Origin: Tachypleus tridentatus
Taxonomy: Eukaryota > Arthropoda > Merostomata > Xiphosura > Limulidae
Assembly: GCF_004210375.1 (NCBI RefSeq)
Contig: NC_134834.1
Coordinates: 149,701,009 to 149,765,008, forward strand
Direction: 5' to 3'
Length of the DNA: 64,000 bases
Shown: piece by piece, positions 1 through 64,000 of the stretch
Numbering within the stretch: position 1 is the first letter of the stretch
Layout: each line of letters opens with the position of its first letter
The notes under the pieces: generated by a model
What the model saw: only the letters and a program-made list of their open reading frames with translations
Told to the model about the DNA's origin: nothing
The model's database searches: none
Made by a program: the position numbers and the translations under genes

Positions 1-1841
1 ATTGCAAAACCTAGAATCTGAAATGCCCAAACTAGTTTACAGGCAAACAAAGAGTAAAACCTATACCGTGATCGCATTTCCAATGGCAACATGCCATGTG
101 ATGCAAAATCTAGATCCTTAACTCTACAGAGTCTTTTTCTCAGCAGTTTCCCCAAGTTCTATCAGAAAAAGATGAGTGAGCAAGAAATACAACTACCAGT
201 GCGTACAAAAAAAGGGGCAAATCCAGTTGTCATGGTCTCTGTTGTGATTGACCCTGCTTAAACTTGCAAACATATAACCCACAACTTAGCTTTAAGATCT
301 AATCTGATGTGTGAAGGATTAGACAGTAGTGGCAGTAATAACAACAAATGTTCTAGCACCAGGGTAGTATTACTGCCATGTCACATGTTGGAATGTTGCA
401 CAATTAAGGTTTTACATCAACTGGGATCTAATAACCGTAAGCACTTTCTATTGAACCAATCATGTCATGCTAACATGAGCACTCCCTACTATTTTGTACA
501 AAAAATATACTCCATTCAACCATTAGCCTCTGCATGTTCATGACCATAAACTACTTGAGGTGAGTTCTTCTGGTAGTGAAGTATTGTTTTTTTGCAGTTT
601 ACATCCTGAGTTCTTTATCAGAATACATTTTTTGGTTCTAACTTGAATACTAAAAACTATGACATACCTCTGTATTCCATAAAATTCACAAATTCTGGTC
701 ATCAACACAAAGACTGAGTGTTAAGTCAAAGAAAACCATCTTTACTGTTAACACACTAATTCTTGTAATATCATGAATAGCACATACCAAACAAATGAAA
801 GTATCATCTCCTCATATCTTTTAAGCAAACATGCAAGGTCTTACAATAATTTATGAATTAAACAATAAAAAATAAATCTTAGGTCTTGAAACAGATTGTC
901 AAAACTAACACTAGTGCAATCGTTCTAGAGAATATAACTTGTGTACTTCAGAATGATTGCACCAGTGATCAAAAGGTCCTTCTCATTTTAAAAAATATTC
1001 TTCCTTACTATAAAAGCTGTAACTTATAATTAAATAATAATTAAAAACATTGTTAAAAAATTATATTCACAATATTATTCTCTTTCGCAACATTTCATTA
1101 CAGTTGAAGGTCCTTTATTGTATAATCATGTTGTTACTGACAGGTTTTGTTATTCATTAGGTGTATAAATTAATCAACAATTTTATGTTAAAAACTATTA
1201 CCTGTTGAAGGTTAAATAAAGTCAGCAACCTTTCAACCAGTCACAATATGGTGCTCTTCCAATGCAAGCTTGCTACACATACAACATGTATTTCACATTG
1301 CATCATCAAGAAAGCTTTTGGTTTAATTTTTATTTAAATCACAGAAACAGAATTACTGTTCTACTTAATGTATTTTTTAACAATATGAACATTTTATCTC
1401 ACTTCTATGAATTATTTGTAAAATGTAAAGTTTTTTAATCAAATTGTAAGCAGCAGATATGACAAACACACATCAGTAAATTATCCAAAGTACAATTACC
1501 TTGTGTTTAAACAGCTCTAATGTTAAAACAAGTTATTACATTAACACTTCAGCTCTGGTAATATCATAAATGATGTCCATTTAAACCCAACAAAAACATC
1601 TTAAGTCTCAATGCAGCCTTTCTTAACACTTTCAGGTCTTGTAACACACCTTATACATTCTGTCACAATATCTCAACCATTAACACACTATCTTTTACAC
1701 TACCACACAAACGTATGTAATGCAGGCCTCAACAAATATTTTCAGACCTAGGAGCCAGGTCCAATATGTAAAAGGCAAGGAACATATTTTAAGTCAGTTT
1801 TGAGGATAAGGTACGAAACATACTGCCTCAAAATATATATG

Positions 1842-2060
1842 TAAAAACAGATTGTTTGGGTTGACAAAAATTTTTACATAGAGGAGCGAACAACATTTTG
1901 ACCTTCTTCGGTCATCATCAAGTTCACAACGACGATGACCAAAGATCAAAAAGTTGTTTGCTCCTCTCCTCTACGTAAAACATTTTCTCAACCCAAACGA
2001 GCCATTTTTAAATATATATTTTTCTCTACAAGTGTTTTCTCGACAGTATCAGTGATGTCA
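1842..2060 (+). mobile_element. Foldback element, copy 1
   Basis: A left arm (1842-1922) and an inverted right arm (from about 1925) share GTTTGGGTTGA, GAGGAGCGAACAAC-type and CCTTCTTCGGTCATC-type phrases. The right arm continues about 45 bp further, through ACAAGTGTTTTCTCGAC to CAGTGATGTC. That extension matches the outer part of copy 2, reversed. It may be two head-to-head ends of a retroelement, possibly Penelope-like. The class is unproven. Confidence 0.65.
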
Positions 2061-2564
2061 GAAAATTCATTACTGAAATTATTATGTAACATGTATATTT
2101 AGACTTCAATACGTGCAAGTATTGAAACAGTAAACTAAATAACTATACCACAGGTGGATTTTTGCAAAGAATGAAAGTACAATGATAAGCAAAGGCCTTG
2201 TGATGTGCCAAAAGTAATATCACTATTGCTTGTACAAGGATATGGGGGCTATATTTATTTACTTTCACTGTAACTAGTGAATTCTAATGATCACATGGTA
2301 TCAACAACCACTTGATAGTACTGCCCAGATTAACTGCCTTTGATTCTGTCTGAGTCTGAATATATGCATTGATTGTTTGAATTTAGAGAAGGAAGAAAAA
2401 CAAAATGTCACAAACAGTAACTTCACAACATTTCATTCCTTAATAAACATGAAGTGTTGAATCTGCTATTACAACCGTAGAAAATAGTTTTGGAATTCCA
2501 AGAGTCCAGAACTGTTTTAAATTCAAGTTCTATTTCACACATACCTATACACAAATAAAATGAG

Positions 2565-2744
2565 AGAAAACTGGGTACCGCATGAAGTTTTGAATGTAAC
2601 TTGGGAAAACCTTGTGCAGAAGCAATGTTAAAAGAATGGAGCCCATACAAAAGAGTTAAAGTTAAAATGTTTTTCCTTTAACAATAAATCCTGGTCATCA
2701 GGTCGCCATGATGACTAGAAACTTCATGCGGTACCCAGTTTTCT
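2565..2744. repeat. Perfect 26-bp inverted repeat with 128-bp loop
   Basis: Arms at 2565-2590 and 2719-2744 are exact complements, each containing CTGGGTACCGCATGAAG or its reverse. They could be the ends of a tiny non-autonomous element or a structured RNA. No gene is visible between them. Confidence 0.8.
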
Positions 2745-3317
2745 TATTCTAATAAAATTAACATTATGCACATCATATTTCAAAGTTTGATATATAATTT
2801 CTTTATTTCAAAAGAAATCTTTAAACAGAAGTAACTAATCTTCTGTACATAATCCAAACGTACACCAACTCCATTCAGCCATTTTAAAGAAATCTTGTTT
2901 AAAAACACCAACATACGCATACACACATAGGGTGGGATATAACCCACGTCCACCTCAACATGAACATTTTTGAAACTACTCTCAGAAAGGCTGTTTTTTT
3001 CCTCAGATTTTTGCTCACATTTTTAGAATTTCATTTTACAGCTTTATCTTAATTTAAAATAAACCATTAATGAATGTACTGTAGAAAATAACCTTCAGTA
3101 AAAACATAATCTATTAACTGTAAGGTGTTTTCTTGTACATTCAAATTACACTTTCCTTTTAATTGCACTGTTATCAGTTAATGAGGTTGAAAGTAAGAAA
3201 TATTTGCAACCATTGTATAGGTTACTTAGCAGTTGTTTCTTAGTAGGTGCTCTAATTCAGAGAAGTAAAACATAGTATATTTTTGTTTTCATGTACTATC
3301 TAGGTCCAATCAGTTGG

Positions 3318-3586
3318 TTTTTGCTTTTGAATTTCACGTAAAGCTACACAAAAGTTATCTTCACTAGGTGTCCCTAATTTTGTAGTGTAAGACTAGAGGG
3401 AAGGCAGCTGGTCATCACCACCCATTGCCAACTCTTGGGCTAGTCTTTTACCAAAGAACAGCAGGACTGACTGTCACCTATAATGCCATCATGGCTGAAA
3501 GGGCAAGCACATTTGGTCTGATAGGGATTCAAACCCATGGCCTTCAGATTGCAAGTCAAGCACCCTAACCACCTGGGCATGCTTGG
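3318..3586 (-). mobile_element. tRNA-derived SINE, family 1
   Basis: A reverse-oriented full-length copy with several C-to-T and G-to-A changes. The body (GACTAGAGGGAAGGCAGCTG) and head complement (GGGATTCAAACCCATGG) are both visible. Confidence 0.85.
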
Positions 3587-4780
3587 TTAAATCTGTTCTT
3601 AGCCTGGAGATTTCCCAAAAGTATCTAGACTAGTGTGCTAAAATCATTGTACCAATTTGTAATCTTCCTATACTTAAGGAATATCTAGTTCGTTTTTTAT
3701 TTCTCATATATAACGAAGAGACGTGTTATCTGTAACAGCTGTGCTCTTTATAAGAATTAGTAATAACATTTGAGAAAGGGGACTACACTAAAGTTATCTC
3801 TTTCAATACAGCTGTATGCATATATGTACAAATCTATTCATACATAAATGATTTGGTGGTGGGAGTGATTAAAAATACTAAACTCTTACTTAAATTCCAA
3901 AATTAGTGAAAGGGATTTATGTTCATGAAGAAAGGCAGTATCTTTCAAATTTAAAAGATGTTGGATCCTAAGAAGGATCCTAAAAACTATTTAACGCTTA
4001 TTTATGTAAACTGTCAATCACAACAACACTTAACCATGAGAGGAGGAGTGTTATCTATTGCAGCCCATCTCACCTGCTATAACAGAGATCAAATGATGTC
4101 TAAACTTAGTTTATTATTCACAATGAAGCAACATTATCAACAAATACTGAAGGACTGTTTTGTGGTAACACTTTAAACTTACAAGTACTAGGTTTGGAAG
4201 GAGATGAAAATACCAAAGTCCTGGACATCAGTACGAAAGAGTATCAGCACAACATACACAGAGATGTACATGAATTTCACAACATGGATGTTCCACAGAA
4301 GCCAGATAAAGCATGTGTATTACATTCTTCAACTACCACACCTTTAAAACATTCAGTAATGTGTTCAAGCATGCACACAAAATGGTATTACTTTACAAGG
4401 GACTAAACAGTTAAACCATGTCACGTTCTATCACATCCACCTCTTCTAAGATGATGATGACATAGACAGTGGCAGTAACAATGGCTGAAAATGAAGGAGT
4501 ATCGAAAAACATAACGAAAAATTTAGTCAGGACAAAGGGTATTAACAAATACAAACACAATTACGATACAACTTAGAAATAACATTACAGAGAGTGTTTG
4601 CTAAGTGACTGTGGTTTAAAACATTTACTTTTTTTACGGTTGGTGAGATACACTAAAAAAGTCAATAAATATTGTACTTTTATATAATGGTAACCAATGA
4701 AGATGTCACTGATGTATAGTATTTAAAATTTGCACTACTTACCTAGGTAAAAATTTGAATCTTTTCAGTTTGTGTGTGTG

Positions 4781-5017
4781 TTTTTGAATTTTGTGCAAAA
4801 CTACTTGATGGCTACCTGCACTAGCTGTCCCTAATTTCGAAGTGATGAAGTGACATGCTGGAGAGAAGGCAGCTAGTCAATAATACCCACCACCAACTTT
4901 TAGGCTACTCTTTTACCAATTAAAAGCAGGTCAGGTTAACAATCACAATATAACAGCCCCATGCTTAAAAAATCAAGCACATATGTTGATGAGATCTCGA
5001 CTCGTGAGCCTCCCAAT
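4781..5017 (-). mobile_element. tRNA-derived SINE, family 1, diverged
   Basis: An older copy: GAATTTTGTGCAAAACTACT at its 3' end, GAGAGAAGGCAGCTAGTCAA in the body and a degraded head complement (GAGATCTCGACTCGTGAGCC). Confidence 0.75.
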
Positions 5018-6335
5018 GTTTTTCAGCAAAATTAACATCTGTACATGATACTTCAATGTTGCAATACAGGAATACACTATTAAAGTAACACATCAGATCG
5101 TGTAATTAATCTTGCAAATTATACGCTAAAATAATGTAGAAAAATACTACAATTTATTCTATTCAAACTGTAGATACATACGTATGTATGTAGATATATT
5201 AAAATGTATAACCTAAAACTTTCTACATGTCACAATTATTTTGTAATACCTGATAACAAATACTAAATATTCTGGTTATAAATTTGGCATTTCATGACTA
5301 TCTATGCATTCTTTAACTTCTGTAAGCTCAAATATAATGTAGTGCTGTATAAACAACATCCCAAACACCCATACACACACTTAAAAGCCTGCAGAGATAG
5401 CTAGAGTGGAGAGAGATACGACGTTTAAATATTTTAACCCTTTCCAGGCCAAGGATTTTCACTTGTAACTCAACTTTAAAAACTTAAGAAACATAATTCT
5501 CACTGTATTTTAACAATTTTAGAATTAATATTTTCATAATACATAATTGTCTTCTGGTTTATTTCATAAAATATTCAACTCCTGTCATGTTATCAGCTTT
5601 CTATATGAATGTTGTTGAATTGCTTTTTGGCAGCTACTGAACTTAACGTTTATTTCTTCAACCACATTTCAACACTAATGGTTCATCTGTTGTCAGTATA
5701 TATCAATTTGCTCTCTTTGTTCAATAGTGAGCTCATATTTACACAAGGGTTTTGAACAATAATTATCAAGAGTTCTTTATCCATTAAACTAGATCACACG
5801 AAAAACCTTGTTATATTTTAGACAACGACGAATACAGTTTTGAACTACTTCCCAAGTAATTGGAAGCCAAGGACTTTGTTCTAGTCTCTGATGTCTTTTT
5901 ATTTTTGATAATTTTATTTAAAAGGTCTTATATTAGTTCAAGAACTAGAGTAATAACCTTCAATGATGAGACACCAGGTAAGCATACTTATGGTTAGTGA
6001 GTTCACTAATCAAAGCACTTTGCAAACTTCAGATGACATGAATCCTTTCTTACTGCCATGCATAAAACAAAAACAAACTTACTTGTAATGTTTACCTCAG
6101 ACAAACATTATAATTGATAAAACTACTTTGACCAGAAAATGTTGTTTTTTTTTAAGGCAGAAACAGCATATCACTACACTTTCTACTTTTGGGGTCATGT
6201 TACAAAAACACAAGCCTTGTCTTATTTCATAATGGATGTCTACTACAGCATTCATGGTAGGTTATGGTATCTTAAAACAGTTCACCTTTCAGAAAAAAAG
6301 CAAAAATAGTACTGTGACTTTATTCTTAGTTTATG

Positions 6336-6453
6336 TATTTTGGTTTAAAAGATTGGAATTTCTCAGCTACAGAAGTATCCACTGTTCATCACAGAACAAA
6401 AGATAATTCAAACTGTCTCACACTGGCTTTAAATCACCTTGTAAGTTATGATA
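6336..6453 (+). repeat. Dispersed repeat, copy A of a direct pair
   Basis: About 118 bp shared with 7,325-7,442 at high but imperfect identity, including CACAGAACAAAAGATAATTC-like and GGCTTTAAATCACCTTGTAA phrases. Family unknown. Confidence 0.7.
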
Positions 6454-7324
6454 CATTTTTTAGATGAACAGCCAACAAAGGCCACTATTCTGAGCTTTCT
6501 ATGATCAGCAGAAATACAGGTGACCATACTACTTATAATGCAACAATGAAAAACGTTAATGATGTCCATGAAACAGTATACATTTGAGTGAAAATTTGAG
6601 TAAACAGTTGAATTAATGCATGTTTAAAATACAAGTGTGCTTGAAGCTACATAAACTAGCCAATGTTTAAAAGACAAAGTAAATCTTATGCAATTTAAGA
6701 ATTTTCACTGCATAAATAAAAAATACTAGCACATGCATTAAGTACTCTACCAAAATTTACCTTATCAATTAAGGTGATCAATTAATGGCTTTGAATGTAG
6801 TCATAAATCCTCCAAAGATCAACTTTCACCGTAAACAAGAGTTTTCTAACCAGTTTTTTATTCATCCAACAGTCAATAAATGAAACTATTGATGAGTTGT
6901 ACCTATTTAACCTGATAACGCAAGCAAATCTGTCATACTTTGGCGACTTCCAAATTAACATCTTAAATACTTCATACATTACAAATTTAAACTTCAACAA
7001 GTATAGTTATTTTTTCTTTAAAAAAGATTTATCTCTGATGGCAATAAAAATATGATTTGTACAAAATGAAAATACCACCATTAAGATAAACACTGTATAA
7101 AGTATAAACTTCAGATAACAGACTTATTTCTGCTAACAGGTTTTTTACATAAATTTTAAAGACTATTTTATTTGATGTAATATTTTAACAGCTGAATTGT
7201 CCATTCCCCACTCTTTTTAACATGATTTCACAAACACTAACATTTTTCTAAACTGAGAAAGTATTTCTGATAATTATTTACAGACTCATGATCACAACAG
7301 ATTTTCTTAACTAGTACTTTCCTC

Positions 7325-7442
7325 TATTTGGTTTAAAAGGTTGGAGTTCCTCAGCCACAGAAGTATCCACTGTTCATCCACAAAACAAAAAATAATTTGA
7401 AATGTGTCACAATGGCTTTAAATCACCTTGTAAGTTATGATA
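7325..7442 (+). repeat. Dispersed repeat, copy B of a direct pair
   Basis: Matches 6,336-6,453 in the same orientation, sharing CAGAAGTATCCACTGTTCAT and GGCTTTAAATCACCTTGTAA. The two copies are about 1 kb apart. Confidence 0.7.
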
Positions 7443-8104
7443 CCACTAACCTTTCACCTTCTGCTTCTACATATCTACATGTAAATTATCACACTGCTGC
7501 CTTCCACCAATAGGAACATAACATAAATCCTATCATAACCAATGCCCTTCCACATCTTTGCAACTGATCAGAAGACCTACACTACATATCACTGGAAGTG
7601 GGAAGGCTAGGTGGGAAATGTAAGAACTGATAAATATCTTTTCTGAAATACTGTTTCAGTTTACAAAAATGTTAATTTCCAATACAATATCTTAACCCTG
7701 CTCATTGAATGGTTAAATCCCACACTAAACTGGTTGAGGGCCAGTGGAAAAATGATCACCCTTTGGAAGTGCTCACAGTGTAACGGATGACCATGATACA
7801 CTACTTTCAAAAGCAGAGCTACTACATTGACAGTCAATAAAACAACACCTCACAGAATCTGGAATTGCTCATCATGTCCACAATAGTGAGACTCAATATC
7901 ACACAGTATTAAATATGGGCAGAAATCCCTGTCTGCTTTATTCATGTGTCCACAAAGGTATAGTCTGGGATGTACACATTTAAGAAACAAAAGACCACTA
8001 GAGATAACTACTAAAGACCCTACAGAATACCCAATGTTTACAAAGCACATAACCAAATCATGCAAAGTAACTGTTTGAGCATAGATGAGAACTGAACAGA
8101 TACA

Positions 8105-8362
8105 CACAACCAATACCTCATAACATCTGGAATTGTACATCAGATCTACAGAACGAAAAGCTACAATGTAAATGACACTGAACGTGGTCACAAGATAGAT
8201 AATGTGGAATTAAAATAACAAAACAAGTATACCCACAACCAATACCTCATAACATCTGGAATTGTACATCAGATCTACAGAACGAAAAGCTACAATGTAA
8301 ATGACACTGAACGTGGTCACAAGATAGATAATGTGGAATTAAAATAACAAAACAAGTATACC
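8105..8362 (+). repeat. Perfect 129-bp tandem duplication
   Basis: 8105-8233 and 8234-8362 appear identical by eye, both beginning CACAACCAATACCTCATAAC. A diverged relative of the same phrase (CTGGAATTGCTCATCATGTC) lies near 7,860. The open minus-strand frame across 7,850-8,191 overlaps these repeats and is not a convincing gene. Confidence 0.85.
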
Positions 8363-10651
8363 CGGTCAGGCACTACTTGCCATGAAGTGGGATCCACAAT
8401 ACACCAGCAAAAAGAACCCTGTAAATAAAGAAATAAAAAAATGGTAAAGAAACACTAAGTCTGTAGAATAAAGGAAAATATCAACTAATTTGGGAGCAAA
8501 AAACTAGAGCATCTGTACAGTATTACTGATAATCAAGTGGTTAATAAGTGAAAATATGAAGAGGGCACTGGCTACAACAGGGATTATATAACATTTCTCT
8601 TAATGGACAGCTGCTGCATAAAGATTTACATGTGGATATGAAGCATCAGCTATGGAGAGTGTTAAAATATTGCACTAACAGAGGGCACTACTAGCAGAGA
8701 AAAGCCATTTTTTGAGAAAATGTAAGATGTTGTATCAAAACAAATAACTTAAACAGTAACTAAAATGCAACAACATTCCCCATAAAAGGTAATTTGGTCC
8801 TAATCAATTCTGTACATAGACATACCCACACTTAATTTCTCTCCTAGGTGATATTCTTCAAAGTTCCATTTTTAGCCGATTATGGAATGTAATTATTATT
8901 CAATATATCTTTTAATAATAATCTACAGCAATGTATATCACAACATAAGTATTAATTAAGCTGACAAATAACTCTCTGGACTGAAGGGGAACTGCTAATG
9001 TTCCCTAATCTACATGAAACATAGTTCACACTTCCTAAATATTACCTAGTTTTGGTTTTAACATTCATGCAAGTTTATTATAAGTTTCTAAGACTTTTTA
9101 GGTTATGAAGATTCCAAAAGTTTGCTGCAAGACACTATTAAGAAAAAGCATTCAAAATGTATATTTTCACCATGGAAGGCAATTTCCTTTTATTGTTTTA
9201 GGTAGGCTCAATACAACAAGCCAATTACAACTTGTTTAACTTTAATTAATATATTTCTTTTAAAACTTTATTTTGCTGAACATGGCAGTCACTACTTTTA
9301 GTTTATAAATCGTAGCAAACATGGCAAAAGCTAATAACAGTTTATCGATAACAAAGGATCTTAAATTTCATAGTATTACCACTGCCTTAGTTAGGCAATG
9401 TGTCATGACTTTTTGCTAACAATATTCATGGTGTAGACTGATCAATATCCAGTAACTGTACTCTTTTTAATAAATAATTTATTTTATACATATGTATTTT
9501 TAAAAGAAGATAATATTAATAATATTTAAAAAAAAATAAGGTTAGGAGCCATGAGGATATTTTACTGTCATACACTAAACTAAGCTTATCTGGTATCTTG
9601 TCATAATGGAACATTTCTAGGGCATTCAAAAAGATACAACTTAGCATAAAAACATTTTTTGGAATTGAAAGAATAGCCAAGTAACCCTAAAAATACCCAA
9701 ATTTGTGGTTTTATTTCTTCCAGTAACCAATACCTTGAGAAACTATAACTTGCTGTTCAAACCAATTTACTCACTTTTCAATGGCACAAGTGGATTATAA
9801 ATTTCTCTATCCAATCATATTTAACTATTACTTCTAGATGTTTTAAAAAAATAACCAACTATGCATACCATGTGAAGTATTAATAAAACCAACATGTAAC
9901 ATGATACAAATCCTTATATTTTTTAAAACAGCAGCTCATGCATCATATGCAGTAAGCTATGCCATTTGATACAGCAAGTTTCACATCCACCAAATGATTT
10001 CACAACTTGTGTGGTGATTATATTAGTTAATATACAGTTCAAAGAGCAATAAAACAATCAAAGTAAGTACAAGCAAATATAGTCTATTATGAGCTTCAAG
10101 CTATTTAGGTTTTAAAAAAAAACTTTTCTGTTTTAATCTGCAACCATTTTAGAAAGGAAAACAAAAAGGAGTAACTTAGATTGTTTCATGTTCTATTAAC
10201 GTAAATCAAATCAACTAATCAGAATAGAATCAAAGAAGAGAAAATATCAGATAAGATATACAGCTTTATTGAAAATAAACATTAGATATTCATTTAAGAG
10301 GTTTTAGAGATTATGTAAAAAAAAAATCTGAAAATTTTTAGACTTGCAGGAGTCCAGACACTGACTACATGTATTTGTGAACAGATTTTAGTAAAGATAC
10401 TGTAAAAATCATATTTTTCATGTGCAAAAGACTTATAATATTTATTTTAGGCTTGCCAAATTTTGTGAAGGTACACAAAACATGTTAAAAGTTATTGTAT
10501 GAAAACTCTGATAGTTACTTTGTGGTTATAAGGCCAGTCACATCAACAGAACCCACACAGACTTACAAATTGTCTAGAAACAACAGTTTTGCAACATTTA
10601 TTTTAATTTCTCTTTAAGAATGACAGTAAGTAAATGTTGAATACTGACAAA

Positions 10652-11096
10652 TTACACTGCACAACAAAGTTTTCGCTTCTTGAACAGTTGGGTGTTCCTT
10701 ATAGATTTTTGGCTGTTGATCACGAAAATCACATCCAAATTTGCCCATCACGTACCGTTTCATTTAAATCTTCAGTTTCACCAGGACATTGCTACAATGG
10801 AAAAATGATATCAGGGCAACTGGAATCCGTCAATGCTTGCTGACTACTGTTGGACACTGCAATGTGATGCACCGGACATTGAATACAAATGAAAATCAGG
10901 AGCAAAACACTTTTAATTGTTGAACTTAATAGTGTGTTAGAAATATAAACACAATTAAATACATCACTGCCGGTGAACAGTTAACTGTCTATTTCTCAGA
11001 GTTCTTACATGATGAAGCAAAATCAAAACTATATTTGTGCATACCCACCTGTCACAACCAGCAAAAACTTTTCAAAAAAATTGTTGTGCAGTGTTA
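10652..11096. mobile_element. Chapaev3-like MITE with TTA duplication
   Basis: The element (10655-11093, 439 bp) starts CACTGCACAACAA and its complemented right end is also CACTGCACAACAA, followed on both strands by weaker similarity. TTA flanks both sides. CAC-type ends with a 3-bp TWA target fit Chapaev3 of the CMC superfamily. The 69-codon open frame at 10,634-10,843 overlaps it and is probably not a host gene. Confidence 0.6.
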
Positions 11097-12658
11097 TCTA
11101 TTCTAAACATCTTTTAGCTAAAAACTGTTGAAATATAGTTTTATTATTTTTAATATGTAAATTATATACATACACATTCAACATCAAAAGGTGCTTTACA
11201 TCTAAACAGAGCAGTCTTCAGCATATGATGAGTGTTTTGTAGGTATATGTCATATTCAGGGCATACAGTGATAGGCTGGACTAGTGTTTAGCTTGATGGG
11301 ATTTTTGGTTTATTTCCCATTTGTACAACAATATAGCCACTTGTTTATATTGCCCCTAGAGAATAAGGGAAATCACCCAAATGATTATTTCCACAGAACA
11401 GTCATTGTGTCCTATACTCAGGGTACCTTTTAAAAATGACAGGTGTAGTTATAACTGTTGAACTTAATGAAAGATATCTTTTCTTGTTCACTACCCATTG
11501 GCTAACTTTATTCAAACAAGTCTGAATAAAGTTTAATAATAACTCCTAGTGAGTTAAAGCTGACTCATTCCAGTAGTATTAAGACTTAGTAATAAAGTGG
11601 AATAATTATCACTTCTACTTTACTGCCTGAATACAGTTTAGAGTTGTGTGAAAAGTAAATCAAAGTAATTCATAATTTTAACAAAGACTATGACTGGCTA
11701 AAAAAAGAAAGATTTATTTAAAGCAGTAATAAAGGTGCAAATAATTCTGGCTGAATCTATTTTATGGTTTTAAAAAAAGTTAATGTTTATAATTTAGCAA
11801 ACACCAAACCAAGCTCGCTGGCCAAAAGGAAAGGCCTGAGAAGATAGTAACAGCTCATTATCATATAATGCAGTTGGGTTTATTTTCACAACTTGGTGAA
11901 ACATCAAACACCAATAATCGTCTAACTTTGAATTAGGTACAGGTGACTGACTAACAGTAAACCTAGCAGAGCTGATAAGACGGTGTTAATAACATCTGTC
12001 ATGAAAAGCCAAAGTTTTACTGCTTAAGTAGGAAAACAATCAAAATTAGCCATTTTGTTTGAACTAAATTTTGTGTCAAGATTAATACTATTTTTAAAAT
12101 CCTTATCTCAAATATCAGTCTTGAATCTCCACCAACTATATACATAACCATTATCACTGTTTGTTATGTAAGTAACTCAGCATTCTTTCAATCAGATTAC
12201 TTTCACAAACAAAACTAAAAATATTAATGCATTACTAGTAATGAAAAATATATAAACATACTGATGAAGTACAATGTCAGCTATTTACATTTCATGTATA
12301 CCAATTTCAGTTATGCCAAGATTCACAACCAATTTTGCTTTTAGAAATGTTAGAAGGTTTGAGACCAAGACCTCAAATCGAGAAACACATTGAAACAAAT
12401 GTAAATACTATTTATCACTTGTTCATTTGATGCAAAGCTACCAAATAAACCTGTTAAGCTTTAGGCAAAAGCTGTATGTTTACTTCTATTGCTGTTGATG
12501 ACCCTTTTACAAAACAGTTACCCAAGTTACCTGGCTGAAGAAAACCATTCTTTATAAGTCAACCATTCTTTATAAGAGTCAAAGATATTGAAAGTGTCTC
12601 AATTCTTGCTGGCAAGCTGGTAGTATCTCTGTGGAAGACTGAAGGTTGGAGATGAAGA

Positions 12659-12774
12659 CTAGTTCATACAAACCATGCCTTGCTGGTCACCCATGGCCAG
12701 TGGAGCACACAAGTCAGCCCCAGATTGAGAGGAGTACTGCTGGAGGCTGCCTGAGTCCACTGCTGAAGGGTAAG
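12659..12774 (-). CDS. Unassigned candidate terminal coding exon
   Basis: On the minus strand a pyrimidine-rich stretch ending CTGTAG (AG at 12776-12775) is a strong 3' splice site. After two bases, 37 codons stay open to TAG at 12661-12659. The peptide (YPSAVDSGSLQQYSS to MVCMN) is compositionally protein-like, and the DNA is clearly GC-richer than the neighbouring intron. This frame needs a phase-1 upstream exon. Cyclin L exon 3 ends in phase 2, and that join would give about 20 residues and a stop. It may therefore be the last exon of another minus-strand gene or an alternative cyclin L end. I do not recognise the protein. Confidence 0.35.
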
Positions 12775-13950
12775 CTACAGGTCACATGAAGAGAAAACAG
12801 AAGTCACCACTGCTCTAAAACCGTAACTACTACTTACACGAATTACAGAATCAAAATGCTTACATCATAATTCATTTTTGATACATGAAGTTATGGTTCT
12901 CTTGTAAAACAGTCAATGAATGTGATATTCAATGGTAAGCTTCATTAAACACATGAAGATACCCAATAAGTTACAATCTTTGATAACATTCTCAAATTGG
13001 AAACAAAATTCAGGTTTCATAACATACGCGATGAATCAGTAATTGTGCAATTAGCTATTTGTAACGAATACAAATATATTTCCTACCAACAATATCCAAT
13101 CCTACAACATTTGCTAAGTTCACGAAATTACAATGTTTATATTTATTTAAGTTATTGTTGTTGTAAATACTCCATCATTGGTTCTGTAATCTTCTAGAAG
13201 ACATACAACCTGCAACTAAAACTATTTACTTTAAAAGCTTGTATTTTCAGCAAATAGAAATTTTTATGTGCTTTAATCATATCTACTACTTTCTAAAAGG
13301 ATTATTTATATATTTCTTTCTCAATAATTCATTATTAAAATCTTGACCTTCTTACTGGTGTGTACTGTAAACTGACTGAAATGGAAACACTAAAATCAGT
13401 GTACCACTGCTAAACGTTGTGTGATCAACTATAAAAGCATATATCCAATCATTTCTCTACTGCTATAAACAAATACATTCAAGAACTAGCTATTGGTTAC
13501 TGAAATTTATTCTGCTGTTATTTTAGACTTACAAAATATCATGTTTTTAGTGGATATTATTATTTACCAGGATACAACTGTGCATGTACATAAAGGAAAC
13601 AGCGACGGTACAAAGATAATAAGACACCTTTAGTAATGACTTAACTACATCCAACTACTTACCATGATCTGTAAACATGACTTCTTGTTGTAATACTTCC
13701 CAAACATTCTTGATCAATTAATTCCTGTGTATCCAAAACTTCATATCCACCAAATCTGATTTGTTAAGATGGCTCTTCTGATTTAAGTGTGTTCACGGTC
13801 ATACACATAATTCAAGTATAAGACAAAATCAAAGAGATCTTTGATTTTTCACTTTACCTGTTTACAAAGATATTATTGACTAAAAAAACCCTACAACAAT
13901 AGCAATTTCAAAACCGTAACCTACACTCACAGCAAGATAACTATACTTAC

Positions 13951-14060
13951 TTTCCACTTCGGAGTTGTTTAATATGATGAAACACATTTATTATATCACG
14001 GATTCTTCGAGGGGCTTCTTCTATTTTGGAGGCTAAGGTGATACATGCCATAGCCACAAC
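13951..14060 (-). CDS. CCNL1: Cyclin L exon 3
   Basis: The exon follows TTTGACAG and ends before GTAAGTATAG. It encodes 36 codons plus two bases, including [18 protein letters not shown] and INVFHH, a diagnostic cyclin L helix. Reading through the donor meets TAA after one further codon, so retention of this intron would give a truncated cyclin of about 132 residues. No exon fitting the next cyclin L segment in phase was recognised downstream. Confidence 0.92.
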
Positions 14061-17000
14061 CTGTCAAACACAAAATCTTTAATGTTTAGCAAGAGATGTT
14101 TTTCCATTGTTTCAAAGAATTAAGTGTCACATTAACAAGAAAAAAACTATAATAATACTAAAGAACTACATTATTAATTTCACAGTACAGAGAGCAAACT
14201 ATTTATAACATAGTTAGTAGGCCTAAAAATACTTTTTTTTAAAGAGTCAGCTGTTCCATATATATATATATTGAAATAATGTTATTTCACACATTTTATA
14301 ATGCAAAGCAACAGACCTGATGTTATAGTAAACACAAGCTATGGCAACGTGATTTATCTGAGAACATAAAAACCAAATGATACAGTGGAGCGCCGTTAAG
14401 CCACAGTATTTGGGGGTCAACCTGCTTAACCGCGGCTTAAGTGGTCAGCAGCTTAAACCTTTGTGACTGAAAAGCCGAAGTCCGGGCCATTGTGTGATCA
14501 TTATATCAGATTATCGAATTAAAAATAATACTTTAATTATTGATCACTTTTTTCACGGATTTACCGCTGATTAACTTTAATGTATGGAGAGGTGTGATTC
14601 GGTAACAATGGCGGCCTCCATAAAGCTGACATAGAGAGCGGATAAGGTAGATTAACGGTCAATTTCTATTGTTATATATTTTATTTATTTCCCAAATTAA
14701 AGCAAATCCTTTTTAAATATCCCCTTGAAGTTATAAAGCCAGGATTAAATTCGTAACCTGCGTTTTTACACGTTCTTAAATTAGTGGTGAGCCGTGATAA
14801 TCCTCGCTCACAAGACTTGCTACAGCGGCTTAAGCGATTTCACAGTTTACTGGTCCGCGGCTCAATGGCACTCCACTGTATTTTGTGTATATTCACAAAG
14901 AGTTTAATATTTTTTATAACAGTTGACAGAACAAAAATATATTCAATTCATATCAGTATCTATCAGTAACTATACAAGTTAATGCATAGAAAATTCTTCA
15001 ACGTTTATTATATTCATTTGCTCTGATGTCTCAAGAGTAAAACTGCATCACTGGATTAAAAACATTAGAGAAAATAAACATGCAATCATTTTAACACTCA
15101 ATAGAAAAAAGAAATCAAAATCTCCAAATTTAAAATATTTATTTAATTTTATACAACAATTTTGTTTTTAAACCACAACTTCTGAATTTAAGGTGATTTC
15201 AATAAGTTCCCAACAAGGTTATTTTTTCCAAGTACAAGCTCTGAATACATAGTGAAAAAAATATCTATGTAACTTGAATACAAGTGTATTCATCTCAACC
15301 AAAGTGATCATTCAATAGTGTTACTGCCAATATTTTGACTTTGAGGAGTCACATTCTTTATACAAAACTTTTACACTTATTTCAGTGGTAAAAGCAACAA
15401 TGCTTCCATTTCAGTGGTGATTTAAGTACAATATGGCACAAAGCAATAAATGCTTGGCGTGTTAATCTGAAGAAAAGGTAACAACAATTATGGCTATGAC
15501 AATTTTTTTCTTACTTTACCTTTTTTATACTACACTTAAATTATGAGACCAAAGTATGATTGAAAAACATGAAAGATAGAATTAATTTACCCTACTGGCA
15601 TGAGAGTATGGCTTAAAATGCACATCAGTCTTTTTACTCAGCTATGTTCCAATTTAATCATGTTTGATGTGTTCGGACTACAGATATTGCTCTAAACAGC
15701 AATTTTTAAAACCTATTTATAACTTAGCTATACAACCAAATAAATTATAGGTGTTGTGGAATATTCTGCTCTAGAATTTGCTATATTGTTCTGAAATGCA
15801 TATGAGAAAACTACACAAATTATTTTTAAACAAATAACATTAGGAAAAAATAGGCTTAATAAACCATACACTATTGCAAAAAGCTTCAAGACTAAAGTAA
15901 GAGCTATAATTTCTTGGTTTTTATATATATTATTTATTTATTATCACATATATTGTTACACAAGAAACTAAAATGTAAAAATCAAGCCTATCAGGTTATA
16001 TACGAGATACAAAATTCAAGTATTTTGTTTGTTTGAAATTAAGCACAAAGCTACACAATGGGCTATCTGTGTTCTGCCACTAGGGAGAGGGCAAAATTTA
16101 AATGAAAAAAAAAATTATCCTAATGGAATGAATACAGACTACAGTCACATGATACACTACAGAAATTAAACAATGACATACTACTAGCATAACTACACAG
16201 TCTGTTTACAGTAAGTTGCCTTACACTGTTATCAGTTAATTTATTGCTTTGTTATACTTTGCATAGTTCAAAGAGAAATAAAACAGGAGTGGACATGTAA
16301 CATTATTACAAACCTGAGCCTCTTTGGGATAAGTAACTGTACCTGTTTGTAAAAATCTCAATCATACTAAAAAAACAACATGCATTTCACATTTTATTTT
16401 GTTTTTTTCAGCTTTTGATAAAAAAAAAATTTTTACAGTTAGTGTTTGGCAGTTTTTACCAGAAAAAACAACAACTTCTGATTAATAATCTAGAATGTTT
16501 TAAAGATTACACAAATTAATTACAACAACTAAAATGAAAAGTATTTTTATTCTTAGAATAAAATTAAGCTTTCATTGAGATTTACTCAACAAAGGCTTCT
16601 TAAATTTACATATAAATCCTTTAAAAAAATATAGAAGTTCCAATATTTATTAAATATACTTATTACGTTAAAAGTTAGTTTACTTCTATAGTTACATGGT
16701 AATTACAAATTTCATCATTTTTTCCACCTGTGTCCAGAGGATTAAGTTATTTTTTCATTCAACCATATCAAGTATTGTTTTATTGATAAACCACTTCGTT
16801 AAGCCTTATTTGCATTAAGTAATATTAACCTGAAGAACTTTTTGAATATCACACAAAATGTAGAACAAACATGAGTATGAATACATACAAGTATAAATTT
16901 TTAAAACTCAGATTTTAATTAAATAGTTTAACTACAGATTACCCAGAATATATAAAGTCAAAAACTGTCTAGTCTGAATGTACAAGTTTCATGTTAAAAT

Positions 17001-20000
17001 TAAAAATACTTTAATTCATCTTACTTTTCAAATTGCACTTCCACAGCCTCTAAAATGTCTGTTTATGATGCATTTTATTTCAGTAAAACTTGTTTCATTT
17101 TCTCTACCCTAACTCTATATATAATCAATCAATTTAAATTGCCTTTTAACCACCACAAGAAATCTAAAATACTCTTTTTCTCGCATTACTAAAGACTGAG
17201 AGTTCTGTTTGTCTGATATAATTTATGGATTGTAAGTCTATAACTGCCTGCAGTTATGTGTACTTCTTTCACTGCCCTTCGAACCACATCCAACTCACAA
17301 TCCTGTGATATGTGATATAAATCACTCAATGAATACAGTAATTATCTGCAAGCCACCTCGTGAAGAAATTTTTTTTTCATTTCCTCACCTAACCCAATTC
17401 TAAGTTTTTCATTTTAGCTTCTTTTACAATAATAATAAAAAAATATACAAAAATGACAAGAAATGTTGTACTTGTGTTTCACCTCATTTTTCTGCTGTTG
17501 ACCCTCAAATAAAACTTTTTTTTTTAACAATAGTACATGGTTATTGAATAAACTTTATTAAATCCATTGACTGTGGTTACTCTAAATGAATATGGAATTT
17601 TTTGCAAGCCATACACTATATATGGCACACTTGCATTCAACTGTCAGAAGCAGACTACATGCAGTAAATCAATAGTAAATGGACTAAGAAGACAAAATAA
17701 CATGTACAATATAAAAACAATGTCTTACAAGTGCTTCAAAATAATTCCCTTAGTTACTTTACTTGAACTTGGAGATAGCAACTTTGAATCTTTATGGAGA
17801 ATAACCGTCTCTACTGAAAACAATGTGGGATTACATCATTTGGTTTCTATTGGTTCTAAATTATTTAACAGCAAACTACAGAGAAAACTACTGGTCATTT
17901 GTGAAGGAAAGGATGTGATAATAGGAGGGTGTGTCAAATGGATATGACTTTCTAGTTTATAGCTCCACAAACCAAGAATTAAAATATATTATAAAAACTA
18001 AATTATCCTTTAATAATATCTATATACCAGAATGAATAATTTACATTAAAATTGGCACATTAGAGGTGGTGATGAAATCAGAGCAAACAAATCTCATGAT
18101 ACACATACAAGGGGGAGTTTGAGAATTTATTTAAACAATTCCTTTTAAAGTGAAAAAGTTAAAACTTGTAGAATATTAAACTTTGATGCAATGCTTATTA
18201 AGATACAACAACAATGTAGTCTAACTTTTGAACGTAACTCTTAAAAAGGGGTGACCAGGCCATTTTGAAATACTTAATGGTAGAGTTAAAACCTGTTAGA
18301 TATAAAAATAATGAAACATCTGGTCAACACTTCAGCTTGTTCCTAACACTGGTATGTTATGATAAAAATATTAAAGTACACATTTCATTTAACACATGGT
18401 GAAACAGCAAAAATTTATTATATTAATATTTTAAAATGATGTAGCAAAACATCAAAGTAAGCAATGAAAATCTACAACATGGTACAAGTTTTTAACTGTT
18501 TCTAAAAAAAAGAAAAGCATTACATTGAAATCTAAAATTTCAAAGATGAAAATCCATACAAAAGTCAAATATAAAATTTGATATACATAGAAGAGACAAA
18601 TGATATAGGTATTAAAATTCTTATTTAAAAGCATAAAACAAGTAACATTATAACCTTCTTAGGTCATCTTCAGGTTAAAATATTTCATTTTTTATATAAT
18701 ATATAACCTATACAAAGCAAATCTGAAATTTCAAGCTATTTAATTTAGTAGTTTTTCTATAATGCAGTTAATTAAACAAATCATACAAGTCAGTGATGTC
18801 GAGAAACCCACTTGTTGAGAAATTTAAAATGCAAAAACGGCTCGTTTGGGTTGAGAAAATATTTTACATAGAAGAGCGAACAACGTTTCGACCTTCTTCG
18901 GTCATCGTCAGGTTCACAAAGAAAGAGGTAACTGACCGGAAGCTGACCACATGTATTATCTAATACCGCCCTCTACATTTCGACACACAGTTACACAAGC
19001 CCTTTCAAACATGTGGTCAGCTTCCGGTCAGTTACCTCTTTCTTTGTGAACCTGACGATGACCGAAGAAGGTCGAAACGTTGTTCGCTCTTCTATGTAAA
19101 ATATTTTCTCAACCCAAACGAGCCGTTTTTGCATTTTAAAAAATCATACAAGTGTTGAGCCAACATACATGGGTTACAAGTTTGTTCTCTAAGAAATAGA
19201 GTATTTAGTCAAAGAAATGGAATATTTTAGAATACCAAATAGTTACCTTTGTCACAATGATTTAGTTACAATACCATTCATTATAAAATGACATCAGTAA
19301 AACAGGTCTAGTAGTTATATTAACAGTGCCTCCTCCTATAATTAAATAAGAGAATAAGAGAAACTACACAAAATTTATTAGAGTTCATATCTAAACAGAC
19401 GTCATCTTACAACATAGTTTCTATATTGTTAAACCTCCAATTTCATAATTTTTATCTTAAGACTACAAAAAAATTAAAACCTCATAAAAAGAAGGCAGCA
19501 CTCAGCACAAACTGTATAAAAACAATTTTCAGTTACAATTTTCTTATACTGAACATGTACTTCTGACAGGTGCTTACCTCTTTTTGCATAGATATTCTCA
19601 TTCAGTGCTGTCCCATATATGCAAAACAGCTTTTGCATGCAACAAGCTTTAAGCTTCTACATACCCCAATGTGGTTCAACTGCATCTCACATGCAAATCA
19701 CCACACAACAACCCAATACCAACTGGGGTGCCACAAACCCTCCTGACACAGGTGACTCCCTCTATTCAATTCTGCAACACTGCCAGAGTTTTTGAAAAAA
19801 AAATGAAGCACCAATTTTCAGTGAGAAGGAAAAATGAGAAATGTGAGAGGAAGTAAGTAAATATCAGGAATGCATTTTCAGTAACGGGAAATTATAAATT
19901 ACCCCATCTCACATAAATAACTAGAATCCCACATTAAATAGGTGGAAGAACCCATGCCAGGGAAAGAAAGAATCATCTTTCAAAAGTGTCAAAAGAATAC

Positions 20001-23000
20001 CCTAAATGGAGATGCTTGCAGTAGAAGGTCACACATGGGAAACTGACCCCTTCTGTAACAGGTATACTTTATGCCCAAGGTGGAGAGAGGTGATGCAGAC
20101 ATAGACAGAAAAAGAGAGAAGCACATAAAATATCCAGCCATCTCACTGGGATACAAAAGATCATACAATCTTCACCTTAAGTTCAGCAGACTGGAAGAAA
20201 ATATCATACCCACCAATCTGTAAACAGGACATGCGATAGAAAAGTGATCAAATGTTTGACCAATCCAGATGATCAAAACAGATTAATAAAAATGTCCCAG
20301 TCTTTTGAAATATCCCACTCAAAATTAATCAGACACAAACCACCCCCAACACAGTAACATCCTTGATACATGAAAACCTTCAAGAGATAGTTCAGAAGGA
20401 ATAACTGTAGTAACCTACATGACCATCCACTGTGACCCACAAGGTAAACAAGTCCAACTGAGTGAGGGAACAGACACCTGTAATATATGTGTGAGATCTT
20501 ACACTGATTGGTTCAGCACTGAATCCAAAATCCAGCCACTGGGAAACAATATCTATGTTGAAGAGGGGTAGGGTGAAGGGTCCCAACTGAAGGGGTGAAC
20601 TGCAATTTTGACGGCAACCTCCATAGCTACAGCATCTCTTCGAACAAACCTGTTCAGAGAGGGAATGTCAGACTAGAAAATATCTCATCATTTATCTTAG
20701 CTGAAAACCAATGCCCTACTCTTAACCAAGTGGATTCATTATTGTTTGTATTCTATATTACAAGTACATGCAGAATTATGCCTCTATGGTCCACAAATCC
20801 AGTGGCTTGGAACTGAAAAATGGTAAGGCAACAGATTTAAGGTATAGAGAGGAAACAAAACAGAAAAAAATCTCCCTGATAGTACACTAAAGCAAAATAA
20901 ACCAAATCCATTGAAGGGCGATACATACCAGTACTCTCTCTCTTAAATTAGAGACAAAAAAAGCCTGGTATGAACCAAAATGTCTAGAAAAGGAGGGAGG
21001 GAGTGTATAAAATGGGGCTAAAAGAAGCCTAGCAGACTCTACAGTAGAGACTTGGGAAGTCCAAGTCGTAATCAGATGAAGGAAAATTGTGAAACAGATA
21101 TTCCAAACGAGTACAGCAGTTTGAGGAGGAAGTCAAGCAATACTGGGCAAGAAGGTTGGGCAGACCTCAAACAAAAGAGTTCTCACAAATAAATTTAATT
21201 GTAAGAATTATAATATATAATTACTTACAAACATGAAAATGGCATTATACTGTAAAATTAAGCAAGCATATATATTGACAATAAGAAAAATTTAGTAGAT
21301 AGGATTTCTCGAAGAAAACTATATTTAACCTAATTTACAATCTACCAGTAGAATTAATGATAAGCTAATAATAAGTAAGTTTAGCCTAATCTAACATTGT
21401 TAAGACAAAGAATATCACAAAAATTTAATGAAAAAAAACTAGCCTTACAAGAAATAGGTACAAGTCTAACTAAACATGTTCTTGAAACCTAAGAACCACA
21501 AATAACAATTTTAATAAAATTATTCAAAAAGCTAAACAGTATAACAATTGACGGAATATATTTTGAATGTGTGGGTCACCAAACTTGCGGCCCAAGGAAA
21601 GTCAACCCATTAATGATGAATGTATCAAAGCCAACAATTCTCAGTTGAGTACTGCAACCTTAAGACTGAATAATTGTACTGGAAGTAACTGACAATATTT
21701 TCAAAGTGGAAACATAAGCTTCTGTTAAAACCAAAAAATATAAATAACAATAAGGGAAAGTTACTACTTAAAATAAGTGAAGTAGGAAAAAAATTATCTC
21801 CACAAAACTGGGGGAAGAGAACACACAGACAAAAGGTCCTGACAACAGCACTGTCAAACAAGAAATAATAGTTTGGTAGAATAAAATAGAGGGAGTCACA
21901 TGCATAAGGAGTGTCACACTCCTATTGTTGGAGAGTTGTTGATGATTCACATGGAGGTACAGTTGAACCATGTTGATCATAGGGTATGTGAGAGCTCAAG
22001 ACTTGTGGCATGCAAAAAGTTTTTGCATGTAGAGAACAGCACTGAATGGGAATAACTGTTTATGTGTTAAGGTAATGTACCTTACTGAAATAAAAACATT
22101 TTGTTGTAAGTAATCTTTTATTTTAAAATGTGTCAATATTTCACATAATATAACCATAAATGTTACAAAATAACTTAACCATAATAACATAAGAAATAGC
22201 AATAATTATTTTTTATAATAGTGATACAATATGGAAAGGATATCTTTAAAATATATCTTCAACAGACTTTTCTACAAACAAAATTTAATCTAACAAAGAT
22301 ACAAAAACTGCACATACCTCCATTCCATGCTTCACAAAAGACTTTGAATAATAAAATCGTTGAAATAACACCTGTCCTGTTGCCATAGCCACCTACCACA
22401 TACGAAAATTGTGATCAAAACACTTTAGATTATGGTTTAAACACTCCACTGTGACTTGTGCATAAAAAAAAACTTGTTAACTAGATAATGTCAGACACAA
22501 TTCCTAACTCACTTTAAAATAACTGTATCTAACTCTTCATGGTCTGAAGGGGATTCAGGGTACCTCGTGTACACTTGCAACTTTCACAATTTCATTTAAA
22601 AATATGATGATCTAGTTTTTCAATGCAATGTTAAACAAAGTTCCACCTGTACACTGTGTAAACCACAAGAAATGAAACCCTAAATTTTAGCAACTTAAGT
22701 TCACAAACTTTCCACTGACCCAATCAGGGTTTGAAAAAATATAATTATTTCAAGATAAAATATAATTTATTGCATAAAAACCCACCCTAGCTCTTCGATG
22801 AATTTGAAAAAATAAAGCCATACAATAAACTGTGTGATCCATATTACATCACACAAACTTATATAGAATGCAATGTCTATCCAAATTCAACCAACAGCAT
22901 GTCAAACAATAACGAATTGGAACTGTAAGCAGATGATACATCACCTTGACAACAGTATGTATTACATCATAACAGGAATCTGTCAATCATGACACCAAGT

Positions 23001-23106
23001 GAAAACAAAATATCTCCTTTACTATAATACATAAATATACAAGTTCATACTTCATTATAACATTTGGTTGTTAACAATTCTGATTTCATCTGTACATATA
23101 AAGCAC

Positions 23107-23139
<33 letters not shown>

Positions 23140-26100
23140 CATGTCTGTTTGTCCATTATCAAACTATTCCTAGCTCAGTGGGCCAATATCAATCAAACGT
23201 ATGATGACAATCTAGAACAAGGGGCATGTTAAGGAGGGGTTCACAGCCCCTTATCCTCCATTATTGCTGTTATTTAGCATTTATTATATTTGATATAAGT
23301 TAACACTAATTACATTCATAGATGGCACTATGTCCTTACATCAGAAAAATAAATACATTTATAATACAGAATACAAACAGCATGTGATGAGGGCACATAA
23401 ATGTCATAAATATATCTCTGAAAATACTCTAGCACTCTCTAGAGAAGAATGCAATAAGAAAAAAATGGCCATCACTCTTGCACACACTCACATAAATTTA
23501 AATAAAGTTTCTACTCCAACAGCCGCCATAAGATCCACATTTTGAGTTATACACTTCCTATTTTGACCCATGATCTTTCAACTGCAGCCAGTGAGACACA
23601 ACTGTGGTTAATAACCATAAATTAACTATGCCAAACACTATGGAAGAATATTAAAAGCTGAATGTTGTAAGTGGGTAACAAAGCACCCCACCACCACTTT
23701 CTTCACTGCTACTTCTTCCTACAAGGTCATCCTGACCATTGCACAGCATATACCACATATTAAGTTCTTAAATCTTATAAAATACTTTTGGTGGGGTAAT
23801 AATGAATATTGTAATATGTTATAAATAAATTGTCTTGAAGATAGGATTTTTTTATTTATTGTAGCATCCACCCACATTTTTTTAAGTTTATTCTTTTGTT
23901 TGTTTATTTGTAACTAAACACAAAACCACTCATGAGCTACCTCTGCTCTGCCAAGTATGGATATAAAACCTGGTTTCCAGCATTGTAAGTACATGGACAA
24001 ACTGCTATATCACTGGTGGCTTTTAATTTCATAACAAAGACAAGAGGTCAGATATCTCACCTGAATTTTTTGTCAACACAAATTCATATATATGAACTTA
24101 TCCTGAAGTTACTTTATTAGGGTTACATTTTATCTCACCTTGTCACAAGTTTCAAGGAATGTCTCGGATTACCATGTAAAGCAATTCTCTTTACATTATT
24201 CCCATAAGATGTTCTCAGTGCAAAAGGTCAATTTACAGGTAAACTTGTTCCCAGATAATCATAATTCCTTATCACAAAAGCAAGTAAATATAAAATCTCA
24301 GTTGCTAATATATGAATTTCACACAGACAAAATATTAATTGCTTTACGCTGAAAACAAAAGTATCTACAGTAATAATACACACTGAATTAGTATGATTTA
24401 TTTCAATGCAACAGTATTCCAACTAGTTGTCAATTCACTTTAAAAACATCAGAATCACAAAAATCTGCTGTAATCCATGTCAGCAATCAAAGAGCAAATG
24501 TTAAAACCAAAACCAACACAATGGTTCAACTTGGCTGGACCAATGAGAATTGGTGATACATCAAACAATAGCCCCCCTTCATGTTCTATTAGGGTCTGAC
24601 CAGTTTCACCAGATTCAGAAACATTTATTGTTTAAAAAGCAAAAAAAAACATTTTAAAACCATTTAAAATCTTGCTAGCCATTTACTTTTCATCAGAAAC
24701 AAGGACATAGAATAAATTTTGTAGTCCAAAATATACAATGCACAAACAAATACATAGATATTTCTGCCCATTTTGAACCAACAGCATGTCAAAAAATTAT
24801 GAGCAGGGATTGTAAACAACCTACACACCGTGTTTCTCCGATAATAAGACCTACCCATAAAATAAGACCTAGTGTGATTTTTGGGGATAGTTTTAATATA
24901 AGCCCTACCCTTAAAATAAGCCCTAGTTAAGAGTGGCAGGAAGAGGAAAGAAATAAAAAAAATTAATTTATTAGTTTAATAGTTAGTTAATTAGTTTGTT
25001 TAAGTATTAATCAGTTAGTTTAATAGTTTAATAATAGTTTATTTTAAATGGTTAGTTTAATAGTTTTACTTTGTAACTTCATTTTTTTAATATATCAAAA
25101 TAAGACATCCCCCGAAAATAAGCCCTAGTGTCATATTTTGGAGTGAAAATTAATATAAGCCGTCTTATTTTCCGGAGAAACATGGTATTAGCTTGACAAC
25201 AAATTGGTTGCTGTCATATCATGTAGCATTAATAAGCTATGTTATCAAGAAACAGCTACATATCACATCATCAAATGTGGCTACAAGCATTCTGTCAATC
25301 ATATCATGACATGACATGGTTCTTATCTAGCAATCATGGTATTTCAAGTTTACAACCAATGTCATTACATATCTTCCCATATTCTATTTCATTATCAACA
25401 TTTGGTTGCTGACATTTTTCATTTCATTTACCCATATAATACAAATACATACATACGAGTTTGAAATGAACATTACTGGGACCACCTTTCATCTTGTCTT
25501 GACATGGATGTCACACAGTATAAGGTTACCAGGTAAGACAATAAATCAGACATACTGTTAACATTGTTCCAATCCAAAAAATTGTAGAATGAAAGGTTAA
25601 TTAACAGATATTATTTTAAACTTTCAATAATTATGAACTAACTGAACTTGCAGTGTAAGCATACTAATTTGTGACTGTAGAATTCAATGGTGTGTAAATT
25701 CTTTTTATTTCCCTATTTACAAATAAACGAAACCCCTAAAGCGATTTAAAACCGAATCATAAACATGATAAACATAGTTATATGTATAATCAAAAATGCA
25801 AACTCCATAAGTAATAATATTATTATTAGTATTAGTATTAACGTTGATAATATAAATATTTTACTATGTGGATGATAAATGTAATGATTTTTACTTCAGT
25901 GTTACTACTAGTGCTAGAGAAATGGTAAAACTCACTAAGACTCGTGTTAGACTTAACGTACCTGAGGTAAACGCAAAAGGAATCCTGAGGTTTGTATCAA
26001 ATCACATCCCAAAATTCGTAAATCTTGCTCAGTTTCACGATCAAGACCATCCAGCATTGAAGGTGTGGGAGAATGTTTATTTGGTGGCAATATACAATTT

Positions 26101-26171
26101 TCTAAAGTTAATATCACTCTACCATAATTTAATTTCTTTACATCTCCAGCTTCGTTATTAACAAGCGCCAT
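13951..26171 (-). CDS. CCNL1: Cyclin L, N-terminal three coding exons (partial gene)
   Basis: Three minus-strand exons join in frame: 26171-25962, 22392-22318 and 14060-13951. They encode 131 residues plus two bases of the next codon. The protein has the cyclin L N-terminus ([11 protein letters not shown] at 34-44, [11 protein letters not shown] at 50-60) and the first half of the cyclin box, including [10 protein letters not shown] from 71 and [13 protein letters not shown] at 105-117. From family knowledge, cyclin L partners CDK11 in nuclear speckles and affects pre-mRNA splicing. Family members run to several hundred residues with a C-terminal RS domain, so most of the protein is missing. 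I found no later exons between 1 and 13,950. They may lie beyond a very long intron or outside the window. L1 versus L2 cannot be decided; arthropods usually have one cyclin L. Confidence 0.9.
14381..14880. mobile_element. Tigger/pogo-like MITE with TA duplication
   Basis: The element (14383-14878, 496 bp) is flanked by TA on both sides. Its ends are inverted: CAGTGGAGCGCCGTTAAGCC on the left and, complemented, CAGTGGAGTGCCATTGAGCC on the right. CAGTGG-type ends and TA targets fit the pogo/Tigger branch of Tc1/mariner. No transposase frame is present. It lies in cyclin L intron 2. Confidence 0.8.
16027..16092 (-). mobile_element. SINE family 2 tail fragment
   Basis: Only the end is present: GTTTGAAATTAAGCACAAAG followed by CTACACAATGGGCTATCTGT. 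The tRNA-like head is absent. Confidence 0.6.
18777..19153 (-). mobile_element. Foldback element, copy 2, with 13-bp direct repeats
   Basis: A near-perfect inverted repeat spans 18823-19140, with arms of roughly 120 bp or more meeting around 18,960-19,010. The left side has an extra outer segment (CAGTGATGTCGAGAAACCCA onward). AAATCATACAAGT flanks it at 18,777 and 19,141, a likely 13-bp target-site duplication. Arms include GGCTCGTTTGGGTTGAGAAA and GTTTCGACCTTCTTCGGTCA. Confidence 0.8.
19567..22083. mobile_element. About 2.5 kb element with long (about 200 bp) inverted ends
   Basis: The left end, 19,590-19,790 (CATTCAGTGCTGT, TTTTGCATGC, ATGGTTCAACTG-like, GTGACTCCCTCTATT), returns as its complement at 21,865-22,053. 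Weaker pairing extends to about 19,567 and 22,083. The interior has no convincing gene; frames inside are short and unrelated. A fragment with similar interior phrases (CCCACA.TAAA.....GG, GAAGTG, CCAGTGGAAAAATGATCACC) lies near 7,720-7,800, suggesting a family. Superfamily unknown. Confidence 0.65.
22318..22392 (-). CDS. CCNL1: Cyclin L exon 2
   Basis: This is a short 75-nt exon of exactly 25 codons, phase 0 on both sides, between an AG acceptor and a GTATGT donor on the minus strand. It encodes [19 protein letters not shown] and five further residues, the most recognisable cyclin L segment. Confidence 0.92.
23114..23139 (+). repeat. (TG)n microsatellite
   Basis: Thirteen uninterrupted TG dinucleotides in cyclin L intron 1. 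Confidence 0.95.
23895..24020 (-). mobile_element. tRNA-derived SINE, family 2
   Basis: A shorter SINE type. Its complement reads as a tRNA-like head (GCAGTTTGTCCATGTACTTA, CAGGTTTTATATCC) followed by GGCAGAGCAGAGGTAGCTCA and a T/A-rich tail. Confidence 0.7.
24827..25186. mobile_element. MITE with TTTCTCCG-type inverted ends
   Basis: The left end reads ACCGTGTTTCTCCGATAATA and the complemented right end ACCATGTTTCTCCGGAAAAT. Inside are repeated AATAAGCCCTA/AATAAGACCTA phrases. It interrupts a dispersed repeat whose uninterrupted copy lies near 22,880-23,080. Superfamily not assigned. Confidence 0.75.
25962..26171 (-). CDS. CCNL1: Cyclin L exon 1
   Basis: The exon encodes residues 1-70, from the ATG at 26171-26169 to a CAG codon directly before GTACGT. 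The first 15 residues are variable. From Y16 onward the sequence follows the cyclin L pattern, up to LLRLPQ, where the family continues with VAMATGQ. The frame on the opposite strand is a shadow. Confidence 0.9.
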
Positions 26172-26379
26172 TTTCCTCAGAAAACCAAGGAAGAAAGATG
26201 TGTCCTAATCTAGTAATCATACGCGGTCAAGAGTTCTCTACAATACCAGTAATTTAAAAATTAATAACTGCAAGTGTATCCTTAATGAGAAAACTAATTA
26301 ATTATAAAAATTGGTACTTCCATTGAACAACAATAAGGGAGATACACTTTAATTTGTAAAATAATCCCTAGACTATCTC

Positions 26380-26480
26380 GTGTGTAGGAACTTTACTCTC
26401 AACTTTGTGCGTTGTCCGGATCATAAAGTGCGCGTAGGCGACAGTGATGACGTGCGTAAATCGAAACAACAACTTAGATT
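26380..26480 (-). promoter_or_regulatory. CpG-containing probable promoter / 5' UTR of cyclin L
   Basis: A local cluster of CpG dinucleotides (about 26,408-26,461) stands out in AT-rich surroundings 200-300 bp upstream of the cyclin L ATG. It contains TGACGTG at 26448-26454, a CRE/ATF-like half site. The promoter role is inferred from position and composition. Confidence 0.35.
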
Positions 26481-26707
26481 TTGTAAAGCTGTGCAAGGCA
26501 TCATTATCACGAAAGTATTTCTAATACATTACTGTGATACAAACATTTGTTATTCCTAACATTTCAAAGCCTCTATTACACACTATAAAGTATATTTCGG
26601 TATTATATACATACATTATTCAATAGTTTAAAAGGATAACCTTAGCTCCATTTCAACACTTCTGTTAAAACTAAGCGACATACATATGTATATTCACATT
26701 TTTTGTT

Positions 26708-26807
26708 AACCTACACAATGAACTCTTTGTACTCATTCACTATTGGTATCGAGCCCAGATGTTCAGTGACAAGTCTTTAGACTTGCCGCTAAGTCACCGT
26801 GTGGCAC
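26708..26807 (-). mobile_element. tRNA-derived SINE, family 2 (left half of an inverted pair)
   Basis: Its complement carries GGTGACTTAGCGGCAAGTCT and GGGCTCGATACC, the A- and B-box-like parts of the family 2 head, then a CTACACAATG-type tail. Confidence 0.6.
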
Positions 26808-26831
26808 AATAATGATATATATCAGTTCCTT

Positions 26832-26932
26832 CATGGATCAGCGATAACTTTTCACTAACTGTATCAAAATCCAAGGTTTGATTCCCTGTAGTAAGCACAA
26901 ATAGGCTATTTTGTAATTTTGCACTAAACAAT
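26832..26932 (+). mobile_element. tRNA-derived SINE, family 2 (right half of an inverted pair)
   Basis: A degraded sense copy: GGATCAGCGATAACTTTTCA, CCAAGGTTTGATTCCCTGTA, then AAGCACAAATAGGCTATTTT. It lies 25 bp from an opposite-strand copy. Confidence 0.55.
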
Positions 26933-29439
26933 CACAACATATATATATTCAGTGAGTTGTGTCCTTTTTAAAAACGAATAAGAGTTTTCTACTCCTGTTT
27001 GAACTGTTTTATTTTTTTTAGGCCGAAATGATTAAACGTAGAGCAACAAGAAAGGTCTGGGGAATAACTAGAGAATCAATCAGGATGTCTATTACAAAGT
27101 ACTTCTGCGTTCTCTGAGAAACTAAAAAACAGAGACCAGACACAATTCAACAAAAATGCTATGAGCAGTCTTTATTATTCACAGCCACAGTGTATCTATC
27201 TAATTGTTTGGTATGACAGATGTCACTTTTACTAGAGGGATATATCTTTCAATACTTTTTTCCAAACTGACTATACTACCTAGTTAAAATCATGATACCA
27301 ACCTTTCTCAAGGTAACTAGCGCTAACCACGTGTTTGGCCACTCCTATTCAAATATATGGAAGGTTGTAGCTTGAGATATCAACTGATCCATCACTGGAA
27401 AACTCCCTTGAGTATTTCCTCTTACTAAGATAGAGGGACAAACAATTTATTAACATTCTTAAACACTTATTATGTGAGAAGTGCACATATAACTAAGCAA
27501 CTGGCAACATCTTACAAAATGGTAAATTAGAAAAAGAAGATAAGAAAATACATGGACTGCTTCCATAACACTGTGCTATGTCTTCTTTCTTTCTATCCCT
27601 CTCTCTCTCTTTCCTTGTCAATTCAAGTCATTGGCTCTTTTGTTTGTTCATGCCCATGTTTAATTTATCCCACGCTTAACAATTCTGAAACCTACTGCTT
27701 ATTGTGGATGGTTTCTAGTTTACTTGTAAATTAATGAACCTGTGTGGCTTTCTCAAGTACCTTCGCACTTTAGACCTAAGAATACTAACCCCAAATAACA
27801 AAAAAATTGACAGAAAATGTTTTGTGCAATTAAACTGTAATTCTAACTCTGACTGAGCTGAAGAAAGAAATATATAATTAATCGTACAGGCAACAAATAT
27901 ATTAAGATTAAAGGATAGTTTAAACAATTGCTAAGTTTGTTTGTTTTCCAGAGTAGTGTCTTTTAGAAAAGAAAATTTTCATGTCTTTGGGTTTTGTTTT
28001 ATAACCATTATCGTCACTAATTAGGTTACGTAGTTGTATAAATTGAAAGTAAAGTACTGACTTTTTGTTACTGTACGATTGAAAAGATTTGAAATGGAAA
28101 TACGCGTATGAATGTTTCTCTTTATGATGTATACTAATGGTCAGATGGTTATCGTATGTGTATTTACGTGGTAACGATAATAATGATAAATCTATATCCA
28201 ATGATATGAATACCATATTTTCTATAAGACACTACCCTGAATTTCCCATCCTTGATCCAGCTACTAAAGTTAATTTATATACCTAGGAGTAAAGACTTCA
28301 TCTTAATCCTACCAAGAAATAACACACCGATCGTATTGCACTATTAACATACCACCAGACCAACAACAAGTTCAAATGTATTATACTAAACAATTAGACA
28401 ATACTTACTGAAGGTTCATCACTAAATTTGTTTTCAAGGACCCACCCATTATTTCTTACAGACATGACAAAAAATTAAAATAACTCGTGGAGCACAGTAG
28501 CCTTAAATAAAAACAAAATGACATTCCAGACACTAAGACACGAAAATGAAACAGGTGTGTCATCTTCCAATATATAAACAACACTACACATATACAAGGC
28601 AAAAAAAAAATCTTTGCATGTACATGTACATGTACATTCTTTACATTAAAAATATAAATTAAATGTAATGATCACAGAAAATAATACATCTCTCTAATAT
28701 CTGGAGAGAGCTACTTGTCCAGAAAATCTATTTTAGGCTGAGAAAAGTATGAGTATTTTATACAGAAAAGCAACAGCATAATATCTTTGAAAGTGCATTT
28801 CAACCTATATCAGTTCTGGTCGTGTCATAAGGAAAGATATATTAGAAGACAGCTTTATGTTGGTTACAATATGTGTCGTAACGTTATAACTAGTGATTTC
28901 CAGACAGCATTAAAAACACAACACCACAAACACCAAGCAGTAACTTCACGAGTGGAAAGCAAGAACTAATGAAGTTTAAAAGTTTTCTTGAAAATCAACT
29001 CTTTTTCCGGTAGCTCCCGATTGACTGACGTAAAAAATATTAAAACCATGTCCAATTGTAACAAGATGTCTATTTTAAATTATATTTAGCTTCATGGATG
29101 CTCTTTCACAATTTACTTGATTAAAATTCAGGCTTAGAATATGTCGTACTTGACATCATATTGTTTAAAACAGAATTTAAATAGTGTGTGTAATATTTGG
29201 TTAGATGCATCCTTCATAGGGAGAACAACAAAATAACTTTCTTTGGCAGCAGCAATGGAAGATTATCCCGAGACAGTGATGACTTGATCAACAACTGAAA
29301 TATCCTGGATACTGTCCTTCTGAAGAAAGAAGCTCTGGAAACCCCTTTCTTTTTTCTAAAATTAATTATCTTATTGTTTTAGGAGTTCCTAGAACAACAT
29401 AACGCAGAGTAGGGTCAGAGAGAATGGTCAGTAAGCTTC

Positions 29440-29720
29440 CAAGACCATAGGTTAGAGTTTCAGTTTTTCCAGATCGTATTTGATGGTTCCTTTTTTTGAT
29501 TTTGTGAATTATCTTGTCAAGATGTCCCTTTATTATAGTATCATACAGGGATAATAATTGAATAACTATAAGAAAAGTATCATGGTTTATCGTATCATCA
29601 TCCAAGTTTCAAATAGTTTAATTCCAGACATTTATTCTGAATAAAATGTTTTGGCTGCGTCTCAACAGTTTTACTACTTCAAACACCATCCTCACAACAT
29701 ATATATTCCATTTCGTTTTG
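29440..29720 (-). pseudogene. Decayed hAT (ZMYM1/TTF-type) transposase fragment
   Basis: On the minus strand the segment around 29,500-29,600 encodes DDDTINHDTFLIVIQLLSLY and then a DTIIKGHLDKI stretch, which recalls the FL.LI.LLS.YD..IK.HL.KI region of ZMYM1-like hAT transposases. Upstream pieces (29,620-29,720) resemble the VKLL..RSQ region but contain stops. After HLDKI the similarity is lost. This identification rests on motif memory. Confidence 0.4.
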
Positions 29721-30593
29721 TTTTCTTCCTCTGGCTAAATTCGTAGCTTGTTAATCAGCAGTTGAGTTGTATTATCTTTCAAAGTTTGCACATAACTCTT
29801 CATAGCTGTAGATCAAACTTTTCATGCTTTGAAACAGTATTATAAGTGTATATGAAATTTTTACACACTTTTATGAAGTTAAAATATTGTACAAAGAAAG
29901 CACTTCAACAAACGAAAATAATTGTTGAGAAGTTTCTTACATTTCTTATCGTTTCATGCATCCCTATAGTACAGTATGCTAGTATCATTACCAAACACGG
30001 CAGTAGACTGTGTAAACTGAATTAGGTGTTTCTTAGAAAAGTTAGTTTTAAGATAACCGCGCGACTCAATACGAAAAAAAAAAAGACTCTAAATTGCAAA
30101 AATCAGACATTACTTCAAAAGTATTTTAAGCTGTTGAGAACGCAATATATATAGCTAATTCTGCCTATCTGGAACCACCATGGTTTTTTCTGCGATGGAA
30201 ATACATCAATAGAGACAAGAGTACAATTAAGTAACCAAGGTAGTTCCAGATTTTGGTTCTGGTTTTAAAAAAGAACCAACATAACGTTCTTATTATTTAT
30301 ATGGTATTACACATCTGCTGGAAATGTTTCCTTCTAAAAAATCCCTTAGCTATTCATCAACAATAACTATTTGATGAAGTGTAGAAAATGGCAATCGTCT
30401 TTATTTACGAACTGCAGCTACCACTAAAATTTCGTTTTTCAAAGAGTTCCTTGGACTTAACTGTCACACAACTTGATAATTTACAAGCTTTTAATTTGCA
30501 GTTAATTAATAAATGTTGGTAGAATATATGCAGCATTGCTATCAAAATGTCATCTAGCTGCGTTAACGAAATGTCTAAACACGTTCATGTTGC

Positions 30594-30817
30594 TTGTTTG
30601 TTTGTTTTTTGAATTTCGCGCAAAGCTACAGGAGGGCTATCAGCGCTAGCCGTTCCTAATTTAGTAGTGTAAGACTAGAGAGAAGGCAGCTAGTCATCAC
30701 CATCCACCGCCAACTCTTCGGCTACTTTTCTACCAATGAATAGTGGGATTGACCGTAACATTATTATGCTAAAAGGGCAAAAATGTTTGGTGACGAGGGC
30801 ACCTTAGATTGAAGCCA
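30594..30817 (-). mobile_element. tRNA-derived SINE, family 1, head eroded
   Basis: The body is clear (GAATTTCGCGCAAAGCTACA, GACTAGAGAGAAGGCAGCTA), but the tRNA-like head is lost or scrambled after the GGTGACGAGGG region. Confidence 0.85.
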
Positions 30818-32289
30818 ATAAAATGGTAGAATTATAGAACTTTGGTTTATTATTTCATATAATGTGGTAGAAAAGAACACACAAGATCACAATTCAATAT
30901 GCCTAATAAAATGAAAGCATTAAAAAAAATACAAAATTTCACTGTGGCAAATTGGCAATGGACAGGAATTTGAAATCTGAACAGTTATTTATACACCTTT
31001 TGGCTAAATGTTGAGGGCGTAAAAGCTTTAGGCTCAAGTACTGACCAGCGTGAAGGCGGTCACAAGGGCTTTGCCCCATTTTTAGAACTGAATAATAAGA
31101 ATGGTAGGTAGCCTTTGAGTAAAACAGCCACAGTTGAAAGTACAGAGTATGTTCAGAGGCATAGCACATAGAATGTTGGATCCGTTAATTCGCAGCCCGA
31201 CATGCCAACCACAAAGCAACACCCGATCCAAAGATGCCGATAAACAAACAAACAAATAGTAATTACGAGATTATGACACAAATCCTGTCCCATTATTAAG
31301 TAAAAAGTTAAGAAATAAGTCTTACAAAGCTAAATGGTACATTGTTTCTTTTAACATAATGGTAGATTTTTCATAGTCATCTTTATCAATATTGTTTTAC
31401 TAGACATATATTTTCCTGGTCGATATTTTAGAAAATGGGGTTAGTAAATACTTTTGAAATTACAATCACAGATATTCATTTCGCAGAATGTTCACTGTGT
31501 AGCAAAATTTTATTTTATCGAATATTTCAAAAACTTTTCGTCAAGTAGAAGGCTACGATTAACTTCTTTTTTTTGATGGAACGAAAAGTAAATTACATGT
31601 CTACTTCGTGTGTAACTAAATAAAAGCCTTGGCTACCTTAGAAACAATATAAAACGCTAAGTGGGTTGTTATGTAACGGTTTAAATATTATTGAAACTGA
31701 TCATTGTTTTTCTGAAAGGAGGCCGAAGGTCACCTGGGCATACCACGCAGTCATGTGTTATGTGTCAGTCAGTCAGTCAGTTAGACACTAAAATGACGTC
31801 ACATAATAATTTATTCTTGACAGTAATTTTAATTTAAGATCTTTAAAAGGCCTGCAAGATAATGCGGGAGCTCAGACACAGTTGTTTCTCCTCAGTCCTA
31901 CATTGGAAATTAAGGTTATAGTTCTATAAAGAAATATTAAGGGCTTCGCGGATGGTATCATGCATACTATCTCAAAATTAATTATTTTTAAATCATGTGA
32001 TGACTTATTACTGGCTTAAGCGAGTAGATTAAATTACTAATTCTTGTGAAACATCCGGAGAGAGCCATGAATTTGAAGAAGCGAAAAAAAGAAAAGGAAA
32101 GCTTAACATTGCGCTTTGCACTTCGTGAAGTCAATAAAACATGTAGATGCTAATAATTAATCACATGATAAATTATCCACTTTATATGCTACAACACAGT
32201 GTGGCATATGAACTTTAAAAGCAAAAAAAATAAAATGTTTATTACTCTTAATTTTGTTTTTATTTACTCTTGAAACAGAACACTTTTGG

Positions 32290-32563
32290 GGTTTGTTTTT
32301 TGAATTTCGCGCAAAGTTACCCGAGAAATATCTGCGCTAGCCGTCCCTAATTTAGCAGCGTAAGACTAGAGGGAAGGCAGTTAGTCATCACCACCCACGC
32401 CAACTCTTTGCCTACTCTTTTACCAACGAATAGTGAGATTGACCGTCAAATTATAACGCCTTTATGGCTGAAAGGGCGAGCATATTTGGTGCGACCGGGA
32501 TACGAACCCGCAACCCTCAGATTACGAGTCGAACGCCTTAACCCACCTGACCATGCCGAGCCC
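32290..32563 (-). mobile_element. tRNA-derived SINE, family 1
   Basis: This is a well-preserved reverse-oriented copy, from GAATTTCGCGCAAAG at the left (3' end) to the complement of the tRNA-like head at the right, including GGGATACGAACCC and GATTACGAGTCGAACGCC. It lies next to the tRNA-Ile-like gene. Confidence 0.9.
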
Positions 32564-32612
32564 AAACTAACAGAAGTCCAGAGTTTTGCTCAAAATGAAA
32601 TTCGTGCGCTAT

Positions 32613-32686
32613 TAGCCCGTATGGGGATCAAACCCACGACTTTCGCGTTATTAGCACGATGCTCTAACCAACTGAGCTAACGGGCC
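32613..32686 (-). tRNA. tRNA-Ile (anticodon AAU), possibly degenerate
   Basis: A 74-nt cloverleaf reads on the minus strand. The acceptor stem pairs 7/7 with one G-U at 1-72. The D-arm is TAGCTCAGTTGGTTAGAGC, the anticodon loop is CTAATAA with AAT at 34-36, and the five-base T-stem has one G-U. The T-loop is TTTGATC where TTCGATC is usual, so invariant C56, which pairs with G19 and lies in the B box, is T. This is the change expected from CpG deamination. A TTTT lies about 15-20 nt downstream on the minus strand. No CCA is encoded. It may be a weakened gene or a recent pseudogene; a SINE lies about 50 bp to the left. Confidence 0.6.
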
Positions 32687-33761
32687 CTGTCAGTTTAGTG
32701 GATCCTGCGGAAGTATATTTACTGATGTAATATACCTGTAGTCTATCATGTTATATTAAAGCACAAGATATTGGAATACTTGTTTGAAGAAACAAGATCT
32801 GTTGTATTTGTATCTTAATTTTCCTAACCTACTTTGAATAATACGCTAATAAAATAACCCATATATTTCAAACATGCACTTTACATCATAACGTCAAAAA
32901 TTAACCCGTTAAGATATTCAAATTCCTTCTAGAAGTTATTACCATACCATGTTTATTTTATCATTATGAAATTTTACAGATCATTTTACAACATGAAGTA
33001 TTTCACTTCTGTTAAGATACTCTTCAAAGATTACTTGACCTTATGAATGACGTTCATGATTTATTGCTATTTAATACATGTTTTAACTAAACTGCGTTTT
33101 GGATGATTTCTTTATTTCAGGAAACAATTTTATTTTCAGAAATGTTCCATTTCTAAAAGCATCATTCCTAAGCCTTTTTTGCTTTATTTTCTTTGGTTTA
33201 CTTTATGTTACGAAAATAAATAAAGAATATTTTTATTTTCAAGGTAGCGCATGTCACTAGCGCGTGGTAACAGTGTTATGTTATAGTTGTATAGAAATGG
33301 GCAAGAATGCCTGCAAATTAAAATTGAAAGTTGAACTTAATTATTGTTTAATTTTATAAATTATACCAGTGTTCTAAAGGGCGAGTGTTTTCCATTATTA
33401 TCTGGTTATTATAGAAGGATACATAAATCATTAACTTCACAGCTGCTCGAGGCAAGTTTTCAAATAACTAATGTTATTTAGTTCAACCTGAGTGACAGTG
33501 ATTATTAGTGAAAAAGCGGTGACTATCGGTAACTCGAAATTAGACAAATCGTTAGTAAACGTAAAATGTGGAAAACAGGCGTGAAAAATTGAAAGTGGTA
33601 CAAATGTGATGTTCGAGCGTTGTTTAGTTGTTGACCTCGTTGTAAACCTGCTTAAGTGAAGGATAACTTGTTTAAATAAAAAGCTGGAAGGTATGAAAAC
33701 GTCACGCTAGACCTAATTTCGCATATTTAGCTCTTCCTTCTTTAAAACTTAGAAATTGAAA

Positions 33762-34129
33762 ATGTTTGTAGGCAGTTTGATTTTAATGCTGTCGGTGTGT
33801 GACACTTACGTTACATGTTATCCGTTATTTAAAGGTGATAATGTTAGTTCAAACATTGACTCGTATAATAAACTTAGTGCAGAAATAAAATTATCAAAAA
33901 GTTTTGAGTCTGAAATAGATTTTAAAAACAGCCAAAGTAAGTATGTTGGAATCAGTGCTGATAAGCTTTCTCCAGAAATCGTAAAACCTCAAGATCACTT
34001 GGAAGGAGTGAGAATGGAACGAGATGGCCATCTTAATGAGAAATTTAGAAAAGAAGTGATAATTGGAAGTCAGGTGAAAGAAGAGAAAAAGATGACTGAT
34101 GAAGAAGTTTTGAAAGATGTATTTTGGAA
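33762..34129 (+). CDS. SDF4: SDF4-like exon 1: signal peptide and linker
   Basis: This exon encodes residues 1-122 and two bases of codon 123. Residues 2-12 are hydrophobic, and a Cys-Tyr-Pro at 19-21 is a plausible signal-peptidase region. The rest is charged and low in complexity, as is the poorly conserved N-terminal linker of Cab45 proteins. The end, just before GTAAGT at 34130, reads into the helix preceding the first EF-hand loop. Upstream non-coding sequence from about 33,240 is probably promoter and 5' UTR, but I see no clear TATA box. Confidence 0.85.
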
Positions 34130-35295
34130 GTAAGTTGAGAGTTTTATCGTTTCACATCTAAAAACAAAGGATGAAATCATTTCTTTCCTCGTTATAAATA
34201 TATTAAAAGAAATATTTTAAAGTAATATTTATGATTGTCCATGATATTAAGTTATTTTATTTTATATAGACTAGAGGATCAACAAGTTTTTGGCATCTGA
34301 TTTATTTGTACTATATTCTGAAGTAAGAAGGAAATAGAAGAATATATTATTATAAGCTGATTTTTTTGAAAGTACAGATAAAGTATTTTTTAAGAGGGTG
34401 ATATATGGAATGAGTTACTGTTAACAGTAATAGAAACCAACAAGTTGAGCTTAAGGGGAAAATTGACAATCTTGTGAAAGGTTAAAAAAGTAAAGGGAGG
34501 GCTTAAACTTTTAATTTTCCAAAGATTGTGTGTAAGAACAGGTTTGAAGAACCAAGTCATCTCTTCTTATCTTTAGGTTACATTATATCAATGGATTAAA
34601 TTTTTGTGACATGTTTAGAACATTGGTATCAGATCAGATATTTTCCTGGTTTTACCTTGGTTATGTTTGAGATAAACTGAATTTTGTGTAAACTTTCATA
34701 ATGCAACTTAACTGGTTTATTTTATAAAACATATTGGATAGGGTGTCTTCAATACCTGGAGCATGGCCAGGTGGTTAGGGCACTCAACTCGTAATTTGAG
34801 GGTCTTTGGTTCAAGTCCCCATCACACCAAGCATGCTCACTCTTTTAGCTGTGGGGGCATTATAAAGTGATGATTAATCCCACTATTCATTGGTAAAAGA
34901 GTAGCCCAAGAGTTAGTGGTGAGTGGTGATGACTAGTTGCCTTCCCTCTGGTCTTGCACTGCTAAATTAGTGGCAGATAGCCCTCGAGCAGCTTTGTGTG
35001 AAATTCAAAACAAACCCAACCAATATTTGAATTTTCTTATTTAATGCAAGACAATTTAAAAACTAGGTTTTTTAAACAATAAATGAAAGGTGTTGTTTTA
35101 TTTATAAATCATTAACAAATTTATAATTTTTACAGTTTTTACATCCAAACTTCAGATGTTGTTATTTGTAACATCCTGAAATCCTAATAAAAAAAATACT
35201 ATCATTTGACTGGAATAAGTAATGTCAATCCAAATATGTTTTCATGGACCAGGTGATGTTTCTGAAATTTTGAGTTGGCACTAGTATTATTACTT

Positions 35296-35327
<32 letters not shown>

Positions 35328-38300
35328 ATAAAATAATAAAAAAAAAACATGCTGAGCATTTTAATCCTTGAAAATCAATTGATGAAAATTGTTTTTTGGT
35401 TCACTGAATGCAAAACCTCTCAACACAAACCTCCATTTATTCACTTTGTCATAGAATGGACAGGCTGGTAGTTTTCCATTCTTGGTTTTAATATTTTTGG
35501 CTATACAAATTTTTGGTGATCCAAAATAAGAAAGTGAGCTCAAGAAACTTATCACACATAATTGAAAAATTAATCTTAATTTTAAAATGTAAGATTATGG
35601 TGGAAAAACAGCCTACATTGTGTAGAAAGTTTATATGAATCTTGTGAGAAATGACGATTTGTGTGTGTGGTACTTGAACATACTTGTAGAAACTTTCATT
35701 TTAATAAATATGATCATGTTTTTCTTTCTTTTGGATAATTTATTTTTATGCTTCTTCTAACATGATGTGGTTAGTTTAGGTACCTTGCTGAAAAAAAAGC
35801 TTTATTTGTTGAAAGTATACAATGTCGAACTACTGGCAAGGTTTTTGTTATAAACTTAACACTGAGATTAATTTTAAGCTATAGTCTAGGAGAGTTGGGT
35901 AAGTTTTGTTTAGGTGCTCAAGATAGTAAGATGAATGAAGTATGGTACCCTTCTAGACAGCTTATTTGATATTTTGTAAAGAGAGGACAGGTGACATTTA
36001 ATTTTAGAGTAGTGTTGATGAAGTAACACATACACACAAACAAACATGGATTTTAGGGGTTAGAGTGCTTAACCTTTAAGGGTTTGCTTTGTTTTAGAAG
36101 CTCAGATGCTATACAACTGTTGACTAATTAATGATAGCTATGTTAATGGTAGGACTGTGTTCAAAGGTTCATATTCTCTCCAGAAATTCAAAGATAGTTT
36201 TAGATATTCTAATGTTCACTAGATGGCATTCTAGCAGAATCAGGTTATTTCTTCTCTCATTAACTGAAGCTGTTTGGCAGTGTTGGAATAGTAATCACCC
36301 ATTAAATATTACTCATGTGAAAAATATTTTTGCCTTGTATAATATCCATCGCTTAAACAAAAGTTGTTTTATTAAAAAAAACAAACAAACAATTGCACAC
36401 CACTGAAATATCACAGTAACAGCTCTTTCCCTGCATTAGAACAGGTTGTTATGGTGGAGCACAGATGGTATGTTTAGTGACCATATTACTTTATGAAAAT
36501 GTACTTCAATATCTCGTGTGTTAGATGTAAGAGAAATGTTATGGTAGAATAACATGTTAACACTGATAGTTTTATAGTTGAAAAAAGAAAACCAGTATAT
36601 ATCCACACTGCTGTCAATATCCTCCTCTAGGTGTATATTAAATTAATCAATGTTGTTAAAATGTAATGTTTTTGTTACAGTTGAAGGTCCATATTTTTTT
36701 CTAATTGAACTGTTTGGGTTAATCTGTTTATTTATTATCAGTATGATTGGGTTTAATTAATCAACAGATTTAAATTAAAAAGCCATGACTGTTAACTTGC
36801 TTGGAATGGCGACTATTAAATAAAGACTTGTTTTGTTTAAGTCAACTGCAGGTTTTATAATTGGCTTTGTTTCATTACCATGTTCAAATAGAAAACAAAA
36901 AAGTTTTTTTTAATGTAGTTTTTAGTGCTGATTTCAGAAATATAAATTAAAGTTTGGAGAAATTAAAATAAATATTTTTATATCTTTTATTTTGCTAGGT
37001 TAGGTCAGTTTATGTGAGGTTAGATCAAGTTAGACTGATTATTAAATAATTACATGTTTACTTAAATAGAAAATAATTTAAAAAATGAAATGTTTTCCTA
37101 TTTCTTCCCTTTGACAAATCTATTCCCTAAATTTATGTTTTTGAAATGTGCAGCAAATTTAAAGTACTTGACATGTTGTTAGGAGACATAACATGCAACA
37201 TTGTTTAATAAATCATAACATGATTAACTCGTATCTCTGCGAGTTTGTTTAATGTTGTAGGTGTGAAAGTGGTGACCTCTTTAAGCAAATATTTCTGAAT
37301 TTGTACATTGAATTTGTTATGTTGCCACTAGATACTTTGTACTGTATTGATGATTTTCAGTTCTTTTAAATACACTGGTATATATGGAATGCTAAAAGTA
37401 CTTCATTTGTTTTGTTAGGAGAAGAAAAAAAAATTCATTTTCCAATATGTAATTTAATTAAATGTGCTAATGATAATAAGGTTTTCAGTGTTATTAGAAA
37501 AGAAAATGCTTCTTGTTTACAAAAGGATTTGAAGTTGGGCAAATAAATGACAGATTGCTTTTAATTATAAAAATTCAAAGTACTGCATGTGGTTATCATA
37601 GTATAAATTATAGGTGTAATTTTGATGGGAATAATATTTACAGTATTAATGAAGAAAAACATTATGGTGTTCTGGTTCATTGGTCTTTAAGCCATCCAAG
37701 CAATGAGCTGTTGTTAGTGGCAGGTTAAATAGGATTTTAGGTTGTTTCTATAGAAATATTGAATACAAATCTAAAGAGGTTATAATTTTATTGTACAGGT
37801 CACTGGTTAGGCCACATTTGAAGTATTGTGTTCAGTCATGGTAGTCCTTACCTTAAGGAGGACATTGAATTGTTAGAGAACTACTTGGATGACATCTGGG
37901 ATGGAAAGGTTGTTGTATGAGAATATTTTAAGGCATCTGAACTTCTTTTCTCTTGAAAAAAGAAGAGTTAGATGGGATTTGTTTCAGGTGCTTAAGATTG
38001 TTAAGAGAACTAATAATGAAAAAAATACATCATATTTTTTTCATAATTAATGGTGAGAATGATAATAATAGGGGCATAAACATATATTTTGGTGAAACAG
38101 ATGTCATCTTCATCTAAGGCGATTTCATTTTTCTGAGAGGGTGGTTGACTTTTGGAATGAGTTACCTTCAGATGGGATAGATGCAGTTAATTGAAAGAAG
38201 TTTAAGGGACTGTTTGATAAACATTTCATTGGTAAGAGCTGGCTTTGAGTGTTTTATTTGGTTTAGTGGATGGGATGGCATAGGTGGACCAACAGGTGTA

Positions 38301-41300
38301 TATTTAAATTGAGTCTTGTATCACTCCCTACATTCACTTTGTGATTGCTGGTATGTCCAACTCCAGTAATAATGTTCAAAGCATGAATTATATTAGACAT
38401 TAATAAAGTTTCACCATCTTATAACCTAAATAAAAGGAATGATAGAAACTTTAAACAAAACCAAGAAGTTGCTTTAGAATCAAGAGAGAAATGAGGAACT
38501 GTATGTTGGTATAAGGCAGTCTAAACATGACCTGCAGGTAATGGGTGTATGTGTGTGTGTGTCTTAGGGCAATCTAAACAAGTCCTGCAGGTAGTTATGT
38601 GTCACTCTTGTATGTGATAAAATATATTTGTCTGAAAAATATGAACTACTGTGTATTCTTTCTTTAAATGTTTTGTCTTAGAGCTGACAACAATAAAGAT
38701 AAGCTAATCACTAAGAAGGAGCTAGAAATCTGGATTGCTACAAAAGTACAGGAGCATATTGAACAAGCAGCAAAAGATAATTTCTGGATTTTTACAGCTT
38801 TGGATAAGAATCACAATGGTAAGTTTAGTTTGAAGTCTTTAAACATAGCTACGAGGACTGTATATTGTATACCACTCATCACATATAAGACTGTGCATAG
38901 TGTACCATCACTCATCACATGTAGGACTATACATGGTGTACCACTCATCACATGTATGTTATCACAAGTTTCTCAATGAAGTTAATCATTGTGTGCAATG
39001 ATCAAACACTGTTAGTAGGTATTGAAAGTAGTTTCTATAGTAAAAATATTGCTTTTAATCTCTTCACTGCTTTGGAGGTGGTGAACAGGTCAAAACTTGT
39101 GCTGGTTTTGTTAAGACATTAATATCATGGATGCTGTATGCATTTGTAGAAATATCATTTGTTTATTTATTCTAGATTGTGAACTGGATAGGAATATCAT
39201 TTTTTTGTTTATTGTAGAATGTTAAGTGGTAGGAGTGTGGTTTTTTTCATTGTCTGTTGTAAACTGTGAACTTGTGTGTCATTTTTTGTCTGTCTAATAT
39301 AGACTATGAACTGGTAGGAATGTCATTTTTTGTTTGTCTGTTGTGGACTGTGAACTGGTAGGAGTGTCATTTTTTGTTTGTCTATTGTAGACTGTGAACT
39401 GGTAGGAGTGTCATTTTTTGTTTGTCTATTGTAGACTGTGAACTGGTAAGAGTGCTATTTTTTGTCTGGCTGTTGTAGATTGTGAACTTGTGTCACTTTT
39501 TGTCTGTCTGTTGTAGACTGTGAACTTGTAAGAGTGTCATTTTTTTGTTTGTCTGTTGTAGACTGAACTTGTAAGAGTGTCATTTTCTTTTGTCTATTGT
39601 AGACTGGGAACTTGTAAGAGTGCTATTTTTTGTTTGTCTATTGTAAACTGTGAATGGATAGGAATGGTATTTTTTATTTATTATAGATTATGAACTGGTA
39701 GGAATGTTATTTGATTCTTTATTCATTACAGACAGTATAAAATGTAAGAATTTGTATGTTTATGTGTATGAATTGGTAGGAGTATTACATTACATTGTGG
39801 CACTTATCATTAATACCACCTGAGTCTACTTAGGTTGTGTTTAATAGTTTCATATTTCATTATAAAGTTAATGGTTGTTATCACTCTCTCTAATCGTAGG
39901 CCGTGTCAGCTGGGAGGAGTACCACTTGAACTTCATGTTAGAACAAGGATTCAATAAAACATTCGCTGAAAACCATTCAGAAAATCATAAAACATTGGAT
40001 CGCAAATGTAAGTTGTAATTATTGTATTATTAATGATGAAGTCTCAATGTGGTGCTATCACAGCAATGTGTCCTTTAAGACAAAGGTCTGAAGTATGTAT
40101 TCATAATATTGTTTCTTAACAAGGCAATTCTTGAAAGTGTCTTATAATTTTTATGGATTGTTGGTGCAAAGTTTTTAAACATTATAAACCAAAGAAACTT
40201 TTACTAATAGAAATGTGACAATTCAGTCAATACATGTTAGTCACAATAAACCTGCTGACAGGCTCTGTGGACAGTTTGGCAGGGACTGTTTTTATTGTTC
40301 AAATGTGAAGAGCTGCAAGTGAGTAATTTATAGTAATGTAGCTCATTCAACTTTATGTTAGTACTGCCTGTAAATTCTCTGAATATGAACAATGATGGAA
40401 AAATATACATATGGTAAAACTTTTAACTACTATGGAATAGTCTATGGTTATGTTATATCAGTATATATTATGTTGGAATACAGTGCAACCAGTTACAGAC
40501 AGGATGTTTACAGAGGTATGCTTTATCTTTCTCAGATGTTTTACATTGGTGATATAATGGTGAATAAAGGTTATAATTGTTTGTAGTGAAAGAGAAGATA
40601 TTACTTGACAAAGCAGCTTGGTTTGAAGCAGCCAACTCCGACCCTGATGCCCTCAACATTGATGAATTCTTAACATTTCGACATCCAGAGCATAGCCATG
40701 TGTCATTATTAAATATGGTGAATGACATCATCAGTAATCTTGGTAAGTTAGAAATCAATGTTTCGTTGTGCATATATAAAAATGTTAATTATAATTGTTA
40801 ATTAATACTGAGTAGTTATAAAGCAACAAATAGATTACATTTATTTGAAGATGCTGGTAATGTACTTGAAGAATGAGTACTGAAAAAAATCAAATAAAAT
40901 ATTTTATGTTTTATGTTTAATTGTCATGTAAAGTGTGTAGGTTTAGTTATGTCTGACACTTAACAGTAAAGTATTTGGGTTTAATTTGGATAATCTGACA
41001 ATAATAAGACCTCTTGTGGGCTGGAATCTGCATGTATGAAGATTGTACTACAGTGTGAAGTTATCATTCACTGCTTTAACTGTAGGCCTTGTGGGCTGGA
41101 ACATTTGGATGAAACTTTCATTTATGGCATTAGATTCTCTTGTGGGCTAGAACCTGTGTGTATGAAGATTGTACTACAGTGTGAAATTATCATTCACTAC
41201 TTTAAATGTAGGCCTCTTGTGGGCTAGAATATTTGTGTGAATATTTACTTGTGTTAAGCTTTCCTTTATGGCATTAGATTCTCTTGTGGGTTGGAACATT

Positions 41301-44300
41301 TGTGTGAATATTTACTTGTGTTAAGCTTTCCTTTATGGCATTAGATTCTCTTTTGGGCTGGAACATTTGTGTGAAAATTTTACTAGTGTGAATTTATCAG
41401 CAACAACTTTGCGTGTTTCCTTACAGATACAGATGGTGATGAACAGTTGTCAGAAACTGAGTTTGCAGAGATGCCTCAAGATGATGACAGTAAATTGAGT
41501 GAAGAAAATTGGAAGAAGGAGAGAATTAGGGAGTTTAAAGAGTTCATTGACACTAATCATGATGGAAAAGTAAATAGACAAGAACTTCTGGTAAGCAAAC
41601 TTAGGCAATAAAAAACTGCACTGAGAGAAACCTAGCCAACCTTCTGTTATAGGGAAGATGATTGGAGGAGTTCATGCAAGTGTATAAGCACAATCAGGGT
41701 TTGTTTGCAATGTAACCTTGAGTTCATGTAGTTTTCTAAAGACTACATTGAGTGTGTTTACATTTGGTGTCGTAATGTAGAGAGGAGTTCAGACTTGTGC
41801 ATAAACACGGCATATTTGTAATGTGAGTCAGAGTTCAGTGTATTTTTAATGTGCTTTTGTGTTTTATTTTAAAGCTATGTTCTGAGAGAACTCACATCAT
41901 TACACAGTATTAGCCATCTTCCTTGTGCATCTGCCAAAGAGACTTGTATGCGACTAGCTTTTAGACAACTCCTACCTAACTTCAAATGATTTAACATGAA
42001 TTGCACTACTGCACAATCGTGTAATCATGCAACAATGCCCACTACCAATAGGAGGGCAACACACCTCCAGTGCATTTGCACTTGTGTAAACTTCATTCTT
42101 CAACCTGGCATATGTAGTTATGTTTAATTTGTTCAGAATAACATTTTAAAAGCAACTTTCAATTTTGTTTTTCTATGGCTTTTGTTTTAAAAGCTTTAAC
42201 CTTTATCATGTGTTCTCAAAGATGGGGATTTATACTTAGTCCTAGGTGATTGAAGTAATTCATATTTAGGCTTTATTTCTCATGCAACATTTGGAGGCTT
42301 GTTAGCTATCAATGTCTTTGCAGCTATTGTTCAACATTTTGTAGATGACTTTTATTTACTGAATCTCCTACTTCTGTCCTATTAATTTTCTTCTCAGTCA
42401 GGAATAATATGTTGGACTGTGACCTTTATCTGTTTTCTTTGAATAGTACCTTTCCATTCATTAATTGACCTCAACTTTCCTTTCTCTCTCTGAATACCAT
42501 TCTCAGATATGTTCCTTTTCTTATAGTTTGCTTCATTCTTTATTAATTTTCATTTTATCATTCCATGACTTAGGTTTCTCAGGTCTTCACTTCTTGGTTG
42601 TCTTCTTGGTTGTCATTACAATTTGCAACACTCAAGTTCATGACTTGAGTCATGCTATTGTCCTGCTATTTAGGGTACTTTCTTTTTCTTTCTCAATTTC
42701 CTTTAATTCATATCTTTTCTGTTCAGTTTGTGGATTGAGCTCATTCCTTCTGTTTCACTTTCTGATTCCCTATCTTCACAATTTCATATGTTTCACTCCT
42801 GCCTTTTTGTACTACTGCTCATAATTCGACTTTTTATCCGAAACACTTCTTCATGGTTCAGGTTGGCTGTTGTAGACTTTGATTTTTTTTTTTTATTTGT
42901 TTAACTTGTTCATCATATTCTGCTCTTTCCCTCCATCCTTTGTTTGCCTGCTTTTGAGACTCAGTCAATCAAGGTCTGCATTTTACTGCAGTCCTTCCTC
43001 TTTCTTTAACACCTATTGATCATCTAACTCCATTTATTTTCCTGATTGTTTTAAGTAGAGCTCCTTTTTCCCTGGTAATTTGGACTTGTGTTATATAGCT
43101 TCTGTCCTTTTTTCCTTCCCAGATTTTTCCTTTTTCTTGACTTCTCTTTACTCTTATTCTCTGTCTGGTTCAGTCTTTTCCTCACTATTCCAGATTCTAA
43201 GCCTTCATGTTTTGATTTTTATCTTCTCTTCTTCCAGACATCTGGTTTGTCATTTTTCTCCTCAGTGGCTATTACTGAAATATGATTATGTGGATACCCA
43301 TTTCTTCCTCTGCTGTTTTTTTACTTTTTGTCCACCTTGGGCTTTTCCTTTCTCCTCTTCTGTTTTTATTTTCTCTACCCTTTGACCCTATCTATAATAT
43401 TTTTCACATGGTCTGCAGGTAACAATGGTCAATGTGTTGGGCACTTTCCTATGCATCTATTCTCTTTTTATTATCCATTTTAGGTCCATTCTTTTTTCAA
43501 TTTCTTGCTTTTCCCTTCACCTCAGGATTGGCTCCTTTTGTATTCTTTGGTACTTTGAGGCCATTTGTCTGTCATATTTATTGCACAGGGCTGGTATTCA
43601 TCTATTGGACTGTTTACTTTGTTTAGTCCATTCGTGGGTCATTCCTCTTCTCTTTTATTTCTTTAGTGATGATTACTTGGTTGGTGAGGATATATCTTTT
43701 TTGCACATCCACTCAATGTTTGATACTTTCTGGCTTTTTCTTCTCCTTTTGTTTCAAATGAGTTTCACCTTCTTTGTCTATGAAATATGGCATGTCTGGT
43801 TATTTGGCTTTTCATTTTGCTTTTTCTTCCTACATTATAGTTTATTTTGCATTTGGGACTCTGACTTCTTTGGAACCATTTCTTCCTTTGGGGTTTGCAC
43901 TCTTGTCTTTCACAGCAGATCTTGCAGACCCAAGATTTTCTTCTTAAGAACTATTGTTCTCCTTTTTGAGTTATAGTGTTATGGTGACAGGACCATGCTT
44001 CACTATTTCCTGCATTTCCTTACCATCTTTCAGTCTGGTTTCCCTTCTCTTTCTGCATGAGGCACATTTTTACAGGAAGGAAGTATTTCTGACATTTGGA
44101 TGCTGCCTGGTATCCACTCTACATTATTATGTCTGACTTCCTTGCTATATTCTTAACATGTTTCACTTCCTACCCCTACTTAGACATGTTCCATTCAGTC
44201 TTTTCTACTGTTATTTCATACCCCATCTATCCATGAGGCTCCATTCAAAGGCCTTATGCTTTCAGAATTTTTACATACACATTTGAGCCCATTTTCTCAT

Positions 44301-47300
44301 TATGTTGGTATTTTGGATGTTATATACTAGATTCTTAAGTTATTTCTCAGCCAGTATGCCTTCTGTCAACAAATGGTTGTTAACCCCTTCTCATTTCTGG
44401 TGGGGTTTAGTCTTAGTTTTACATGCTCCTCTTGAATACACTAAATGAGCCTTCCTCTTAAATGATCTTCATTGACCAGTTCTGCTTTAGTTCACTTGTC
44501 TTTTTCACCCTTCTTTCTCTCCCTAATTTTATCTCTCTGTTGCTTCAGTCTCATACATCCCATTTTCTTTGGGGGATATCTTCTCTCCATCCTCTCACAG
44601 ATACTTTACTCGTTCTGGTGTCCACCAGAATAAGTTTTATGCTCATGTGTCATTATTCTTGTCATTTTCCTCCTGCCTTTCACTGTCTTTGTATTTCAGT
44701 GTTGGTGGCAGATCTTGTGCTAATAGTCATCACCAATCCCTTTTCTTCTGACATTCATTCTGTGAACTGTATTTATGTCCATCTTACCTAACTACTCAAT
44801 GGTGGCTTGTCATTTTCTTCCTTGGCTGAGTGCCAGGTGGCCCTGTACATGACCATTTTCCTTTCCTTATACCAAAAGGTGTTTCTTCCTATGTCCTCTC
44901 CCACTCTCTTCCACCCCTCCATCCTCCTCACTCTAACCCTTGTCCTTAATAGGATTTTGCATCATCTAGAGCAGGGGTTCCCAACCGGTGGGTTGGCAGC
45001 CTTGGCAGGGGAGTCGCGTAGCCTTGTTAGAAGTAGCTTGGGATAACATTAATTTTATTTCATTAATTACATTTTCATGCTCTTACATTTTTTTGTTTCG
45101 GTGCAAAGCACCGTGTGCTACGTTAGTTCAATGTCTTAGGTGATATTATGGGTGTATGTATGCGTGCCTGTGAGTGAATGTACCTATGTCTGCAGCTATA
45201 TGTATGTGTGTACTAGTGAATAGCAAGTATGTGAGTGCACGCGCATGTACGTATGCTTGTGTGTCTGTTTAGCTGTGATTAAGTGTGTGTGTGCTCGCTG
45301 TTGACACGTGAGTCACATGTCCATTGCTGATTGGTGGATGATGAATCGTGCGACTGGCCACGCTCCCTTCCCTCCCAATACTTACCCCATCATTACTCTA
45401 CCTGCAACCCCCACAAGTAGTCAGTGTAAGATCTACAGTTGCCAAAGCATTCATTATTCAACATTTTTATTTTATTTTAACAAGGAGATAAGTAAGCAGT
45501 AGAGTTGAGTTGTGTCCATGGCTAAACGGCGCAGATACTCAGAATGCTACCTCAACATTGGCTTCACCACTGTGCTCGCCAACGACGGCATCGAGAAACC
45601 ACAGTGTGTTTCGTGCCATGCTGTCCTGAGTACAGAGTCAATGAAACCATCAAAACTCAAGCGTCATCTCGAGACGAAACATCCAGAACACGCAAAGAAG
45701 GGTTTGGATTTCTTTAAACGGCATGAACAGTGTCTTAAAAGCCAAAGAATCGATAGAAGTGGGTCGTTTCAGCAGCAGAGTGCAGACGTAGTGGAAGATT
45801 CATATGAGATTGCATTTGAAATTGCTAAACAAAAAAAGCCTCAAATGATTGGAGAAACACTTTTTAAACCCTGCATGATGAAAGCAGTAAATCTTATTCT
45901 TGGAGAAGCCAGTGCAAAGAAGATGCAGCAAGTATCCCTGTCAAATAATACTATACAGAGGTGCATTTCTAAAATGTGTATGGATGTGAAGGAACAGGTT
46001 TTGACTGAAATCAAGGGTTCCCCTTTGTTCTCCTTTCAGCTCGATGAGTCAACAGATGTAAGTTCATGTTCTCAGTTGTTTGTCTTCGTGAGATACATTA
46101 ATTCAGGTGACATCAAAGACGAATTCTTATTCTGCAGTGCACTTGAAACCACAACAAAAGCTGATGATGTCATGGAAAAAGTTTCAACTTTTTTTCAAGA
46201 CAAAGATCTTCAATGGCAAAACGTGTGTGGGGTTTGTACGGATGGGGCACCGGCTATGCTGGGATCGAAATCAGGATTCCAGTCGAGAGTGAAGAAGTTA
46301 GCACCTCAAGCAAAGGGCATCCACTGCATGATTCACCAATATGCTCTCACCAGTAAGACTCTCCCTGCCTCTCTGCAGGAAGTGCTTGAATCTGTAATCA
46401 AAATTGTAAATTATGTGAAGACTCAAGCACTCAACACTCACCTATTCAAAGAACTATGCAAAGACATGAATGCTGACCACGAAGTCCTTCTCTTCTACAC
46501 AGCAGTACGTTGGTTGTCGAAAGGAGACGTTATTAATCGTGTCTTTGAAATGAAAGATGAAATAAAACTATTCCTGGAGACTCAAGAAAGGAAAGATCTT
46601 GTAGCTCACTTTGAAGATGAAGCATGGAATAAAAGGGTTGCATACCAAGCTGACATTTTTGACCAGCTGAACAAGCTCAATTTGAAGCTTCAAGGAAGGG
46701 AAACACATGTTCTCCTTTTTCAAGATAGTCTTCGGGCTTTGTTTCCAAACTGCAGAATTTGCGTCGGAAAACCAATCTTGGAAACATTGCTATGTTTGAA
46801 AAACTTTGTGGAGTGACGAATGAGTCTCAGATCCAACTGGATCAGTTCCTCAAGGATGAGATCACCGAACATATTTAGTCTCTAGAAAAGGAAGTTGAGC
46901 GTTACTTCTCTGAGCTATCACAGGAACAGGAGGCCCTGGTAAGGAACCCATTTTGTACTGAACTTGATGTATCCAGCATCCCAGATGATATCCAAGATGA
47001 ATTTCTGGATCTAAGGAACGACTCTTCAGCTCGTGATCTCTTCAAGGTGAAATCCGTGACTCAGCTCTGGTGCGCTATGTATCAGTCATACTCCAAAGTC
47101 AGCATGATAGCTTTACGTGTCCTTGTTTCATTTGCTTCTACCTACTTGTGTGAGGCAGGATTTTCCACTCTTGTCAATATAAAAACAAAGAATAGGAACA
47201 GATTGGATGTTGGAGATGACATGAGACTGGCTCTAACAAATGCTCGGCCATGAATTTCAAAGCTTGCTGCTGAAATGCAACATCAGGCATCTCACAAGCT

Positions 47301-50300
47301 GGGTTGGATAGCTGTTCAAACTTATGTTAATATTATTTTAAGAAATATATGTTCTTTTTGTGAATTCAGGTTGGACCAATGTGATTTAATTTGCTAATAA
47401 ATAATTACAGAATTTTTAAATATATTTTTTTAGATGTTTCTTTCCCTCTCCTTTACAGAAAATAAACGAAAAATTAAGCTGCTGATATTAAGCCCTAAGT
47501 AGGGTGTCACATGGGTTTCAAACTTTTAGGTGAGGGGTCGCGAGTGCCAAAAGGTTGGAAACCCCTGATCTAGAGTATGACCCATTTGTCCTATTTATTT
47601 CCTGCCTTCTTTTTATCACCTTTTTCTGTAATTTTGTTTCATTCTCATTCAGAATTACCAATTTTCAGATGCGTATTATACAGATGGTTCTCATTTCCTT
47701 ATTCTTCTTACCTTTATGTTCCCCTTCAAGACTGTCTCACTGTTCCTTGAACTTAATTCACCCAGGTGGTTTACAGTACTCTCCTATCTTTTTTCTTTCA
47801 TTCATCAATTGGGCCTGTATCTTGTTGCACTGTTCATTATACATTTTCAAGGACCTCTCTTGCAGGTTTCCCATCTTTATCCATATCCTGGGAGCCATAC
47901 ATTTTTACCAGGGATTTTGTTCCTTCTATCCTTACTACATAGACCCAGACTTCTTTTATAAAGACTGGTATAAACAGTGTCATTAGTAAGACATGTGTGT
48001 ATACATGTCATTTATTATAGTCAAGTTGCTTCTATTATAATAACTGGTATAAACAGTGTTGTTAGTAATACAGTTGTTTACATGTTGTCATTTATTGTAA
48101 TCAAGTTAGTTGTATTAGGATGACTTGTATAAACAGTGTCATTAGTAATACAGTTGAATGCATTTTATTTATTATAGTCAGGTTACTTCTATTAGGATGA
48201 CTGGTATAAACAGTGTCGTCAGTAATACAATTGTATACATGTTGTCATTCATTATAGTGAACTTCTATTATAATAACTGGTATAAACAGTTAGTAATACA
48301 GTTGTATACATGTTGCAATTTATTATATTCAAGTTGGTTCTATTACAATGACTGGTATAAACAGTTAGTAATACAGTTGTATACATGTTGCAATTTATTA
48401 TATTCAAGTTGGTTCTATTCCAATGACTGGTATAAACAGTGTCATTAGTAATACAGTTGTATACATGTCATTTATTATAGTCAAGTTACTTCTATTATAA
48501 TGACTGGTATAAACAGTGTCATTAGTAATACAGTTGTATACATGTCATTTACTATAGTCAAGTTCATTCTATTATAATGACTGGTATAAACAGTGTTGTT
48601 ACTAATACAGTTGTTTACATGTTGTCATTTATTGTAGTCAAGTTAGTTGTATTAGGATGACTGGTATAAAGAGTGTCATTAGTAATACAGTTCAATGCAT
48701 TTTATTTATTATAGTCAGGTTAGTTCTATTAGGATGACTGGTATAAACAGTGTCATAAGTAATACAATTATATATGTTGTCATTTATTATAGTGAAGTTC
48801 TATTATAATGTCTGGTATAAACAGTTAGTAATACAGTTGTATACATGTTGTCATTTATTATATTCAAGTTAGTTCTATTACAATGACTGGTATAAAAAGT
48901 GTCATTAGTAATACAGCTGTTTACATGTCATTTATTATATTCAAGTTACTTCTATTATAATGACTGGTGTAAACAGTGTCATTACTAATACAGTTGTTTA
49001 CATGTTGCCATTTATTATAGTCAAATTAGTTCTATTACAATGACTGGTATTAAGAGTGTTTTTTATGATACAATTGTATACATATTGTCATTTATTATAG
49101 TCATGTCTATTAGAATGACTAGTATAAACAGTGTCATTAGTAATACAGTTGTATACATGTCATTATAGTCAAGTTAGTTCTATCAGAAAGACTGGTGTAA
49201 ACAGTGTCATTAGTAATACAGTGGTATACATGTCATTTATTATAGTCGTTACTTCTTTTATAATCACTGGTATAAACAGTTAGTAATACAGTTGTTTACA
49301 TGTTGTCATTTATTGTAGTCATGTTAGTTGTATTAGGATGACTGGTATAAACAGTGTCATTAGTAATACAGTTATATGCATTTTATTTATTATAGTTAGA
49401 TTAGTTCTATTAGGATGACTGGTATAAACAGTGTCATTAGTAATACAATTGTATACAGTTGTGATTTATTATAGTCAAGGTAGGTTTATTAGAATGACTG
49501 GTATAAACAGTGTTGTTTGGAGTAGAGTTATATACCTATTGTAATTTATTATAGTCAAGTTACTTCAATTATAATGATTGGTATAAACAGTATCGTTAGT
49601 AATACAGTTGTTAAATGTTGTCATTTGTTATATTCAAGTTAGTTCTATTACAATGACTGGTACAAACAGTGTCATTAGTAATATAGTTGTATACATGTCA
49701 TTTATTATAGTCAAGCTGCTTCTATTATAATGACTGGTATAAACAGTGTTGTCAGTAATATAGTTGTATGCATTTTATTTATTATAGTCAAGTTAGTTTT
49801 ATTAGGATGACTGGTATAAACAGTGATATTAGTAATATAATTGTATACAGACGTGATTTATTATAGTGAAGTTCTATTATAATGACTGGTATAAACAGTT
49901 AGTAATACAGTTCTATACATGTCATTTATTATGGTCAAGTTGCTTCGATTATAATGACTGGTATAAAGAGTTAGTAATACAGTTGTTTACATGTTGTCGT
50001 TTATTGTAGTCAAGTTAGTTCTATTAGGATGACTGGTATAAACAGTGTCATTAGTAATAAAATTGTATACATGTCATTTTTTATAGTCAAGTTGCTTCTA
50101 TTATAATAACTGGTATAAACAGTGTTATTAGTAATACAGTTGTTTACATGTTGTCATTTATTACAGTCAAGTTGCTTCTATTATAATGACTGGTATAAAC
50201 AGTGTTGTTAGTCATACAGTTGTTTACATGTCATTTATTGTACTCAAGTTAGTTGTATTAGGATGACTGGTATAAACAGTGTCATTAGTAATACAGTTGT

Positions 50301-53300
50301 ATGCATTTTATTTATTATAGTCAGGTTAGTTTTATCAGGATGACTGGTATAAACAGCGTCATTAGTAATACAATTGTATCCATGTTGTCATTTATTATAG
50401 TGAAGTTCTATTATAATGACTGGTATAAACAGTTAGTAATACAGTTGTATACATGTTGCCATTTATTACATTCAAGTTAGTTCTATTACAATGATTGGTA
50501 AAAACAGTGTGATTAGTAATACAGTTGTTTACATGTCATTTATTGTAGTCACATTAGTTCTATTAGGATGACTGGTGTGAACAGTGTGATTAGTAATACA
50601 GTTGTATACATGTCATTTTTTATAGTCAAGTTGCTTCTATTATAATAACTGGTATAAACAGTGTTATTGGTAATACAGTTGTTTACATGTTGTCATTTAT
50701 TGAAGTCAAGTTAGTTGTATTAGGATGACTGGTATAAACAGTGTCATTAGTAATACAATTATATACATGTTGTCATTTATTATAGTGAAGTTCTATTATA
50801 ATGACTGGTATAAACAGTTAGTAATACAGTTGTATACATGTTGTCATTTATGATATTCAAGTTAGTTCTGTTACAATGACTGGTATAAAAGTGTCATTAG
50901 TAATACAGTTGTTTACATGTTGCCATTTATTATAGTCAAATTAGTTCTATTACAATGACTGGTATTAACAGTGTTGTTTGTAATACAGTTCTATACATAT
51001 TGTCATTTATTATAGTCATGTTTATTAGAATGACTGGTGTAAACAGTGTCATAAGTAATACAGTGGTATACATGATATTTATTATAGTCATGTTACTTGT
51101 TTTATAATGACTGATATAAACAGTGTGATTAGTAATACAGTTGTATACATGTCATTTATTTTAGTCAAGTTGCTTCTTTTATAATGACTGGTATAAACAG
51201 TGTTGTTAGTAATACAGTTGTTTACATGTTGTCATTTATTGTAGTCAAGTTAGTTGTATTAGGATGACTTGTATAAACAGTGTCATTAGTAATACAGTTG
51301 AATGCATTTTATTTATTATAGTCAGGTTACTTCTATTAGGATGACTGGTATAAACAGTGTCGTCAGTAATACAATTGTATACATGTTGTCATTCATTATA
51401 GTGAACTTCTATTATAATAACTGGTATAAACAGTTAGTAATACAGTTGTATACATGTTGCAATTTATTATATTCAAGTTGGTTCTATTACAATGACTGGT
51501 ATAAACAGTTAGTAATACAGTTGTATACATGTTGCAATTTATTATATTCAAGTTGGTTCTATTACAATGACTGGTATAAACAGTGTCATTAGTAATACAG
51601 TTGTATACATGTCATTTACTATAGTCAAGTTCATTCTATTATAATGACTGGTATAAACAGTGTTGTTACTAATACAGTTGTTTACATGTTGTCATTTATT
51701 GTAGTCAAGTTAGTTGTATTAGGATGACTGGTATAAAGAGTGTCATTAGTAATACAGTTCAATGCATTTTATTTATTATAGTCAGGTTAGTTCTATTAGG
51801 ATGACTGGTATAAACAGTGTCATAAGTAATACAATTATATATGTTGTCATTTATTATAGTGAAGTTCTATTATAATGTCTGGTATAAACAGTTAGTAATA
51901 CAGTTGTATACATGTTGTCATTTATTATATTCAAGTTAGTTCTATTACAATGACTGGTATAAAAAGTGTCATTAGTAATACAGCTGTTTACATGTCATTT
52001 ATTATATTCAAGTTACTTCTATTATAATGACTGGTGTAAACAGTGTCATTACTAATACAGTTGTTTACATGTTGCCATTTATTATAGTCAAATTAGTTCT
52101 ATTACAATGACTGGTATTAAGAGTGTTTTTTATGATACAATTGTATACATATTGTCATTTATTATAGTCATGTCTATTAGAATGACTAGTATAAACAGTG
52201 TCATTAGTAATACAGTTGTATACATGTCATTATAGTCAAGTTAGTTCTATCAGAAAGACTGGTGTAAACAGTGTCATTAGTAATACAGTGGAATACATGT
52301 CATTTATTATAGTCGTTACTTCTTTTATAATCACTGGTATAAACAGTTAGTAATACAGTTGTTTACATGTTGTCATTTATTGTAGTCACGTTAGTTGTAT
52401 TAGGATGACTGGTATAAACAGTGTCATTAGTAATACAGTTATATGCATTTTATTTATTATAGTTAGATTAGTTCTATTAGGATGACTGGTATAAACAGTG
52501 TCATTAGTAATACAATTGTATACAGTTGTGATTTATTATAGTCAAGGTAGGTTTATTAGAATGACTGGTATAAACAGTGTTGTTTGGAGTAGAGTTATAT
52601 ACCTATTGTAATTTATTATAGTCAAGTTACTTCAATTATAATGATTGGTATAAACAGTATCGTTAGTAATACAGTTGTTAAATGTTGTCATTTGTTATAT
52701 TCAAGTTAGTTCTATTACAATGACTGGTACAAACAGTGTCATTAGTAATATAGTTGTATACATGTCATTTATTATAGTCAAGCTGCTTCTATTATAATCA
52801 CTGGTATAAACAGTGTTGTCAGTAATATAGTTGTATGCATTTTATTTATTATAGTCAAGTTAGTTTTATTAGGATGACTGGTATAAACAGTGATATTAGT
52901 AATATAATTGTATACAGACGTGATTTATTATAGTGAAGTTCTATTATAATGACTGGTATAAACAGTTAGTAATACAGTTCTATACATGTCATTTATTATG
53001 GTCAAGTTGCTTGATTATAATGACTGGTATAAAGAGTTAGTAATACAGTTGTTTACATGTTGTCGTTTATTGTAGTCAAGTTAGTTCTATTAGGATGACT
53101 GGTATAAACAGTGTCATTAGTAATAAAATTGTATACATGTCATTTTTTATAGTCAAGTTGCTTCTATTATAATAACTGGTATAAACAGTGTCATTAGTAA
53201 TACAGTTGTATGCATTTTATTTATTATAGTCAGGTTAGTTTTATCAGGATGACTGGTATAAACAGCGTCATTAGTAATACAATTGTATCCATGTTGTCAT

Positions 53301-56300
53301 TTATTATAGTGAAGTTCTATTATAATGACTGGTATAAACAGTTAGTAATACAGTTGTATACATGTTGCCATTTATTACATTCAAGTTAGTTCTATTACAA
53401 TGATTGGTAAAACAGTGTGATTAGTAATACAGTTGTTTACATGTCATTTATTGTAGTCACATTAGTTCTATTAGGATGACTGGTGTGAACAGTGTGATTA
53501 GTAATACAGTTGTATACATGTCATTTTTTATAGTCAAGTTGCTTCTATTATAATAACTGGTATAAACAGTGTTATTGGTAATACAGTTGTTTACATGTTG
53601 TCATTTATTGAAGTCAAGTTAGTTGTATTAGGATGACTGGTATAAACAGTGTCATTAGTAATACAATTATATACATGTTGTCATTTATTATAGTGAAGTT
53701 CTATTATAATGACTGGTATAAACAGTTAGTAATACAGTTGTATACATGTTGTCATTTATGATATTCAAGTTAGTTCTGTTACAATGACTGGTATAAAAGT
53801 GTCATTAGTAATACAGTTGTTTACATGTTGCCATTTATTATAGTCAAATTAGTTCTATTACAATGACTGGTATTAACAGTGTTGTTTGTAATACAGTTCT
53901 ATACATATTGTCATTTATTATAGTCATGTTTATTAGAATGACTGGTGTAAACAGTGTCATAAGTAATACAGTGGTATACATGATATTTATTATAGTCATG
54001 TTACTTGTTTTATAATGACTGGTATAAACAGTGTGATTAGTAATACAGTTGTATACATGTCATTTATTTTAGTCAAGTTGCTTCTTTTATAATGACTGGT
54101 ATAAACAGTGTTGTTAGTAATACAGTTGTTTACATGTTGTCATTTATTGTAGTCAAGTTAGTTGTATTAGGATGACTGGTATAAACAGTGTCATTAGTAA
54201 TACAATTGTATACAGTTGTGATTTATTATAGTGAGGTTCTATTATAATGACTGGTATAAACAGTGTCATTAGTAATACAGTTGTTTACATGTTGCCATTT
54301 ATTACAGTCAAGGTAGGTCTATTAGAATGACTGGTATAAACAGTGTTATTTGTAATACAGTTGTATACATATTGTCATTTATTATAGTCAAGTTACTTCA
54401 ATTATAATGACTGGTATAAACAGTTGCTAATACAGTTGTTTACATGTTGTCATTTATTGTAGTCAAGTTAGTTCTATTACAATGACTGGTATAGACAGTG
54501 TCAATAGTAATACAGTTCTATACATATTGTCATTTATTATAGTCATGTTTATCAGAATGACTGGTATACATGTCATTTATTATAGTGAAGTTCTGTTATA
54601 ATGGCTGGTATAAACAGTGTCATTAGTAATACAGTTGTTTACATGTCATTTATTATAGTCAAGTTACTTGTATTATAATTACTGGTATAAATAGTGTCAT
54701 TAGTAATACAGTTGTATCCATTTTATTTATTATAGTCAGGTTAGGTCTATTAGGATGACGGGTATAAACAGTGTCATTAGTAATACAATTGTATACATGT
54801 TGTCATTTATTATAGTAATGGTAGGTCTATTAGAATGACTGGTATAAACAGTGTTGTTTGTTGTAGAGTTGTATACGTATTGTCATTTATTATAGTCAAG
54901 TTGCTTCTATTATAATGACTGGTATAAACTGTCGTTCGTAATACAGTTGTTAAATGTTGTCATTTATTATAGTCAAGTTCTATTATAATGACTGGTATAA
55001 ACTGTCGTTAGTAATACAGTTGTTAAATGTTGTCATTTATTATAGTTAAATTAGGTCGATTACAATGACTGGTATAAACAGTTTTGTTTGTAATACAGTT
55101 ATATATATGTTGTCATTAATTACAGTGAAGTAAGTTCTATAGGCACTGGTATAAACAGTGTCGTTAGTGATACAGTTGTTAAAATGTTGTCATTTATTAT
55201 AGTCAGGTTAGTTCTATTAGAATGACTGGTATAAACAGTGTCATTAGTAATACAGTTGTTTACATGTTGCCATTTATTATTGCCATAGTAGGTTTATTAG
55301 AATGGCTGGTATAAACAGTGTTGTTGTATAAGAGTTGTTAAATGTTGTCATTTATTATAGTCAAGTTTTATTATAATGACTGGTATAAACAGTGTTGTTA
55401 GTAATACAGTTGTTTACATGTTGTCATTTATTGTAGTCAAGCTAGTTCTATTACAATGAATGGTATAGACAGTGTCATTAGTAATACAGTTGTATACATG
55501 TCATTTCTTTCAGTCAAGTTGCTTCTATTATAATGACTGGTATAAAGAGTGTTGTTAATCATACAGTTGTTTACATCTTGCCATTTATTATGGTCAATGT
55601 AGGTTTATTAGAATGACTGGTATAAACAGTGTCGTTAGTAATACTGTTGTTAAATGTTGTCATTTATTATATTCAAGTTAGTTCTATTACAATGACTGGT
55701 ATAAACAGTGTGATTACTAATACAGTTGTATACATGTCATTTATTATAGTCAAGTTGTTTCTGTTATAATTACTGGTATAAACAGTGTTGTTAGTAATAC
55801 AGTTGTTTACATGTTGTCATTTATTGTAGTCAAGTTAGTTGTATTGGGATGACTGGTATAAACAGTGTCATTAGTAATACATTTGTATGCATTTTATTTA
55901 TTATAGTCAGGTTAGTTGTATTGGGATGACTGGTATAAACAGTGTCATTAGTAATACATTTGTATGCATTTTATTTATTATAGTCAGGTTAGTTGTATTA
56001 GGATGACTGGTATAAACAGTGTTGTTAGTAATACAGTTGTTTACATGTTGTCATTTATTGTAGTCAAGCTAGTTCTATTACAATGAATGGTATAGACAGT
56101 GTCATTAGTAATACAGTTGTATACATGTCATTTCTTTCAGTTTAGTTGCTTCTATTATAATGACTGGTATAAAGAGTGTTGTTAATCATACAGTTGTTTA
56201 CATCTTGCCATTTATTATGGTCAATGTAGGTTTATTAGAATGACTGGTATAAACAGTGTCGTTAGTAATACTGTTGTTAAATGTTGTCATTTATTATATT

Positions 56301-59300
56301 CAAGTTAGTTCTATTACAATGACTGGTATAAACAGTGTGATTACTAATACAGTTGTATACATGTCATTTATTATAGTCAAGTTGTTTCTGTTATAATTAC
56401 TGGTATAAACAGTGTTGTTAGTAATACAGTTGTTTACATGTTGTCATTTATTGTAGTCAAGTTAGTTGTATTGGGATGACTGGTATAAACAGTGTCATTA
56501 GTAATACATTTGTATGCATTTTATTTATTATAGTCAGGTTAGTTGTATTAGGATGACTGGTATAAACAGTGTTGTTAGTAATACAGTTGTTTACATGTTG
56601 TCATTTATTATATTCAAGTTAGTTCTATTACAATGTCTGGTACAAACAATTTAATTACTAATACAGTTGTTTACATGTTGTCATTTATTGTAGTCATGTT
56701 AGTTGTATTAGGAACACTGGTATAAACAGTGTCATTAGTAATACAATTATATACATGTTGTCATTTATTATACTGAAGTTCTATTATAATGACTGGTATA
56801 AACAATTAGTAATACAGTTGTACACATATTGTCATTTATTATATTCAAGTTAGTTCTGTTACAATGACTGGTATAAAAAGTGTCATTAGGAATATAGTTG
56901 TTTACATGTTGCCATTTGTTGTAGTGAAATTAGTTTTATTACAATGACTGGTATTAACAGTGTTGTTTGTAATACAGTTGTATACATATTGTCATTTATT
57001 ATAGTCATGTTTATTAGAATGACTGGTGTAAACAGTGTCATTAGTAATACAGTGGTATACATGTCATTTATTATAGTCAAGTTGCTTCTTTTATAATGAC
57101 TGGTATAAACAGTTAGCAATACAGTTGTTCACATGTTGTCATTTATTGTAGTCAAATTAGTTGTATTAGGATGACTGGTATAAACAGTGTCATTAGTAAT
57201 ACAATTGTATACATGTTGTCATTTATTATAGTCAAGTTGCTTCTATTATAATGACTGGTATAAACTGTCGTTCGTAATACAGTTGTTAAATGTCATTTAT
57301 TATAGTCAAGTTCTATTATAATGACTGGTATAAACTGTCGTTAGTAATACAGTTGTTAAATGTTGTCATTTATTATAGTCAAATTAGGTCGATTACAATG
57401 ACTGGTATAAACAGTTTTGTTTGTAATACAGTTATATATATGTTGTCATTAATTACAGTGAAGTAAGTTCTATAGGCACTGGTATAAACAGTGTCGTTAG
57501 TAATACAGTTGTTAAAATGTTGCCATTTATTATAGTCAGGTTAGTTCTATTAGAATGACTGGTATAAACAGTGTCATTAGTAATACAGTTGTTTACATGT
57601 TGCCATTTATTATTGTCATAGTAGGTTTATTAGAATGGCTGGTATAAACAGTGTTGTTGTATAAGAGTTGTTAAATGTTGTCATTTATTATAGTCAAATT
57701 TTATTATAATGACTGGTATAAACAGTGTTGTTAGTAATACAGTTGTTTACATGTTGTCATTTATTGTAGTCATGTTAGTTGTATTGGGATGACTGGAATA
57801 AACAGTGTCATTAATAATACATTTGTATGCATTTTATTTATTATAGTCAGGTTTGTTGTATTAGGATGACTGGTATAAAAAGTGTCATTAGTAATACAGC
57901 TGTTTACATGTCATTTATTATATTCAGGTTACTTCTATTATAATGATTGGTGTAAACAGTGTCATTAGTAATACAGTTGTTTACATGTTGCCATTTCTTA
58001 TAGTCAAATTAGTTCTATTACAATGAGTGGTATTAACAGTGTTGTTTGTAATACAGTTCTATACATATTGTCATTTATTATAGTCATGTTTATTAGAATG
58101 ACTGGTATACATGTCATTTATTATAGTGAAGTTCTGTTATAATGGCTGGTATAAACAGTGTCATTAGTAATACAGTTGTTTACATGTCATTTATTATAGT
58201 CAAGTTACTTGTATTATAATTACTGGTATAAATAGTGTCATTAGTAATACAGTTGTATCCATTTTATTTATTATAGTCAGGTTAGGTCTATTAGGATGAC
58301 GGGTATAAACAGTGTCATTAGTAATACAATTGTATACATGTTGTCATTTATTATAGTAATGGTAGGTCTATTAGAATGACTGGTATAAACAGTGTTGTTT
58401 GTTGTAGAGTTGTATACATATTGTCATTTATTATAGTCAAGTTGCTTCTATTATAATGACTGGTATTAACTGTCGTTCGTAATACAGTTGTTAAATGTTG
58501 TCATTTATTATAGTCAAGTTCTATTATAATGACTGGTATAAACTGTCGTTAGTAATACAGTTGTTAAATGTTGTCATTTATTATAGTCAAATTAGGTCGA
58601 TTACAATGACTGGTATAAACAGTTTTGTTTGTAATACAGTTATATATATGTTGTCATTAATTACAGTGAAGTAAGTTCTATAGGCACTGGTATAAACAGT
58701 GTCATTAGTAATACAGTTGTTAAAATGTTGTCATTTATTATAGTCAGGTTAGTTCTATTAGAATGACTGGTATAAACAGTGTCATTAGTAATACAGTTGT
58801 TTACATGTTGCCATTTATTATTGTCATAGTAGGTTTATTAGAATGGCTGGTATAAACAGTGTTGTTGTATAAGAGTTGTTAAATGTTGTCATTTATTATA
58901 GTCAAATTTTATTATAATGACTGGTATAAACAGTGTTGTTAGTAATACAGTTGTTTACATGTTGTCATTTATTGTAGTCATGTTAGTTGTATTGGGATGA
59001 CTGGAATAAACAGTGTCATTAATAATACATTTGTATGCATTTTATTTATTATAGTCAGGTTTGTTGTATTAGGATGACTGGTATAAAAAGTGTCATTAGT
59101 AATACAGCTGTTTACATGTCATTTATTATATTCAGGTTACTTCTATTATAATGATTGGTGTAAACAGTGTCATTAGTAATACAGTTGTTTACATGTTGCC
59201 ATTTCTTATAGTCAAATTAGTTCTATTACAATGAGTGGTATTAACAGTGTTGTTTGTAATACAGTTCTATACGTATTGTCATTTATTATAGTCATGTTTA

Positions 59301-62300
59301 TTAGAATGACTGGTATACATGTCATTTATTATAGTGAAGTTCTGTTATAATGGCTGGTATAAACAGTGTCATTAGTAATACAGTTGTTTACATGTCATTT
59401 ATTATAGTCAAGTTACTTGTATTATAATTACTGGTATAAATAGTGTCATTAGTAATACAGTTGTATCTATTTTATTTATTATAGTCAGGTTAGGTCTATT
59501 AGGATGACGGGTATAAACAGTGTCATTAGTAATACAATTGTATACATGTTGTCATTTATTATAGTAATGGTAGGTCTATTAGAATGACTGGTATAAACAG
59601 TGTTGTTTGTTGTAGAGTTGTATACATATTGTCATTTATTATAGTCAAGTTGCTTCTATTATAATGACTGGTATAAACTGTCGTTCGTAATACAGTTGTT
59701 AAATGTTGTCATTTATTATAGTCAAGTTCTATTATAATGACTGGTATAAACTGTCGTTAGTAATACAGTTGTTAAATGTTGTCATTTATTATAGTCAAAT
59801 TAGGTCGATTACAATGACTGGTATAAACAGTTTTGTTTGTAATACAGTTATATATATGTTGTCATTAATTACAGTGAAGTCAGTTCTATAGGCACTGGTA
59901 TAAACAGTGTCGTTAGTAATACAGTTGTTAAAATGTTGTCATTTATTATAGTCAGGTTAGTTCTATTAGAATGACTGGTATAAACAGTGTCATTAGTAAT
60001 ACAGTTGTTTACATGTTGCCATTTATTATTGTCATAGTAGGTTTATTAGAATGGCTGGTATAAACAGTGTTGTTGTATAAGAGTTGTTAAATGTTGTCAT
60101 TTATTATAGTCAAGTTTTATTATAATGACTGGTATAAACAGTGTTGTTAGTAATACAGTTGTTTACATGTTGTCATTTATTGTAGTCAAGTTGTATTGGG
60201 ATGACTGGTATAAACAGTGTCATTAATAATACATTTGTATGCATTTTATTTATTATAGTCAGGTTAGTTGTATTAGGATGACTGGTATAAACAGTGTTGT
60301 TAGTAATACAGCTGTTTACATGTCATTTATTATATTCAGGTTACTTCTATTATAATGATTGGTGTAAACAGTGTCATTAGTAACACAGTTGTTTACATGT
60401 TGCCATTTATTATAGTCAAGTTACTTCTTTTATAATGACTGGTATAAACAGTGTGATTAGTAATACAGTTGCATACATGTCATTTATTATAGTGAAGTTG
60501 CTTCTTTTATAATGACTGGTATAAACAGTTAGTAATACAGTTGTTTATATGTTGTCATTTATTGTAGTCAAATTAGTTGTATTAGGATGACTGGTATAAA
60601 CAGTGTCATTAGTAATACAGTTGTTCTCATGTTGTCATTTATTATAGTCAGGTTAGTTCTATTAGGATGACTGGTATAAACAGTGTCATTAGTAATACAA
60701 TTGTATACAGTTGTGATTTATTATAGTGAAGTTCCATTATAATGACTGGTATAAACAGTGTCATTAGTAATACAGTTGTTTACATGTTGTCATTTATTGT
60801 AGTCAAGCTAGTTCTATTACAATGAATGGTATAGACAGTGTCATTAGTAATACAGTTGTATACATGTCATTTCTTTCAGTCAAGTTGCTTTTATTATAAT
60901 GACTGGTATAAAGAGTGTTGTTAATCATACAGTTGTTTACATGTTGTCATTTATTGTACTCAAGTTAGTTGTATTAGGATGACTGGTATAAACAGTGTCA
61001 TTAGTAATACAAATGTACACATGTTGTCATTTATTATAGTGAAGTTCTATTATAATGACTGGTGTAAACAGTGTTGTTAGTAATACAGTTGTTTACATGT
61101 CATTTTTCATGGTCAAGTTGCTTCAATTGTAATGACTGGTATAAATAGTTAGTAATACAGTTGTTTACATGTTGTTATTTACTGTAGTCATGTTAGTTCT
61201 ATTATAATGACTGGTATAAACAGTGTTGTTAGTAATACAGTTGTTTACATGTCATTTATTGTAGTTAAGTTAGTTTTATTGGGATGACTGGTATAAACAG
61301 TGTCATTAATAATACATTTGTATGCATTTTATTTATTATAGTCAGGTTAGTTGTATGAGGATGACTGGTATAAACAGTGTCATTAGTAATACAGTTGTTT
61401 ACATGTTGCCATTTATTATAGTCAAGGTAGGTCTATTAGAATGACTGGTATAAACAGTGTTGTTTGTAATAGAGTTGTATACACATTGTCATATATTATA
61501 GTCAAGTTACTTCAATTATAATGATTGGTATAAACAGTGTGATTAGTAATACAGTTGCATACATGTCATTTATTATAGCGAAGTTGCTTCTTTTATAATG
61601 ACTGGTATAAACAGTTAGTAATACAGTTGTTTACATGTTGTCATTTATTGTAGTCAAGTCAGTTGTATTAGGATGACTGGTATAAACAGTGTCATTGGTA
61701 ATAGAATTGTATACATGTTGTCATTTATTATAATGAAGTTCTATTATTATGACTGGTATAAACATTTAGTAGTACAGTTGTATACATGTTGTCATTTATT
61801 GTATTCAAGTTAGTTTATTACAATAACCGGTATAAACAGTGTTATTAGTAATACAGTCGTTTACATGTCATTTATTATAGTCATGTTACTTCAATTATAA
61901 TGACTGGTATAAACTGTCATTAGTAATACAGTTGTTAAATGTTGTCATTTATTATAGTCAAATTCTATTATAATGACTGGTATAAACAGTGTCGTTAGTA
62001 ATACTATTGTATACATGTTGTCATTTATTATAGTCATGTCTATTAGAATGACTGGTATAAACAGTGTCATTAGTAATACAGTTGTATTTATTTTAGTATT
62101 TGGTACACAGTGCCCTCTTGCTAAGTAGATGTGTGTTAAGTCAGCTCCTTATGAAAGCCATTTTTTTTATAGTTGTACAATGACCCAGAAAATCCTGTTC
62201 ATTCAAAGCGAGAAGCAGAAGAACTTATATCCAAGGCTGATACCAACAAAGATAACTGTCTCTCTCTTCAGGAAGTTTTAGCACAGAAAAATATTTTCCT

Positions 62301-62349
62301 TGGGAGCAAAATGGTAGACACTGCTCGCAGTTTTCACGATGAATTCTAA
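33762..62349 (+). CDS. SDF4: Cab45/SDF4-like EF-hand calcium-binding protein, whole six-exon gene
   Basis: Six exons join in frame: 33762-34129, 38682-38818, 39900-40007, 40587-40742, 41427-41590 and 62173-62349. They total 1,110 nt, or 369 residues plus TAA. Every junction has GT (mostly GTAAGT) and AG. Visible parts are a signal peptide (about 1-20), an acidic/lysine-rich linker, six EF-hand positions (loops at 125-136, 164-175, a degenerate one near 221-232, 257-268, 298-309 and 334-345) and a C-terminal HDEF. Sequons lie at N27, N187 and N193. From family knowledge, Cab45 is a soluble Golgi-lumen protein of about 360 residues ending in HEEF. It binds Ca2+ supplied by the SPCA1 pump and helps sort secretory cargo at the trans-Golgi. 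Length, EF-hand spacing and the HDEF tail fit SDF4 better than reticulocalbins, which end in HDEL. The ATG at 33762 is preferred over an upstream in-frame TTG because it has A at -3 and opens directly into the signal peptide. Confidence 0.9.
34759..35017 (+). mobile_element. tRNA-derived SINE, family 1 (in SDF4 intron 1)
   Basis: The tRNA-like head comes first (GGCCAGGTGGTTAGGGCACT, an anticodon loop containing CTCGTAA, and GGTTCAAGTCCCC). The body follows (GTAAAAGAGTAGCCCAAGAG, GACTAGTTGCCTTCCCTCTG) and the copy ends TTTGTGTGAAATTCAAAAC. It is nearly full length. The head looks Thr(CGT)-like. Confidence 0.85.
35296..35321 (+). repeat. (TA)n microsatellite
   Basis: A run of about 13 TA dinucleotides followed by an A-rich tract with AATAA phrases, in SDF4 intron 1. 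Confidence 0.95.
37513..38245 (+). mobile_element. Decayed non-LTR retrotransposon (CR1/L2-like) 3' end
   Basis: Conceptual translation in several frames recalls the C-terminal part of LINE ORF2: SINEEKHYGVLVHWSL near 37,645, LVRPHLKYCVQSW near 37,805, SLEKRR-like sequence near 37,950, and a WN.LPS-type end near 38,150. Frameshifts and stops are frequent, so it is an old 5'-truncated copy lying sense in SDF4 intron 1. Confidence 0.75.
38682..38818 (+). CDS. SDF4: SDF4-like exon 2: EF-hand 1 and start of EF-hand 2
   Basis: The exon follows a CTTAG acceptor and ends at GGTAAGT. It encodes residues 124-168. EF-hand 1 (125-136) has Asp, Asn and Asp at loop positions 1, 3 and 5, Thr at 9 and Glu at 12. 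The second loop begins at D164 and is split by the intron after N168, giving a phase-1 junction. Confidence 0.88.
39171..39735 (+). repeat. Minisatellite in SDF4 intron 2 (about 50-60 bp units)
   Basis: About ten imperfect units share TTTTTTGTTTGTCT, ATTGTAG, ACTGTGAACTG and GTAGGAGTGTC in that order. The last units drift to TTTATTATAG with ATTATGAACTGGTAGG. Each unit sets a pyrimidine tract plus TAG 11 nt before CTGGTAGG, like a miniature acceptor-donor pair. It ends about 165 bp before exon 3. Confidence 0.85.
39900..40007 (+). CDS. SDF4: SDF4-like exon 3: end of EF-hand 2
   Basis: The acceptor is CGTAG at 39895-39899 and the donor is GTAAGT at 40008. The exon completes the second EF-hand with G169 and the VSWEEY segment; Glu175 is loop position 12. 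This segment closely resembles the VSWDEY of vertebrate Cab45 as I remember it. Two N-glycosylation sequons follow, N187-K-T and N193-H-S. Confidence 0.88.
40587..40742 (+). CDS. SDF4: SDF4-like exon 4: degenerate EF-hand 3
   Basis: The exon starts after TTTGTAG and ends before GTAAGT at 40743. It encodes residues 206-256. The EF-hand 3 position (near 221-232) lacks the regular acidic ladder and probably binds Ca2+ weakly or not at all; this position is also degenerate in the vertebrate protein as I recall it. The LTFRHPEHS segment after it is a family signature. Confidence 0.88.
41010..41400 (+). repeat. Minisatellite in SDF4 intron 4
   Basis: CTTGTGGGCTGGAAC-like phrases recur at about 41,013, 41,088, 41,138, 41,216, 41,283 and 41,350, alternating with GATTGTACTACAGTGTGAA and CTTTATGGCATTAGATTCTC phrases. 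Units are about 50-78 bp. The repeat ends just before exon 5. Confidence 0.8.
41427..41590 (+). CDS. SDF4: SDF4-like exon 5: EF-hands 4 and 5
   Basis: The exon follows TTACAG and ends at CTG before GTAAGC, a phase-0 junction. It encodes residues 258-311. EF-hand 4 (257-268) has Asp at 1, 3 and 5 and Glu at 12. EF-hand 5 (298-309) has Asp, Asn and Asp, then Gly at 6 and Glu at 12. Both look competent to bind Ca2+. The intron after it is 20.6 kb and holds nested transposons and the large tandem array. Confidence 0.9.
42100..44963 (+). mobile_element. Decayed DIRS-like retroelement, left part
   Basis: The plus strand is strongly pyrimidine-biased and has long open but low-complexity frames. Around 43,450-43,625 pieces in two frames resemble the DIRS-type reverse transcriptase palm: a degenerate HIPIHP-like segment, then QFLAFPF, LAPFVF and TLRPFV, then a corrupted catalytic-loop region. 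Near 43,868 a GTSLT-like segment (GTLTSLEP) follows, and near 44,370 NKWLLTPSHF resembles the RT/RNase H junction. Frames shift and stops intrude, so it is not functional. The left boundary is soft. The assignment rests on motif memory. Confidence 0.45.
44964..47575 (+). mobile_element. hAT (Buster-like) DNA transposon with target-site duplications
   Basis: The element proper is 44972-47567, about 2.6 kb. Its ends are inverted: CAGGGGTTCCCAACC on the left, and the complement of the right end is CAGGGGTTTCCAACC, 14 of 15 matching. Both sides carry a perfect 8-bp duplication, ATCTAGAG (44964-44971 and 47568-47575), with TA at its centre as expected for Buster-type hATs. It is nested in an older DIRS-like relic inside the last intron of the SDF4-like gene. 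A degenerate TG-rich tract lies at 45,150-45,300. Confidence 0.9.
45518..47253 (+). pseudogene. hAT transposase (BED finger, ZBED5-like), frameshifted
   Basis: The frame opens at the ATG at 45518 (an upstream GTG is not needed) and runs to 46816. A BED zinc finger has C30, C33, H50 and H55. The RNase H-like catalytic core shows D176 in QLDESTD, D242 in TDGAPAMLG and the C270-x2-H273 motif. Near 46,730-46,735 the homology moves to another frame, which continues to 47,253. That frame has one in-frame TAG at 46876-46878 and ends with the hAT dimerisation region (STYLCEAGFSTLVNIKTK). Two lesions therefore break a transposase of about 575 residues, so it is most likely inactive. Relatives are often annotated in animal genomes as ZBED5-like or SCAND3-like host genes. 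Here the inverted ends and target duplications show a transposon copy. Confidence 0.88.
47576..47948 (+). mobile_element. Decayed DIRS-like retroelement, right part beyond the hAT insertion
   Basis: The same pyrimidine-biased composition resumes immediately after the hAT target duplication and continues to the first tandem-array unit. This fits a single older element split by the hAT. No recombinase domain could be recognised. The open frames here are products of low purine content, not membrane proteins. Confidence 0.4.
48000..54185 (+). repeat. About 3.1 kb segmental duplication inside the array (two copies)
   Basis: The order of variant units from about 48,000-51,150 recurs at about 51,150-54,185. 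The offset starts at 3,144 bp (48,158 against 51,302) and falls to 3,067 after a one-unit deletion (48,561 against 51,628). It is near 2,908 at the end, after a further loss of about two units in copy 2. Substitutions between copies are rare, so the duplication is much younger than the array. Confidence 0.85.
55400..56650 (+). repeat. About 627-bp tandem duplication inside the array
   Basis: The distinctive stretch beginning GCTAGTTCTA recurs at 55,441 and 56,068, 627 bp apart, with the following variant units in the same order. A third, partial relative of this block starts at 60,807. Confidence 0.75.
57200..60200 (+). repeat. About 1,208-bp higher-order repeat, tandem copies
   Basis: The unusual unit with AGGCACTGGT occurs at 57,474, 58,682 and 59,890, spaced exactly 1,208 bp. 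The unit with GACGGGTATAAAC occurs at 58,298 and 59,506, also 1,208 bp apart. An older related block at 54,757-55,141 keeps the same 384-bp spacing between these two markers. Confidence 0.85.
62173..62349 (+). CDS. SDF4: SDF4-like exon 6: EF-hand 6 and HDEF tail
   Basis: The acceptor is a T-run followed by ATAG at 62169-62172. The exon encodes residues 312-369. EF-hand 6 (334-345) has Asp, Asn and Asp at 1, 3 and 5, with Asn in place of Gly at 6 and Glu at 12. The protein ends GSKMVDTARSFHDEF, matching the Cab45 pattern of GSKLVDYAR followed by a four-residue tail ending in EF. TAA is at 62347-62349. The exon begins only about 75 bp after the last unit of the intronic tandem array. Confidence 0.92.
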   Translation: MYNDPENPVHSKREAEELISKADTNKDNCLSLQEVLAQKNIFLGSKMVDTARSFHDEF

Positions 62350-62774
62350 ATAGCTGTGATAATTTGTAATAAGGTTTTGTGGATTTGTTCATGCAATAAG
62401 TTAGAAGATTTATTATAAATATTTACTTTAATTGTTGCACAATTAAAACAGCAACCCTATTTGTGAGCTTGAAAGAAATGAACAACCTGTGATATTACAA
62501 TAATTTAGCCTTTAAATCATGAGATGGTTCTATAGAAAATCATATCAGATCGGGATAAACTTGAACAAGAGAAAATCTGCTAGAACAAATTTGTTGTATG
62601 AAACTAAATTAGTTTGTTTTGATTTCTTTCTCTGAAAACCACATTGAAAGGTCTCAATGTTTGCTCAAGGTCATTCCATTTAAACTGTAAGAATGATTTT
62701 CAACATGTTTGTGACATCTAGTACCATTTACAAACAAAGTAAAGGTGACAGTTAATGTTATATCTGTCAATAAA
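62350..62774 (+). promoter_or_regulatory. Probable 3' UTR and polyadenylation signal of the SDF4-like gene
   Basis: AT-rich non-coding sequence follows the stop codon. The first canonical AATAAA downstream is at 62769-62774, with T-rich and GT-containing sequence after it. Assignment as the polyadenylation signal is inference from hexamer and position. Confidence 0.4.
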
Positions 62775-64000
62775 TATTGTTATGGTAAGAAGAACAAAAT
62801 ATCTTGTTTAATTTTAAACAGTGTGGTTTCTGCCTGTTTCTTATCACTTTAACTTTAGCAAAAACTTACTCTGAAGGCAACATTTGTGTTTCTTGAAAAT
62901 GCCATACCTTTCAATATTGCTGCCCCCTCAGTGGCACAGCAGTTAGCCTGTGGACTTACACTGCTGTAAACCAGGTTTTGATACCTGGGGTGAGCAGAGA
63001 GTCCCTTGTGTAGCTTTGTGATTAATTGCAATCAATTAATCAATCAAGTTTCAATTTTGTCCTTGTAACTAAGTTAAATATAACTTTTGCCCCATGCACA
63101 TTGACAACAGGACTTTTATAGATCCATTACTTTGAGAAGGAAATGTACTTTCATTAAATTATGATGTAAACAGAGGAAATAACTTTCAAGTGAAGATTTG
63201 TCTTCAAACGTTATTCTGTTTGACAGCTGTCATTCTAAATTATCAACTAAAACGTTTTGTCATTTGGCAGATAGTGCAGTGGTTGTAATAGACATACAAT
63301 TCTGTATCATCAACTCTTGATATTAGGGTTAAATTGGTCATTACATCCACACAATAGAATCTATTTTAAGTGTAACATGAAAGAACTGAAAGTTAAACAT
63401 GAAGATAAAAGGTGATTTATAGTTCACATACATATAATTCCTTGGATATTATTTAAATAAGTTGTAGGTAAAATGTATTTTTATTATTATTAGATACTAC
63501 TAAGTTTATTGTTGATTTAATATGGAAAGACTAAAAATAACATTTAAAGATTACAATAAAGTACATTATTTCTCGCATTATATTTTTATTTAAATAAAAA
63601 CTATACAGCTTGTTCTATTGTATATAAGAGTAGTTGATAGGCTGAAAGCAATATTTATACAGAAATGTAATACAGCTCTTAAGTGTTAGAAACGTATAAG
63701 TTTGAGTCTATAAATTTATAATACATAGTCCTAATTATAGAAGAAATGGAAGTATAATTTCAAGAAACAGCGTTGAACATATCATTCCATGAAATTGTTT
63801 TTTTACCTTTTTATAAATATATACAATTATGCTTCACCTGCTAGCAAAATCTAATCTGGGATTAATTTGAAAAAAATTCATAAGATAAAATCCACAGAAA
63901 TTTTTTGTAATAAGTCTCTTAAAACTTGAAATATTGTATTAATAAAGTTATCCTTGGCTAAATTGCCATTAATGAATATCCTAGGTTGTTAAAGAAAAAA
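62775..64000. other. Downstream AT-rich sequence
   Basis: Apart from one family 2 SINE, this end of the window shows no coding frame, RNA gene or repeat that I can support. Confidence 0.6.
62922..63035 (+). mobile_element. tRNA-derived SINE, family 2
   Basis: Sense copy downstream of the SDF4-like gene: CAGTGGCACAGCAGTTAGCC, CAGGTTTTGATACCTGGGGT, then TTGTGTAGCTTTGTG. It shares the head and tail order of the copy near 24 kb. Confidence 0.75.

Follow-up and report, generated by a model that had tools for sequence, protein, structure and literature searches.

In an SDF4/Cab45-like gene of Tachypleus tridentatus, the last intron contains a tandem array of 14,145 bp (positions 47951-62095, + strand, of the window, i.e. 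the whole stretch of 64,000 nucleotides that was analysed), made of about 185 units with an 80-bp consensus. We consider it highly probable (roughly 0.85) that a locus-specific minisatellite arose in this intron, grew by slippage and unequal exchange, and is transcribed and removed with intron 5, its presence being neutral or nearly so.

The host gene and its array

When GT/AG boundaries were tried up to 4 bases from each internal exon end, with the start and stop fixed, a single combination yielded a complete frame, with six exons and 369 aa. The exons (all + strand) lie at 33762-34129 (coding part of exon 1), 38682-38818, 39900-40007, 40587-40742, 41427-41590 and 62173-62349, the sixth encoding a C-terminal HDEF followed by the stop. 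Each was also found by tblastn with human SDF4 as the query. The E-values ranged from 6.7e-11 to 4.5e-05 for five exons, while exon 3, which is short, gave a weak match by itself (E 0.13); homology to SDF4 extended across exons 5 and 6, on either side of the array. EF-hand pairs were recognized in the protein at 2e-24. With its multiple EF-hands, its SDF4 homology and its HDEF terminus, the predicted product is an SDF4/Cab45-like CREC protein. Both the identity of the gene and the in-frame joining of six exons agree with what a sequence-only reading had proposed. The SDF4 exons were located once in the assembly, a seventh match (on contig C8, 25% identity) being more distant; as a single SDF4 locus was found, comparison with the intron of a paralogue was ruled out.

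Because only one exon combination is in frame, intron 5, the last one, measures 20,582 bp (41591-62172, + strand). The array makes up 69% of it, and 77 bp separate its end from exon 6, close to the two thirds and the distance of about 75 bp given by the sequence-only reading. A run of Tandem Repeats Finder (TRF), which the same reading had suggested for unit and copy number, gave rows at 47951-54568 (period 77), 54571-62087 (period 80) and 47951-62095 (period 157), in keeping with the span of 47949-62096 indicated previously. Wrap-around alignment to the 80-bp consensus counted 185 units, of 63-80 bp in 182 cases and 48 bp in 3; the earlier figure of about 180 was therefore of the right size, if slightly low. 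A range of 68-83 bp had been given for the unit. Its length is indeed variable, but the commonest values are 77 and 80 bp, with shorter variants also present and none above 80 bp (the alignment consensus itself being 80 bp long). Mean identity to the consensus was 0.916 over 14,144 aligned positions, gaps being left uncounted, and the array is free of N in the assembly. A 32-base piece of the unit, searched with up to 3 mismatches, had 118 matches in the window, compared with 0 in 100 shuffles, and all 118 were on the + strand, as expected from the sense orientation reported before. The array is a minisatellite, with head-to-tail units of the ~10-100 bp class at one locus.

TRF also detected shorter repeats in the gene, all on the + strand: a 33/36-bp repeat of 3 copies directly after exon 2 (38854-38956), a 44-bp minisatellite of 13 copies in intron 2 (39158-39712), for which a genome search found this sole place, and a 67-bp repeat of 2.6 copies in intron 4 (41214-41389). 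A common origin of the 44-bp and 80-bp units was not significant, as their local alignment score was reached in 10 of 200 shuffles and they formed one of 36 pairs among nine units.

Origin and growth of the array

Genome-wide, the 32-base piece with up to 3 mismatches had the same 118 matches as in the window and 0 on the reverse strand; among the matches listed (100 places), all were inside the array. The reversed-pattern control gave 0 matches in the whole genome. An exact 21-base piece of the unit was found 35 times, always within the array. At the sensitivity of these searches, which counted substitutions only, so that relatives more diverged than 3 mismatches could exist, the 80-bp unit looks private to the SDF4-like intron. 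The lack of a second place with the unit in these searches disfavours an origin as a dispersed satellite or a mobile repeat.

Intron 5 does contain a hAT-type DNA transposon (44972-47567, + strand), recognizable by its CAGGGGTT ends and by a transposase frame in two pieces. It is flanked by a perfect 8-bp target duplication, ATCTAGAG, at 44964-44971 and 47568-47575. The second transposase piece matched Pfam Dimer_Tnp_hAT (7.2e-06), and the first had only a zinc-finger match, under the curated Pfam cut-off. As this element ends 383 bp upstream of the array, one could think that it, or another transposon carrying tandem repeats, brought the array to the intron. However, the array begins outside both the ends of the element and its target duplication, and its unit, unlike a mobile repeat, was found nowhere else, which makes such an origin extremely unlikely. 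It is also very improbable, though less so, that the copy number and the blocks described below were made or collapsed by the assembler, or that the array belongs elsewhere. Blocks of up to 1.7 kb that are 99% identical, within 14 kb of repeats, are admittedly hard for older long reads, and the copy number in the assembly may be off. Against an artefact stand the absence of N, the differences between block copies (about 1% of bases, as well as whole units), the lack of the unit at any second place in the genome, and the fact that the left and right flanks are parts of the same gene.

The proposed minisatellite, born inside the last intron, would have been copied by replication slippage and unequal exchange. 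Its first half (47996-54217, + strand) comprises two copies of a block of about 3.1 kb, at lags of 3144, 3067, 2909 and 2908 and with 96-99% identity; the lag shifts as if one and two units had been gained or lost. The second half (54495-60432, + strand) contains overlapping block copies at lags of 627, 1208, 1204, 2333, 2416, 2412, 3541 and 4749, with 95-99% identity. In the longest runs, differences amounted to about 1% (13 per 1,483 bases at lag 3067 and 17 per 1,703 at lag 1208), whereas the gapless self-identity of the array at a lag of one unit was 0.48. This indicates that the blocks are later than the growth by units and that they are not exact duplicates made during assembly. Judging from these identities, the array first grew unit by unit and then by block duplications of about 3.1, 1.2 and 0.6 kb (98-99% identical in the longest runs), the later steps presumably involving about 8-40 units each. 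Because the block duplications are recent, differences in array length between individuals are likely, as far as can be judged from one assembly.

Processing signals and folding

Under our preferred reading, the array would be transcribed within the pre-mRNA and spliced out with intron 5 without consequence. An improbable alternative is that it acts as a processing element, with an acceptor-like site in each unit (TTTATTATAG) and a donor-like one in some of them (CAG/GTTAGT), and that its length tunes how often the true acceptor of exon 6 and intronic terminal exons are used. Consistent with this, the sense strand carried 115 sites resembling acceptors, with 10 or more pyrimidines out of 15, about one per unit (mean of 51 and maximum of 62 in 40 shuffles), and the gene's own five acceptors scored in the same range (8 to 11, some recounted by eye). 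There were also 14 donor-like CAGGTTAGT sites, compared with a shuffle mean of 0.4, 18 sites matching at least 8 of the 9 donor consensus positions, compared with 9.4, and no more than 4 AATAAA in sense orientation. The excess of acceptors was, however, dependent on the threshold: there were 184 versus 198.7 sites at a minimum of 8 pyrimidines, 158 versus 118.5 at 9, and 8 versus 14.7 at 11, so that the array is rich in strong acceptors at one cut-off and poor at the next. Furthermore, the antisense strand exceeded its own shuffles, with 151 versus 40.9 sites at a minimum of 9 and an excess also at 8 and 10. GTT matches the GTRAGT donor poorly, and YAGGTRAGT did not occur.

Sense ATTAAA was absent, and the other strand contained 201 AATAAA, about one per unit. 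This asymmetry in poly(A) hexamers is genuine but comes from a single motif of one unit. Since all copies descend from one unit, each of these splice and poly(A) counts is effectively one observation. Stable structure was rejected, as the two pieces of the array that were folded showed nothing unusual (z of -1.25 for 557 nt as RNA and -1.31 for 238 nt as DNA). The consequences of length variation for splicing, transcription time or chromatin that the sequence-only reading had suggested found no support.

Comparison with other arrays

The WDR7 VNTR of humans has a 69-bp unit and lies in the last intron; it is human-specific, polymorphic and shorter than the horseshoe-crab array. The two repeats are alike in unit size and position. 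According to a review (PMC8239992), the WDR7 repeat possibly codes for a microRNA, from which the SDF4-intron array differs in that the two pieces folded had no folding excess. The human ABCA7 VNTR is likewise a minisatellite within an intron, with alleles described as ranging from about 300 bases to over 10,000 (PMC6857246), the longer of which favour a cryptic splice site according to the same review (PMC8239992). Its unit is 25 bp long and GC-rich, and the reported length variation and splicing effect are those of ABCA7, while the SDF4-like array is known from the sequence of one assembly. Tandem satellite DNA is also described in the transcribed, gigantic introns of the Y-linked Drosophila genes kl-3 and kl-5 (PMC6508621), but these hold megabases of simple satellite and belong to a spermatocyte programme, whereas the present array, with its 80-bp unit, amounts to 14 kb and lies on a 194.6-Mb contig. 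Large intronic minisatellites are thus already known, as in ABCA7, and the SDF4-intron array is another instance; taken alone it is an ordinary one, perhaps usable as a hypervariable marker.

The rarity implied by the sequence-only reading was not borne out by a small background sample, in which 3 of 14 stretches of 10 kb (8 of the 14 from the window's own contig) lay wholly within tandem arrays, so that a 14-kb array looks ordinary for this genome. The three arrays filling these stretches (L045, L050 and L052, with units of 35, 82 and 38 bp, respectively) resemble the SDF4-intron array in being long and of minisatellite type. The L045 and L052 units had matches in one orientation only and, among the matches listed (100 each), all were on the contig of the sample. 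The L050 unit differed from the single-locus, + strand unit of the SDF4-like intron, as it occurred in both orientations and in at least 2 arrays on contig C11 among the 100 places listed. In the 36 pairwise comparisons between units, a score reached in 0 of 200 shuffles was obtained only for L045 and L052. Long tandem arrays that are each confined to a single place or chromosome look like a habit of this genome, and their apparent wealth is a more interesting lead than the single locus.

A bolder proposal, which we regard as improbable, is that the genome devotes perhaps a fifth of its length to separately born minisatellite arrays of single places or chromosomes. Intragenic arrays would be filtered for the orientation that passes transcription and splicing (here a sense strand nearly free of AATAAA, with about one per unit opposite), and changes in their length would act on splicing of the terminal exon. 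If such arrays do fill much of the genome, they would go unclassified by repeat libraries of dispersed families, and, as some assemblies collapse them, assembly sizes would vary within a species. Reported sizes for T. tridentatus are 1.72, 1.94 and 2.17 Gb (PMC7815833, table columns assigned to species by header order) and 2.06 Gb (PMC7011531); a link between these values and tandem arrays is our inference. That the organism is a horseshoe crab is supported by the presence of the coagulin family, a 45-residue piece of which was identical at 45 of 45 positions to PDB 1aoc.

The array and its host gene

The window lies at 149,701,009-149,765,008 of contig C10, in an assembly of 2,167,478,450 bases and 205 contigs. 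A sequence-only reading had described a 14 kb minisatellite in sense orientation, and had proposed a check with Tandem Repeats Finder, which recovered the array at 47951-62095 with periods of 77, 80 and 157. Alignment around a circular 80-bp consensus gave 185 units (about 180 had been claimed), with an identity of 0.916 over aligned positions, which was even across the array (groups of 15 units ranged from 0.905 to 0.934). The array contained no N bases. In agreement with the sense orientation, all 118 matches in the window to a 32-base piece of the unit (at most 3 mismatches) were on the + strand; no match was found in 100 shuffles. That first observation of the array was thus right and precise.

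The host gene was located by tblastn in the window with a human SDF4 query. SDF4-like exons were found in order on the + strand, five of them with E between 6.7e-11 and 4.5e-05 and the short exon 3 with an E of 0.13 only. When GT/AG boundaries up to 4 bases from each internal exon end were tried, a single combination gave a complete frame of 369 residues, in agreement with the claim that six exons join in frame. The predicted protein contained EF-hand pairs (Pfam, 2e-24). A search of the genome with this protein gave seven matches, six being the exons of the window locus and the seventh, on C8, showing 25% identity; no second SDF4 copy was found in this search for comparison.

Intron 5 extends from 41591 to 62172 (20,582 bp). 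The array (14,145 bp) makes up 69% of it (two thirds according to the first reading) and ends 77 bp, rather than about 75 bp, before exon 6. The ratio of its length to that of the coding sequence (1,110 bp including the stop) is 12.7, the first reading having said many times. Reported mean intron lengths are 3,792 bp in T. tridentatus (PMC7011531) and 4.3 kb in Carcinoscorpius (PMC7210998). Intron 5 owes its length chiefly to the array and a transposon insertion.

History of the array and its restriction to the locus

The ungapped self-identity of the array at a lag of one unit was 0.48. Long runs matched at larger lags: 1,483 bp with 13 mismatches (lag 3067), 1,703 bp with 17 (lag 1208), 604 bp with 12 (lag 627) and 959 bp with 16 (lag 3541), the remaining long runs mostly showing 94-98% identity. 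The first half of the array holds two copies of an approximately 3.1 kb block, between which the lag shifts by 77 and by about 158 bases, as if one unit and two units had been gained or lost. The array thus expanded by units, then diverged, and was later enlarged through block duplications. Slippage and unequal exchange would be the expected source of such a pattern.

In the whole genome, the 32-base piece had 118 matches with at most 3 mismatches, as many as in the window, and all of the 100 listed fell in the array. Neither the piece in reverse orientation nor a reversed-pattern control had any match in the genome at the same threshold. The 80-bp unit appears private to the array, although more diverged relatives may exist, since the search counts substitutions only.

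Signals in the array and the remainder of intron 5

Splice and poly(A) motifs were compared with dinucleotide-keeping shuffles (20 in one count set, 40 in a second). Each count amounts in effect to one observation, because all units share one ancestor unit, and shuffling is no test for motif counts among copies of one ancestral unit. Acceptor-like sites with at least 8, 9, 10 and 11 pyrimidines of 15 numbered 184, 158, 115 and 8 on the sense strand (shuffle means 198.7, 118.5, 51.3 and 14.7) and 174, 151, 26 and 0 on the antisense strand (82.8, 40.9, 13.1 and 2.9). On the sense strand there were 18 donor-like sites with at least 8/9 consensus positions (mean 9.4), 14 copies of CAGGTTAGT (0.4), no YAGGTRAGT (1.1) and 151 TATAAA (16.1). 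AATAAA occurred 4 times in sense (6.7) and 201 times in antisense (30.7), and ATTAAA 0 times (10.2) and once (20.7), respectively. Intron 1 (4,552 bp) carries 12 AATAAA and 11 ATTAAA, and poly(A) hexamers are therefore tolerated in introns of this gene. Single-strand folding of two array pieces revealed nothing unusual. The GC skew of the array (+0.25 to +0.32) and its AT skew (-0.12 to -0.16) have the sign of the gene at 34 to 42 kb, while GC skew is negative in between, at 42-48 kb, a pattern compatible with, though no proof of, germline transcription of the array. A role in splicing, as first suggested, is possible, if unsupported. Most likely, the array is a neutral, locus-private minisatellite, spliced out with its intron and one of many in the genome.

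The array lies outside a hAT-type transposon at 44972-47567, which has CAGGGGTT ends and is flanked by a perfect 8-bp target duplication; its transposase frame is split in two pieces, the second carrying the hAT dimerisation domain. The insertion of this element splits a pyrimidine-rich stretch of about 3 kb (42400-44970 and 47568-47950; 60-74% C+T in 200-base steps), in which Tandem Repeats Finder found one 25-bp row only. Besides the array, the introns of the gene hold three further short tandem repeats. One of these three, a 44-bp minisatellite of 13 copies in intron 2 (39158-39712), found at this sole place in the genome search, has 8 acceptor-like sites with at least 11 pyrimidines. Tandem repeats of period at least 10 cover 6.0% of 33751-47950 vs 1.0% of the 33.5 kb upstream. 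Outside the gene, a 129-bp sequence is present in two copies with 99% identity at 8100-8363.

Long arrays elsewhere in the genome

As a background, 14 stretches of 10 kb were taken, 8 from C10 and 2 each from C7, C8 and C11. Three of the 14 were entirely tandem array, with an exact 95% interval, by our own calculation, of roughly 5-51% for what is a non-random genome sample, L052 and L053 (both C10) having been picked no more than about 100 kb from the window. These three were L045 (C10:10.0 Mb, 35-bp unit), L050 (C11:20.0 Mb, 82-bp unit, 99% matches) and L052 (C10:149.6 Mb, 38-bp unit). Two more, L049 and L051, held shorter arrays (about 0.5 and 1 kb), and the nine others 0-864 bp of tandem repeat each.

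The L052 unit had 173 forward and 0 reverse matches in the genome, the 100 listed all lying at C10:149.58-149.60 Mb. For the L045 unit (654 forward, 0 reverse), the 100 listed lay at C10:9.476-9.487 Mb, some 0.5 Mb away from where the sample was taken, and for the L050 unit (438 forward, 107 reverse) they lay in two C11 arrays of opposite orientations. The L051 unit (25 forward, 0 reverse) was found at two C8 places about 0.45 Mb apart, and the L049 unit (3 forward, 0 reverse) at the sampled place only. Thus, long arrays confined to one place or chromosome look common in this genome. The three all-array stretches among 14 suggest that it is unusually rich in long, place-restricted minisatellites. 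This apparent genome-wide habit is a stronger lead than the single locus, whose own interest is low to moderate.

In published work, repeats amount to 33-40% (PMC7815833, PMC6390705), RepeatModeler gave 34.83% repeats, 13.26% transposable elements among them, and RepeatMasker 0.77% simple repeats (PMC7011531). No description of long minisatellites was found in the parts of the horseshoe-crab genome literature available to us. The unclassified repeat share may partly consist of long minisatellite arrays.

The similarity between the L045 and L052 units was reached by none of 200 shuffles, the sole such pair of 36, and the two may have a common origin. The genome is most likely that of T. tridentatus. 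As to horseshoe-crab marker genes, coagulin-family exons had 19 matches in the assembly and were present in none of 14 control genomes. A 45-residue piece of one such locus was identical (45/45) to the end of the coagulogen of PDB 1aoc, which we take to be from Tachypleus tridentatus.
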